NCBI GenBank assembly: GCA_019243205.1
Contig: JAFAUR010000714.1
Span: 1-41,904 of the forward strand
Source of the DNA: Acidobacteriaceae bacterium
GTDB taxonomy: Bacteria; Acidobacteriota; Terriglobia; Bryobacterales; Bryobacteraceae
Length of the DNA stretch: 41,904 nt
Direction of reading: 5' to 3'
In this document: positions 1-41,904 of the stretch, one piece after another
How the letters are laid out: each line of letters opens with the position of its first letter
Numbering within the stretch: the stretch's first letter is position 1
Made by a program: the position numbers and the translations under genes
Notes under the pieces: generated by a model
Told to the model about the DNA's origin: nothing
Database searches by the model: none
The model's input: only the letters and a program-made list of their open reading frames with translations

Positions 1-21
1 TCGCCCGACGAGGAGCGGAGT

Positions 22-1326
22 TTACCGGAGAGAGTCGGATATGGCTCTGTCCATAGCGTTACGTTCACAACGAATGGCCGATCGCTGTGTGACAGTCCAG
101 CGCACTCCTCCTAAGAGTGTGGGGAGGAAAGTTCTTGTGTGTCGAAGCAACCGGCTAAACAACATTGGAAGTTGCCGAATCACAGCGGCGATACGGGATG
201 CTTTCGAGGTTGCGGGTCGCGCTTGATCGGTGAACAACGGGAGCGCCAGGGGTAATAGGCGCCTTAGGAACACGCTCAGCTGTTTCCTCCATTCGCAGAT
301 TAGCGATAAATGGAGCCATAGCTCGGATTTGTTTGCTTTCCATTCACGTTCGATTGGTGCAAAGGAGTAAGTTCGGAGCCAATTCCTAATCATTGGCGGC
401 AACGCTTGCAGTTCATTGTGAAAGTTGTTCCAGCCTTTGGTGTTGAACCACCGGATGAGAAGGTGAAACATACATACCTGCAATTGCCGCAGGGCGAGCG
501 GATGGAAATTACGCCAGGAATGCCAAAACGCCCCATCGTCGGCATGGGTGTCGAGAAATCGTGCGAGCTCCCACGCTCGTTGCAATGGCAACTCACCGTG
601 CAGTAAGTGGAGAAGCAGGTGGAGTGCGGCGAAGGCAATCAGATCCTGGTCACATAGAACCTTGATCACGTGACCATCGAAGTCGCGCAGCTCCGCTCGA
701 TGCCAAAATTGTTCGAGGCCCGGAGCCGGAATGTGCTCTGCGGCTTCGCTCCAAAGCTCATGATGCAGCTCTACTGAGATTGGCATGTCCGGATCGAACA
801 AATCGCCACGCCACTTCCAGTTACTTATCCTGGTCAGCGGCGGAAGGTGCCTTGATTCTGATTTGACGACCGGCACATATCCTAACCCTGCAAGAATGTT
901 CCAGCCCTTGTAAGCAGAATCACCGGGCAACCAGAGATCAATATCGCCTTGAGCCCTCAGGGCGGCATGAGGCGTAAGCGCCGGCGAGTGGCTCAGCCCT
1001 TTGAGCATCACAAATGGAAGCCTGGCGCGATCGAATGCGTCTGCAATTTCGTATAGTTTCCGTTTGATTCGCTCGAATCGAGTGTCGTAGCGGGAAGCTC
1101 TGCTAATCGCACCCTCAATCACCCAATCCGGTGCAGATGAGCAGATATAAGGGAGCAGAAGACTTATTTGCCGGGAATCGCACCACTCAAAAAATCGTTG
1201 TTGATCCAGCGGCGATAGTAACTCAAGACGAGCAGTCGATGGGCTTTGAAGTTGCAAGGCCTCCAACGCGGCAAGAATGTGCGCGGGCGGCTTCGATTTC
1301 ATACAGGATCTCGTAAGGTAATTCAA
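22..1326 (-). CDS. PF14907-type nucleotidyltransferase family protein
   Basis: A 434-residue protein of the nucleotidyltransferase-like family PF14907. The N-terminal core shows a lysine-glycine motif (FVMLKG, about 105-110) followed by GDIDLWL (127-133), which carries the acidic pair expected to bind metal and nucleotide. A second conserved patch, VELHHEL, lies at 185-191, and the C-terminal half is helical and Trp/Leu-rich. The TTG start at 1326 overlaps the TGA of the upstream kinase gene as TTGA, with GGAG nine bases upstream; an ATG at 1302 is the alternative. It is the last gene of the minus-strand unit. Relatives sit beside HprK-like kinases in some lasso-peptide clusters, where they tailor the product, and in some exopolysaccharide loci. 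The substrate here is unknown. Confidence 0.8.
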   Translation of the reverse strand: MNYLTRSCMKSKPPAHILAALEALQLQSPSTARLELLSPLDQQRFFEWCDSRQISLLLPYICSSAPDWVIEGAISRASRYDTRFERIKRKLYEIADAFDRARLPFVMLKGLSHSPALTPHAALRAQGDIDLWLPGDSAYKGWNILAGLGYVPVVKSESRHLPPLTRISNWKWRGDLFDPDMPISVELHHELWSEAAEHIPAPGLEQFWHRAELRDFDGHVIKVLCDQDLIAFAALHLLLHLLHGELPLQRAWELARFLDTHADDGAFWHSWRNFHPLALRQLQVCMFHLLIRWFNTKGWNNFHNELQALPPMIRNWLRTYSFAPIEREWKANKSELWLHLSLICEWRKQLSVFLRRLLPLALPLFTDQARPATSKASRIAAVIRQLPMLFSRLLRHTRTFLPTLLGGVRWTVTQRSAIRCERNAMDRAISDSLR

Positions 1327-2321
1327 TCGGGAAGCTCCGGCAGCAGCCCTTCTAGTAGCCCAATCGCGGGCGCTAACTCTGAGTAGCGCATCTCAAAAGT
1401 GGGCACGGCTAATAGACGCTCAAGTGCTTCGAGGCGCTCTTCAAAAGAGGTCATCTGCACGGCCCAAATAGAGGCGCTTAAACGCTCCCAGGATTCGTCT
1501 GTCGTGAGAGGGAGTAATTGGGGCGGCCCGGATTTGTGGTCATGCCTGTTCAAAAAGACGATGGCATCGACCGAGCTTTCTTCGGCTGTTTGGATCGCGG
1601 CAATGGTATGAGTCAGCACTTCAACTGTGGGTTTTCCGTATCCGCTGATAGCGCAGGCATGGCCCTTAAGCTCGGGGAACAATGTTGCAGCATTGTCACG
1701 AAATCGGAACTTGTGCGGATGACCAATGACTCGCGGTTCGGACAAGTTGCGTCGAAAGGCGCTGGTATCGTCGGACACAAATGTCCAACCTCGGCGAGCG
1801 CAAGCATAGGACAACGACGACTTTCCGGCACCCGATGCGCCGGCCAGAAGTGTCCCTTTGCCCTGAAATATGAGGCAGGCGGCATGCAGGCTTACTAAAT
1901 TTCTGATCTCGAGCAACGGATACACCATCACGTCGAGTAAGCACTGCCGAAAATATCCCTGATTTTTAGCAGTTGCTGTCGTGGCCCAGCCAAATGCAAA
2001 ACCGCATTGTAAATCAAGCGACGCGAAATTCTCGCGGTCAGCGACAATGCTTAGCAGATGACCCTGGGACCGGAAAACCGGTGGTTCGACGCACTTGAGG
2101 CTGTCGCTGTCTGAAATCAACAGACGAATGTCTAACGGCGGCTCGTCTTCAAGCTGACGGTAAGTGCCCCAGCTGCTCTCGGCTGCTTGTAGCGTGAGGG
2201 GCGAATTGGAGCGAATACGGGCGGGATAGCCGTACGGATAAAACGTGCGCTCGTAATTAAGAGGGCATCGTGTCAGTAGTGGATCGGTGACTGAATGCCC
2301 ATTGCGAACGGAAGTAATCAA
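1323..2321 (-). CDS. HprK-related P-loop kinase
   Basis: A 332-residue protein whose C-terminal half resembles the HPr kinase/phosphorylase fold. It has a Walker A loop, GASGAGKSS (about 161-169), and the acidic SDDTSAF motif (about 183-189) that follows the RG-W segment in HprK-like proteins. The N-terminal 140 residues are a lineage-specific domain. No HPr or PTS gene is nearby, so a role in carbon catabolite control is unlikely; phosphorylation of a small molecule, peptide or partner protein is more plausible. I prefer the TTG start at 2321 because it forms a TTGA overlap with the upstream stop and has GGGAGGG directly before it. An ATG at 2351 would add 10 residues but has no well-placed ribosome site. 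The 3' end overlaps the nucleotidyltransferase gene, so the two are probably made as a pair. Confidence 0.8.
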   Translation of the reverse strand: MITSVRNGHSVTDPLLTRCPLNYERTFYPYGYPARIRSNSPLTLQAAESSWGTYRQLEDEPPLDIRLLISDSDSLKCVEPPVFRSQGHLLSIVADRENFASLDLQCGFAFGWATTATAKNQGYFRQCLLDVMVYPLLEIRNLVSLHAACLIFQGKGTLLAGASGAGKSSLSYACARRGWTFVSDDTSAFRRNLSEPRVIGHPHKFRFRDNAATLFPELKGHACAISGYGKPTVEVLTHTIAAIQTAEESSVDAIVFLNRHDHKSGPPQLLPLTTDESWERLSASIWAVQMTSFEERLEALERLLAVPTFEMRYSELAPAIGLLEGLLPELPD

Positions 2322-3295
2322 TTGCCCTCCCAGTTGAGCGAGCACACACATCCCCTACAAATGGGGTTGGTTCGAACGTCGAGCGAGGAGCGAAATTGCT
2401 GCGCTTCAAACCCGTTAAGTACTTGAAGCAAGCTGTGCGACTGCAGCGATCCGATCGGGCGGTGAAAGAAACAAGGGCGAACGGTTCCGTCGGCCTCGAC
2501 CACCGCAGATACCCAAGGGGCGTTACAGCGAGGGGATTGCTGATCTGCTAATCCAAGGTGAGCACGGAAGTGATTCGCGATGCGGCAAAGCTTTCCCGAA
2601 TCTTCTGCCACAAAGCCGGTTCCTTGCCATTCGAGGTCTAATGCCTCGAAGGCACGCTCAAGAGTTTGAATCTCAGATAACGTCAGAGCGACTTGCGACT
2701 GGCGATCAGCCGCCCATTCTCGCCCGCGATTGAACGCTGTAGATTTCACATCAGCAGCCAGGAACGAAATGGACGTAAGATCTAGCTCCTTTGCCGCGCG
2801 AGCTGTCTGGACCGGGTACGCGTAATTGAGTTTCTGGATGGTGCAACGCCCCGAAATGGAGAACGCAGGGTTGATAGCGTGGATACTTCGGATGCCCCGC
2901 ATGAGTTCCAGAAAGGCGCCCGGTACGCGCCGAACGTGGTCATGGATCTGGGGAGGACCGTCCAGAGACACTATTACGTCGTCGATGCGGCCGCATATCT
3001 GCTCGGCGTATCGCGATAGAAGGAGACCCGAGCTGAGCAGAGTGACCCTTATCGCTCTTTGCCTCAGCATGTCCGCCAGACGGAAGAGATCCGGGTGCAT
3101 GAGCGGCTCACCCCCAGAGAACACTACCCAGCGGACGGATAGCGCTTCAATATCTGCCAAATGGCGGAAGAGCTCTTCCGCGGTAACCGAGGCAGCGCTT
3201 GTGCTCTTCCAGATGTCGCACATCACGCAGCGACAGTTACAACGAGAATGGGGAGAAAGTATGAGTATAGGAATCGACTGGAGGGTAGCTGTCAC
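2318..3295 (-). CDS. radical SAM protein with SPASM/twitch-like C-terminus
   Basis: A 325-residue radical SAM enzyme. Cys19, Cys23 and Cys26 form the CX3CX2C site for the SAM-binding 4Fe-4S cluster, inside CNCRCVMC, and SGGEP at 60-64 is the SAM-binding motif. The C-terminal 90 residues are Cys-rich (LCR, RCNAPW, RPCFF, CRGCVC), which fits an auxiliary-cluster SPASM or twitch domain. Such proteins commonly mature peptides or modify enzymes, but other chemistries are known. The GTG start at 3295 overlaps the amidohydrolase stop as GTGA, with GGAAAGG ten bases upstream. The 3' end overlaps the HprK-like gene. The neighbouring kinase and nucleotidyltransferase suggest that the three act on the same molecule; this is inference, as no precursor peptide is visible. 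Confidence 0.85.
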   Translation of the reverse strand: MTATLQSIPILILSPHSRCNCRCVMCDIWKSTSAASVTAEELFRHLADIEALSVRWVVFSGGEPLMHPDLFRLADMLRQRAIRVTLLSSGLLLSRYAEQICGRIDDVIVSLDGPPQIHDHVRRVPGAFLELMRGIRSIHAINPAFSISGRCTIQKLNYAYPVQTARAAKELDLTSISFLAADVKSTAFNRGREWAADRQSQVALTLSEIQTLERAFEALDLEWQGTGFVAEDSGKLCRIANHFRAHLGLADQQSPRCNAPWVSAVVEADGTVRPCFFHRPIGSLQSHSLLQVLNGFEAQQFRSSLDVRTNPICRGCVCSLNWEGN

Positions 3296-4473
3296 GCTGC
3301 GATAGCCTTTCCTGCCAATCGAACGGACTCGTCGAGAACATTCGCAGTCTGTGCGAGTAAGTAGCGTACTTTCTCGGCGATGAGGTACGTTCCCCGCCCT
3401 TCAACTCTTATCGGCTCGAGATTCGCCAGCCTAGACGGTGGGCAGAGCGCTGCCAGTGTCAATGAAATAAGCGCTATACGCCCTCGAGACATGACAAGCT
3501 CTGGATAACCCTCTAGCAGTGTTGCAGCCGGCGTCCGGCCTATATCCTTCATCACCAGCAAATCGGCTGGACCTTTGTCGCGAATTTGTCCGTAGCCGAA
3601 GGGTAGTTGTAACATGCTCGCGGCTTCCAGTGTGACCATCTTGTATAGCCGGTGCTCATCGGCACTCTTCTGAGCGAAGCGCAATTCGTCCAGCAGGTCG
3701 CCTGCGGCAGTTAGCGCCGAATCACTGCCTAGAGCAATCCGGATTCCGGACTCAATCATGTGGCGGTGGAGGCTTTCTCCTAACGTGAAGTGGTTGGAAC
3801 TCGGACACCAGACCAGGCCAGAGCCCGCCCTTTGCAGGATGGCAAGGCCCTTCCGGTTCAGGCCCACGCCATGGACAAGAATCGTTGAGCGATTGAGAGC
3901 GCCAGCTTGTGCCAGAGTTTCGATCTCACGGGAGGCGGCGGAGTCGGTGCCTTCTCCTGCATGAATGAGGAACGGGTAATTCCGTGGCGTGTTTGCGAAC
4001 CGAATCTTCCAGTCGGGTGAGAAGTCGATCGAGTGAGCCCACCCATATCGGCTTATCACTCGCACTGGAAAAGTCGGATGGCCCAACAGCGGATGAAAGT
4101 TGTTATGATGCGCGACGACTGTAACACCCGAGAGGAGATTTTTGATGCCTCCCCACCTGAGACGTAGCTCTTTAGGCACTCCAAGATGGCGCTTCACGGG
4201 CCGCTCGTCGGGACGATAGATGTCTCTCGCCCAGGCCAGCGCGTTTGGATAATGCCCTCGGCCCAGCTTGGGAAACAGATTCAACTCCAAATGATCATGT
4301 GCGTTGATCAGCCCCGGCAGGATCACGTGATCTTGCAGGTCGAGAGTGAATTTGTGCGCGGAAATCATGGGAGCAAAGAAAATGCGTCCATTCCGAATCC
4401 ACAAGCTTCTGTGAGCGAATTCGGCAGAGCTTACCGCCACGCGCGCGCCTCCGATTAGCATGGGTTCTGCCAT
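3292..4473 (-). CDS. metal-dependent amidohydrolase (ATZ/TRZ-like)
   Basis: A 393-residue member of the amidohydrolase superfamily, closest in look to the chlorohydrolase/deaminase branch. Metal-site residues are visible: His59-Asp-His61 in NAHDHLE at the end of the first strand, His171 in HAGEG, His201 in LVHG and Asp251 in GSDS. The small N- and C-terminal beta sandwich typical of the family is present (GGARV and ADLLVM segments). Family members hydrolyse C-N or C-Cl bonds in small molecules, often heterocycles. The ATG at 4473 overlaps the methyltransferase gene by 19 bases; an ATG at 4461 is also possible. Such an enzyme is not a usual partner of exopolysaccharide genes. Its presence here argues that the unit makes or degrades a specific small metabolite. 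Confidence 0.85.
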   Translation of the reverse strand: MAEPMLIGGARVAVSSAEFAHRSLWIRNGRIFFAPMISAHKFTLDLQDHVILPGLINAHDHLELNLFPKLGRGHYPNALAWARDIYRPDERPVKRHLGVPKELRLRWGGIKNLLSGVTVVAHHNNFHPLLGHPTFPVRVISRYGWAHSIDFSPDWKIRFANTPRNYPFLIHAGEGTDSAASREIETLAQAGALNRSTILVHGVGLNRKGLAILQRAGSGLVWCPSSNHFTLGESLHRHMIESGIRIALGSDSALTAAGDLLDELRFAQKSADEHRLYKMVTLEAASMLQLPFGYGQIRDKGPADLLVMKDIGRTPAATLLEGYPELVMSRGRIALISLTLAALCPPSRLANLEPIRVEGRGTYLIAEKVRYLLAQTANVLDESVRLAGKAIAA

Positions 4474-5135
4474 AAGCCGGCGAACAAGGCCGGGAGCGCG
4501 CGTGCCGACCAGAAGAGACGTTCCTTGCCGGCGCGTCGAAACAATGGAAACTCAGGCAGCCCGAAATGAACTGAACGCAGTGTCGTACACGCCAGTCCGG
4601 CATTTGCCGCAGCGAGTTTAATCTCGTCCATCTCACGCACGTGATGCGCAATGTCATATCGCTCGGCCCCCAACTTGAACGAACGCTTCCATCCAGCACG
4701 AAGCGCATAAGGATGAACATCACTTACAGCGATGTAAGCGCCAGGCTTTGCAACACGAGCGAACTCATGGAAGGCGAACCCAAGGTTTTCAAAGTAACCT
4801 AGAGATAGCGAACAGAGAACAAGATCCGCTGTCGAAGGAGCAACGGGAAGGCATTCGGCGTGTGCCAGAATCAACCGGCGCTTGAGCGATGGCGAGTTGC
4901 GTGCTTCGTTCAGCATTTCCTGGCTCAGGTCGATTCCGAAAACTGTTGATCCGGCCCGATCAAAATGCCGCAGCCAATATCCTGTCCCGCAAGCGACGTC
5001 CAGAAGAGTTGAAGGCCGCAGATTTCCAAGTAACTCGAGCGTAGACCGGCGTTCCAATAACACGATCGGATTAACTGCACTGTCGTAGACGGGAGCCCAG
5101 AGATCGTGTCCTTCCAGCGGCGAGACCTGCGTCAT
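4455..5135 (-). CDS. class I SAM-dependent methyltransferase
   Basis: A 226-residue methyltransferase of the UbiE/Methyltransf_11 type. Motif I, DVACGTG (46-52), binds SAM, followed by the acidic ribose contact in GIDLS (about 68-71) and a motif near HAECLP. I chose the ATG at 5135 because it overlaps the TGA of the upstream radical SAM gene as ATGA and removes an N-terminal stretch that does not look like the family. The 3' end overlaps the amidohydrolase gene by 19 bases. The acceptor (O, N or C) cannot be told from the sequence. It lies between radical SAM enzymes and the hydrolase, so it is presumably a step of the same pathway. Confidence 0.85.
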   Translation of the reverse strand: MTQVSPLEGHDLWAPVYDSAVNPIVLLERRSTLELLGNLRPSTLLDVACGTGYWLRHFDRAGSTVFGIDLSQEMLNEARNSPSLKRRLILAHAECLPVAPSTADLVLCSLSLGYFENLGFAFHEFARVAKPGAYIAVSDVHPYALRAGWKRSFKLGAERYDIAHHVREMDEIKLAAANAGLACTTLRSVHFGLPEFPLFRRAGKERLFWSARALPALFAGLWQNPC

Positions 5136-6598
5136 ATGCTTTCCAGGCGCGGCTTTCTTAATGCCACGAGGCGTTGTGCCCACGCAAGCTCGTACGGAAA
5201 GTGATAAAAGCCAAGTGAGTAACGCCAACTACTCAGCCCGCTCAGTAATGTTCGGCCCCAGCGAGGCAATTGGATATCCTGCACGGTCGGCCATCGGGAG
5301 TTAACGACCAGATCGAAGTTGTCTATCTTTCGCTTCAGCCGTCTTGGTAGCCAAGCCACATTCGGGTCGTGACGCGTTGTAAAGTTGTACCAGCGGTCGG
5401 TGGCCCATTCTTCAGGGGTTCGTGGGAACTGAATCTGCCCCTCGACCTTCCCGTACATGCCGTCTGGATGTGGCGTGGGAATGTAATGCTGAACGATAAT
5501 TTCTGCATCCGGATTAGCGCGTTTGATGCGGCGGATAAAACGGATTGTCTCGCGCGTGTCGCGTTCCGGATCTTTCGGATTTCCAATGACAAACGAAAAT
5601 TCCGGAACAATTCCGAAGTCGCGGATGCGAGCTGCTAATTCAAGAGTCTGGTTCGCGGTGATCTTTTTATTCATCTCCTTGAGCACCCAATCCGAACCGG
5701 ACTCTGCTCCAAAGAAAATCATCTTGGCTCCAGCGGTTTTCAGCAGCTTCAAGGTTCGATCGGAGTAACGGAGAAGGGCATCCACACGGCCTTCGCACCA
5801 CCATCTCAAGTTGAGCGGCTCAAGGTGGGTTGCCAAAGCGGCGGAGTGACTTTCGTTTAGAAAGAAATTGTTGTCATAGAACTGTATCGAATCAATGCTG
5901 TAGTTTGATTTCAGGTGAGCCAATACGGCGGCTGTGCGTTCCGGATCCTCCGTTCGCTGGCGCCCCTGGAATAGAGGAACGACTCCGCAAAATGTGCAGC
6001 GGAAAGGGCACCCGATGCTCGCTTGATGAACGGCCGTCCGCCGACCTAGGAAGGTTGGCAAAATGTAGTTACCCGCGTTCGGCAGCTTGTCGTAAGGAAG
6101 CCAGGGGAAATCGTTCGGAGAGCGGAGGGGCCTGTCGGGGTTATGGACATGTAACCCAAAGGTATCTTTGTATGAGAGGCCCTTTATACCAGAAAATGTT
6201 CTTCTGTTCCGCAACTCTTGAAGTAACTCGAGAAAAGTATCTTCGCCTTGGCCGCGTACAACAAAGTCGACATATGGCGCGTTCAGAGCGGCATCGGGAT
6301 AGAGGGAAGGGAAGTATCCACCCCATACGATTGGCGTGTAAGGACTGCGTTTGCGGAATTGACGACAGAGCGGGATGGCGGCGACCATCTGCGGTCCTGG
6401 CATAACGGAAACGGCTAGTAACGTGACGTTTCCCGTAACCGCCAGTCGTTCGAGAGTTAATTCTGGATGGGGATCGGCGTTCCCGTCCACGATGACATAG
6501 TTCTCTTTACCTTCTAGAACTGCCGCGATCGAGAGTACAGCGAGAGGAAAGCGCCGGTTCCTCGGTTTGGTCGAACGAGGATGGAGCAAAACGATCAT
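5132..6598 (-). CDS. B12-binding-type radical SAM protein (third paralogue)
   Basis: A 488-residue radical SAM protein with an N-terminal Rossmann-like domain of the cobalamin-binding type (about 1-130), containing VWGGYFPSL and the VRGQGE segment common to this group. The radical SAM barrel follows, with Cys197, Cys201 and Cys204 in CPFRCTFC. The canonical DxHxxG cobalamin motif is not evident, so B12 use is uncertain. The C-terminal tail has a W-R-Y then F-P-Y-E-L-A-W pattern that echoes the tails of the two upstream paralogues. I place the start at the ATG at 6598, with GAGAGGA six bases upstream, instead of a longer open frame reaching 6796. This leaves a 65-base gap after the preceding gene, the only real gap in the unit. 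It is the most diverged of the three paralogues. Confidence 0.85.
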   Translation of the reverse strand: MIVLLHPRSTKPRNRRFPLAVLSIAAVLEGKENYVIVDGNADPHPELTLERLAVTGNVTLLAVSVMPGPQMVAAIPLCRQFRKRSPYTPIVWGGYFPSLYPDAALNAPYVDFVVRGQGEDTFLELLQELRNRRTFSGIKGLSYKDTFGLHVHNPDRPLRSPNDFPWLPYDKLPNAGNYILPTFLGRRTAVHQASIGCPFRCTFCGVVPLFQGRQRTEDPERTAAVLAHLKSNYSIDSIQFYDNNFFLNESHSAALATHLEPLNLRWWCEGRVDALLRYSDRTLKLLKTAGAKMIFFGAESGSDWVLKEMNKKITANQTLELAARIRDFGIVPEFSFVIGNPKDPERDTRETIRFIRRIKRANPDAEIIVQHYIPTPHPDGMYGKVEGQIQFPRTPEEWATDRWYNFTTRHDPNVAWLPRRLKRKIDNFDLVVNSRWPTVQDIQLPRWGRTLLSGLSSWRYSLGFYHFPYELAWAQRLVALRKPRLESI

Positions 6599-6663
6599 GG
6601 GATCCTCTCGAACGTGAAATGCTGAGCGGCGGTTTCGCGTATTGCTCGCATAACGACTTTCAA

Positions 6664-8172
6664 TTAGTGAACCTCTTTGAGCTGCCGTCCCAAACCCTCG
6701 CCAGTGAGAAGAGAACGCCGAAGCACAAGCCAGTTTTGAGCCATAGAAGCCCACAACTCGACGGGCACCCGGAAGGCCTGGTGTTTCAATCGCCAATGAA
6801 GCGGTTTTTGGAGAAGCCGCACCGCTTCGTGACGGAATCCAGAGTGGAGACTATTCGTCAGCTTTGAGAGCTGGTTTGCGAGCGCGAAATAGGACATGCT
6901 GCGGGTCAACTGCGATAGCGCTTTCTGATTCAACCAAGGCAACTCGGCTTGGCCCAGTCCTACCGCCGCCCACTCTTCCAATGACTGTGGCTCGCTCAAA
7001 CCTGCTTCGCGGAGTTCAGGCCAGATAGGAATGCCGGGATATGGCGTAAAGAGGTTCGGTGAGAACGTGACATTTTGAAATCGCTCCGCAATCTCGCCCA
7101 TCACTCGTAACGTTTCGCATCGATGCCGGTCTTCTTCTCCCGGGTAGCCGAAGATAAGGTTGAAGGTGACCCGAATGCCGGCGTCCCCGCATTTCCGGGC
7201 GGCTTGGAACATGTCCTCGATCTTCTGATGACCCTTGTGCATTTTGCGGAGGATTTCCGGCGAAGCAGACTCGGTCCCAAATCCGATATGGCTCACACCG
7301 CTGGTTGCAAGCAGCCGCACCTGGCCGTCAGTTAGCCGGCACAGCAGGTCAGTCGAAGCTTGAAAAGTCCAGCGGAACTTCACGTCACTTCGGATGAAGC
7401 CCTCCGCTACCGCGAGGGCGCGGCGAGTGTCGACCAGAAAATTAGAATCGACGAGTGCAACCTCATCGAGCGAGTGCATTTTGACTAATTGAACGATCTC
7501 GGTTACGACGTTCGCGACGCTTTGAGGATTGAAGCGCCGGTTATAAAACACCATGTCTGTGCAGTAATTGCAGGCATATGGGCACCCGATGCTGGTCGCA
7601 TACGGCAGCTTCCGGCCTCTCGTGAGGCGAGCGTACGATTCGAAGTCGACCAGATCGTACGCGGGCGTGGGAAGCGTGTTGAGAGCTGATGCGGGGCGGT
7701 CGGTGTTCCTGATAATCTTGCCGTCCCGCTTGAACCAGCAGCCGGGGACCATATCCAAGCTGAGGCCTCGGGATTGCCGCTGCAAAATTTCGGAAAGGGT
7801 TTTCTCGCCTTGATGACGGACGATGATGTCTACAAAATGTTCTTGCAGCGTTTGGGCCGTGAGCAAGGTTGGATGCCAACCGCCGTAGATGATGGGCAAG
7901 TCCGGCCGAACCGCTCGTACCGCGCGACTAGCGGCAATCGCGTGACGGATCATAGGACCGGTCAGCAGCGAAACACCGAAAGCAAATGCGTCCTTAACTT
8001 CCCGGAGCACAACTTCTAAGAAAGTTGGAGTTATCGCACCATCTATGACCACGGGCAGAAAGCCGTGTTCGCGAATGGCAGAAGCGACACTGAGCAGACC
8101 CAGAGGCGGACCGAAAACTCTGCCATCGTAAGGCGGAGAAAAGAGGACTACCTTCCGGCTTTGATTCAGCAA
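6664..8172 (-). CDS. B12-binding-type radical SAM protein (second paralogue)
   Basis: A 502-residue radical SAM protein. The N-terminal cobalamin-binding-like domain (about 1-130) has PPLGLLSVA, SLLTGPMIR and GGWHPTLL. The radical SAM cluster cysteines are Cys197, Cys201 and Cys204 in CPYACNYC, at the same positions as in the third paralogue. The C-terminal 100 residues are helical and end in a PVELW motif. It is clearly closest to the first paralogue, sharing the TGPMIR and GGWHP blocks. The start is TTG at 8172, backed by AGAGGTGG about five bases upstream and by a 7-base overlap with the preceding stop. Known relatives do methylation, ring rearrangement or P- and C-methyl transfer; no substrate can be assigned here. 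Confidence 0.87.
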   Translation of the reverse strand: MLNQSRKVVLFSPPYDGRVFGPPLGLLSVASAIREHGFLPVVIDGAITPTFLEVVLREVKDAFAFGVSLLTGPMIRHAIAASRAVRAVRPDLPIIYGGWHPTLLTAQTLQEHFVDIIVRHQGEKTLSEILQRQSRGLSLDMVPGCWFKRDGKIIRNTDRPASALNTLPTPAYDLVDFESYARLTRGRKLPYATSIGCPYACNYCTDMVFYNRRFNPQSVANVVTEIVQLVKMHSLDEVALVDSNFLVDTRRALAVAEGFIRSDVKFRWTFQASTDLLCRLTDGQVRLLATSGVSHIGFGTESASPEILRKMHKGHQKIEDMFQAARKCGDAGIRVTFNLIFGYPGEEDRHRCETLRVMGEIAERFQNVTFSPNLFTPYPGIPIWPELREAGLSEPQSLEEWAAVGLGQAELPWLNQKALSQLTRSMSYFALANQLSKLTNSLHSGFRHEAVRLLQKPLHWRLKHQAFRVPVELWASMAQNWLVLRRSLLTGEGLGRQLKEVH

Positions 8173-9662
8173 GAAACCACCTCTGCGGAGAGCTGCTGAG
8201 CATCCACTTTGGGCTTAAGCGGCGGGAACATCTTATTAGCCTTGTCCTTCAGCCAAAGCTCCAGCGGTGCGTCATAGAAGCTGTGGTCGAGCCGCCAGCG
8301 TGCCGGCAAGCTGATTGTTCGGTGCACCAGCCGAGCAACGGGATGCTTCTTCTGTACTCCGATAGGCACGCGGTTGAACGCAACGCGAAGATACTCTCGC
8401 ATTCGTTGTACGCGCCTGTGCTCCTGTCCTTTGAGCCACGGAAGAACAGTGTATCGGGGAAAAAAATCGGCCCAGCCTTCGAAGCTGTTAGGTACCTGAA
8501 TACCGAGCTCGAAGGCTTTTTTCATTACCGGCGAGCCTGGATACGGCGTAAAGATATTCGTCCAGAACTCGGCCTGTGGATAGCGGCGGCAGATATTCAT
8601 GATGAGGTCGATTGATTCGCGGCGCTCTACTTCGGTTTCACCCGGAAAGCCAAAGATGATGTTGAACGATGGACGAATTCCAGCTTGTGTCAGGCGGTCA
8701 GCCGCGAGATAGATGGTTTCCAGTTTCTGAAAGTCCTTATTCATGAGATGCAGGATTTTCTTTGAGCCGGAGTCCGCGCCCTGGGCGATCTGAGAGAGTC
8801 CAGCGCGGCGTAGAAGCTTGAGTTCCTCCACGGTCATTCGAGTGACCAGGTTCGTAGAGGCCTGGATACTCCAATCGAAGTGAACGCCCTTCCGAACGAT
8901 ACCTTCGGCAATGTTTACGGCGCGATCGCGATCTACTAGGAAATTGTCATCCACGACCCAAAGTAATTGCAGGTGGTAACGCGATACGAGGTCAGTTACT
9001 TCTTCGACGACCTGGTCTGCTTCTAAGGCATTCCACTTGCGCCCGTATAGCCCATCATTCGTGCAGTATGCGCAATTATAAGGACAGGCCAGGCTGGAGG
9101 TGTACATCGCCCAGCGGCGTCCGCATACCTGCTCGTAAGCGTCAAAGTCAGCGAGGTGATACGCTTTGGGCGGCAGTTCGCGGATCGGCTTCAGCGCACG
9201 CGGAACATTAAATGCGAGCTTGCCGGCTTCTTTATAGGCGACACCGGGAATACCTTTGAACGATGCGCCCGATTGGATCCGCTGCACCATTTCGAGCAGC
9301 GCTTCCTCCCCTTGGCCAACTACTATGGCATCCACATAAGGGAAGGCAAGAGTTTGGTCGGGCAACAGAGAGGGATGCCAACCCCCGAGGATGACTGGCT
9401 TATCCGGGTAAGCTGCCTTTGCGGCTTTTGCAATTTGCGCAGTTTCGCGGATCATGGGACCAGTAACTAGCGAAATTGCCAGACAAATAGAATCCTCCAA
9501 CTCCTTAATGACTTGTCTTTGAAAATTCGGCGTAATGGTGGAGTCGATGATGCGAACCGTGTAACCAGCGCGTTCGAGAGGCGTGGCTAAAGCTAGAATG
9601 GCCAAAGGCGCGGTTGCCTCCTGGCTGGAAAAAGCCGGAAAGAAAAAGAGCACCTTCTTCAT
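8166..9662 (-). CDS. B12-binding-type radical SAM protein (first paralogue, first gene of unit)
   Basis: A 498-residue radical SAM protein. The N-terminal cobalamin-binding-like domain carries APLAILALA, SLVTGPMIR and GGWHPSLL; the barrel has Cys193, Cys197 and Cys200 in CPYNCAYC; the tail ends with a PLELW motif. I use the ATG at 9662 (MKKVLFFFP) as the start; an in-frame GTG at 9695 is possible but has no better ribosome site. It is the first gene of the eight-gene minus-strand unit. A direct-repeat site of the type shared by the exopolysaccharide promoters lies about 77 bases upstream (9739-9757), the most concrete hint that this unit is controlled together with the polysaccharide genes. 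Function unknown beyond the family. Confidence 0.87.
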   Translation of the reverse strand: MKKVLFFFPAFSSQEATAPLAILALATPLERAGYTVRIIDSTITPNFQRQVIKELEDSICLAISLVTGPMIRETAQIAKAAKAAYPDKPVILGGWHPSLLPDQTLAFPYVDAIVVGQGEEALLEMVQRIQSGASFKGIPGVAYKEAGKLAFNVPRALKPIRELPPKAYHLADFDAYEQVCGRRWAMYTSSLACPYNCAYCTNDGLYGRKWNALEADQVVEEVTDLVSRYHLQLLWVVDDNFLVDRDRAVNIAEGIVRKGVHFDWSIQASTNLVTRMTVEELKLLRRAGLSQIAQGADSGSKKILHLMNKDFQKLETIYLAADRLTQAGIRPSFNIIFGFPGETEVERRESIDLIMNICRRYPQAEFWTNIFTPYPGSPVMKKAFELGIQVPNSFEGWADFFPRYTVLPWLKGQEHRRVQRMREYLRVAFNRVPIGVQKKHPVARLVHRTISLPARWRLDHSFYDAPLELWLKDKANKMFPPLKPKVDAQQLSAEVVSC

Positions 9663-9738
9663 GAGCGTACCCGGCAGGCCGGACTTTGGAAACACAGGCC
9701 CAGTATGAAAGGGATCTCACAAGACTGTGTTGGAGAGC

Positions 9739-9757
9739 TGTAAAGAAAAGGTAAACG
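9739..9757 (-). promoter_or_regulatory. direct-repeat box A (TTTAC, 11-base period)
   Basis: Read on the minus strand the site is TTTACC then TTTACA, with the two TTTAC cores exactly 11 bases apart. It lies between the cytochrome-barrel gene and the first radical SAM gene, about 77 bases before the latter, and the T-rich strand points towards that gene. It is one of seven related sites. The one-turn spacing of direct repeats is typical for OmpR/PhoB-family regulators. Confidence 0.55.
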
Positions 9758-9783
9758 ACGATGACGTTGAATGATAGGTGTGA

Positions 9784-11199
9784 TCATCTGATTTGCCGCG
9801 TCAAGTCGAAGCCGAGAAAAATGTTTTCAATCGTACCCGCATGCGGATCATTCAGGAAGGAAGAATTCGGAGCTGCTCGCTGTGACACGGTCGTGCCGGG
9901 GCCTGTGGTTAGACCAAAGGTGAACGCGTGTCGCCAGATTTTTTTCTGGATCCCAAAGGAGAAAACCGGCCGCTGGATGTCGAGTTCCCGAGCATTCGCG
10001 AGTGTGGGAATTACTTCGGCGAGCAGAGCGACCGTTGGTCTGATGTCGAAAGCCAGACCGGTGCCCAAGGAGAAAGCTGTGAAACCCGGCTCCGCGGAGA
10101 TAGAGCTCGAGTAAAAATTGATGGGCTGTATCACGCGGCGGTCGTTGAAACTGACCGTTGGCACTATGTAGAACTGCGCGCGAGAAGTGAGGCTACGCGA
10201 AAGAATGCCTTCGATGTTCTCCGTAAAATTCCTGCTGAAGTTGTTTTGTCCTTCAATGGATACTCGGACCATCAGATTCAGCGGACTTCCTTCGCCTTCC
10301 TCTATCAAGTTGTAGCCGGCCATGAACTGGATGGGACGATTGATGGCTGACGGGGATCGGTAGACGCCTACGGAAAGCTTGTCAGTAACCCCGTATCGCA
10401 CGCCTAGTGACGAGATGGCGAAGTTGTCCAGGCCAAGTAGCGTTGCCCCGGCGTTCGGGCTGGTGAACGCCGGTTGGAACGGAAACCGATGAGAGAAATT
10501 GACATATACACCATGGCGATCGGTAGGTCGCCCGGTTGGTAGCGAGAAGAGGACATCGTCGCCAGGCTCGTAAATCTTGGGTTTGTTCGCTGCCACCTGG
10601 CCAGGGCGCTTTACTGTCGAACCCCCAGCCACATTGCTTGGCGGCAACTCGGAGGGAGCGGCCGGTAATGAGCGGACATAATGCACTAACTCTGAAATCT
10701 GTTGCGAACTGAGTTTTCCTGACCAGGCAGGCATTACGCCCTTGCCTTTACGGATTACTGCTTCCATGTCGCTGGCACTTACGCCTGCCTGGAACGCCGG
10801 GTCGGTGAAATCAGGAGTTCCGATCGACTTTTTCCCTTTACCATCCGGACCATGGCACGTAGCACAGTTCTTCGCAAACAACGAGCCTGCCTCTCCCGTT
10901 GGCGAACTCTGAACAGGAAGTTCTCGTACCGTGCCTCCAGCCAGGTCAACTAAATACCGCTTCCCATTTTTTGTTAGAACCATCGAAGTCGGTGATTCGT
11001 CGGTAATAGAGACGTCGCGGGACCCCTGTGTATCACCGGCGGGCGAAGCGTGAGGAGCAGTTGCGGAAGGTGCGCTTGTTGAATGGACCTGAACAGGAAT
11101 GCTTGCCGTATCCGGAGCTTGTGAATGAGCTGCTGATGCCAGCCAGCTCATTATGCTTAACACAACCACGAAATGTACTAAGTGGGCGCGACTTATCAA
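9784..11199 (-). CDS. secreted cytochrome c fused to an outer-membrane beta-barrel-like domain
   Basis: A 471-residue two-part protein. A signal peptide (about 1-27, ending ASAAHSQ) is followed by a variable linker and a small conserved block. Then comes a class I cytochrome c domain with CATCH at 112-116 and a likely distal Met156 in KGVMPAW. From about 215 to the end the chain alternates polar and hydrophobic residues with many aromatic ends and closes in an F/L-x-R-type strand, which looks like a DUF5777-type outer-membrane barrel. The start codon appears to be TTG at 11199. It diverges from the sugar transferase, with a repeat box pointing towards each gene. It may hold an electron carrier at the outer membrane, possibly serving the Rieske/cytochrome b complex further along. 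The barrel call rests on pattern, not on a search. Confidence 0.7.
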   Translation of the reverse strand: MISRAHLVHFVVVLSIMSWLASAAHSQAPDTASIPVQVHSTSAPSATAPHASPAGDTQGSRDVSITDESPTSMVLTKNGKRYLVDLAGGTVRELPVQSSPTGEAGSLFAKNCATCHGPDGKGKKSIGTPDFTDPAFQAGVSASDMEAVIRKGKGVMPAWSGKLSSQQISELVHYVRSLPAAPSELPPSNVAGGSTVKRPGQVAANKPKIYEPGDDVLFSLPTGRPTDRHGVYVNFSHRFPFQPAFTSPNAGATLLGLDNFAISSLGVRYGVTDKLSVGVYRSPSAINRPIQFMAGYNLIEEGEGSPLNLMVRVSIEGQNNFSRNFTENIEGILSRSLTSRAQFYIVPTVSFNDRRVIQPINFYSSSISAEPGFTAFSLGTGLAFDIRPTVALLAEVIPTLANARELDIQRPVFSFGIQKKIWRHAFTFGLTTGPGTTVSQRAAPNSSFLNDPHAGTIENIFLGFDLTRQIR

Positions 11200-11263
11200 G
11201 GTGGCTTTGAATATCCTTCGTGATCGAGTCTAGAGCGGGGAGGTGAGGGATGTAGTGAGCGCT

Positions 11264-11283
11264 TTGTAAAAGTATGGTAAACG
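11264..11283 (-). promoter_or_regulatory. direct-repeat box B (TTTAC, 11-base period)
   Basis: On the minus strand this reads TTTACC then TTTACA with cores 11 bases apart. It lies 64 bases upstream of the cytochrome-barrel gene and points towards it. Box C, 20 bases away, points the opposite way towards the sugar transferase. The pair therefore looks like two separate operators for two divergent promoters. Confidence 0.6.
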
Positions 11284-11302
11284 CCAGATTCTCTTGCACG
11301 GA

Positions 11303-11320
11303 ATCACAACACTTTTACAA
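11303..11320 (+). promoter_or_regulatory. direct-repeat box C (TTTAC, 11-base period)
   Basis: On the plus strand the second half is a strong match (ACTTTTACAA, core 11314-11318). The first half, 11 bases upstream, is weaker (ATCAC, 11303-11307). It points towards the plus-strand sugar transferase. The rest of the 11200-11446 interval shows no clear sigma-70 hexamers and no convincing small gene. Confidence 0.5.
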
Positions 11321-11446
11321 CCCTCAAACACTCGTGATTAGTTGTTGCCCTATGTTCAGGATGTGCACTCAGGAGAAGCCGGCACGGCTGTTTATGAGCC
11401 TACGTTTGTGGCATCGGAAGGCACCATCTGGCAGTTATGGAATCTC

Positions 11447-12034
11447 ATGGAGCGGATAGTGGCAGGAGCCGTACTCACTTTGATGGGTCCGGCGCTGCTA
11501 ATCTCGGCGATTGCGATTATCGTGATGTCACGCCGGTCACCGTTCGTGGCGCATCAGCGAGTTGGACAGCGCGGTCGCCTGATATGGGTCCTGAAGCTCC
11601 GCACCATGTGGGACGGGCATTCGCAAGGACGGTTTAAGCTCGTTCATCGCCTTTCTCAATCCGAGGCGCCGCTTTTGCCTCCGGCGCAAAAAAATGCCCG
11701 GGTGACCAGCAGATTCGCCGCCTTTTGTCGCCGATTCTCCGTCGACGAGCTCCCACAACTTTGGCAGGTCATTCAAGGTGAAATGTCACTGATCGGCCCT
11801 CGTCCGCTCACGAGGCAAGAATTGACCGCCTACTACGGTGGTGCTGCTGCCAGTGTCATGTCATCAAGACCAGGAATCAGTGGATTATGGCAGGTGAGTG
11901 GACGCAGTCGGTTGACCTACCCGCAACGGCGGCGTCTGGACGTGTTTCTGGTCCGCAAGCGCTCCTTCCCCCTATATTTCAAAATTCTGTGGCTTACCAT
12001 TCCACGCGTTTTGAGCGGTAAAGACGCATGGTAG
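11447..12034 (+). CDS. priming sugar transferase (monotopic phosphoglycosyl transferase)
   Basis: A bacterial sugar transferase (PF02397), 195 residues from the ATG at 11447. It begins exopolysaccharide repeat-unit assembly by moving a sugar phosphate from a nucleotide sugar to undecaprenyl phosphate at the inner membrane. One N-terminal hydrophobic segment (about 5-27) is followed by the HQRVG motif, LKLRTM, and the catalytic Asp100-Glu101 pair in SVDELPQLW with IGPRP after it. The frame stays open upstream to a TTG at 11342. The family usually begins just before the hydrophobic segment, and box C would be too close to 11342, so I prefer 11447. It is the first gene of the plus-strand glycosyltransferase unit. 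Confidence 0.85.
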   Translation: MERIVAGAVLTLMGPALLISAIAIIVMSRRSPFVAHQRVGQRGRLIWVLKLRTMWDGHSQGRFKLVHRLSQSEAPLLPPAQKNARVTSRFAAFCRRFSVDELPQLWQVIQGEMSLIGPRPLTRQELTAYYGGAAASVMSSRPGISGLWQVSGRSRLTYPQRRRLDVFLVRKRSFPLYFKILWLTIPRVLSGKDAW

Positions 12035-12077
12035 GAACCACGCCGGACGTCAACAGAATTTGTGACCGCAGGTTGTG

Positions 12078-13211
12078 ATGCGGTGTGCCATCGTTCATTA
12101 TTGGCTGCTCGGGATGCGGGGCGGCGAGAGGGTGGTTGAGGAGCTTTGTCGGATTCTGCCCCACCCGGATATTTACACGCTCTTCTATGATCCCGACCGG
12201 GTGTCACCTTTTCTTTCCTCTCACTCCATAACGGCATCGTTTCTTAACCCGTTTCGGCGATATTACCGTTCGTGTTTACCGTTCGCGCCGCTCGCGCTCG
12301 AATCTTTCGATCTGCGCGGCTACGACTTGGTCGTCAGCAGTGAGTCCGGTCCGGCGAAGGGCATCTTAACTCCCTCCCACACCCGCCACGTTTGTTACTG
12401 CCACACTCCTATGCGGTATCTGTGGGATCTCTATCCGGCATACGTACGCGAATGGACTCATTCGCGGGTGAAACGAACGTTCATGGCTCCACTGTGTAAC
12501 TACTTACGTCTATGGGATGCCAGTTCTGCCGCCCGTGTTGATCGGTTCCTCGCGAACAGTCGGAACGTGCGAAACCGCATCTGGAAAACATACCGACGAC
12601 GGTCGAAGGTCATCCATCCTCCCGTTGCTGTGGAGACATTCTACTCTGCGACGTCGGACGATTATTACCTGATAGTTTCAGAACTCGTCGCATACAAACG
12701 GATCGATGATGCCGTGCGATGTTTTACGAGTACAGGGAGGCGGTTGAAGATCGTTGGAGGCGGGCCGGAGTATAAACGTTTGAAGAAAATATCGGGACCG
12801 ACGATCGAATTCTGCGGGCGAGTTCGGGATTCGGAACTGCGGGCTCTATATGCGCGGGCTCGGGCCGTGCTGCTGCCAGGTGAAGAAGACTTCGGAATCG
12901 TTCCGGTTGAAGCGTTAGCTAGTGGAAAGGCAGTTATCGCCCTGGCAAGAGGAGGCGTGCTGGAGACAGTACCCAGTTGCGAGCCGCAGGCCGGATTCTT
13001 CTACTCGGACGTCGGTGAACGGTTTCTGGAGGGTGCGGTCAGGCAGTTTGAAAAAAATGAGCACCTGCTGAAACCCACAGCAATTCAGGAGTGTGCAAAC
13101 AGCTTTTCTTGCGAAGTGTTCCGGCGAAAGATGTCGACGTTCTTATTTGGCCGGCAAGGAAACGTAGAAGCCGATTCCGCATGGGAGGTTGCCGGTTGCA
13201 AAACACATTAG
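12078..13211 (+). CDS. GT4-family glycosyltransferase
   Basis: A 377-residue GT-B fold glycosyltransferase. The N-terminal domain has the GGERVVEE motif (about 15-22) and CHTPMRYLWDLY (about 109-119), typical of mannosyl- or rhamnosyl-transferase-like GT4 enzymes. The C-terminal domain has the nucleotide-sugar-binding pattern PGEEDFGIVPVEA with the two glutamates about nine residues apart (about 269 and 278). It should add one sugar of the exopolysaccharide repeat unit on the cytoplasmic face; donor and linkage cannot be read. The ATG at 12078 follows a GTG at 12075 in the same frame. It lies 43 bases after the priming enzyme and overlaps the next glycosyltransferase by 16 bases. Confidence 0.88.
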   Translation: MRCAIVHYWLLGMRGGERVVEELCRILPHPDIYTLFYDPDRVSPFLSSHSITASFLNPFRRYYRSCLPFAPLALESFDLRGYDLVVSSESGPAKGILTPSHTRHVCYCHTPMRYLWDLYPAYVREWTHSRVKRTFMAPLCNYLRLWDASSAARVDRFLANSRNVRNRIWKTYRRRSKVIHPPVAVETFYSATSDDYYLIVSELVAYKRIDDAVRCFTSTGRRLKIVGGGPEYKRLKKISGPTIEFCGRVRDSELRALYARARAVLLPGEEDFGIVPVEALASGKAVIALARGGVLETVPSCEPQAGFFYSDVGERFLEGAVRQFEKNEHLLKPTAIQECANSFSCEVFRRKMSTFLFGRQGNVEADSAWEVAGCKTH

Positions 13212-14368
13212 AGGAGTCGTCGCGGACGGCTTGTAATCGGAAAATCCTGTGCGTAGATCAGTTTGTGAACATGGGAGGCGCACAGCGCAGCCTGCTGGAC
13301 CTGCTTCCTGCGTTCGCTGCACGTGGCTGGTATTCGTCGGTAGCGATTCCAGGCGAAGGGCCCTTTGCGGAAATCATTCGGCGATCGGGCTTCCGAACGC
13401 ACAGCTTCGCGGCTTCGGCGTATTCCAGTAAAAAGAAGCCCCTGTGGCAGCTGCTCAGATATGGATTCAAAATTCCAGGGCTCGTCGAGTTCCTCGCGGA
13501 CGTTGTCGAACGCGAAAACGTAAACCTTCTGTACATCAACGGTCCGCGGTTGGTTCCGCCGGCGGCCTGGGTGGCCTGGCGAAAAGGACTCCCTCTCGTC
13601 TTTCATCTTCACAATCGGCTACTACAGAACTCGGCCGTGGCGCTCACGGGGCAAGCTCTGGAACTCGCGAACGCCCATGTCATTGCGTGTTGCCGCTACG
13701 TGGTCGAACCACTCCGGGAATATATCGAGCAAAAGCGTTTGCACATTATCTATGATGGTGTGGCCAACATCGGAGTCGGTGGCCGGCGACGCCGGACCAT
13801 ACGAACGATTGGGGTCGTTGGGAGAATTGAAACCGAAAAAGGTCAGCTTGAATTTACGCGCGCTGCGAAGCTCGTGGCACAAGAGCTTCCTGACTGCCGG
13901 TTCCTCGTTGTTGGGGCGCCGATGTTCTCCGACCACAAATACTTTATGAAGGTAGTTGCGAATAGTAGGGAACTTCCCATTGAGTTCATCGATTGGCAGC
14001 ATGATATCGCCCAAATCTATTCAAAGCTTGATTTACTGGTCGTACCTTCGAGCAATGCTGAAGCGACAACTCGAGTCATTCCGGAAGCCTTCAGCGCGCG
14101 CCTTCCCGTGGTTGCGTTTGCGGCAGGCGGTATACCAGAGATTCTCGCCGATGAGGTAACAGGTTTCGCCGTGACTAATATGACACCGGGGGGCCTCGCC
14201 AAACGGATCGTGGCCGTTGCCAAAATGGAGCAGGAAAAACTGGATATGGTCATCGACCGAGCGCGAGAGGTCTGGAGGAGCAGATTTACATTGCGGAGTT
14301 ATAGTGACAGTGTCTGTCAAGTGCTTGCCGACGCAATGATCCCAAAGTTCGCAGCTGAGGCAAGCTGA
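13196..14368 (+). CDS. GT4-family glycosyltransferase
   Basis: A second GT-B glycosyltransferase, about 390 residues. The N-terminal acceptor domain contains QFVNMGGAQRSL, which is typical of GT4 enzymes, and LVFHLHNR. The C-terminal domain begins at GVVGRIETEKGQ and has the EAFSARLPVVA segment with AGGIPEIL. The frame extends up to 13091 inside the preceding gene. The best start is TTG at 13196, because GGGAGGTT lies five to six bases before it; an ATG at 13181 is the alternative. It is the last gene of the plus-strand unit. Its final 52 bases overlap, tail to tail, the end of the convergent Wzy-like gene, so the two units have no room for a terminator between them. Confidence 0.87.
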   Translation: MQNTLEESSRTACNRKILCVDQFVNMGGAQRSLLDLLPAFAARGWYSSVAIPGEGPFAEIIRRSGFRTHSFAASAYSSKKKPLWQLLRYGFKIPGLVEFLADVVERENVNLLYINGPRLVPPAAWVAWRKGLPLVFHLHNRLLQNSAVALTGQALELANAHVIACCRYVVEPLREYIEQKRLHIIYDGVANIGVGGRRRRTIRTIGVVGRIETEKGQLEFTRAAKLVAQELPDCRFLVVGAPMFSDHKYFMKVVANSRELPIEFIDWQHDIAQIYSKLDLLVVPSSNAEATTRVIPEAFSARLPVVAFAAGGIPEILADEVTGFAVTNMTPGGLAKRIVAVAKMEQEKLDMVIDRAREVWRSRFTLRSYSDSVCQVLADAMIPKFAAEAS

Positions 14369-15720
14369 GTTTCTCTTCGAGCCGTCACATAAACGGTTGC
14401 CAGGAGCGCTATATGGAGCCACACATAGGGGCGGAGAATGTTCTGATTGAACTGGAGCATCATGAAGAGAAATGCCAGCGATCTTAGTAGCCCCAGAATT
14501 ACGCCTCCATAGATCGGCGGGGCCGCTTTTGCTGCTGCGAGAGGTTTCCGAAATATCGTAACGAGGAAACAGAGAAATGGCACGAAGCCGATTACTCCGC
14601 TTGCAGCCAAGGCTTCCGCGAATACGTTCATTCCTTCGAAGTCTTTTGAATCTTTAAATGAGCGTATTCGGTCGCCTTCGAGTTCGGCGATCGCGCTAGC
14701 GACACCGCCCAGGCTCCTTCCCAAAAGTGGATGCTCAAGGAACACTGAGACGGTGTCCTCAAATGCCGTTTCACGCTGAAGTACGGAATGAGCAGCCGTG
14801 TCGGACAACCCAGTGCCGTTTAGCAAAACCAAAGCGACGGACGGGCGGTTAGCGATGAGACTGGCTGTGGCAGAGCCTAGTGCGACGGCAGTCAAAAACA
14901 ACAGAAGCGATGGAACCAATCGGCGCAGCCGGAAGCTGGATTGACGCCGTGCAAATGCATTTCGGAAAAACGCAAACCAGGGCCCGATCGCGTACAGAAT
15001 CATGTCCAGAAACAGGAACAGAATGCCGATGCGGCTGGAGGAAAGGACGACACTGGCCGCGCACAAAACACATATGGTAATCAAACTTCTGCGAGAGAGG
15101 AGTGAGGAGCGTTGTTTGCGAAGCGAGTTCGCAAAGACGAAGCCAATCATCAGGTAAGTTGCGTAGTAACTAGGCTCATAGCTAAACCCATTCACTCTCG
15201 CCACCTCTCCCGGAATCCACCATTGCTGCACGAGAATGCCGGGGAGACCGCCCAGAGGCAACAAGAACTGGAGGACGCCGAAGCTTGCCACCAGCGCGAA
15301 CGAGTACAGGTACCACCGCAGAATCGCTGCGATCGACCGAGCTTCTCCCCCAAATAGTTGGACGAAAGCGAAAATAACGAAAAGGTTCAATACGAGCCAG
15401 ATACAGTAACCCAAGCTTCGCGGCCAAAAGTCAGTTGCCGGGATAAATAAGACCTGGAATGCCAGCCAAATTGTGAGCGGCAGAAGGCCAAGTACTGGTA
15501 TGTATCTGACATAGCTGGCTTTCACGAATGCAAGCAACACCAGCAACGGCGCGAGCAACTGGCAAAGGCGAAAAGTGCCACTGATCTCCAATGCTAAGAA
15601 AACGTCGAACGAGCTCGTCAGCAACATAGCAACAGCGACCGACGTCGCAAGCCGACGCAAAGGCATACTAAGGTGCAAGTTCACAGCAAATGGCACTCGA
15701 GTGTCTGGGCGACGTGACAT
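14317..15720 (-). CDS. O-antigen ligase/polymerase-like membrane protein (Wzy-like)
   Basis: About 467 residues with some ten hydrophobic segments and a large periplasmic loop containing the Wzy_C-type pattern ED-x-x-x-x-FLEHPLLGRSLGG. It is probably the polymerase that joins lipid-linked repeat units of the exopolysaccharide in the periplasm; a ligase role cannot be excluded by sequence alone, but the complete Wzx/Wzy-type gene set favours polymerase. The start at ATG 15720 sits in a TGATG stop-start overlap with the flippase gene; the open frame reaches up to 15801. It is the last gene of the minus-strand unit and overlaps the convergent glycosyltransferase by 52 bases. Confidence 0.85.
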   Translation of the reverse strand: MSRRPDTRVPFAVNLHLSMPLRRLATSVAVAMLLTSSFDVFLALEISGTFRLCQLLAPLLVLLAFVKASYVRYIPVLGLLPLTIWLAFQVLFIPATDFWPRSLGYCIWLVLNLFVIFAFVQLFGGEARSIAAILRWYLYSFALVASFGVLQFLLPLGGLPGILVQQWWIPGEVARVNGFSYEPSYYATYLMIGFVFANSLRKQRSSLLSRRSLITICVLCAASVVLSSSRIGILFLFLDMILYAIGPWFAFFRNAFARRQSSFRLRRLVPSLLLFLTAVALGSATASLIANRPSVALVLLNGTGLSDTAAHSVLQRETAFEDTVSVFLEHPLLGRSLGGVASAIAELEGDRIRSFKDSKDFEGMNVFAEALAASGVIGFVPFLCFLVTIFRKPLAAAKAAPPIYGGVILGLLRSLAFLFMMLQFNQNILRPYVWLHIALLATVYVTARRETQLASAANFGIIASAST

Positions 15721-17006
15721 CAGCAAAGGTCGTTTTGAGCCACACATTGCTGACGCTGTCGCTGCCAGAAAAGCATGCGCCGTGAATGAAGGGTGAGCCA
15801 CATAGAGGCGACCAGGAAGGTCGCGGTTCCGACGGACCCGAAAGCGACGCCAACAGCACCGAAGGATAAGCTCAGCAGGAAGGTTATCGGGATGCCGCAG
15901 GCCGCGCTTACGACCAGCAAGCGTGAAAAAAGTACGTCCATTTCAAAGACAAGCATGGTCTGGGTGCCCAACACATTCGTCAGGCCGCTCAACAAAGGCA
16001 GCGGCGCAAGACACTGAAGGATCCGGATCGAGTGTTCGAATGATTTGCCCAGCACTAGTTCGCAAACCGGCCGGGCAGCGATGACAGTGACAATAGATAT
16101 GCAGAACATCAGGATGCCTACGGAATAGAATGCTCTTTGAATGAGTTCGAATGCCGATTCACGCGAACGGAGCTTTGCGGCAGTGATATGGGGGTACAAA
16201 GCCTGTGCGACTGGATTTAGCGCGGCCGACGCTGCCTTGATCAGCTTGTCGGCGGCACTGAAATAGCCGATCTGCGTCTTGTCGGCTGTAAAACCCAGGA
16301 TCACGATTGCGCTCGACGAGGAAAGCTGCATCGCAGACGAGGATAGGAATAGCGCGGACGCTGCTTTCAATGTGCCGACTACGTCCGGCAAAGAAGGCGG
16401 ACACCACGTTAGTCGCGCGCGGCTCAGAATGATCGGCCAAGCGACCACGCTGGCTACCACTTCAACACTCGACTGAATGGCGCCTGCAACTACGTAATCT
16501 TGTGTATGTCTTACAAACAGAAATAGGGCGGGAACGGTCAGCAGGCGTGCGCCGGCAAGCAGAGCGGCTGCGACTTTCATCTGCTCCAGTCCTTGAAAGA
16601 ACCAGAGTGGAAAGAAAGTCGTACCGACCACGTACAGGAAGTTGGCTGCATACAGCCGCGGGACAGCGCGCATCTGTGGAATGAAAATTACAAGCAAAGC
16701 CAATCCTGCAGCGCTGATGCCCATCAGCAACGTTTTAGCGTAGAGGGTTGCCCAGAAAATGCGCGAGATGGACCCAACGTCACCTCGAGCTGCCGCAATG
16801 GCACGAGTCTGTGTGAAATTGAAGCCGAAGTCAGTGAAAATGTCGAAATATAGAACTACTCCTTGTGCAAAAGACAGCAGGCCGAATCGGGAGGGCTCCA
16901 AGACGCGAACGAGATAAGGGAGGGTGAGCAAAGGCGTCGCATAGTTGAGCACCTGTAAGGCCGTTAACGACGTGATGTTCTCGAACAGGATGCGCCGGGA
17001 ATGCAT
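15720..17006 (-). CDS. oligosaccharide flippase (Wzx-like, MOP superfamily)
   Basis: A 428-residue polytopic protein with about twelve membrane segments, of the polysaccharide biosynthesis (PF01943/PF13440) type. The N-terminus, LFENITSLTALQVLNYATPLLTLPYLVRVL, has the family look, including the P-x-LTLPYL segment and FGLLSFAQG. It should move lipid-linked repeat units from the cytoplasmic to the periplasmic face. The start is ATG at 17006, 39 bases after the Wzz-like gene, without a clear ribosome site. The next gene starts inside its stop codon. Context and topology support the assignment strongly; the sugar carried is unknown. Confidence 0.9.
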   Translation of the reverse strand: MHSRRILFENITSLTALQVLNYATPLLTLPYLVRVLEPSRFGLLSFAQGVVLYFDIFTDFGFNFTQTRAIAAARGDVGSISRIFWATLYAKTLLMGISAAGLALLVIFIPQMRAVPRLYAANFLYVVGTTFFPLWFFQGLEQMKVAAALLAGARLLTVPALFLFVRHTQDYVVAGAIQSSVEVVASVVAWPIILSRARLTWCPPSLPDVVGTLKAASALFLSSSAMQLSSSSAIVILGFTADKTQIGYFSAADKLIKAASAALNPVAQALYPHITAAKLRSRESAFELIQRAFYSVGILMFCISIVTVIAARPVCELVLGKSFEHSIRILQCLAPLPLLSGLTNVLGTQTMLVFEMDVLFSRLLVVSAACGIPITFLLSLSFGAVGVAFGSVGTATFLVASMWLTLHSRRMLFWQRQRQQCVAQNDLC

Positions 17007-17045
17007 GCTCAGAGGTGAGGTCGGGTTACGGACAGATACTCAAAA

Positions 17046-18245
17046 TCACTCTTGTCTGCCATCGGCCGGACTTCTATCCAGGAAGACGCACAGACAAGCG
17101 ATGAATACAGAAACAAACACGGTTCCCAAAATGATAAGCAAACGAGGCGGCCAACTCTTCTTTTCCGGGACAACGGCTGTATCTACGATCTGTATAAGCG
17201 GCGCGGCTTTCGCTTCGTCCAGACGGGCGGCTTCGTACTGCTTCGACAACGCCTCGAACAAGCCTTCGTGGTATTTAACCTCTCGATATTTGCGAACGTA
17301 CTGGAGTGCGGCCTGCGGAAGCTTGTCGACAGGAACCTCAGGATTACCAGCTGCCTGCGCACCATTTTCCAGCTTCGCGAGCTCGGCACGAAGAGCAGAT
17401 AACTCTCGAAGAGCGGCCTGAACACGCGAATTATCATCCGCCATGATAGTCCGCATTCCCGAGATTTGAGCTTCCCTGGTGAGGATCTCGACTCGCAACT
17501 GGGCAGCGGATCTGATAAGCGCCTCACCTTGGCCAGACGGCTCAACCAGACCGGTAAACTGTTGTGTATCGCGAAGAGCATCTTCCGATTTCGCAAGTAG
17601 CTCTTTCTCCTTTGCTATCTGTTGCTCGAAAAACACCCTCCTCTGGGAAGCCTCGGTCAATGCAACGGTTGTGTTTCGGGAGAACAACTCGTCAACGTAC
17701 GCGTTCGCGAGTTGAGCAGCGCGCTTTGGATCACGGTCTTGAACTTGGATACGGATGAGGGTGTCTTTTCCGGCTTTGATGCTGGTCCGCCTAGCCAGGT
17801 GCTTACGAGCGACCTGGGTGTATTTGTCGTCGTAGACTTCTTTCAAATGAAACCGTGTGATGAGTGAATCAGCGATGGTTCGGCTCTCGAGGATCCCGAC
17901 ATATATGTCGGACGGATTCCGAAGGCCAAAGCCAGAAAGCAGGCTCAGGCCTGAGAGCCCGAGGCCGGGACTTATCCCGGCTACTTGCGCCAGAGCTGAT
18001 AGAGATGGTTGGGCTTGTTGGGGCGTGAGAATAACCGCTTCCGAGGTGTATTCGGGCGGAATCAGAAACGCACTTGCCGTTGAAATCAAGGCCGCAATGA
18101 GTGCAACACCGAAAAGAAGTTTGACTCGACTGGATAATATAGCCAGCAGAAATCGCAAAGAGAGCTGATCACCAAAGGCGTCAACAACGCCGGGTCCGTC
18201 GGGCTGAACGTGAGGAACCTGTAATTGTGTGGTCAAGGTTGTCAA
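17046..18245 (-). CDS. Wzz-type polysaccharide co-polymerase
   Basis: A 399-residue chain-length determinant (Wzz/GNVR type). A first membrane segment (about 42-64) is followed by a periplasmic region with PEYTSEAVI, an extended coiled coil (about 195-295) and the VVPEKKSWPPR motif just before the second membrane segment (about 367-390). It ends soon after that segment, so no tyrosine autokinase domain is fused, and no separate BY-kinase is seen in the window. It would set polymer length together with the Wzy-like protein and link to the SLBB exporter. The TTG start at 18245 overlaps the exporter stop as TTGA. Confidence 0.9.
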   Translation of the reverse strand: MTTLTTQLQVPHVQPDGPGVVDAFGDQLSLRFLLAILSSRVKLLFGVALIAALISTASAFLIPPEYTSEAVILTPQQAQPSLSALAQVAGISPGLGLSGLSLLSGFGLRNPSDIYVGILESRTIADSLITRFHLKEVYDDKYTQVARKHLARRTSIKAGKDTLIRIQVQDRDPKRAAQLANAYVDELFSRNTTVALTEASQRRVFFEQQIAKEKELLAKSEDALRDTQQFTGLVEPSGQGEALIRSAAQLRVEILTREAQISGMRTIMADDNSRVQAALRELSALRAELAKLENGAQAAGNPEVPVDKLPQAALQYVRKYREVKYHEGLFEALSKQYEAARLDEAKAAPLIQIVDTAVVPEKKSWPPRLLIILGTVFVSVFIACLCVFLDRSPADGRQE

Positions 18246-20941
18246 TGCAGGACGTTGATCGCCGCAGCGCCGAGGCCAAAGTTGGCCAAAATTTGCGACC
18301 AGTCGAGTAGGCTACGAACGAAGGTGGCGCGGTTAATGTAAGTCGGCACTACGAGTGTGTCGCCCGGATACATTGGGAGAGAGTCAAACGTTTTGGCGAA
18401 CGATACCGAACCGGAGTGATGGCTGATCACGGAGCCGTCTGCCCGAACAATAAACATGTGTCCTTTATCAGCCGAGCGCGTGGGACCTCCTGCTTTTTTC
18501 AAGTAGTCACCGGTGCGAAAGTCCTCTTCGTACAAGAACGAAGATTGCTCATACACCGTCCCGACGACATTCACTGTGGAAGGGCGGCTTGGGATGTAGA
18601 GCCGATCACCATTCTCGAGTGGCAAATTGGGGAATGCGTCGACGCCGCGATCAGTTGGTGACATATCCAGCACGATGCGACCGTCCATGGAGAACTTCCT
18701 GAGACGCTCAACCATTTCATGCTGGCTTGTAACCGATGTTTGAGCAGTCGCGGCCTGCTGCGGCGATGTTACGCGACTGGAGAGGTTTGAGGCAGCTTCA
18801 CTGACCTGGCTTTCCAAATTATCAAGAAAGTCGTTATACCGTTTCTGCTGCTCGCGCCGAGTTGATTCGCGAATTAGCTGAGAGCCGTAGACGTATGCAT
18901 GCGGGGTGACCCCGCCTGCTCGCCTCAGCACTTGTCGCAACGTTTCTCCGGGCAAAACAGTGTACACGCCCGCCATAGCCACTTCACCCTCAATCCTTAC
19001 CTGCGTTAACTGTTGCGAGCGTGGTACGGAGAAGTCGGCTTTGGAAAAGATGGTTACCACATCTCCTGGAAGAAGCTCGAAATCCTGTTTTTCATCATGA
19101 GACAGGATCACCTTTCCGAGATTGAATGGGATCGTGTGGGTCGTCAGGTTGGATTGATCGGTACGTTCGATCACGGCGTATTCCCAATTGATCTCGGGAA
19201 CAGCTGGCTGAACGGTATACCGAGGAGTGAATCTTCGCACAGGGGGAACATTTCCCGGACTTGTCGCGGCCCCGAGAGACGCGTCGCCATGCGTATCCGG
19301 TTTCTCTTCTTCGAAACCGAATTGCGTCGCACTAATTTTGGATAGGCCAACGGCGGATTTTGAATTTGGTCTCGCGGGCCGGCTCTCGCCGTCTGAGCTG
19401 CCATCGGAGGTATCCTCCTCTTCAGTGTTTACTCCCGTGCCTCCGTTGGCAGGCGCTTCCGGACTGCCGAGTGCATTCCGTGCGCTCCAGTAATCTCGTG
19501 TCAGAAGCGATTCTTTGTCGGGGATCAGATCACTAATGCGCATGCCTTGCTTCCAGGCGAAGCGGCCCGGGTTCGCGATGTTTCCGCGCAGAGTAACCGC
19601 GTTCTCGAACCTGGGGACTATCGGCAGCAGGCGAATTACGTCGCCGTTCTGCAATTCCGTCCGAAGACCCTTTGCGCTCATCGGCACATGTAACACCTGG
19701 AGGGCAGAGCCTTCAGCCACACGTTCTATTAAGGCCTGGTCCATCGACGCCATCGGCGAAACACCCGAAGCCAGAACAAGCCCCTCTGCCAGCGTCGTTC
19801 CGGAAGCGATTTCGTATATGCCGGCGTGTCCTACGCTGCCCGCAATGGCAACGCGCGGGCCGGCAACTGGTATGAAGATCACGTCACCGGCACACAGTTG
19901 GGCATCTTGGGATTTATCACCGCTCACAAGAAGTTGATAAAGGTCGAAGTGCCGTACAGTGCGATCGCCTCTTCTAAGCTGTATATCTCGCATTGAGCCG
20001 CGCGAAGAGGGACCACCAGACGCAAAGATTGCATTTACCAACGTACTTAGCGAACTTACCGTGTAGCTTCCGGGCCGGCGTGCTTCTCCAACTACGAAAA
20101 TCTGTATAGAGTGCAGGCGTGACAACGTGACGCTGACATCGAAGCCCTTATAGACGTGCAGCAGCCGCGATTTGATCATGGAGGCGGCTTGCGTATAGTT
20201 CATGCCTTCCACAGCTATAGGCCCGGCTTCAGGAACTACAATTTCTCCGGTTCGATCAACGAAGAGTAAACGTGAAAAGTTCACCTGGCCCCATACAGAG
20301 ATTTGCAGGCCATCGCCGGGAGCGATTGTATAGTCCATCCCTACCTGCGCACGGTCAAGTGGAGCGAAAGTGGCGGGAACGTGTTCGAAGAGGCTCGCTC
20401 CGAAAATCGGGAGTAACTGGCCAATGGATGTCTGAACGTACTTCTGAAACTCTGTTGGAGGCTCCTTCTGGTTGTACAGTGGAGGCGCGGCCGCAGAGCG
20501 GTCCCCCATTTGATCGTATTGCTCGGACGGCCCATATGTATTCGAGGGTGTTGGGATTATGCCGGGAACAGTCGAGTAAGTGTCAAATCCGTTGAAAACG
20601 CCATTCGAACTAGCCGACCGCTGCCGAGCGTCTGGCGGCATGCAATCGCTTATCCCTTCGCTATACTCGCTCAACGTACAAGGGCGATAAATACCCATTC
20701 CTTCAACGGGGCCTTGGGAGGAGTATGTAGAGCGCGTTTGGTTCGACGGTGGAACAATCGGCGATTGCGCTTGCAGACCGGCAGCGAGATTTATCGACAG
20801 CAGACTGACAAGGATAGTTCTTGCGAGCACCGCGAAACCATTGTCAGCTTCCAACCCGGCGTTTTCTACCCTCGGCAGTAGCCGTTGGTGTGTTTTTACA
20901 ACACTTTTACCATCTATGAGAATGTTGGATTCCGGTTGCAT
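18242..20941 (-). CDS. SLBB-domain polysaccharide export protein (Wza-like)
   Basis: An 899-residue secreted exporter, much longer than classical Wza (about 380). A hydrophobic signal (about 39-59, ending LQAQ) is followed by a low-complexity linker, the Poly_export domain (about 203-278) and several SLBB-like repeats (starting near 279, 365, 447, 646 and 789). An acidic Ser/Glu/Asp linker is inserted at about 495-530. It should form the outer-membrane exit channel for the polymer. The ATG at 20941, four bases after the cytochrome b stop, puts about 38 residues before the signal segment and has no ribosome site. A GTG at 20830 would give a normal signal peptide and place box D upstream of the gene. 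I keep the longer frame but consider the shorter start likely. Confidence 0.85.
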   Translation of the reverse strand: MQPESNILIDGKSVVKTHQRLLPRVENAGLEADNGFAVLARTILVSLLSINLAAGLQAQSPIVPPSNQTRSTYSSQGPVEGMGIYRPCTLSEYSEGISDCMPPDARQRSASSNGVFNGFDTYSTVPGIIPTPSNTYGPSEQYDQMGDRSAAAPPLYNQKEPPTEFQKYVQTSIGQLLPIFGASLFEHVPATFAPLDRAQVGMDYTIAPGDGLQISVWGQVNFSRLLFVDRTGEIVVPEAGPIAVEGMNYTQAASMIKSRLLHVYKGFDVSVTLSRLHSIQIFVVGEARRPGSYTVSSLSTLVNAIFASGGPSSRGSMRDIQLRRGDRTVRHFDLYQLLVSGDKSQDAQLCAGDVIFIPVAGPRVAIAGSVGHAGIYEIASGTTLAEGLVLASGVSPMASMDQALIERVAEGSALQVLHVPMSAKGLRTELQNGDVIRLLPIVPRFENAVTLRGNIANPGRFAWKQGMRISDLIPDKESLLTRDYWSARNALGSPEAPANGGTGVNTEEEDTSDGSSDGESRPARPNSKSAVGLSKISATQFGFEEEKPDTHGDASLGAATSPGNVPPVRRFTPRYTVQPAVPEINWEYAVIERTDQSNLTTHTIPFNLGKVILSHDEKQDFELLPGDVVTIFSKADFSVPRSQQLTQVRIEGEVAMAGVYTVLPGETLRQVLRRAGGVTPHAYVYGSQLIRESTRREQQKRYNDFLDNLESQVSEAASNLSSRVTSPQQAATAQTSVTSQHEMVERLRKFSMDGRIVLDMSPTDRGVDAFPNLPLENGDRLYIPSRPSTVNVVGTVYEQSSFLYEEDFRTGDYLKKAGGPTRSADKGHMFIVRADGSVISHHSGSVSFAKTFDSLPMYPGDTLVVPTYINRATFVRSLLDWSQILANFGLGAAAINVLH
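20893..20912 (+). promoter_or_regulatory. direct-repeat box D (TTTAC, 11-base period)
   Basis: A strong copy: TTTACA at 20895 and TTTACC at 20906, cores exactly 11 bases apart, with CACTTTTAC shared with boxes C and G. It lies inside the first codons of the annotated exporter frame, upstream of the GTG at 20830. Unlike the other six sites, its T-rich strand faces away from the gene it would control. It may mark an internal promoter that uncouples the export genes from the cytochrome genes. Confidence 0.5.
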
Positions 20942-20945
20942 AACT

Positions 20946-22574
20946 TTATTCAGGCAGGGAGAGCAGGTACCTGATCAGATCGTCCTCATCTTTGCCGTTG
21001 AACCGATAAGGCGGCATCACCGAACCGGGAGACAGCTTTCGCGGAGCGATGAAGTGAGCCCGAATCCAGGTATCACTGCGACGATCGCGCACGCCGTTCA
21101 GAGAAGGTCCGGAAGCCCCGCCGATCCCGTTCACCTTGTGACAACTGGCGCACGCGCTCGAGACGAACGTTTGGGCTCCGTTGATAACCTGCGGAGGCAA
21201 ACTGGGTAGCGTTGTTAGGAATTGCGGCTTTATCGTGGCAACGAACACAACCAGCGCATTCCGCTGCGGAATGGTCAAAGTTGAGGCCCCAGTTCCGCTC
21301 GATCCAGGCAGCGATCGATCACTGAAATGTTGGTGAAGCCAATCTCTCGGCTGCTGAAGGGCGGCTAGTCCCAACGTTGGCCCCGGCTTCGGTGGCCCGA
21401 GGATCAGGTCGTGACATGAATCGCAATGGCGCGATGTGAAATATCCGTATCCAGCAATAACTTCCGGTGGAATTTGACTCCACTGCTCAGCCGGTCTGGG
21501 CTTCGGAAGCTCAGCTTTCGATGGACGGTCGCTGAAAGCCGCTGCAACCGTCAGCGCCGACCAGCCTAGAAAAACCAGGGCAACCACACACGTAGACCGG
21601 ATACGGCTCCGCAGAATCCCAGATTCAATTCGATTGAGAAAGGGAAGAAGAACAAGGGTGAGAAGGGCCAACGATGGGAGCACCACCGTGCCGATCAGTT
21701 CTAATCGGCCCGGGAACACCTTCAACAATTGGAACAGGAAGAGGAAGTACCATTCCGGCCGAGGTACATATGACGTGTCATTTGCATTAGCCATAGCTTG
21801 CAGCGGGACGTCCCAGAAACACGCTGCCAAGAACAGGCATGTAAATGCGACGAACACGGCACAGAAATCCCTGAACAACTGTCTTGGGTAAAACGTTTGG
21901 TTCCCATTTGTTCTCTGCACTCCCGGTGTGATGCCATGGCGTCTGACCAGGTACACATGGAGAGAAATCAAGGAAGCGGTTAAAACCGGCAACACAAGCG
22001 TATGAAGAGCATAGAATCGCGCAAAAGTGACTGCGCCAACTCCGGTTTTGGCTCCAGCCAGCGAAGTAAGAAGCGGCCCCGCAACCGGAACACCCGCGGC
22101 GATGTTGGTGGTGACTACAGTTGCCCAATACGCCTTGTTATCCCAAGGCAGCAGATAACCGGTCAGTCCAAAGGCAAATGTAAGCAGGAGTAACAGTAAA
22201 CCAGCCAGCCATGTAACTTCACGCGGTTTCCTGAAAGCGCCAAAGATAAAGACTTGGGCCATGTGTATGAAAACCACAATCACAATCAGGCTGGATCCCC
22301 AATGGTGAAGCCCGTGCATCAAGCGTCCGCCAGCTACTTGGTGGACGATATACGTCAGGCTTGTGTACGCCTCGGCCGCGGTTGGTGCGTAGTTCAGTGC
22401 GAGCAGAATGCCTGTAAGAGCCTGAATCGAGAAGACGAAAAGCGCGACGCTTCCGAACACGTGCGGCCACCCGGCCGACACCGGAATCTCTTCGAACAAA
22501 AAATGCCTCAGGCCACGCTGCCAGCCCGTCCGATCTTCGAACCACGCCGCTGCTCTTGCTAGGCGCTCATTCAT
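20946..22574 (-). CDS. cytochrome b fused to a two-heme cytochrome c domain
   Basis: A 542-residue fusion. Residues 1-340 are a full cytochrome b with about eight membrane helices. Heme ligands are His90/His104 and His191/His206; the 14- and 15-residue steps match the b6f/menaquinol type rather than mitochondrial bc1. The quinol-site PEWY motif is at 273-276. Residues from about 365 form a periplasmic c domain with CDSCH (384-388) and CASCH (475-479). With the Rieske protein it should oxidise quinol and pass electrons to its own c hemes, replacing a separate cytochrome c1 or f. It starts four bases after the Rieske gene and is followed four bases later by the exporter frame, so respiratory and polysaccharide genes are probably cotranscribed. 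Confidence 0.92.
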   Translation of the reverse strand: MNERLARAAAWFEDRTGWQRGLRHFLFEEIPVSAGWPHVFGSVALFVFSIQALTGILLALNYAPTAAEAYTSLTYIVHQVAGGRLMHGLHHWGSSLIVIVVFIHMAQVFIFGAFRKPREVTWLAGLLLLLLTFAFGLTGYLLPWDNKAYWATVVTTNIAAGVPVAGPLLTSLAGAKTGVGAVTFARFYALHTLVLPVLTASLISLHVYLVRRHGITPGVQRTNGNQTFYPRQLFRDFCAVFVAFTCLFLAACFWDVPLQAMANANDTSYVPRPEWYFLFLFQLLKVFPGRLELIGTVVLPSLALLTLVLLPFLNRIESGILRSRIRSTCVVALVFLGWSALTVAAAFSDRPSKAELPKPRPAEQWSQIPPEVIAGYGYFTSRHCDSCHDLILGPPKPGPTLGLAALQQPRDWLHQHFSDRSLPGSSGTGASTLTIPQRNALVVFVATIKPQFLTTLPSLPPQVINGAQTFVSSACASCHKVNGIGGASGPSLNGVRDRRSDTWIRAHFIAPRKLSPGSVMPPYRFNGKDEDDLIRYLLSLPE

Positions 22575-22578
22575 CGCC

Positions 22579-23082
22579 CTAGGCGCCTTCAGACGTGGTC
22601 ACCGAACCTAACCATAACCGGTTACCTTCCACCTTCGTCTCGAATCTGTCGAGGGCCCTATTGGCCGGACCAGTGATGACATCCCCCTGGAGACTGAACA
22701 CGGAGCCGTGGCATGGGCAGACAAAGGCCCTCTTATCCTGCCGCCAGCCATAGGCACACCCAAGATGAGTGCAGACAGGCACAAACGCAGTAACCTTTTG
22801 CTTGTCATCTATGACCACCCATGCCGAAGATTCCTGAGCACGAACCGTCCATCCATCAACGACGGCTTTGTCAAATCGAATCTGATGCGGCTTGCCCCGC
22901 TGCAATCCCGAGATATCACCCGCATCTGACCACCCGCTCGCCGGCACCTTTTGTTTCCCAAACAGATAATTGCCGACGCAGGCTGTGATCGTGCCTCCGA
23001 TCAACAAAGGGATGCCGTAGATTGCTCGTTTCATCAGATCGCGACGATCGAGTTTGTCGGTGTGAGTCTCTGTAGTTCGCAT
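22579..23082 (-). CDS. Rieske 2Fe-2S protein of a bc-type complex
   Basis: A 167-residue Rieske protein. The N-terminus has a twin-arginine motif, RRDLMK, followed by one hydrophobic segment that should both direct Tat export and anchor the protein. The cluster ligands are in CTHLGC and CPCHGS, the canonical boxes, with the GPANRALDRF tail of the fold. It is the first gene of the minus-strand unit that runs through cytochrome b into the exporter, Wzz, Wzx and Wzy genes. I use the ATG at 23082; the frame also offers TTG at 23091. Box E lies 57 bases upstream. Confidence 0.93.
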   Translation of the reverse strand: MRTTETHTDKLDRRDLMKRAIYGIPLLIGGTITACVGNYLFGKQKVPASGWSDAGDISGLQRGKPHQIRFDKAVVDGWTVRAQESSAWVVIDDKQKVTAFVPVCTHLGCAYGWRQDKRAFVCPCHGSVFSLQGDVITGPANRALDRFETKVEGNRLWLGSVTTSEGA

Positions 23083-23139
23083 GGGTGGCAACTTGCTGTC
23101 CCGATGCTAAAACGGTTGAAGAATGGAGCTGTCGAGGTA

Positions 23140-23158
23140 TTGTAAAAACCGAGTAACT
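23140..23158 (-). promoter_or_regulatory. direct-repeat box E (TTTAC, 11-base period)
   Basis: On the minus strand it reads GTTAC then TTTAC with cores 11 bases apart, pointing towards the Rieske gene 57 bases away. It is the partner of box F, which points towards the Wzi-like gene, the same mirrored layout as boxes B and C. Confidence 0.5.
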
Positions 23159-23196
23159 TCAGAGCTCTGGCGTGGTATAAGGCTTGTTGGACGATT

Positions 23197-23215
23197 CTTT
23201 ACAACTTCTTCACAA
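23197..23215 (+). promoter_or_regulatory. direct-repeat box F (TTTAC, 11-base period)
   Basis: TTTACA at 23198 and TTCACA at 23209, cores 11 bases apart on the plus strand, facing the Wzi-like gene that begins 32-45 bases downstream. An additional CTTAC follows at 23216, out of the 11-base phase. Confidence 0.5.
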
Positions 23216-23248
23216 CTTACTGAAGGGCCTCTGTCAAACTGCCTGTGA

Positions 23249-24925
23249 TTGGGCTCGTTGTTGTCAGGCCTCCGCCATTCCGTTCGTCCACTGGTGACGA
23301 TTGTCTTGGCGAGTTCCTTATTTGCCTCCGACCGAAACTCTGAACGGAAGTTGAGCGGGCCCGTATATGTTCCACTCGATAGCTGGGTTTACCCTGCCTT
23401 CAGGCGATTGGCTGCTATGGGTTACGCGCCCGATGAAGAGGGTCTGGCCGCGCCCTGGACGCGTTCCGAGTGTGTTGCGCTTCTCGATGAAGCTGAGGAT
23501 ATCGCGTCCCGGCATAGCACAAAAGTTTTGGAGGGGCTCAGGAATAACGAAGCGGTGTCACTCATCAGATCGCTGAAACGTGAGTTTTCCGACGATTCAG
23601 AATTTTCGGAACAGGCGCGCATCGAATCGATCTATTCCCGCATTTCGCAAATCTCCGGAGCGCCGCTTCGGGATAGTTTCCATTTCGGGCAGACGTTTAG
23701 TAACGACTTCGGCCGTCCTTATGAGGCTGGAACGAATGCAGTGGCCGGGTTTTCCGCGTTCGCTAACTCATCCATCTTTTCAGGTTATTTTCGAGGCGAG
23801 TACCAGGAAGCGGCTGGACGCGGACCGTACCCGCAAAATGTCCAGTTCCTGCTTGGGTTTGAAGACGGAGTACCGCCGAGGTCAGGAGCGATCGCATCTA
23901 CGCGGAAGTTTACGACTCTAGAGGCTTACGTCGGCGCGCGCCTGGGCATTTTCGATCTCACGTTCGGAAAACAGAGTCTCTGGTGGGGACCGGGACAGCA
24001 AAGTGCGTTCAGCTTCACGGACAACGCCGAACCGTTCTATATGATGAGGATCGCTCAGGAGAGGCCGTTTGTCCTGCCCGGCCCTTTGCGACTTTTCGGT
24101 CATATCCGGACGCAGTTTCTGGTCGGCAAATTATCAGGACATCAGTACCCGCCGCATCCCTGGATCAACGCGAACAAGATCACGTTCCAGCTGACCAAGA
24201 ACCTCGAGATCGGATTCGAACGAAGCGCGATCTTTGCCGGCGAGGGACATCCGCTGACTGCGGGCAGCTTTTTGAACAGCCTCTTCAGCACGTCGAGCAC
24301 CGGCGGCACCGCATTCGCATCCCGTTCTGATCCGGGCGATCGGCGCAGCGGCTTCGACTTCCAGTGGAGAGTCCCCGGCCTAGCGCGTTTTGTAACCATA
24401 TACTCCGATTCTTTCGCAGATGACGAGCCGAATCCTTTAGCGAGCCCGCATCGGTCGGCCTGGGGCCCAGGCATTTACCTGACGCAGATTCCGCCGATTC
24501 GGAGGATGGATCTACGATTTGAGACATATTCCACCTGGTTGTATCGCGGAGATGAGGGCGGCCAGTTCTTCTACTGGAACAACCAGTATCGAGATGGCTA
24601 CACGAATAACGGTTACATTCTCGGCAGTTCCGTTGGGCGCGATGCGCGAGCATACATAGCATCATCCAATTATTGGTGGTCAGCTCAGAACAAACTCGGG
24701 GTCACGTTTCGACAGACCAAGACTGGCAGTGAGTTCCTGCCGGGGGGCGGTACGCAAACGGATGTGGCGGTAAACGGCCGTTTCCAAGTTCGGCCTGATC
24801 TCAGCACCGAGGCCACCGTGCAGTTTGAGCGATACTTCATTCCCGTGCTCGGTCGCCCGGAGACGAACGTCTCATTTGGACTCCAGATCATGTTCAGTCC
24901 TCGGGATCTGGGCTTCAAAAGGTAA
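23249..24925 (+). CDS. Wzi-family capsule assembly protein
   Basis: A 558-residue secreted protein resembling the capsule assembly family PF14052: an N-terminal helical/SLH-like part (about 35-110, with YVPLDSWVY and the RLAAMGY segment) and a C-terminal barrel rich in alternating strands and aromatic residues (FGKQSLWWGPG, NYWWSAQNKLG). Wzi proteins are outer-membrane beta-barrels that bind or anchor surface polysaccharide. The signal peptide is clear (RHSVRPLVTIVLASSLF). The frame opens with TTG at 23249 directly after an in-frame stop; TTGs at 23258 and 23261 are equally possible, and there is no ATG. It diverges from the Rieske gene and fits the exporter encoded on the other strand. Confidence 0.82.
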   Translation: MGSLLSGLRHSVRPLVTIVLASSLFASDRNSERKLSGPVYVPLDSWVYPAFRRLAAMGYAPDEEGLAAPWTRSECVALLDEAEDIASRHSTKVLEGLRNNEAVSLIRSLKREFSDDSEFSEQARIESIYSRISQISGAPLRDSFHFGQTFSNDFGRPYEAGTNAVAGFSAFANSSIFSGYFRGEYQEAAGRGPYPQNVQFLLGFEDGVPPRSGAIASTRKFTTLEAYVGARLGIFDLTFGKQSLWWGPGQQSAFSFTDNAEPFYMMRIAQERPFVLPGPLRLFGHIRTQFLVGKLSGHQYPPHPWINANKITFQLTKNLEIGFERSAIFAGEGHPLTAGSFLNSLFSTSSTGGTAFASRSDPGDRRSGFDFQWRVPGLARFVTIYSDSFADDEPNPLASPHRSAWGPGIYLTQIPPIRRMDLRFETYSTWLYRGDEGGQFFYWNNQYRDGYTNNGYILGSSVGRDARAYIASSNYWWSAQNKLGVTFRQTKTGSEFLPGGGTQTDVAVNGRFQVRPDLSTEATVQFERYFIPVLGRPETNVSFGLQIMFSPRDLGFKR

Positions 24926-24974
24926 GTGGCTCGCGTTACAACTAAGGCTCAGCTACAGCCGCCCCATCTCATCA

Positions 24975-25002
24975 GGCTAACTTCGCTCGCTCGAAGCTAA
25001 CC
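24975..25002. other. imperfect hairpin after the Wzi-like gene
   Basis: GGCTAACTTCG and CGAAGCTAACC form an 11-base inverted repeat with two mismatches around a short CTCGCT loop, 50 bases after the Wzi-like stop. There is no T-run, so it is not a typical intrinsic terminator; it may still end or stabilise the transcript. The remaining 24926-25159 interval holds box G and no gene that I can support. Confidence 0.35.
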
Positions 25003-25022
25003 AGCATCTGGCGATTCGACGA

Positions 25023-25050
25023 TTTACATCTTGTTGTCCTCACTTTTACA
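25023..25050 (+). promoter_or_regulatory. direct-repeat box G (TTTAC, 22-base spacing)
   Basis: TTTAC at 25023-25027 and at 25045-25049, 22 bases apart, which is two 11-base steps; the middle position holds a degenerate TTGTC. The second half is CACTTTTACA, as in boxes C and D. It faces the small secreted protein gene starting 110 bases downstream. Confidence 0.4.
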
Positions 25051-25159
25051 GCTGAACTGAGTCCTCAGCGAGTATCTCTCGTCGAAGGATTACGCAGGTT
25101 TTTTAGAGTGCTCCGGAGCCTCGATTGAACACGAGCGATGAAAGAGAGGATTTGTTTTT

Positions 25160-25576
25160 ATGAAACTGAGCTGGACGATCAAGGCCGCGGTCTTTGCCGC
25201 CGCAACGTTCTGCTTCGCGATGAGTGCGTCATCGGAACCCGTTAGTTTCGATCTACCCGTTCAGGCACATTGGGGCATGAGCACTCTTCCGCCGGGCCAT
25301 TACACTCTGGAAGTAGACCCGGCAACATCGTGGCCTCAGACAATATCGGTCATTCACGAGGGGCAAAAGCGATGGGTGTCGCCTCTGGTCCAGCAGGCGC
25401 AAGAAGACTCCAACCGGAGCTACCTCGTGCTTGTGCCGGTGGGAGGAACGTACTTCGTGCGTGAGTACAATTCCGGACCGACCGGAAAACGATATACGTT
25501 CGGCGTGCCCAAGACGGCGCCGAAAGCTCAGACTGCCAGTGCAACGACTTCAGTTCCTGTCACTCGCGGCTACTAG
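25160..25576 (+). CDS. small secreted protein of unknown function
   Basis: A 138-residue protein with a clear signal peptide (about 1-26, ending MSASSEP). The mature part is a single small beta-rich domain: FDLPVQAHW, LPPGHYTLEV, then ISVIHEG, SYLVLVPVGGTYFVREY. A Thr/Ala/Ser-rich tail follows. The G-x-Y-x-L-E-V pattern resembles small secreted domains common in acidobacteria, for which I know no function. AGGA lies nine bases before the ATG. Box G upstream suggests that it is controlled with the exopolysaccharide genes, so a surface or matrix role is possible. It ends 29 bases before the convergent peptidase gene. Confidence 0.75.
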   Translation: MKLSWTIKAAVFAAATFCFAMSASSEPVSFDLPVQAHWGMSTLPPGHYTLEVDPATSWPQTISVIHEGQKRWVSPLVQQAQEDSNRSYLVLVPVGGTYFVREYNSGPTGKRYTFGVPKTAPKAQTASATTSVPVTRGY

Positions 25577-25605
25577 AGGACGGACGTGTAAACCCTAGAC
25601 GGCGG

Positions 25606-28578
25606 TTACTGTTGACCAGGAGTTTCGGTGGATTCGCGTCTCCGTTCGGGCACTGCGGATTTGCCGGAATCCAGGTCGTTCCAATTGAGAATCGCGTTAA
25701 ACGCAAGGAAGAATGTACCTTGTGTCTGCCATCGCCAGAAAGGTCGCAGCGCGAACATGACAATGTGTCCCTGACCGAGAGTCGCGTCAAGGATGAGCGG
25801 TTTGTTCGAGAGCGCCTGGCCGCCCGAGAGCATGCCGGAGAGGAGCATGTCGTTCGCATTCGCCGGAAACTGCATGATCACTCGAGGCCGGACCTCGTTG
25901 CCGCCCATTCCCATCTGTCGCATCATCTGTCTCATGCTCTCGGCTTCATCGATTTGCGGCGAGCGCTTCGCTTCAGTAGAAGCCGTCCCTTCATCTGTTT
26001 GCCAGGGTGAGATATGAACGGGCATCGCATTCGGAGTGATATTTTGACCGAAGGTCACCGCGTTCCGTCCACCCGCGCCACCGAAGCCGCCGGCTCCGAA
26101 TGCGGACGCCGTTCCAAAAACCGGATCTTGATTGAAGTAAATAGGTACTTCTTTCCCGTCATAGCCATACGTGATGGGACTCTTGCGATCCGTGAACACA
26201 CCCCGAAGAATCGTTCCTCGCGCAGCCAGGCTGTCAGGATGTTCCACGCTGACTCGGGAGGCGAGTCCGTAATCGGCCATAAGAGCAGCCGTGGAGCCTT
26301 CGGTAATTAGCGTGCCGCCATGCTGCACGAACTTCGCGAGTTCACCGAGCCCTTCGAGGCCCATACCTCCCCGGATGTCATCGCTCTGGTCATTGCCGCC
26401 CAGATTAGGCGTGAGATCTGTTTTCTTGTACGGAACCGGATCCTTTCCGATTTTAGCCAACCCGTTCACCTGAGACTGTGATGTGCCGCCAACATGCGGA
26501 AATATGATCACATCGTATTTGTCTCGCAAGCTACCTTCTCTGAGTTTCTGGTCGGCAAAGTAGGTGTAGGGCACGCCATAGTAGTCGAGTGCCGCGCGCA
26601 CCCACCCTTCATCCTGGGTGCGTGTCCAGGAATGAACATATCCGATCCGAGGAATGTCCATTTCGTGCATCTTCACTTCAGGTGTTGAGTTAAGTGCAAC
26701 CGCCGACAGCCCGAGCTGACGGATGGAAGGCTCGAGCGTAGCGCGGTCGGCGTTCGGGATCACGAAAGCACCCGCGCGGAACTTGTGGCCGTTCATCTCG
26801 AAGTCATCTTCGGCCGCCATCATCTTGACACTCGCGTTACGAAAGCGGAAGGCCATGAGGCTGTTGTCTGTTGTGTGATCGATAACGAGCACGCTTCCCT
26901 GGCCATCAATGGCGCCCGGGACCTTCGCATCCGCTGTCAGTAGATTCATCGGCGAACTCAGGATGGCTTTGTCGGCGATCGGAATCAGTTTGACATTCCT
27001 CATGAATTGCATCGTCCATCCCGTGTCATCGTACGGGCGGGGATTCGCGACCGGATAGTTCTGGATGCTGAAATACATGTCGGCAAGCTCGCGATACGGT
27101 TGGTCTGCGCGAATGATGTAGTCACCTGCGTTCACTTGGACAGCGCCCGCCTTCAACGAAGCGTTTGCCGTCTGGACCTCAAGCCCCTGGCGGCGCAACG
27201 CATTTACCATATCGGCCGCATCAATACGGCGCCTCTGGCCTGCTGGTATCAACCAGGCATAAGTCGGTCCGTTCTTTCCTTTTTCGATTGAGCGGCGCGT
27301 TTTCTCCCAATAGTTCTCCAGATACAGATCTTTGTTCCTGGCTACCTGGTTCAGCGCAAACAGCAGAGCGGATTCCTGGATATTCGTGTTATTGCGTGGT
27401 CCCCAGGCGATTGTCGCAAGCGGCGGATTGGGACGGTACCATTCACGGCTCGTAGTAGTGGCCGGTAGCCGCAGATTTTTGTTCACGTCCGGGCCATAGC
27501 TCTGCACTTCATAGAACCGTCCGAAGGAGTTATGTGTGACCGCAATCCAAAACAGGTAATTCGGTACCCATCCGTCGTAGAATCCGTATGTCCAGACGCC
27601 GGGTACACCTCGTTTAGCCATCTCCATGATTTCAGTTTCCGCGAGCAGCCACCACTCGTTCACCTGGATAGGATCGAGCGAATCGTTATACGGGCCTGTA
27701 CCGGTTGACACATATAGATAAGACTGGGCTTCATGCAGGTCGTGGAGAATGGTCGGATGCCATTCGAGCAGTGTTCGAGTTATGTTCTGAGTTAGCTTCA
27801 GATACTGTCCCATGCCGTCGCGGTTATTATCGTGCTGGACATACTTGCCCCAGTACATGAGCGGGGGCCGCTGCTTCCCTGTTTTCTTGCCGTAGTAGTA
27901 CGTGTCCACTTCCTTTTCACGCCCATCCACTTCGACCACAGGGGTGATAAAGACGATCGTGTTGTTGCGAATGGCATTGATGAATGGCGTTTCCTCCACG
28001 ATCAGCCGGTAGGCAAGTTCGATCAACATCTCAGGGCCGCCCGTTTCCGGAGAGTGGATTCCGCTCGTCAACCAGTAAATAGGCTTTGCCGTCTTGATAA
28101 TCTTTTGCGCCTGTTCTTCGGGTGTCTTTCGAGGATCTCCCAATGACGCAAGCATGTCCTTGTACTTGTCGAGGTCCCGAATGGTCCGCTCATCCGCGAT
28201 GGCCAGCAACACCTGGTCACGACCTTCTTCCGTTTGGCCGATTTTCCAGAACTTGGCTCGGGGCGATGCTTGGGCTAGAGCTTCGTAGTAACGATAAATG
28301 TCCTTTGCATACGTCAGCTCACCGGGAGTTCCGGGTATCCGTCCGAAGAATTTTAGCGGCGTCCGCACCTTCGCCGAAGCGGGGAGATGATCAACCAGCT
28401 CAGTTGTGATGCGCGGATCTTCCAGGTATTGCTTGATCAGGTTCGTATAAACTTCATCGTTTTTCTGGGACGATCCGTTCGTAGCGTCAGCAGCGATCAG
28501 CGTGCCGGCTATCGCAATGGTCATCAAAAAAAAGGAAGCGCAGGTTCTGAGGCGAGCGAGGGACGGAGTGTGGACCAT
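25606..28578 (-). CDS. secreted M14-family zinc carboxypeptidase
   Basis: A 990-residue exported protein. A signal peptide (about 1-30) is followed by an M14 carboxypeptidase domain (about 80-420), with the zinc motif HSPE (His175, Glu178) in GIHSPETGG. A later HDLHEAQSY may supply the third ligand region. The C-terminal 450 residues contain segments such as GWVRAALDYYGVPYTYF, VIIFPHVGG and GGTLITEG, which resemble a class I glutamine-amidotransferase-like (flavodoxin-like) domain of no known catalytic role here. Gly-rich loops (about 845-865) interrupt the end. It should trim peptides outside the inner membrane. A TATAAT lies 23 bases upstream. It is common in acidobacteria and not obviously linked to its neighbours. 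Confidence 0.88.
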   Translation of the reverse strand: MVHTPSLARLRTCASFFLMTIAIAGTLIAADATNGSSQKNDEVYTNLIKQYLEDPRITTELVDHLPASAKVRTPLKFFGRIPGTPGELTYAKDIYRYYEALAQASPRAKFWKIGQTEEGRDQVLLAIADERTIRDLDKYKDMLASLGDPRKTPEEQAQKIIKTAKPIYWLTSGIHSPETGGPEMLIELAYRLIVEETPFINAIRNNTIVFITPVVEVDGREKEVDTYYYGKKTGKQRPPLMYWGKYVQHDNNRDGMGQYLKLTQNITRTLLEWHPTILHDLHEAQSYLYVSTGTGPYNDSLDPIQVNEWWLLAETEIMEMAKRGVPGVWTYGFYDGWVPNYLFWIAVTHNSFGRFYEVQSYGPDVNKNLRLPATTTSREWYRPNPPLATIAWGPRNNTNIQESALLFALNQVARNKDLYLENYWEKTRRSIEKGKNGPTYAWLIPAGQRRRIDAADMVNALRRQGLEVQTANASLKAGAVQVNAGDYIIRADQPYRELADMYFSIQNYPVANPRPYDDTGWTMQFMRNVKLIPIADKAILSSPMNLLTADAKVPGAIDGQGSVLVIDHTTDNSLMAFRFRNASVKMMAAEDDFEMNGHKFRAGAFVIPNADRATLEPSIRQLGLSAVALNSTPEVKMHEMDIPRIGYVHSWTRTQDEGWVRAALDYYGVPYTYFADQKLREGSLRDKYDVIIFPHVGGTSQSQVNGLAKIGKDPVPYKKTDLTPNLGGNDQSDDIRGGMGLEGLGELAKFVQHGGTLITEGSTAALMADYGLASRVSVEHPDSLAARGTILRGVFTDRKSPITYGYDGKEVPIYFNQDPVFGTASAFGAGGFGGAGGRNAVTFGQNITPNAMPVHISPWQTDEGTASTEAKRSPQIDEAESMRQMMRQMGMGGNEVRPRVIMQFPANANDMLLSGMLSGGQALSNKPLILDATLGQGHIVMFALRPFWRWQTQGTFFLAFNAILNWNDLDSGKSAVPERRRESTETPGQQ

Positions 28579-28600
28579 GTTCTCTCGTTAACAGCCTCAA

Positions 28601-28606
28601 ATTATA
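28601..28606 (-). promoter_or_regulatory. candidate -10 element of the M14 peptidase gene
   Basis: The minus strand reads CTGTATAATTTG, a perfect TATAAT, 22 bases before the peptidase ATG. No good -35 hexamer is seen 16-18 bases upstream (AAAGAG is the nearest), so the call rests on the -10 alone. Confidence 0.4.
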
Positions 28607-28724
28607 CAGTGTGTGCCCCTGATCTCTTTCATTCAGGCCGCCAATCTGCCGTCACTTCTACGGGGCTGAGGGCGAGCGAGATTCCAGCTTGACTTTAGCG
28701 TCCAACGAGGAGAGGGCAGGTCCG

Positions 28725-29042
28725 ATGGCTAACAAACAGGAGCTGATTCGATTTCTCGACCAGCATGTCTTTGATCCGATTCTGAAAGCATCGCCTGAGC
28801 GGTTCGATGACGCGGATCGGAAGCGAACGGAGGACGTACAAGCGAGGACGAGATCGGAAAAAGATCGCTTTCACAACTATTCCAGTGCGGAAGACGTCGT
28901 GAACAACTTCAAGTCGGATCTTCATTCGGCGGCCGCGAGGCGCGTGAACGACGAACTCAAAAAATTGAAACTGCCGACTTTACCTTCCGTTCGCGATCAG
29001 TTTCTTGAAATCGCGGAGAATAATGCCGAGCAACACAGATAA
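28725..29042 (+). CDS. small protein of unknown function
   Basis: A 105-residue, highly charged, probably cytoplasmic protein with no signal or membrane segment. It starts MANKQELIRFLDQHVF and is predicted helical; a central stretch rich in Arg, Lys, Asp and Glu (about 30-55) precedes a conserved-looking YSSAEDVVNNFKSDL segment. I do not recognise a family. The ATG at 28725 is supported by GAGAGGGCAGG just upstream; the frame itself opens at a TTG at 28689. Its end overlaps the DUF1275 gene by 20 bases, so the two are probably translationally coupled. Confidence 0.7.
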   Translation: MANKQELIRFLDQHVFDPILKASPERFDDADRKRTEDVQARTRSEKDRFHNYSSAEDVVNNFKSDLHSAAARRVNDELKKLKLPTLPSVRDQFLEIAENNAEQHR

Positions 29043-29856
29043 TCCCGCCCCGCCCATACCTCGCGCGCAAATTCATCAGCCGGCTTCGGAGTCAAAGTCA
29101 CAATCCCGACCGGGCTATCGAGTGGCCATCTTCCTCACTTGGCTTGCCGGATTGGTAGATGCAGTCGGATACTTGGCGTACGCGAAAATCTACACCGCGA
29201 ATATGAGTGGGAACAGCGTCGCTCTGGGTATCAACCTGACACAGCTCCGGCCAACTGAGATCCTGTTGCGAAGCTGGCCCATCCTTCTATACGTCCTCGG
29301 GTTGCTTACGGGCCGGCTGGCAATTGAAATCGGAGCGCGGCAGAAGGCGCCGAGGATTGCCTCGGTTGCATTCGGATTCGAAGCGCTTTTGCTGGGTGCG
29401 GCCGCATGGACGGGAGGAGGAAATCCAAACCCGGCCGAAGTGAACAAAATCCTTCTCGGGATCGCCCTTTTGGCGCTGGCCATGGGAATCCAGAACGCCG
29501 CACTCACTCGCTTCAGCTCGCTCACCCTGCACACTGGATTTGTCACCGGCACTCTCGTCAAGTTCGCGGAGCAGTTTGTGCGCTATTGCGCAAAGGTGTA
29601 CGACGATCTGAGCCAACAGGGCAGCCCGGCCCGGATCCTCGCCCGTTCAGTACACGAAAGATCCTTTCGCATTAGCGTGCTTCTTGCGCTTACATGGGTT
29701 GCTTACGTATTGGGAGCTATCGTGGGCGCGTATGGCTCGTCGCGCATACACCTTCGAACACTACTCATCGCGATCGCCGGCCTTGTGTTGCTCATTCTGC
29801 TGGACCAACGGGCGCCCCTGGCCATTCAGGAAGAAAAGCTACAGGAGCAAAGCTAG
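29023..29856 (+). CDS. DUF1275 (YoaK-type) membrane protein
   Basis: A 277-residue integral membrane protein with about six or seven hydrophobic segments. The first carries LTWLAGLVDAVGYL, followed by ANMSGNSVALG, and later GIQNAAL and LHTGFVTGTLVKF, all typical of DUF1275 (YoaK). The role of the family is not established; a transport function has been proposed from topology. The first 28 residues are a polar Pro/Ser-rich extension. The ATG at 29023 has GGAGA five bases upstream and lies inside the end of the preceding small gene. It ends three bases before the stop of the convergent ADOP permease, so the two genes are tail to tail. Confidence 0.88.
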   Translation: MPSNTDNPAPPIPRAQIHQPASESKSQSRPGYRVAIFLTWLAGLVDAVGYLAYAKIYTANMSGNSVALGINLTQLRPTEILLRSWPILLYVLGLLTGRLAIEIGARQKAPRIASVAFGFEALLLGAAAWTGGGNPNPAEVNKILLGIALLALAMGIQNAALTRFSSLTLHTGFVTGTLVKFAEQFVRYCAKVYDDLSQQGSPARILARSVHERSFRISVLLALTWVAYVLGAIVGAYGSSRIHLRTLLIAIAGLVLLILLDQRAPLAIQEEKLQEQS

Positions 29857-29859
29857 GGC

Positions 29860-32355
29860 TTACTCATATCGAAGTGAACCTACGGGATCGATACGCATGG
29901 CTCTTCTCGCCGGGAGATAACCGGCAAGAACCGCGACAGATGCGATCGTAAGTATCGCAATGACGACCGAAAAGGGGTCGCTTGGTTGAATTCCGTAAAG
30001 CTGAGAACGAACAGACTGACTTAGCAGCCACGCCACTGGAAGCGCGAGAGCGACGCCGACCGTCAGCATCGATAATACGTCCTTCATCACGAGCCAAAGC
30101 ACGTCCCTTTGCTCGGCGCCAATCGCCATCCGAATGCCGATCTCGCGCGTCCGTCGCGCAACGGCATAGGCCATGACTCCGTACAATCCTATCGAGGCGA
30201 GTACGGTGGCCAGAATCCCGAAGCCTGAAGAGAGAGATGCTACCAAGCGTTCCGTAACGAGCGAGTTCTCCATCTGCCTTTCGAGTGTGATCATCTCGAA
30301 AACAGGTAGATTCGGATCGAGATCGTGCACCTGTTTTCTGATGGTCGAAAACATCTGGTTGGGGTGCTCGGCTGTTCGGACGTACCCCGTAACCCCGACG
30401 GCAAAATTCATTTGTTGATAGGGACGAAATACCTCAGTGGGTATATCGTCGCGCATGCTTTCATACTTGGTGTTACGCGCGACACCGATCACCGTTATGT
30501 CAGTTTTGGTTCCCGGATCGATCCCCATTCCGATTTTGTGACCGACAGCATTTACGGTTCCGAAATACTTCTTCGCGAACGCCTCGTTTACGATGCAGAC
30601 CTGTGGCGCGGACGATCCCGCATCGCTGCGGCGGAAATCGCGACCGGCTAACAACGAAATTTGCAGAGTTTTGAAATAGTTTGGAGAAACGAAATTCATG
30701 TGCGGGTCAGGCAGCTCGCCAGTTTTCGGCGAATAAGAGTCGATCGTGACCCACTGGTCCCATTCGTCTCCCTCCATTACGGGAACAACGGCGAGACTGG
30801 CGGACTCTACACCGGGTATCACATCCAGCCGGTCATTCAGTTGCTGATACAGAAGCCTGGTTCGCTCGGCCGAATAGCCACTCAAAGTTGCGTTCACTTT
30901 GAAAGCCAGCAGATTGCTGGTCTTGAAGCCCGGATCGAGATCCTTCAGCTTTACAAGACTTCGAATGAAAAGCCCCGCTCCGATCAATAGCAGCAGAGAC
31001 AAAGCGATCTGCCCTACAACGAGCAATTTCCGAAGGCGTGCGGAGGTGCCGCCGGCCACCGCATTGGCTTGATCCTTCAAAGTGCCTGCAACATCTGGTC
31101 GCGTCGATTGCAGCGCCGGGACAAGTCCGAAAGCCACACCGGTCAACACCGAGGCCAGGATGTTGAATCCCAGAATGCGCCAATCCGGAACTGACGAGAT
31201 ATTGAGCGGTGTCGAACTCGGAGGCAGGTAGCTGATCAATAACTTGTCCATCCACATGGCGAGACCCAGCCCCGCCGCGCCGCCGGCGACAGACAGCATC
31301 AGACTCTCCACAAGCAATTGCCGGATAATTCGCGAGCGCCCAGAGCCGAGCGCAAGCCGGACGGCGATTTCTTTCTGTCTCGAAGTTGCCCGGGCAATCA
31401 GAAGGTTGGCGACGTTGGCGCAGGCAATCAGCAGAACCAGCGCCACAGTCGACATCAGTACGAGCAGCGGTTTTGAGAACTGCCTTCGCAGCTGCGAGCG
31501 CCCCTTCCCGGCCGGCAAAACGTCCATCGACATCTGTAGAAAGGCGTGCTTCATATACGGGGACGCCTTCGCAAATGCCTTTTCCTCTACCTCCATGTTC
31601 AAGATCTGATGGAAGATCGGCTGCAAACTGGCCTTAGCTTCTTTCAGAGTCACTCCGGACTTCATGCGTCCGAATGCGGTAACCCAGCGGCTCCGGCGGT
31701 CGTTGAGATTGTAATAGCGCCAGATCTTATTGCCCATCATCATCGGAACCCGAATCTGTGGTGCGTAGCCCGGATCAGTACCCGAAAATTCAGCTTGGCT
31801 CACACCGACAACCGTGTACGGATAGCCGTTGATCATGAGCTTCTGGCCGATGACACCCGGGTCCGCCGCGAAACGGCTCGCCCAAAAGCCGTAACTCAGA
31901 ACTGCGACCGGCTCAGAATCCTGATACAGGTCGTCGCTGGACGTGAAGAGGCGGCCTATTGCGGCATGAACTCCAAGCACCGGGAAGTAATTCCCCGACA
32001 CCAACTCTCCCGCAACACGTTCCGTACGCCCGCGGAAGCTCAAACACATCTCGGATTCGCGAATACAGAACATGCCGCTGAAAACTGAATTGCGACCGCG
32101 AAAATCCTGATACATCGGATAGGAAATCCGGTTCCAACCCATGTTGTTCCCGTAATGCCGCCCCACCGCGCTGAGCAGGACCAGTTCTGCCGGTTGCTTC
32201 ACTGGCAACATCCGGATGAGCACCTGGTCAGTCAACGAGAAGATCGCCGTGTTTGCGCCAATGCCGAACGCAAGCGACGCGATTGCGACAGTCACAAACA
32301 GGGGTGACTTCGAAAAGGTCCGGAGCGCGAACGTAACATCCTGAACCAGATTCAT
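29860..32355 (-). CDS. orphan MacB/FtsX-type permease (ADOP family)
   Basis: An 831-residue permease with the double FtsX/MacB-periplasmic layout of the acidobacterial duplicated orphan permeases. The N-terminus, LRTFSKSPLFVTVAIASLAFGIGANTAIFSL, precedes the first membrane helix. A periplasmic MacB-like domain follows (about 50-270), then three helices near 300-430 with ANVANLLIARA, a second periplasmic domain (about 480-690) and three final helices. No ATP-binding partner is adjacent. GGAGGAGG before the ATG is a strong ribosome site. It is the last gene of the sigma-factor unit, 47 bases after the second DUF4097 gene. The substrate is unknown; the operon suggests a role in envelope upkeep. 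Confidence 0.93.
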   Translation of the reverse strand: MNLVQDVTFALRTFSKSPLFVTVAIASLAFGIGANTAIFSLTDQVLIRMLPVKQPAELVLLSAVGRHYGNNMGWNRISYPMYQDFRGRNSVFSGMFCIRESEMCLSFRGRTERVAGELVSGNYFPVLGVHAAIGRLFTSSDDLYQDSEPVAVLSYGFWASRFAADPGVIGQKLMINGYPYTVVGVSQAEFSGTDPGYAPQIRVPMMMGNKIWRYYNLNDRRSRWVTAFGRMKSGVTLKEAKASLQPIFHQILNMEVEEKAFAKASPYMKHAFLQMSMDVLPAGKGRSQLRRQFSKPLLVLMSTVALVLLIACANVANLLIARATSRQKEIAVRLALGSGRSRIIRQLLVESLMLSVAGGAAGLGLAMWMDKLLISYLPPSSTPLNISSVPDWRILGFNILASVLTGVAFGLVPALQSTRPDVAGTLKDQANAVAGGTSARLRKLLVVGQIALSLLLLIGAGLFIRSLVKLKDLDPGFKTSNLLAFKVNATLSGYSAERTRLLYQQLNDRLDVIPGVESASLAVVPVMEGDEWDQWVTIDSYSPKTGELPDPHMNFVSPNYFKTLQISLLAGRDFRRSDAGSSAPQVCIVNEAFAKKYFGTVNAVGHKIGMGIDPGTKTDITVIGVARNTKYESMRDDIPTEVFRPYQQMNFAVGVTGYVRTAEHPNQMFSTIRKQVHDLDPNLPVFEMITLERQMENSLVTERLVASLSSGFGILATVLASIGLYGVMAYAVARRTREIGIRMAIGAEQRDVLWLVMKDVLSMLTVGVALALPVAWLLSQSVRSQLYGIQPSDPFSVVIAILTIASVAVLAGYLPARRAMRIDPVGSLRYE

Positions 32356-32402
32356 GGAACCTCCTCCGGGGCTATTTCTCGAGCTGTAGAAACCGGGAAC
32401 CT

Positions 32403-33239
32403 TTATTTCCGCTTGCGAATGAAAATCTGACCATTGAAAGTGGTCAGCTGCAAGTCCGGGCCCCCGCCGTTGATCGTTCCGCGCAGTGTTCGATCGAAGC
32501 GCAGATGATACTTTCCGTTCGGGAGCTGTCCCGTTGCATTCTCGTCGACGTGGGTTCCGGGATCGAGCTTCACGTCGAAATCGCTGTAGATCGCCCCGTT
32601 ATCCGATTTCATACGGACATTGGCGCGCACATTGTCGGGCAACGTTATATCGATGTTGCCGTTCAGAGTGCTTAAGGAACTAGGCTTCGATGAGTCAAGC
32701 CGATCGACAGTTGCACTCACAGCCCCGTTCAGCGAATGCGCGACAACTGACCCGGAAACATCCTTCAAACTGATCCTGCCGTTAAGGTCCTCCGCATCGA
32801 TTTCACCGTCTACCTGCTCTACCTCGATCTCTCCGTTCGCAACGGATTTCAATTCGAGTGATGATTTCCTGGGTACGGTGATCGTCAGGTTTCCCGGATG
32901 CGTCCAGGAGCCGGTCCTGATGATCACTAGGTTGTTGTCTTCCGTAATATCAAGCCCTGCGTTGCCAGGCATGTCCAGCCGTTTCATGCCGTCAACACTG
33001 GCGGGAAGCGTCTCTCGACGGTTCCGGCGCACGCGAGCTGTCGGGTCTTCCGATCCCCCGTGCGTCTCCACCACAACGTTCTTGATATCGGCGCCACGAA
33101 CGATGATTCCACCCATTAGTAAGTGGACGCGGATTCTTGCCGGCCGCGATGGATCGTGCAACGGCACTGTCACCTTGTCCGCGTCTTGCGCGAACAGCGC
33201 GCCTGCAGCGATCAGCAATAAGACTGATAGTTTGTTCAT
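32403..33239 (-). CDS. DUF4097-family secreted beta-repeat protein (second copy)
   Basis: A 278-residue exported protein with a signal peptide (about 1-18, ending LFAQ). The mature part is a string of short beta repeats, with recurring G-x-I, N-G-x-I and L-N-G-x-V units such as VANGEIEVEQVDGEIDAE and LNGNIDITL, as in DUF4097/right-handed beta-helix-like proteins. A charged loop with RVRRNRRE lies at about 75-83. No enzyme motif is seen. It lies 11 bases after its paralogue. Proteins of this kind often accompany ECF sigma/anti-sigma genes; a sensor or structural role in the periplasm is plausible but unproven. Confidence 0.85.
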   Translation of the reverse strand: MNKLSVLLLIAAGALFAQDADKVTVPLHDPSRPARIRVHLLMGGIIVRGADIKNVVVETHGGSEDPTARVRRNRRETLPASVDGMKRLDMPGNAGLDITEDNNLVIIRTGSWTHPGNLTITVPRKSSLELKSVANGEIEVEQVDGEIDAEDLNGRISLKDVSGSVVAHSLNGAVSATVDRLDSSKPSSLSTLNGNIDITLPDNVRANVRMKSDNGAIYSDFDVKLDPGTHVDENATGQLPNGKYHLRFDRTLRGTINGGGPDLQLTTFNGQIFIRKRK

Positions 33240-33250
33240 GGTTATTCTCC

Positions 33251-34111
33251 TTACCGCTCCCGGTGCATGCGAATGGTGCCGTTTAGCGTGTCAAAACTTA
33301 GCTCGGGACCACCGTTCCCAACTCGCCCGCGCATAGTGCCCCGGCTGCGGTACACAAACTTGGCTCCCTCCACACTGGCCTCGCCAGTTGTGGGAAGAGG
33401 GAGCACATCGAAATCGGTATAAACTCCTCCGTTGAAAGTCTTGAAGCGCAGATTCGCCGATAGGTCCGGTTGAAGGTAGATATCTAGCGCGCCGTTGATA
33501 CTCTTGAAGCTGGTATCGCGGACCGGATTTTTGGCGAAATGTGCCGAGACCGGACCGTTGATCGTGTTCACTTCGCCCGAGCCGGAAACACCACTCAACG
33601 CGATCCCGCCGTTGATGTCCTTCACTTCAAAGTCGCCATCAGTGTTACTCAGGCGGACGTCGCCACCGTTCACTGTCGAAATCACGGCCCTCGCCGAGCG
33701 AGGCACTTGAACATCGATGTCGAAGGCAACTTCGTAAAAGTGTCGATGATCTCCCTGGCAGCCGCGGCCCTCGCCATTGCAACGCCAGGGCGCGTCGTAG
33801 TAGATCGAGACCGCGCCGGGTTTTTCCGTCATGTCGAGTTTCACATCCTGCTTTGCTTCCTGCAGGTCACTGTCGGTTTCGGCTCTGATCGTCTGGTGAG
33901 CGACCACATGAACCTGCGAGCCGTTTGTGCCCGTCACGTGTACATAGCCATCCACGTTGTCCACAATGACCCGCATCGGAGCGCCCGAGAGATTCAGGGT
34001 TTTCTCGATTGTTTCCTCTTCGCGAACTGTCCACCGTTCGTGAGACGGGTACGCAAAGCACAGTACTGCCGTCCCCGTTGCCAGCAGCAACAGGCCTGCC
34101 AAACACTTCAT
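33251..34111 (-). CDS. DUF4097-family secreted beta-repeat protein (first copy)
   Basis: A 286-residue exported protein, paralogous to the next gene downstream. A signal peptide (about 1-22) is followed by repeated beta units with the same N-G-x-I and L-x-N-G patterns (VNGGDVRLSNTDGDFEVKDINGG, SINGALDIYL). A Cys pair in WRCNGEGRGCQGD (about 105-117), absent from the sister protein, could form a disulfide. It closes with a strand pattern, FDTLNGTIRMHR, that matches the end of the sister protein (TTFNGQIFIRKR), which supports tandem duplication. It starts 10 bases after the anti-sigma gene. Confidence 0.85.
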   Translation of the reverse strand: MKCLAGLLLLATGTAVLCFAYPSHERWTVREEETIEKTLNLSGAPMRVIVDNVDGYVHVTGTNGSQVHVVAHQTIRAETDSDLQEAKQDVKLDMTEKPGAVSIYYDAPWRCNGEGRGCQGDHRHFYEVAFDIDVQVPRSARAVISTVNGGDVRLSNTDGDFEVKDINGGIALSGVSGSGEVNTINGPVSAHFAKNPVRDTSFKSINGALDIYLQPDLSANLRFKTFNGGVYTDFDVLPLPTTGEASVEGAKFVYRSRGTMRGRVGNGGPELSFDTLNGTIRMHRER

Positions 34112-34121
34112 CTGGAATCTC

Positions 34122-34913
34122 CTATTGGTAACTGAGCTTTTCCAAGCCCCACTGCGCGCGCTGTCTCACAGCAGCATTTACTTCCGAATCGTGAGTTAGC
34201 TTTCGTAGCTCGTTCTTTACGTCACGGTCTCGCATCCGCACCATCGCGTCGATCAGGGCAATTTGCACCAGGGGTGAGTCCTGCGTCGACATAGATTCGA
34301 CAAGCCCTTTGCGAACAGAGTTGTCATCGGCGAATTTCTCTAACGCGTCGAGTGAAGCGAGTCGCACGTTGACATTCGGGTCACTGTTCAACGTATTTAG
34401 CAAAGCGGAGAGAAGTTCACCATCTGGGCGCTCCACGCGGTTGCTCCACTCCACGCCCTGGAGGCGCGAAGTCGCAGATTGTCTCTCGAGCAGCGACAGC
34501 GCGACCGTCTGGCGCAGGCTTTGAACCTGCGTTTGCAGTTGCTCCACCTCGCCTGACGGCTTTTGACGCTCCGGCTGCAGATGGCCAACCAGTAAACCGG
34601 CTGAAAACAAGATCAAGGCTGCGGCAACCTGTTGAAATACATTGAACTTCCAACGTGACCGCCTCTCACCGGCAACATCTGTACCGTTCCTTACAACCGC
34701 GTTCAGCCGCTGGTAGAATCGAGCCCGCATCGCCGCACTCGGCTGTTCTTCCGGAACGAGTCCCAAGCCTTCCCAGATGGAGCGCAGTTCTTCGACCTCG
34801 ATTCGAAAATCTGCGTTGGCATTCAACTCGGCTTCAAATGTGGCCAGTTCATCCGGCGTCAGTTCCCCGGAAAGAAACTGCGGAATTAGATGTCGAATCT
34901 CCTCAGGCGTCAT
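34122..34913 (-). CDS. anti-sigma-like membrane protein with HEAT-like repeats
   Basis: A 263-residue single-span membrane protein. The N-terminal 70 residues (IRHLIPQFLSGELTPDELATFEAEL) have the look of an anti-sigma domain, but without the usual HxxxCxxC zinc motif. A membrane segment at about 96-110 is followed by a heptad-like coiled coil (about 121-148) and a periplasmic C-terminus of HEAT-like helical pairs (NVNVRLASLDALEKFADD, PLVQIALIDAMVRMRDRD). It should hold the ECF sigma factor at the membrane until an envelope signal acts on the outer part. The ATG at 34913 has GGGGAGAGG upstream and overlaps the sigma gene by 11 bases. Confidence 0.8.
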   Translation of the reverse strand: MTPEEIRHLIPQFLSGELTPDELATFEAELNANADFRIEVEELRSIWEGLGLVPEEQPSAAMRARFYQRLNAVVRNGTDVAGERRSRWKFNVFQQVAAALILFSAGLLVGHLQPERQKPSGEVEQLQTQVQSLRQTVALSLLERQSATSRLQGVEWSNRVERPDGELLSALLNTLNSDPNVNVRLASLDALEKFADDNSVRKGLVESMSTQDSPLVQIALIDAMVRMRDRDVKNELRKLTHDSEVNAAVRQRAQWGLEKLSYQ

Positions 34914-35463
34914 ACAACCTCTCCCCGCGAAGTTCACAGAATCGTTCACGAAGCTCTCTCAAAGCGCGGTAGGCACGAACTCGAACCGTTCCGGCTTCGC
35001 ACTTCAGGATGCGGGCGATCTCCTCGTACCGGAGATTATGGAAGCGGTTCAACAGTAGAACCTCCCGTTTGTCTTCAGGCAGCTTATTCAGCGCCCTCTG
35101 AAGATCGGCGGCGTCCTGTTTTCGCGACATGAGTTCCTCAGGCATCGCCTCCGTGCTCCTCACCTCGTTCAAGTCCACACTCGTTACCTCCGACTTGCGC
35201 TTCCGCAGCGAGTCGAAGTATGCATTACGGGCCATGCCATACAGCCAGACCGAAAACGAAAGGTTCGGGTCGTAGGTCCTGGCATACTTGAGAACTCGAA
35301 AAAAGACGTCCTGCACAAGATCTTCACTCAACTGACGGTCTCGCGTCAGATGAAACAGATAGCGAAATAGCGGCCCGTTATAACGCTCAAACAAAATAGC
35401 CAGTTGCGCACTGTCACCGGCCTGAACCAGCACCATCACAGAGCTGTCATTCTGGGTCTCCAC
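34903..35463 (-). CDS. ECF-type RNA polymerase sigma factor
   Basis: A 186-residue sigma-70 family protein of the extracytoplasmic function group. Region 2 (about 24-90) contains EDLVQDVFFRVL and the SVWLYGMARNAYFDSLRKRK helix. Region 4 (about 120-172) contains LNKLPEDKREVLLLNRF and the helix-turn-helix RYEEIARILKCEAGTVRVRAYRALREL. It should direct transcription of its own operon, including the anti-sigma, DUF4097 and ADOP genes. The GTG start at 35463 is preceded by GTGAGG. The 127-base divergent interval to the VanZ-like gene holds its promoter; I see no certain -35/-10 pair there. Confidence 0.93.
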   Translation of the reverse strand: METQNDSSVMVLVQAGDSAQLAILFERYNGPLFRYLFHLTRDRQLSEDLVQDVFFRVLKYARTYDPNLSFSVWLYGMARNAYFDSLRKRKSEVTSVDLNEVRSTEAMPEELMSRKQDAADLQRALNKLPEDKREVLLLNRFHNLRYEEIARILKCEAGTVRVRAYRALRELRERFCELRGERLYDA

Positions 35464-35590
35464 TCAGCCTCACCCGTAATTACTGGATCCCTCTCGATTT
35501 GTTACACCATAACCTGATTTTTCAAAAACTTGGCTGGCCGTCGGGTTAGCATGAAGTCATGGCCTCCGAGACCCGTCCGGCCGATTCCCG

Positions 35591-36034
35591 GTGAACGTCT
35601 GGCGCTGGGCGGTCCTGTTGTGGATCGGTGTCATATTCTTCTCATCGACCTCCCTGGCCGGCGAATGGGCAGAGGGGGGATTCGATTTCTTTTCGGATTT
35701 CTTCCCGAGCGTCGATCGCAGCTCGCCATCATACGGCGTTGCGCATTTGGCCGCTGACAAGGGCCTGCACATCACTTTGTTCTGTGTGCTCGCCCTCCTG
35801 CTCTGGATGGCTTTGGCCCCTTCGCCGAGAAAACGTCTGCTCATTCTCGCCATCGGCGCTGTCGTTGGGATCTGTAGCGAGCTGCTGCAGATCTTTTTCC
35901 CTGACAGGGATCCCGCCATCCGGGACGTCATGATCAACATCAGCGGCACTGCAATCGGGCTGCTGCTGGCGCAAGCCATCTCACGCATTCGCAAGCGGAC
36001 GGGACGTCAGGAATACGCAGCTTCCCGGAATTAG
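35591..36034 (+). CDS. VanZ-like family protein
   Basis: A 147-residue membrane protein with about four hydrophobic segments. Features of the VanZ-like family are the N-terminal WIGVIFFSS segment, the DKGLHITLFCVLALLLW helix and the acidic SELLQIFFPDRDPAIRDVMINISGTAIG motif. Distant family members include the teicoplanin-resistance protein VanZ, but most are of unknown function, and no resistance should be inferred. The start is GTG at 35591. It diverges from the sigma-factor unit. Confidence 0.85.
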   Translation: MNVWRWAVLLWIGVIFFSSTSLAGEWAEGGFDFFSDFFPSVDRSSPSYGVAHLAADKGLHITLFCVLALLLWMALAPSPRKRLLILAIGAVVGICSELLQIFFPDRDPAIRDVMINISGTAIGLLLAQAISRIRKRTGRQEYAASRN

Positions 36035-36102
36035 CGGAATCTCCTACAGTCCCGAGCCAGTTTCCGGTTTAAAAAGCCGAGGTACTTGCATCTAAGACGA
36101 GA

Positions 36103-37668
36103 GTGCCGGAAAATCAAACCGAACCGTGGCGTTCCAGCGTAAACCCTTGGCTGATCGCCGTCGCAGTTATTCTTCCTGCCTTCATGGAAGTGATCGACAC
36201 CTCGATTGCCTCCGTGTGCATTCCCTACATTGCCGGCAGCCTTTCAGCCTCGAACGATGAAGCCACGTGGGTGCTCACGTTCTATTTGCTCTCGAACGCG
36301 GTCGTTCTGCCTGCCAGCGCCTGGTTTTCGCTGCGCTTCGGACGCAAGCGCTTCCTTGTGGCCTCCATTATCATCTTCACCATCGCTTCTTTCTTCTGCG
36401 GCGCCGCGACCAGCCTGCTGGCCATCCTCATCGCCCGTCTGATTCAAGGCGCGGGCGGAGGCGCTCTGCAACCGCTGTCACAGGCCATCCTCACAGAGAG
36501 CTTCCCACCAGAGCAGAGAGGCATGGCTCAGGCCATCTTCGGCCTCGGGGTTGTAGTCGCGCCGATTCTGGGCCCCACGCTGGGCGGCTGGTTGACCGAT
36601 AGCTTCAGCTGGCGATGGGCGTTCTACATCAACATTCCCGTGGGCGCGCTAGCGTTGTTTCTCATCGCCCGATTTGTAGAGGATCCGCCGTATATCAAAA
36701 AAGCGAACGCGGGCAGACTGGATACGATTGGCTTCGGGCTGCTCGCTATCTGGCTCGGCGCCATGCAGATCATTCTCGATCGCGGCCAGGAAGACGACTG
36801 GTTCGGCGCAATTTGGATCCGCTGGGCGTTTGGAATCATGGTGGTCTGTTTTGTCGCCTTCGTGGTCACTCAGCTCCAATCGAAAAAACCGCTCGTCGAC
36901 CTCACGATTTTCAAGTACCGGAATTTTACGATCGGCTGCTTGCTGATCTTCCTCTTCGGCGCATGCGTGTACGGCGCCGTCACTATCCTGCCGCTCTTTT
37001 TCCAGAACATCATGGACTACTCGGCAACTTGGGCCGGTATCGCGGTATCACCTCGAGGCATCGGTGCGGTCCTCATGATGCCGATCGTGGGCTTGCTCGT
37101 GTCGAGGATTGATCCGCGCATTCTGATCTCGACTGGGTTCCTCGTCTTCGGAATCTGTAGCGTGACCTGGGGACGCTTGACTACGGATATCTCCCCATGG
37201 TCGCTCACTTTGCCGATTGTCATCAGCGGGGCTTCACTGGGCTTAGTCTTTGTGCCGCTCGCTACAGTTTCCCTCGGTGGACTCCCACCGGCCAGCATCG
37301 GCAACGGCAGCGGGCTTTTTAACCTCATGCGCAACGTGGGCGGCAGCGTGGGGATCTCCATCATCAACACCATACTTGCGCGTCACGAGCAACTCCACCG
37401 CAGTGAGATGGTTCGCAACTTGGCGGAGTCTTCGGTTAACTTCCAGAACCAGCTCGCTCAACATCAACAATTCCTCGCACCCGTGTATGGCGCCGCAAAT
37501 TCCCTGGTGCGATCGTACGGAATGATTCAGAACACGCTGACACAACAAGCTCAGGTATGGTCTTACGTAGACGATTTTCGCTATATGGCGATAGCGGCGA
37601 TCGCCTGCGCACCCATTGTATGGGCGATGAAACGAGTAAGAGCGAGAGGGCCCGTGGCCGCGCACTGA
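36103..37668 (+). CDS. DHA2-family multidrug exporter (MFS, EmrB/QacA type)
   Basis: A 521-residue major facilitator with about 14 membrane helices. The first helix carries FMEVIDTSIASVCIPYIAGSL, and motif A, RFGRKRF, follows helix 2. The RLIQGAGGG segment and the antiporter motif C region, GLGVVVAPILGPTLGGWL, are all typical of EmrB/QacA proton-driven exporters. No EmrA-like adaptor or outer-membrane partner lies beside it in the window. The start is GTG at 36103. Substrate unknown. Confidence 0.93.
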   Translation: MPENQTEPWRSSVNPWLIAVAVILPAFMEVIDTSIASVCIPYIAGSLSASNDEATWVLTFYLLSNAVVLPASAWFSLRFGRKRFLVASIIIFTIASFFCGAATSLLAILIARLIQGAGGGALQPLSQAILTESFPPEQRGMAQAIFGLGVVVAPILGPTLGGWLTDSFSWRWAFYINIPVGALALFLIARFVEDPPYIKKANAGRLDTIGFGLLAIWLGAMQIILDRGQEDDWFGAIWIRWAFGIMVVCFVAFVVTQLQSKKPLVDLTIFKYRNFTIGCLLIFLFGACVYGAVTILPLFFQNIMDYSATWAGIAVSPRGIGAVLMMPIVGLLVSRIDPRILISTGFLVFGICSVTWGRLTTDISPWSLTLPIVISGASLGLVFVPLATVSLGGLPPASIGNGSGLFNLMRNVGGSVGISIINTILARHEQLHRSEMVRNLAESSVNFQNQLAQHQQFLAPVYGAANSLVRSYGMIQNTLTQQAQVWSYVDDFRYMAIAAIACAPIVWAMKRVRARGPVAAH

Positions 37669-37844
37669 CACCTGCACAAGCACTCGATTTATCTGTGAAC
37701 GATTGAATGTGGCCGACTAGTTAGGAGATAGACGCTTCGAGGCAGTGTAGACTCTGGGCTGATCGACGCAAGAGCGCGAGTTGACGAGTCGTACACTCCG
37801 ATTCCGCTAAACCGGTTACGTTCTTGCCAAAGTGAGGGCTGAAG

Positions 37845-38264
37845 ATGAACGATCAACAAAAGAATGAGCAGTATCCTGGAGTGCGAGATCAAGAGATCCG
37901 TACGGCACTGGATCAGCATTGGACGGCGTCCGATGCCAACGATCTTGAAACGGAGCATCGCATCTATCATGAGGACGCGGTGCTGGAATACCCGCAGTCA
38001 GGCGAGCGAACCCGCGGTCGGCGCAACATTCAGAACCAACGCGCTAGTCAGCCGAGCAAAAAGCGGTTTGCTATCCGACGAATCATTGGCGGCGGTGATC
38101 TTTGGATTACCGAATTCATCCTGACATATGACGGCAAGCCGTCCTACACCGTGAGCATCATGGAGTTCACGGACGACAAGGTTTCGCGTGAAACACAGTA
38201 CTTTGCGGATCCATTCCTGGCGCCCGCATGGCGCGCTGAATGGGTCGAACGGATGGACACATAA
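37845..38264 (+). CDS. NTF2-like/SnoaL-like protein
   Basis: A 139-residue cytoplasmic protein with the cone-shaped NTF2-like fold pattern: an N-terminal helix pair, HRIYHEDAVLEYPQSGERTRGRRNI, and strands ending SIMEFTDDKVSRETQYFADPF. Family members range from isomerases to ligand-binding proteins; no catalytic residues can be assigned. The 176 bases upstream hold a TTGACG at 37781 but no well-spaced -10. The DoxX gene follows after 99 bases, so the two may be cotranscribed. Confidence 0.85.
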   Translation: MNDQQKNEQYPGVRDQEIRTALDQHWTASDANDLETEHRIYHEDAVLEYPQSGERTRGRRNIQNQRASQPSKKRFAIRRIIGGGDLWITEFILTYDGKPSYTVSIMEFTDDKVSRETQYFADPFLAPAWRAEWVERMDT

Positions 38265-38281
38265 TCTCGAGCCGCGAAGTC

Positions 38282-38298
38282 GTGATTAACGCAATCAC
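38282..38298. promoter_or_regulatory. perfect inverted repeat before the DoxX gene
   Basis: GTGATT-aacgc-AATCAC, six paired bases around a five-base centre, 66 bases before the DoxX start. No T-run follows, so it is more like a dimeric-regulator operator than a terminator. Confidence 0.35.
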
Positions 38299-38363
38299 CG
38301 GAGAAATCAAGCTGTAGGATATCGGCTATCGTTACAGGCACATCCTCGATGGAGGGATAAGAG

Positions 38364-38837
38364 GTGGATTGGAAACGGGTGGTCCAGTTTGCGCTACTGG
38401 GTAGCAGTGATTTTGACCAATATGCCGTCTTGCTGGTACGCGTTTCGCTCGGACTGTTCTTCGCCATCTCCGGGGCAAACAAACTGTTTGTTGCGGCCAG
38501 CACGCAAACTATGTACGAAACGCTCGTTGAGGCTAAAGCCCCGTTTCCCCACCTGATGACTTACTTCGTGTCGGCTGTCGAGTTCGTTGGTGGATCCTTG
38601 CTGATCCTGGGCTTTCTTTCGAGCTTGGTCTCGGTGGCTTTATTGGTCGATATACTTGTCGCCATCCTGACCGCCAAGCTTTCCGCCATGCGTAAAGGGC
38701 TTTCGTTTCTTAACTGGCTCGACGATTTCCTCTACCTTCCGGAAGTCCTGTACGTGCTGTTCTTTATCTGGCTCATCTGCTCTGGTCCGGGAAAGTTCAG
38801 TATCGATTACTGGCTCTCCGGCAAGTTACGGAGGTGA
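38364..38837 (+). CDS. DoxX-family membrane protein
   Basis: A 157-residue protein with four hydrophobic helices. Family features are the LVRVSLGLFFAISGANKL helix, FVSAVEFVGGSLLILGF and the C-terminal FIWLICSGPGKFSIDYWL. DoxX-like proteins are small inner-membrane proteins; some take part in thiosulfate or redox reactions, but most are uncharacterised. The GTG start at 38364 is preceded by GGAGGGATAAGAG. Confidence 0.87.
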   Translation: MDWKRVVQFALLGSSDFDQYAVLLVRVSLGLFFAISGANKLFVAASTQTMYETLVEAKAPFPHLMTYFVSAVEFVGGSLLILGFLSSLVSVALLVDILVAILTAKLSAMRKGLSFLNWLDDFLYLPEVLYVLFFIWLICSGPGKFSIDYWLSGKLRR

Positions 38838-38872
38838 TCGACCGACGACGCAGCTGGTTGCTAGAGAAGAGC

Positions 38873-39400
38873 TTATCTTCCCGAGCGATCGCTCGACGGC
38901 GGCACGATGTTCTTCAGGCGCATGTACACCGACATAATGCCGTACTGCTCGCTGTCATGCGATAAATTGCCTGCAAGCGCGCCGATTTTCGTCCGTTGTC
39001 CTCTGGGCGTAGTGATGGCTTCGCTTGCATTGCTGTCGGTTAGCGAGTCGTAAGCCTTGTCGCACACGGCAAAGGCCGCCTGAAGAGCGGCGATGATGTC
39101 GGCTTTTGAAGTCTTACCGGCGGCGTTTGCCTGGGCATGCTCACCACTGATAGCGCTGCAAGTGCGCGCCTGCGAATCGGCTACGTGCGCCAGCACTTCC
39201 GCGAAGCTGCGAATCTCGGGCGTCGGCTTGAAACTGTAGTCCGCGTCCGGAACTTTCTCCGCCGATTTCAAAATGTTGTTTTTCACGGTTGCGTAAGCCT
39301 GTTTCATTTCGGCCGAAACACTCGCGCTCCCGCCATTCTGAGCGAGAACAGCAGAGCCGAAGGCGCCTGTCAAAATCACTAGCGAGCACACTTTCCTCAT
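38873..39400 (-). CDS. secreted DinB-like protein
   Basis: A 175-residue protein with a signal peptide (about 1-21, ending VLAQ) and a four-helix DinB/YfiT-like domain. Metal-type histidines are in SFAEVLAHVADSQ (about 66-77) and GNLSHDSEQYG (about 144-154). Most DinB proteins are cytoplasmic thiol transferases; exported ones recur in acidobacteria and have no known role. GTGGAGGAATC before the ATG is a good ribosome site, and TACAAT at 39443-39448 is a candidate -10. Confidence 0.88.
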   Translation of the reverse strand: MRKVCSLVILTGAFGSAVLAQNGGSASVSAEMKQAYATVKNNILKSAEKVPDADYSFKPTPEIRSFAEVLAHVADSQARTCSAISGEHAQANAAGKTSKADIIAALQAAFAVCDKAYDSLTDSNASEAITTPRGQRTKIGALAGNLSHDSEQYGIMSVYMRLKNIVPPSSDRSGR

Positions 39401-39489
39401 GATTCCTCCACTTTCGTGCGGTCTCTTTCTGAACCGCCCTCAATTGTATTGCAAGCGGCCGAAGACTGCTGCGCTATCTTGAAACTTTT

Positions 39490-41904
39490 ATGCAAAACGC
39501 CTCCCGTGTGCTTAGATCTGTAGTCTGTGGATTCGCGGTATGCCTTGCGGTGTGTGCTCAATCCGTATCTCCATCCCTGTTCAGCGGTCTCGAATGGCGT
39601 TCCATTGGCCCGTTCCGCGGTGGTCGTTCCGTCGCGGTCAGCGGAGTGGTTGGTGGCGGGTCGACGTTCTACTTCGGCTCCGTGGACGGCGGTGTTTGGA
39701 AAACCACCGATGCCGGCGTCACATGGTCGCCACTATTTGACAGTGAACCGGTCGCCTCTGTAGGGGCGATCGCCGTTGCCCCTAGCAATCCTTCCGTCAT
39801 CTATGTGGGAACGGGCGAATCGGACATTCGATCGGATCTCGCCACGGGCAACGGCGTTTACAAGTCGGTTGACGCCGGTAAGACCTGGAACAAGATTGGC
39901 CTCTCGGAGACCCGTCAAATCAGCAGGATCTTTGTCAATCCTCAGGACGCGAACGTGGTATACGTCGCCGCCCTCGGCCATGCTTACGGGCCAAATGAAG
40001 AGCGCGGCGTGTTTCGCTCGACAGATGGTGGCGCGTCCTGGAAGAAAGTTCTATACCGCGGTCCCACAATCGGCGCTGCCGATATGGCCTTGTCCAGTGA
40101 CAATCCCAAAGTGTTGCTCGTTTGCATGTGGGAAGCGCATCGCCCGCCCTGGAGTACCTACCCGCCCGTTGCTGGCCCGGGCAGCGGCATCTTTCGATCG
40201 AGCGACGGCGGAGACACCTGGCAACAACTCTCCGGAAAGGGATTGCCCGAAGGCAAGTGGGGCAGGGTAGCGGTCGCAATCGCACCAGGAACTCACGGCG
40301 AGCGAATGTATTCCGCCATCGACGCCAAGGATTCGGGCCTGTACCGCAGCGATGACGGCGGAAATTCCTGGGCACCCGTCAACAAAGATCCGCGCATCAC
40401 CAGCCGGGCTTGGTATTTCAGCTCGATGACCGTCGATCCGAACGACCCCGACGTCGTTTACATCCCGAATGTCGCTTTCTACAAACTGTCGAACGGCGGT
40501 AAAGATCTGAGCATCGTGCGTGGCGCGCCGGGCGGAGACGATTATCACCAGGTTTGGATTGACCCGTCCAACTCGCTTCACATGGTGCTCGGTACTGACC
40601 AGGGCACAACCGTCTCCCTAAACGGGGGAGTGACGTGGAGCTCCTGGTACAACCAGCCTACGGCGCAGTTCTATCACGTCCTCGTCGACAATTCATTCCC
40701 ATATCGGGTCTACGGCGCGCAGCAGGACAGTGGAACGGCCGCTACGCCCAGCCGCACCGGGCACGGCCAGGTCGATCTTCGCGACTGGTTCACGGTGGGC
40801 GGCAGCGAAAGCGGGTGGGTCGCGCTGGATGCAAAAGATCAGGACATTTTTTATGTCTCGGGTACGTATGGATCCCTCTATCGTTTCGATCGCCGCACGA
40901 TGCAGAGCCAGAACATTGCGCCCTCGCCGCTGCCTTCGGGTCTTGCCGAGGAAATCTCAGAACGCAAATTACGCGCACCCTGGACGCCTGTTCTGGTTAG
41001 TTCGCCTGCGCAGCCGAGTGCACTCTATTTCGCAGGCCAGTTCATCTTTAAGACGACAGACGGCGGTCTGCACTGGCAGACCATCAGCCCCGACCTCACG
41101 GGTTCGAAGCGCGTCCCCGGCGAGAAACCTGAGGGGCCGCCCACCGTCGATAACGCCAGAGACCGCGGCTACGGTGTCGTGTACAGCATCGCACCCTCAC
41201 CTCTCGATGCGCGCGAGATCTGGGCCGGGAGTGACACCGGATTAGTGCATCTGACGCGCAATGGCGGCGCGAACTGGGTAGACACTACGCCTCCGGGTCT
41301 GTCCGCCTGGAGCAAAGTCACTGCCATTGAGGCCGGTCACTTCGGAGCAGGAACCGCCTATGTCGCCGTGGACCGGCATCGGCTCGATGACATGCGGCCG
41401 TATCTTTACCGGACACATGACTTCGGAAAGACTTGGCAGCCCATCACAGCAGGCATCGCTCCAAACGCTTTCCTGAATGCGATCCGGGAAGATCCGAAGC
41501 GCAAGGGTCTGCTGTTTGCCGGAACCGAATTTGGAGTTTACGTTTCCTTCAATGACGGTGACAATTGGCAGCCCTTGCAGTTGAACCTGCCCGTCACTTC
41601 CGTCCGAGATCTGGTGATTCACAACGACGATCTCGTCATCGCGACGCATGGCCGAGCCTTCTGGGTTCTCGATAACATTACGCCCCTACGCCAGATCGAA
41701 CCCGCCTCAGAGACGACCGCAAGATTGTTCAAGCCGTCGGAAGCTATTCGCTCCACCAGCGATGGATTCGCAGGCACTCCGCTGCCTCCCGACGAGCCCC
41801 AAGCCAAGGACCCGCCCCGAGGTGTGTATCTCGACTACTATCTTCCAGAACGTGCATCGTCAGAAGTTGTCCTCGAAATTCTGGACAGCACCGGGCACAC
41901 TGTC
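39490..41904 (+). CDS. VPS10/sortilin-like Asp-box protein, partial at right edge
   Basis: An open frame of 805 codons that runs off the window with no stop. A signal peptide (about 1-24, MQNASRVLRSVVC and on to VCAQ) is followed by a beta-propeller with about ten Asp-box repeats of the S/T-x-D-x-G-x-x-W kind (TTDAGVTW, SVDAGKTW, STDGGASW, SSDGGDTW, SDDGGNSW, TTDGGLHW, THDFGKTW and others). Such proteins are frequent in acidobacteria and are often named VPS10 or glycosyl hydrolase proteins, though the catalytic residues of sialidases are not shown here. The ATG at 39490 has no strong ribosome site. Shorter antisense frames inside it are shadows. Confidence 0.88.
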   Translation, partial: MQNASRVLRSVVCGFAVCLAVCAQSVSPSLFSGLEWRSIGPFRGGRSVAVSGVVGGGSTFYFGSVDGGVWKTTDAGVTWSPLFDSEPVASVGAIAVAPSNPSVIYVGTGESDIRSDLATGNGVYKSVDAGKTWNKIGLSETRQISRIFVNPQDANVVYVAALGHAYGPNEERGVFRSTDGGASWKKVLYRGPTIGAADMALSSDNPKVLLVCMWEAHRPPWSTYPPVAGPGSGIFRSSDGGDTWQQLSGKGLPEGKWGRVAVAIAPGTHGERMYSAIDAKDSGLYRSDDGGNSWAPVNKDPRITSRAWYFSSMTVDPNDPDVVYIPNVAFYKLSNGGKDLSIVRGAPGGDDYHQVWIDPSNSLHMVLGTDQGTTVSLNGGVTWSSWYNQPTAQFYHVLVDNSFPYRVYGAQQDSGTAATPSRTGHGQVDLRDWFTVGGSESGWVALDAKDQDIFYVSGTYGSLYRFDRRTMQSQNIAPSPLPSGLAEEISERKLRAPWTPVLVSSPAQPSALYFAGQFIFKTTDGGLHWQTISPDLTGSKRVPGEKPEGPPTVDNARDRGYGVVYSIAPSPLDAREIWAGSDTGLVHLTRNGGANWVDTTPPGLSAWSKVTAIEAGHFGAGTAYVAVDRHRLDDMRPYLYRTHDFGKTWQPITAGIAPNAFLNAIREDPKRKGLLFAGTEFGVYVSFNDGDNWQPLQLNLPVTSVRDLVIHNDDLVIATHGRAFWVLDNITPLRQIEPASETTARLFKPSEAIRSTSDGFAGTPLPPDEPQAKDPPRGVYLDYYLPERASSEVVLEILDSTGHTV

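Follow-up and report, generated by a model that had tools for sequence, protein, structure and literature searches.

What might be made by an operon that combines B12-binding radical SAM enzymes with a methyltransferase, an amidohydrolase, a radical SAM/SPASM enzyme, an HprK-like kinase and a nucleotidyltransferase? The question is raised by a contig of an Acidobacteriaceae bacterium, analysed over its whole length of 41,904 nucleotides and here called the window, in which eight intact ORFs occupy positions 9662 to 22 of the minus strand (Table 1). Adjacent genes share about 4 to 34 bp; the preliminary description, in which the eight genes lie on one strand and nearly all overlap, is correct, the RS2/RS3 junction being the single exception. 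All Pfam assignments of the operon genes are above cut-off, except that of the HprK C-terminal domain (29.7 bits versus 33.3). Since the window is the entire contig, sequence to the left of base 22 cannot be read. The answer that we favour, with a probability of roughly 0.35 for the explanation as a whole, is that a biosynthetic core of Terriglobia is present here in reduced form, together with an activation pair. The core would make a small molecule derived from the GTP or flavin pathway, the kinase and nucleotidyltransferase would convert it to a nucleotide-like form, and relatives without the core would import it.

Table 1. Coordinates in the window of the operon genes and of features 5' of them.
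Feature	Position	Strand	Remark
RS1, B12-binding radical SAM enzyme	8166..9662	-	best conserved core gene
RS2, B12-binding radical SAM enzyme	6664..8172	-	RS1 paralogue, 38% identity; variable in relatives
65-bp gap RS2/RS3	6599..6663		in relatives RSx, RSy, g251 and g266 occupy the site
RS3, B12-binding radical SAM enzyme	5132..6598	-	core gene
Class I methyltransferase (MTase)	4455..5135	-	core gene
TRZ/ATZ-type amidohydrolase (AmdH)	3292..4473	-	complete deaminase-type active site
Radical SAM/SPASM enzyme	2318..3295	-	Pfam
HprK-like kinase	1323..2351	-	Walker A GASGAGKS; H156, K177, D194/D195
Nucleotidyltransferase PF14907 (NTP_transf_5)	22..1326	-	predicted minimal nucleotidyltransferase core
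c-type cytochrome/DUF5777 beta-barrel protein	9784..11199	-	5' of RS1 in some relatives
Exopolysaccharide locus: sugar transferase, two glycosyltransferases, Wzy-like, flippase, Wzz	11342..18245		

Relatives of RS1, which has a CxxxCxxC motif at residue 193 and a C-terminal Cys in 10 of 11 aligned rows, occur at 96 public loci. The best 80 of these were analysed, and within them RS1 identity over the best segment is 57-89%. RS1 stands alone at a few loci (e.g. L123 and L165); in most loci with enough sequence the other genes of the set adjoin it with their order kept, and the gene set is therefore not a chance grouping. The conserved core comprises up to 10 genes, of which five encode B12-binding radical SAM enzymes and three encode methyltransferases, the others being those for an amidohydrolase and a radical SAM/SPASM enzyme; the gene list first given thus holds for the window copy but not for the relatives, in which B12-type radical SAM genes number as many as five rather than three. 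Among the 48 loci that extend for 11 kb or more from the RS1 start to the locus end, RS1 is present in 48, RS3 in 46, RSy and the MTase in 45 each, RSx and g251 in 44 each, SPASM in 39 (some loci are possibly cut before this gene), g266 and AmdH in 37 each and RS2 in 28. The MTase and amidohydrolase genes are fused in 18 of 39 adjacent pairs. These fusions, the conserved block and an HprK-like gene that travels with the core all agree with the proposal that the genes serve one pathway. It is doubtful whether the c-type cytochrome/DUF5777 protein is part of the system; its family is present in five of the best 80 loci. Upstream of RS1 there is no strong motif in common (AATTGTCA in 15 of 78 regions, as against at most eight in five letter shuffles), and sigma-70 and terminator scans of window positions 9500-11400 remained at chance level.

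The core was encountered only in Acidobacteriota, mainly Terriglobia. In a sample of the phylum 12 of 297 genomes match, including one clear case (G497, 974 bits) and one weak case (G483, 515 bits) outside the class; in the class sample RS1 was counted only above 600 bits (35 of 41 matching genomes), and in the family sample it is patchy (21 of 150 genomes). It should be noted that the 80 loci and the loci of the genome samples come in part from the same genomes. Plasmid-borne relatives of the B12 radical SAM enzymes are below 31% identity among the matches listed. None of the listed NCBIfam matches of RS1, RS2, RS3, RSx and RSy (for RS2 the best 25 of 28) reaches its curated cut-off, the highest score being that of RSy to BchE (156.3 versus 481.35). 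The system had been put forward as undescribed, to be given up if the neighbourhood were not conserved or belonged to a known cluster type; the block is conserved, no known cluster type was matched, no NCBIfam match lies above cut-off and no such system was found in the literature searched. HpnJ and the ladderane-type model TIGR04072 are among the top-scoring known models, which might suggest that the B12 enzymes methylate or join long-chain lipids such as hopanoids or iso-diabolic acids. We consider this very improbable, as all the model scores are far under the cut-offs, the distribution is patchy, and a deaminase-type hydrolase, a kinase, a nucleotidyltransferase and ribA (see below) do not fit it.

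Four core genes are missing from the window, namely RSx, RSy, g251 and g266, and the place where they would be expected is exactly the RS2/RS3 gap. Another contig of the same genome, C596, carries a divergent set in the order RSx-RSy-g266-g251, with 50, 56, 46 and 40% identity to genome G008. Its RSy, at 57% where nearer relatives have 69-84%, forms a long branch of unsure position in the tree; no closer RSy copy was found elsewhere in the genome of the window. Since the assembly of this genome is fragmented and has 6% contamination, C596 may be foreign. Given the four missing genes, the window copy may make a variant product, may be helped by the C596 set or may be decaying.

The kinase follows the core closely. 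It was found in 34 of 35 RS1-positive and 18 of 165 RS1-negative genomes of the class sample, where HprK was counted only above about 200 bits (52 of 75 matching genomes), and in 21 of 21 and 33 of 129, respectively, of the family sample; the Fisher tests in this work ignore kinship. Fourteen of 14 chosen Acidobacteriaceae genomes have a kinase homologue, several of them weak. Where kinase and core share a contig they lie within 20 kb of each other in 27 of 29 cases, the other two RS1-positive genomes having the kinase more than 250 kb away; in five further cases the two are on separate contigs. The best NCBIfam match of the kinase is HprK-related kinase A, TIGR04352 (46.4 bits, curated cut-off of 200 not reached); a few relatives deviate at its Asp pair. 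The nucleotidyltransferase, which mostly adjoins the kinase, scores 84.3 bits to PF14907 (gathering score 31.2) with K109-G110, D128 and D130 invariant. Its predicted fold is nearest TM1012, followed by ANT(2'')-Ia and LnuA among others, with Foldseek E-values of 0.0017 or worse.

In genomes without the core the kinase usually has other neighbours, an outer-membrane barrel and an MFS transporter that in many cases forms a fusion with the nucleotidyltransferase. An MFS gene lies within 9 kb of the kinase in none of 17, 7 and 37 RS1-positive loci (family sample, other families and a third set) and in 20 of 23 and 7 of 13 RS1-negative ones (family sample and other families); for a barrel within 4 kb the figures are 1/17, 0/7 and 0/37 as against 18/23 and 7/13. 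The single barrel among the 17 depends on the rule used (0 or 1); it is that of G050, about 1.6 kb from the kinase. These counts rest on wide neighbourhoods of 40 of the 58 kinase places in the family (including L050, where the window genome has its second copy of the kinase), on seven RS1-positive places of other families picked partly because the kinase is far from the core, and on 13 of 14 RS1-negative class genomes outside the family with a strong HprK match (G299 left out). Three of these 13 (G192, G234 and G322) carry a variant core, and two (G209 and G256) have neither core nor transporter. More distant transporters would be missed, because RS1-positive loci often end at a contig end or at the 10-kb flank. 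Kinship was allowed for on the kinase's own gene tree (a quick search, with L050 left out and G050 coded as lacking the transport module): of eight independent pairs (starred branches), 6.8 on average showed opposite changes and none a change in the same direction (median p 0.016, range 0.016-0.063).

Outer-membrane barrels of this type are common in Acidobacteria. The direction of transport by the MFS protein and the barrel cannot be read from sequence; the one partner barrel that was scanned has, besides its main OMP model, a weak TonB-receptor-like match (30.9 bits, cut-off 27), which suggests uptake. Some core-less relatives appear to import the molecule instead of making it. Alternatively, the core might make an antibiotic-like heterocycle, with the kinase, nucleotidyltransferase and MFS protein serving for modification and efflux in producers and resistant neighbours. 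The resemblance of the nucleotidyltransferase model to aminoglycoside and lincosamide nucleotidyltransferases, among others, would agree with this, as would the MFS fusion in 20 of 23 RS1-negative family loci. It is nevertheless unlikely: producers should need efflux most, yet none of the RS1-positive loci tested has an MFS gene as close as 9 kb to the kinase, and the barrel suggests uptake.

The main rival, which we regard as somewhat unlikely, is decoration of a surface polymer. The core would make a methylated substituent or lipid head, which the kinase and nucleotidyltransferase would link to exopolysaccharide or a lipid carrier as a phosphodiester or phospho-sugar. After the kinase and nucleotidyltransferase, exopolysaccharide-type genes are the commonest neighbours in the best 80 of the 96 loci (two glycosyltransferase families in 15 and 14, Wzz in 12, GT87 in 11, an export protein and a sugar transferase in 10 each), and the pair itself occurs in exopolysaccharide loci as well. 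A precedent is offered by PsmK and PsmN of a lasso-peptide cluster, which phosphorylate a serine and add hexoses to the phosphate (PMC9266682, PMC8498205). The adjoining exopolysaccharide genes noted in the preliminary description are thus seen at many loci; the tie that it drew between product and polymer is supported to that extent but weakened by the transporter exchange and, to a lesser degree, by L129, L130 and L131, where the 10 kb 5' of RS1 gave no homologue of the polysaccharide genes of the window. Polymer decoration leaves unexplained both the transporter and barrel beside the kinase in core-less genomes and the ribA/ribB genes; the exchange fits a free small molecule better than polymer attachment.

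The suggestion of a GTP- or flavin-pathway origin comes from riboflavin genes. In six genomes (G050, G192, G234, G322 and two of Edaphobacter lichenicola) ribA lies inside or beside the locus; stand-alone ribB is found in G050, G234 and G322, and in G050 stand-alone ribA and ribB adjoin the kinase/nucleotidyltransferase pair. About 0.4 such cases would be expected by chance (p 4e-6 for at least six, 0.008 for at least three), on the assumption of 120 loci and a single ribA in every 6 Mb, with kinship ignored. Amongst the 21 RS1-positive genomes of the family sample, 18 have one ribA copy, two have two and one has none at threshold; two copies occur in 2 of 129 RS1-negative genomes. A flavin-reductase-like family, of which one member was scanned, is present in 4 of the 80 loci. 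It counts against this part of the reading that no more than six genomes have ribA/ribB close to the core or kinase, that most RS1-positive family genomes have a single ribA, and that a search of 22 sources at gathering score gave neither an FMN nor a cobalamin riboswitch, a tRNA being the only Rfam match.

On our reading, the core would modify a nitrogen heterocycle originating from the GTP or riboflavin pathway, the B12 enzymes carrying out C-methylation or ring chemistry, alongside O- or N-methylation and hydrolytic deamination. By analogy with riboflavin kinase and FAD synthetase, the HprK-like kinase would then phosphorylate a hydroxyl group and the nucleotidyltransferase attach a nucleotide, while genomes without the core would take up the finished molecule and merely activate it. 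A more specific form, held more tentatively, is that soil Acidobacteria share a vitamin-like cofactor, which B12 radical SAM chemistry would build, probably from a flavin or pteridine, with core-bearing producers and scavengers equipped with barrel and MFS importer, both activating it to a dinucleotide-like form.

AmdH is one of the points in favour of our reading. It scores 48.8 bits to PF01979 (gathering score 25), and H59xH61, H171xxE174, H201 and D251 are invariant in 35 rows. Its closest solved folds are adenosine/methylthioadenosine-type deaminases (Z 36.2), with which it shares catalytic residues; 34 of the 35 rows have a carboxylate (D or E) at the position aligned with what we take to be the ribose-binding Glu of such enzymes. 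In contrast to the MTA/SAH/adenosine deaminases (TRZ/ATZ amidohydrolases), to which identity is about 21%, AmdH relatives are often fused to a methyltransferase. Fold, carboxylate and fusion would all suit a housekeeping enzyme that deaminates S-adenosylhomocysteine or 5'-deoxyadenosine from the many SAM enzymes, a role to which we give slightly less than even odds. Eight of 12 core-bearing genomes tested, however, have no copy anywhere at E 1e-20; ten of the 12 had been picked because the fetched locus lacked AmdH. A housekeeping role is compatible with every other reading of the product, and AmdH would then be uninformative about it.

The SPASM domain, and the lasso-kinase residues His-Lys-Asp-Asp as described in PMC9266682, which we map to H156, K177, D194 and D195 of the window kinase, might instead point to a ribosomal peptide modified by the radical SAM/SPASM and B12 enzymes, with the kinase and nucleotidyltransferase acting on a C-terminal serine. 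The 2835 ORFs of 20-140 aa that lie no more than 4 kb from the core in the best 80 loci and the window yielded no plausible precursor on all-against-all comparison; their most frequent families, present in 39, 25 and 10 loci, were read as antisense shadows of core genes. A peptide product, raised earlier as an alternative, is thus not supported by any conserved small ORF within this distance, and we consider it quite unlikely.

Should our reading be correct, up to five B12 radical SAM families without an assigned reaction would share one pathway in an abundant, poorly understood soil phylum. HprK-like kinases and PF14907 nucleotidyltransferases would gain a role beyond lasso peptides, and the make-or-import split could be tested in cultured Edaphobacter, Granulicella and Terriglobus. 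Whether or not the product is a cofactor, the replacement of the core by a transporter is a handle on the substrates of both activating families.

Several known systems invite comparison. In lasso-peptide clusters an HPr-kinase-like protein (PadeK/PsmK) and PsmN are neighbours, as are the same two protein types here, and the kinase catalytic residues are shared; here, in contrast, the partners are B12 radical SAM enzymes or, elsewhere, transporter and barrel, and no precursor was found within 4 kb of the core. The 20 window proteins scanned include neither an asparagine-synthetase-like cyclase nor a leader peptidase. In SynChlorMet, ScmE is the top model of the operon SPASM protein (74.1 bits, below the cut-off of 400) and ScmC a weak match of the kinase (17.6 bits, below 125). 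The core B12 enzymes have the architecture of BchE, HpnJ, ApyD, TIGR04072 and TIGR04013, scoring 68-156 bits against cut-offs of 251-750, none of which is reached. Finally, riboflavin kinase and then FAD synthetase phosphorylate flavins and add a nucleotide to them. These proteins are unrelated to the operon pair and most loci lack ribA/ribB, whereas the succession of kinase and nucleotidyltransferase may be the same.

The minus strand of the window from position 9662 to 22 is filled by eight intact ORFs. Pfam names RS1, RS2 and RS3 as B12-binding/radical SAM proteins, alongside a class I methyltransferase (MTase), an amidohydrolase, a radical SAM/SPASM protein and a nucleotidyltransferase (NTP_transf_5); the HprK-like kinase (hereafter the kinase) matches the Pfam HPr-kinase C-terminal model weakly (29.7 bits, cut-off 33.3). 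RS2 and RS3 are spaced by 65 bp, and every other junction in the operon overlaps. A search with 11 aligned RS1 sequences (mean column identity 84%) found 96 loci in a named genome collection; the best 80 of these 96, which were kept, are all Acidobacteriota by title, including Granulicella, Edaphobacter and Terriglobus albidus. RS1 and the genes around it form a core of up to ten genes, among them RSx and RSy, which also encode B12-binding radical SAM proteins, and two methyltransferase genes, g251 and g266. Their presence is given in the table for the 48 loci that extend 11 kb or more from the RS1 start to the locus end, where end genes may be cut; RS1 lacks any further core gene in two of these, and at some loci the core forms two divergent blocks.

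Features of the window and of related loci, with the presence of core genes
Feature	Locus	Position	Core gene present
Operon (minus strand)	window	22-9662	
RS1	window	8166-9662	48/48
RS3			46/48
RSy			45/48
MTase			45/48
RSx			44/48
g251			44/48
SPASM			39/48
g266			37/48
Amidohydrolase			37/48
RS2			28/48
Inverted repeat	window	11264-11320	
Cytochrome b/c-type and Rieske proteins	window	20946-23091	
Histidine phosphatase (G050)	L032	4624-5247	
Histidine phosphatase (G008)	L031	15257-16081	
PhyH-type dioxygenase	L191	9891-11009	
PhyH-type dioxygenase	L192	7836-8774	
PhyH-type dioxygenase	L207	6856-7878	
Barrel, kinase, nucleotidyltransferase-MFS fusion	L037	3787-9417	

By its gene content, the window copy is a reduced core. 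RSx, RSy, g251 and g266 are absent precisely at the 65-bp gap, RS2 and RS3 are intact, and no close copy of RSy occurs elsewhere in the window's genome. This genome is fragmented (1139 contigs, 90.7% complete, 6.08% contamination); another of its contigs (C596, locus L171) carries a divergent RSx-RSy-g266-g251 set that the contig end truncates; upstream of it lie a DMFA2_C-domain protein and, by eye, a glycosyltransferase-like ORF. That the core is old, with mainly vertical descent and losses, is suggested by a tree of RSy, in which Bryobacteraceae-type and Acidobacteriaceae-type loci are broadly apart, support for both large groups being unstarred. A sample of the phylum gave matches in 12 of 297 genomes, two of them outside the class and one of these weak.

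The CxxxCxxC motif occurs in nearly every copy examined (RS1 77/78, RS2 43/43, RSx 65/65, RSy 60/60, RS3 56/56, SPASM 27/28). Among the matches listed, the five B12 radical SAM proteins all score below the curated NCBIfam cut-offs, the top score being that of RSy against BchE (156.3 of 481.35 bits). RS1 has a cysteine at its C-terminus in 10 of 11 aligned proteins. No published description of this cluster was found in the titles and abstract openings of a literature collection that excludes most subscription papers. The preliminary description had allowed for a peptide product with its precursor beyond the left edge; the window is one entire contig, with nothing readable left of the operon, and we regard a peptide as unlikely on the evidence so far.

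The kinase (36/80) and the nucleotidyltransferase (30/80) are the commonest neighbours of the core in the best 80 of 96 loci, the next family reaching 15/80. The kinase is present in all 21 genomes with RS1 (RS1+) of the family sample versus 33 of 129 without it (RS1-; p 2e-11), and in 34 of 35 versus 18 of 165 in the class sample (p 5e-24), kinship being ignored in both. In the class sample it lies within 20 kb of the core in 27 of 29 same-contig cases and on a different contig in five more. All 14 chosen RS1-bearing Acidobacteriaceae genomes have a homologue, ten of them just at E 1e-13 to 1e-20. It should be noted that the association tests cover the kinase alone. The two genes probably belong to the system, membership of the kinase being very highly probable. 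The His and Lys of the kinase are conserved, as is the Asp pair in most rows, and the nucleotidyltransferase model (pLDDT 89.9) matches the cores of TM1012 and ANT(2'')-Ia with weak E-values, from 0.0017.

HprK-like reading frames of ~680-760 codons with two kinase matches each occur in L201 (G256:C337) and in further genomes from families f4 and f5. In G050 and G008 a histidine phosphatase (branch 1), similar to CobC-type phosphatases, adjoins the nucleotidyltransferase, and at three loci a PhyH-type dioxygenase lies close to the HprK-like gene; a protein similar to the latter was seen by eye in L209.

The transport genes found near the kinase are distributed in the opposite way to the core. 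An MFS transporter lies within 9 kb of it, under a common rule, at 0/17, 0/7 and 0/37 RS1+ loci versus 20/23 and 7/13 RS1- loci, and an outer-membrane barrel within 4 kb at 1/17, 0/7 and 0/37 versus 18/23 and 7/13; the three RS1+ sets share genomes, and contig ends truncate many RS1+ loci. The family sample has a nucleotidyltransferase-transporter fusion at 20 of 23 RS1- and none of 17 RS1+ loci, and at L037 and similar loci the barrel and the kinase are followed by this PF14907 fusion. The one barrel scanned has PF25183 and a carboxypeptidase-regulatory-like domain. A kinase tree (60 rows) has 13 changes of RS1 status and 15 of transport; in eight independent pairs on starred branches a mean of 6.8 were opposite and none concordant (median p 0.016, range 0.016-0.063), and the genera coded g35 and g73 each contain both states. 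The exchange can be read, with about even odds, as making versus importing a compound, the direction of transport being assumed.

MTase and amidohydrolase form a single open reading frame in 18 of 39 adjacent pairs, which makes it probable that they act jointly. The confident amidohydrolase model (pLDDT 95.2) has its nearest structural matches among adenosine-type deaminases (4gbd, Z 36.2, rmsd 2.9, 350 residues; 1j6p, Z 36.0), with HxH, HxxE, His and Asp invariant across 35 rows. Residue 84, Asp or Glu in 34 of these rows, is profile-aligned with a Glu of 3lnp, which we take to be the ribose-binding position of that family. The enzyme may serve the pathway or deaminate a by-product; no gene was found at E 1e-20 in 8 of 12 core-bearing genomes, 10 of the 12 having been picked for a fetched locus without it.

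Some genomes link these loci to GTP and flavin genes. Three genomes counted as RS1- (G192, G234 and G322) have a variant core of g251, GTP cyclohydrolase II (191.5 bits in G192), RSx, g266, amidohydrolase, glycosyltransferase, GT87 and kinase; in G192 and G234 a nucleotidyltransferase was also detected at its start. In G234 and G322 the kinase has a stand-alone ribB no more than ~3 kb away, and in G192 a ribB-ribA fusion lies ~14 kb upstream of the nucleotidyltransferase. G050, a genome from the same genus as the window, has the operon order ribA-ribB-HprK-nucleotidyltransferase, both rib proteins exceeding curated cut-offs (218.7 of 205.85 and 240.1 of 177.45), with another ribA elsewhere in the genome. 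In two genomes of Edaphobacter lichenicola, ribA precedes RS1 by ~2.4 kb, and a flavin-reductase-like family occurs at 4 of the best 80 of 96 loci (one member scanned, 29.8 bits, cut-off 27). Against a flavin link, however, 18 of 21 RS1+ genomes in the family sample carry a single ribA, and a riboswitch search found none.

Outside the operon, an inverted repeat (TTGTAAAAGT...ACTTTTACAA; 15-nt arms, 87% complementary, 27 nt apart) lies between the divergent cytochrome/DUF5777 and sugar transferase genes; its half site occurs six times in the window with at most one mismatch, versus 1.2 expected. Cytochrome b/c-type and Rieske proteins are encoded within the exopolysaccharide locus between an export protein and Wzi, and L094 has homologues in the same position.

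Since either the core or a transporter is nearly always accompanied by the kinase, and sometimes by ribA/ribB, the reading that fits best is a small molecule that would be made by the core or taken up by the transporter, with phosphorylation and nucleotidyl transfer activating it afterwards. We give this whole chain, GTP/flavin-type origin included, a probability of roughly 0.35; that the kinase substrate is a small molecule is slightly favoured. The main rival, decoration of a polymer, to which the preliminary description had pointed from an upstream box and the adjoining exopolysaccharide locus, seems somewhat less probable. Flavins are likewise activated by phosphorylation and nucleotidyl transfer, but with unrelated enzymes. 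A precedent for the kinase and nucleotidyltransferase pair is provided by PsmK/PsmN, in which phosphorylation is reported to be followed by the addition of a hexose onto the phosphate (PMC9266682, PMC8498205).
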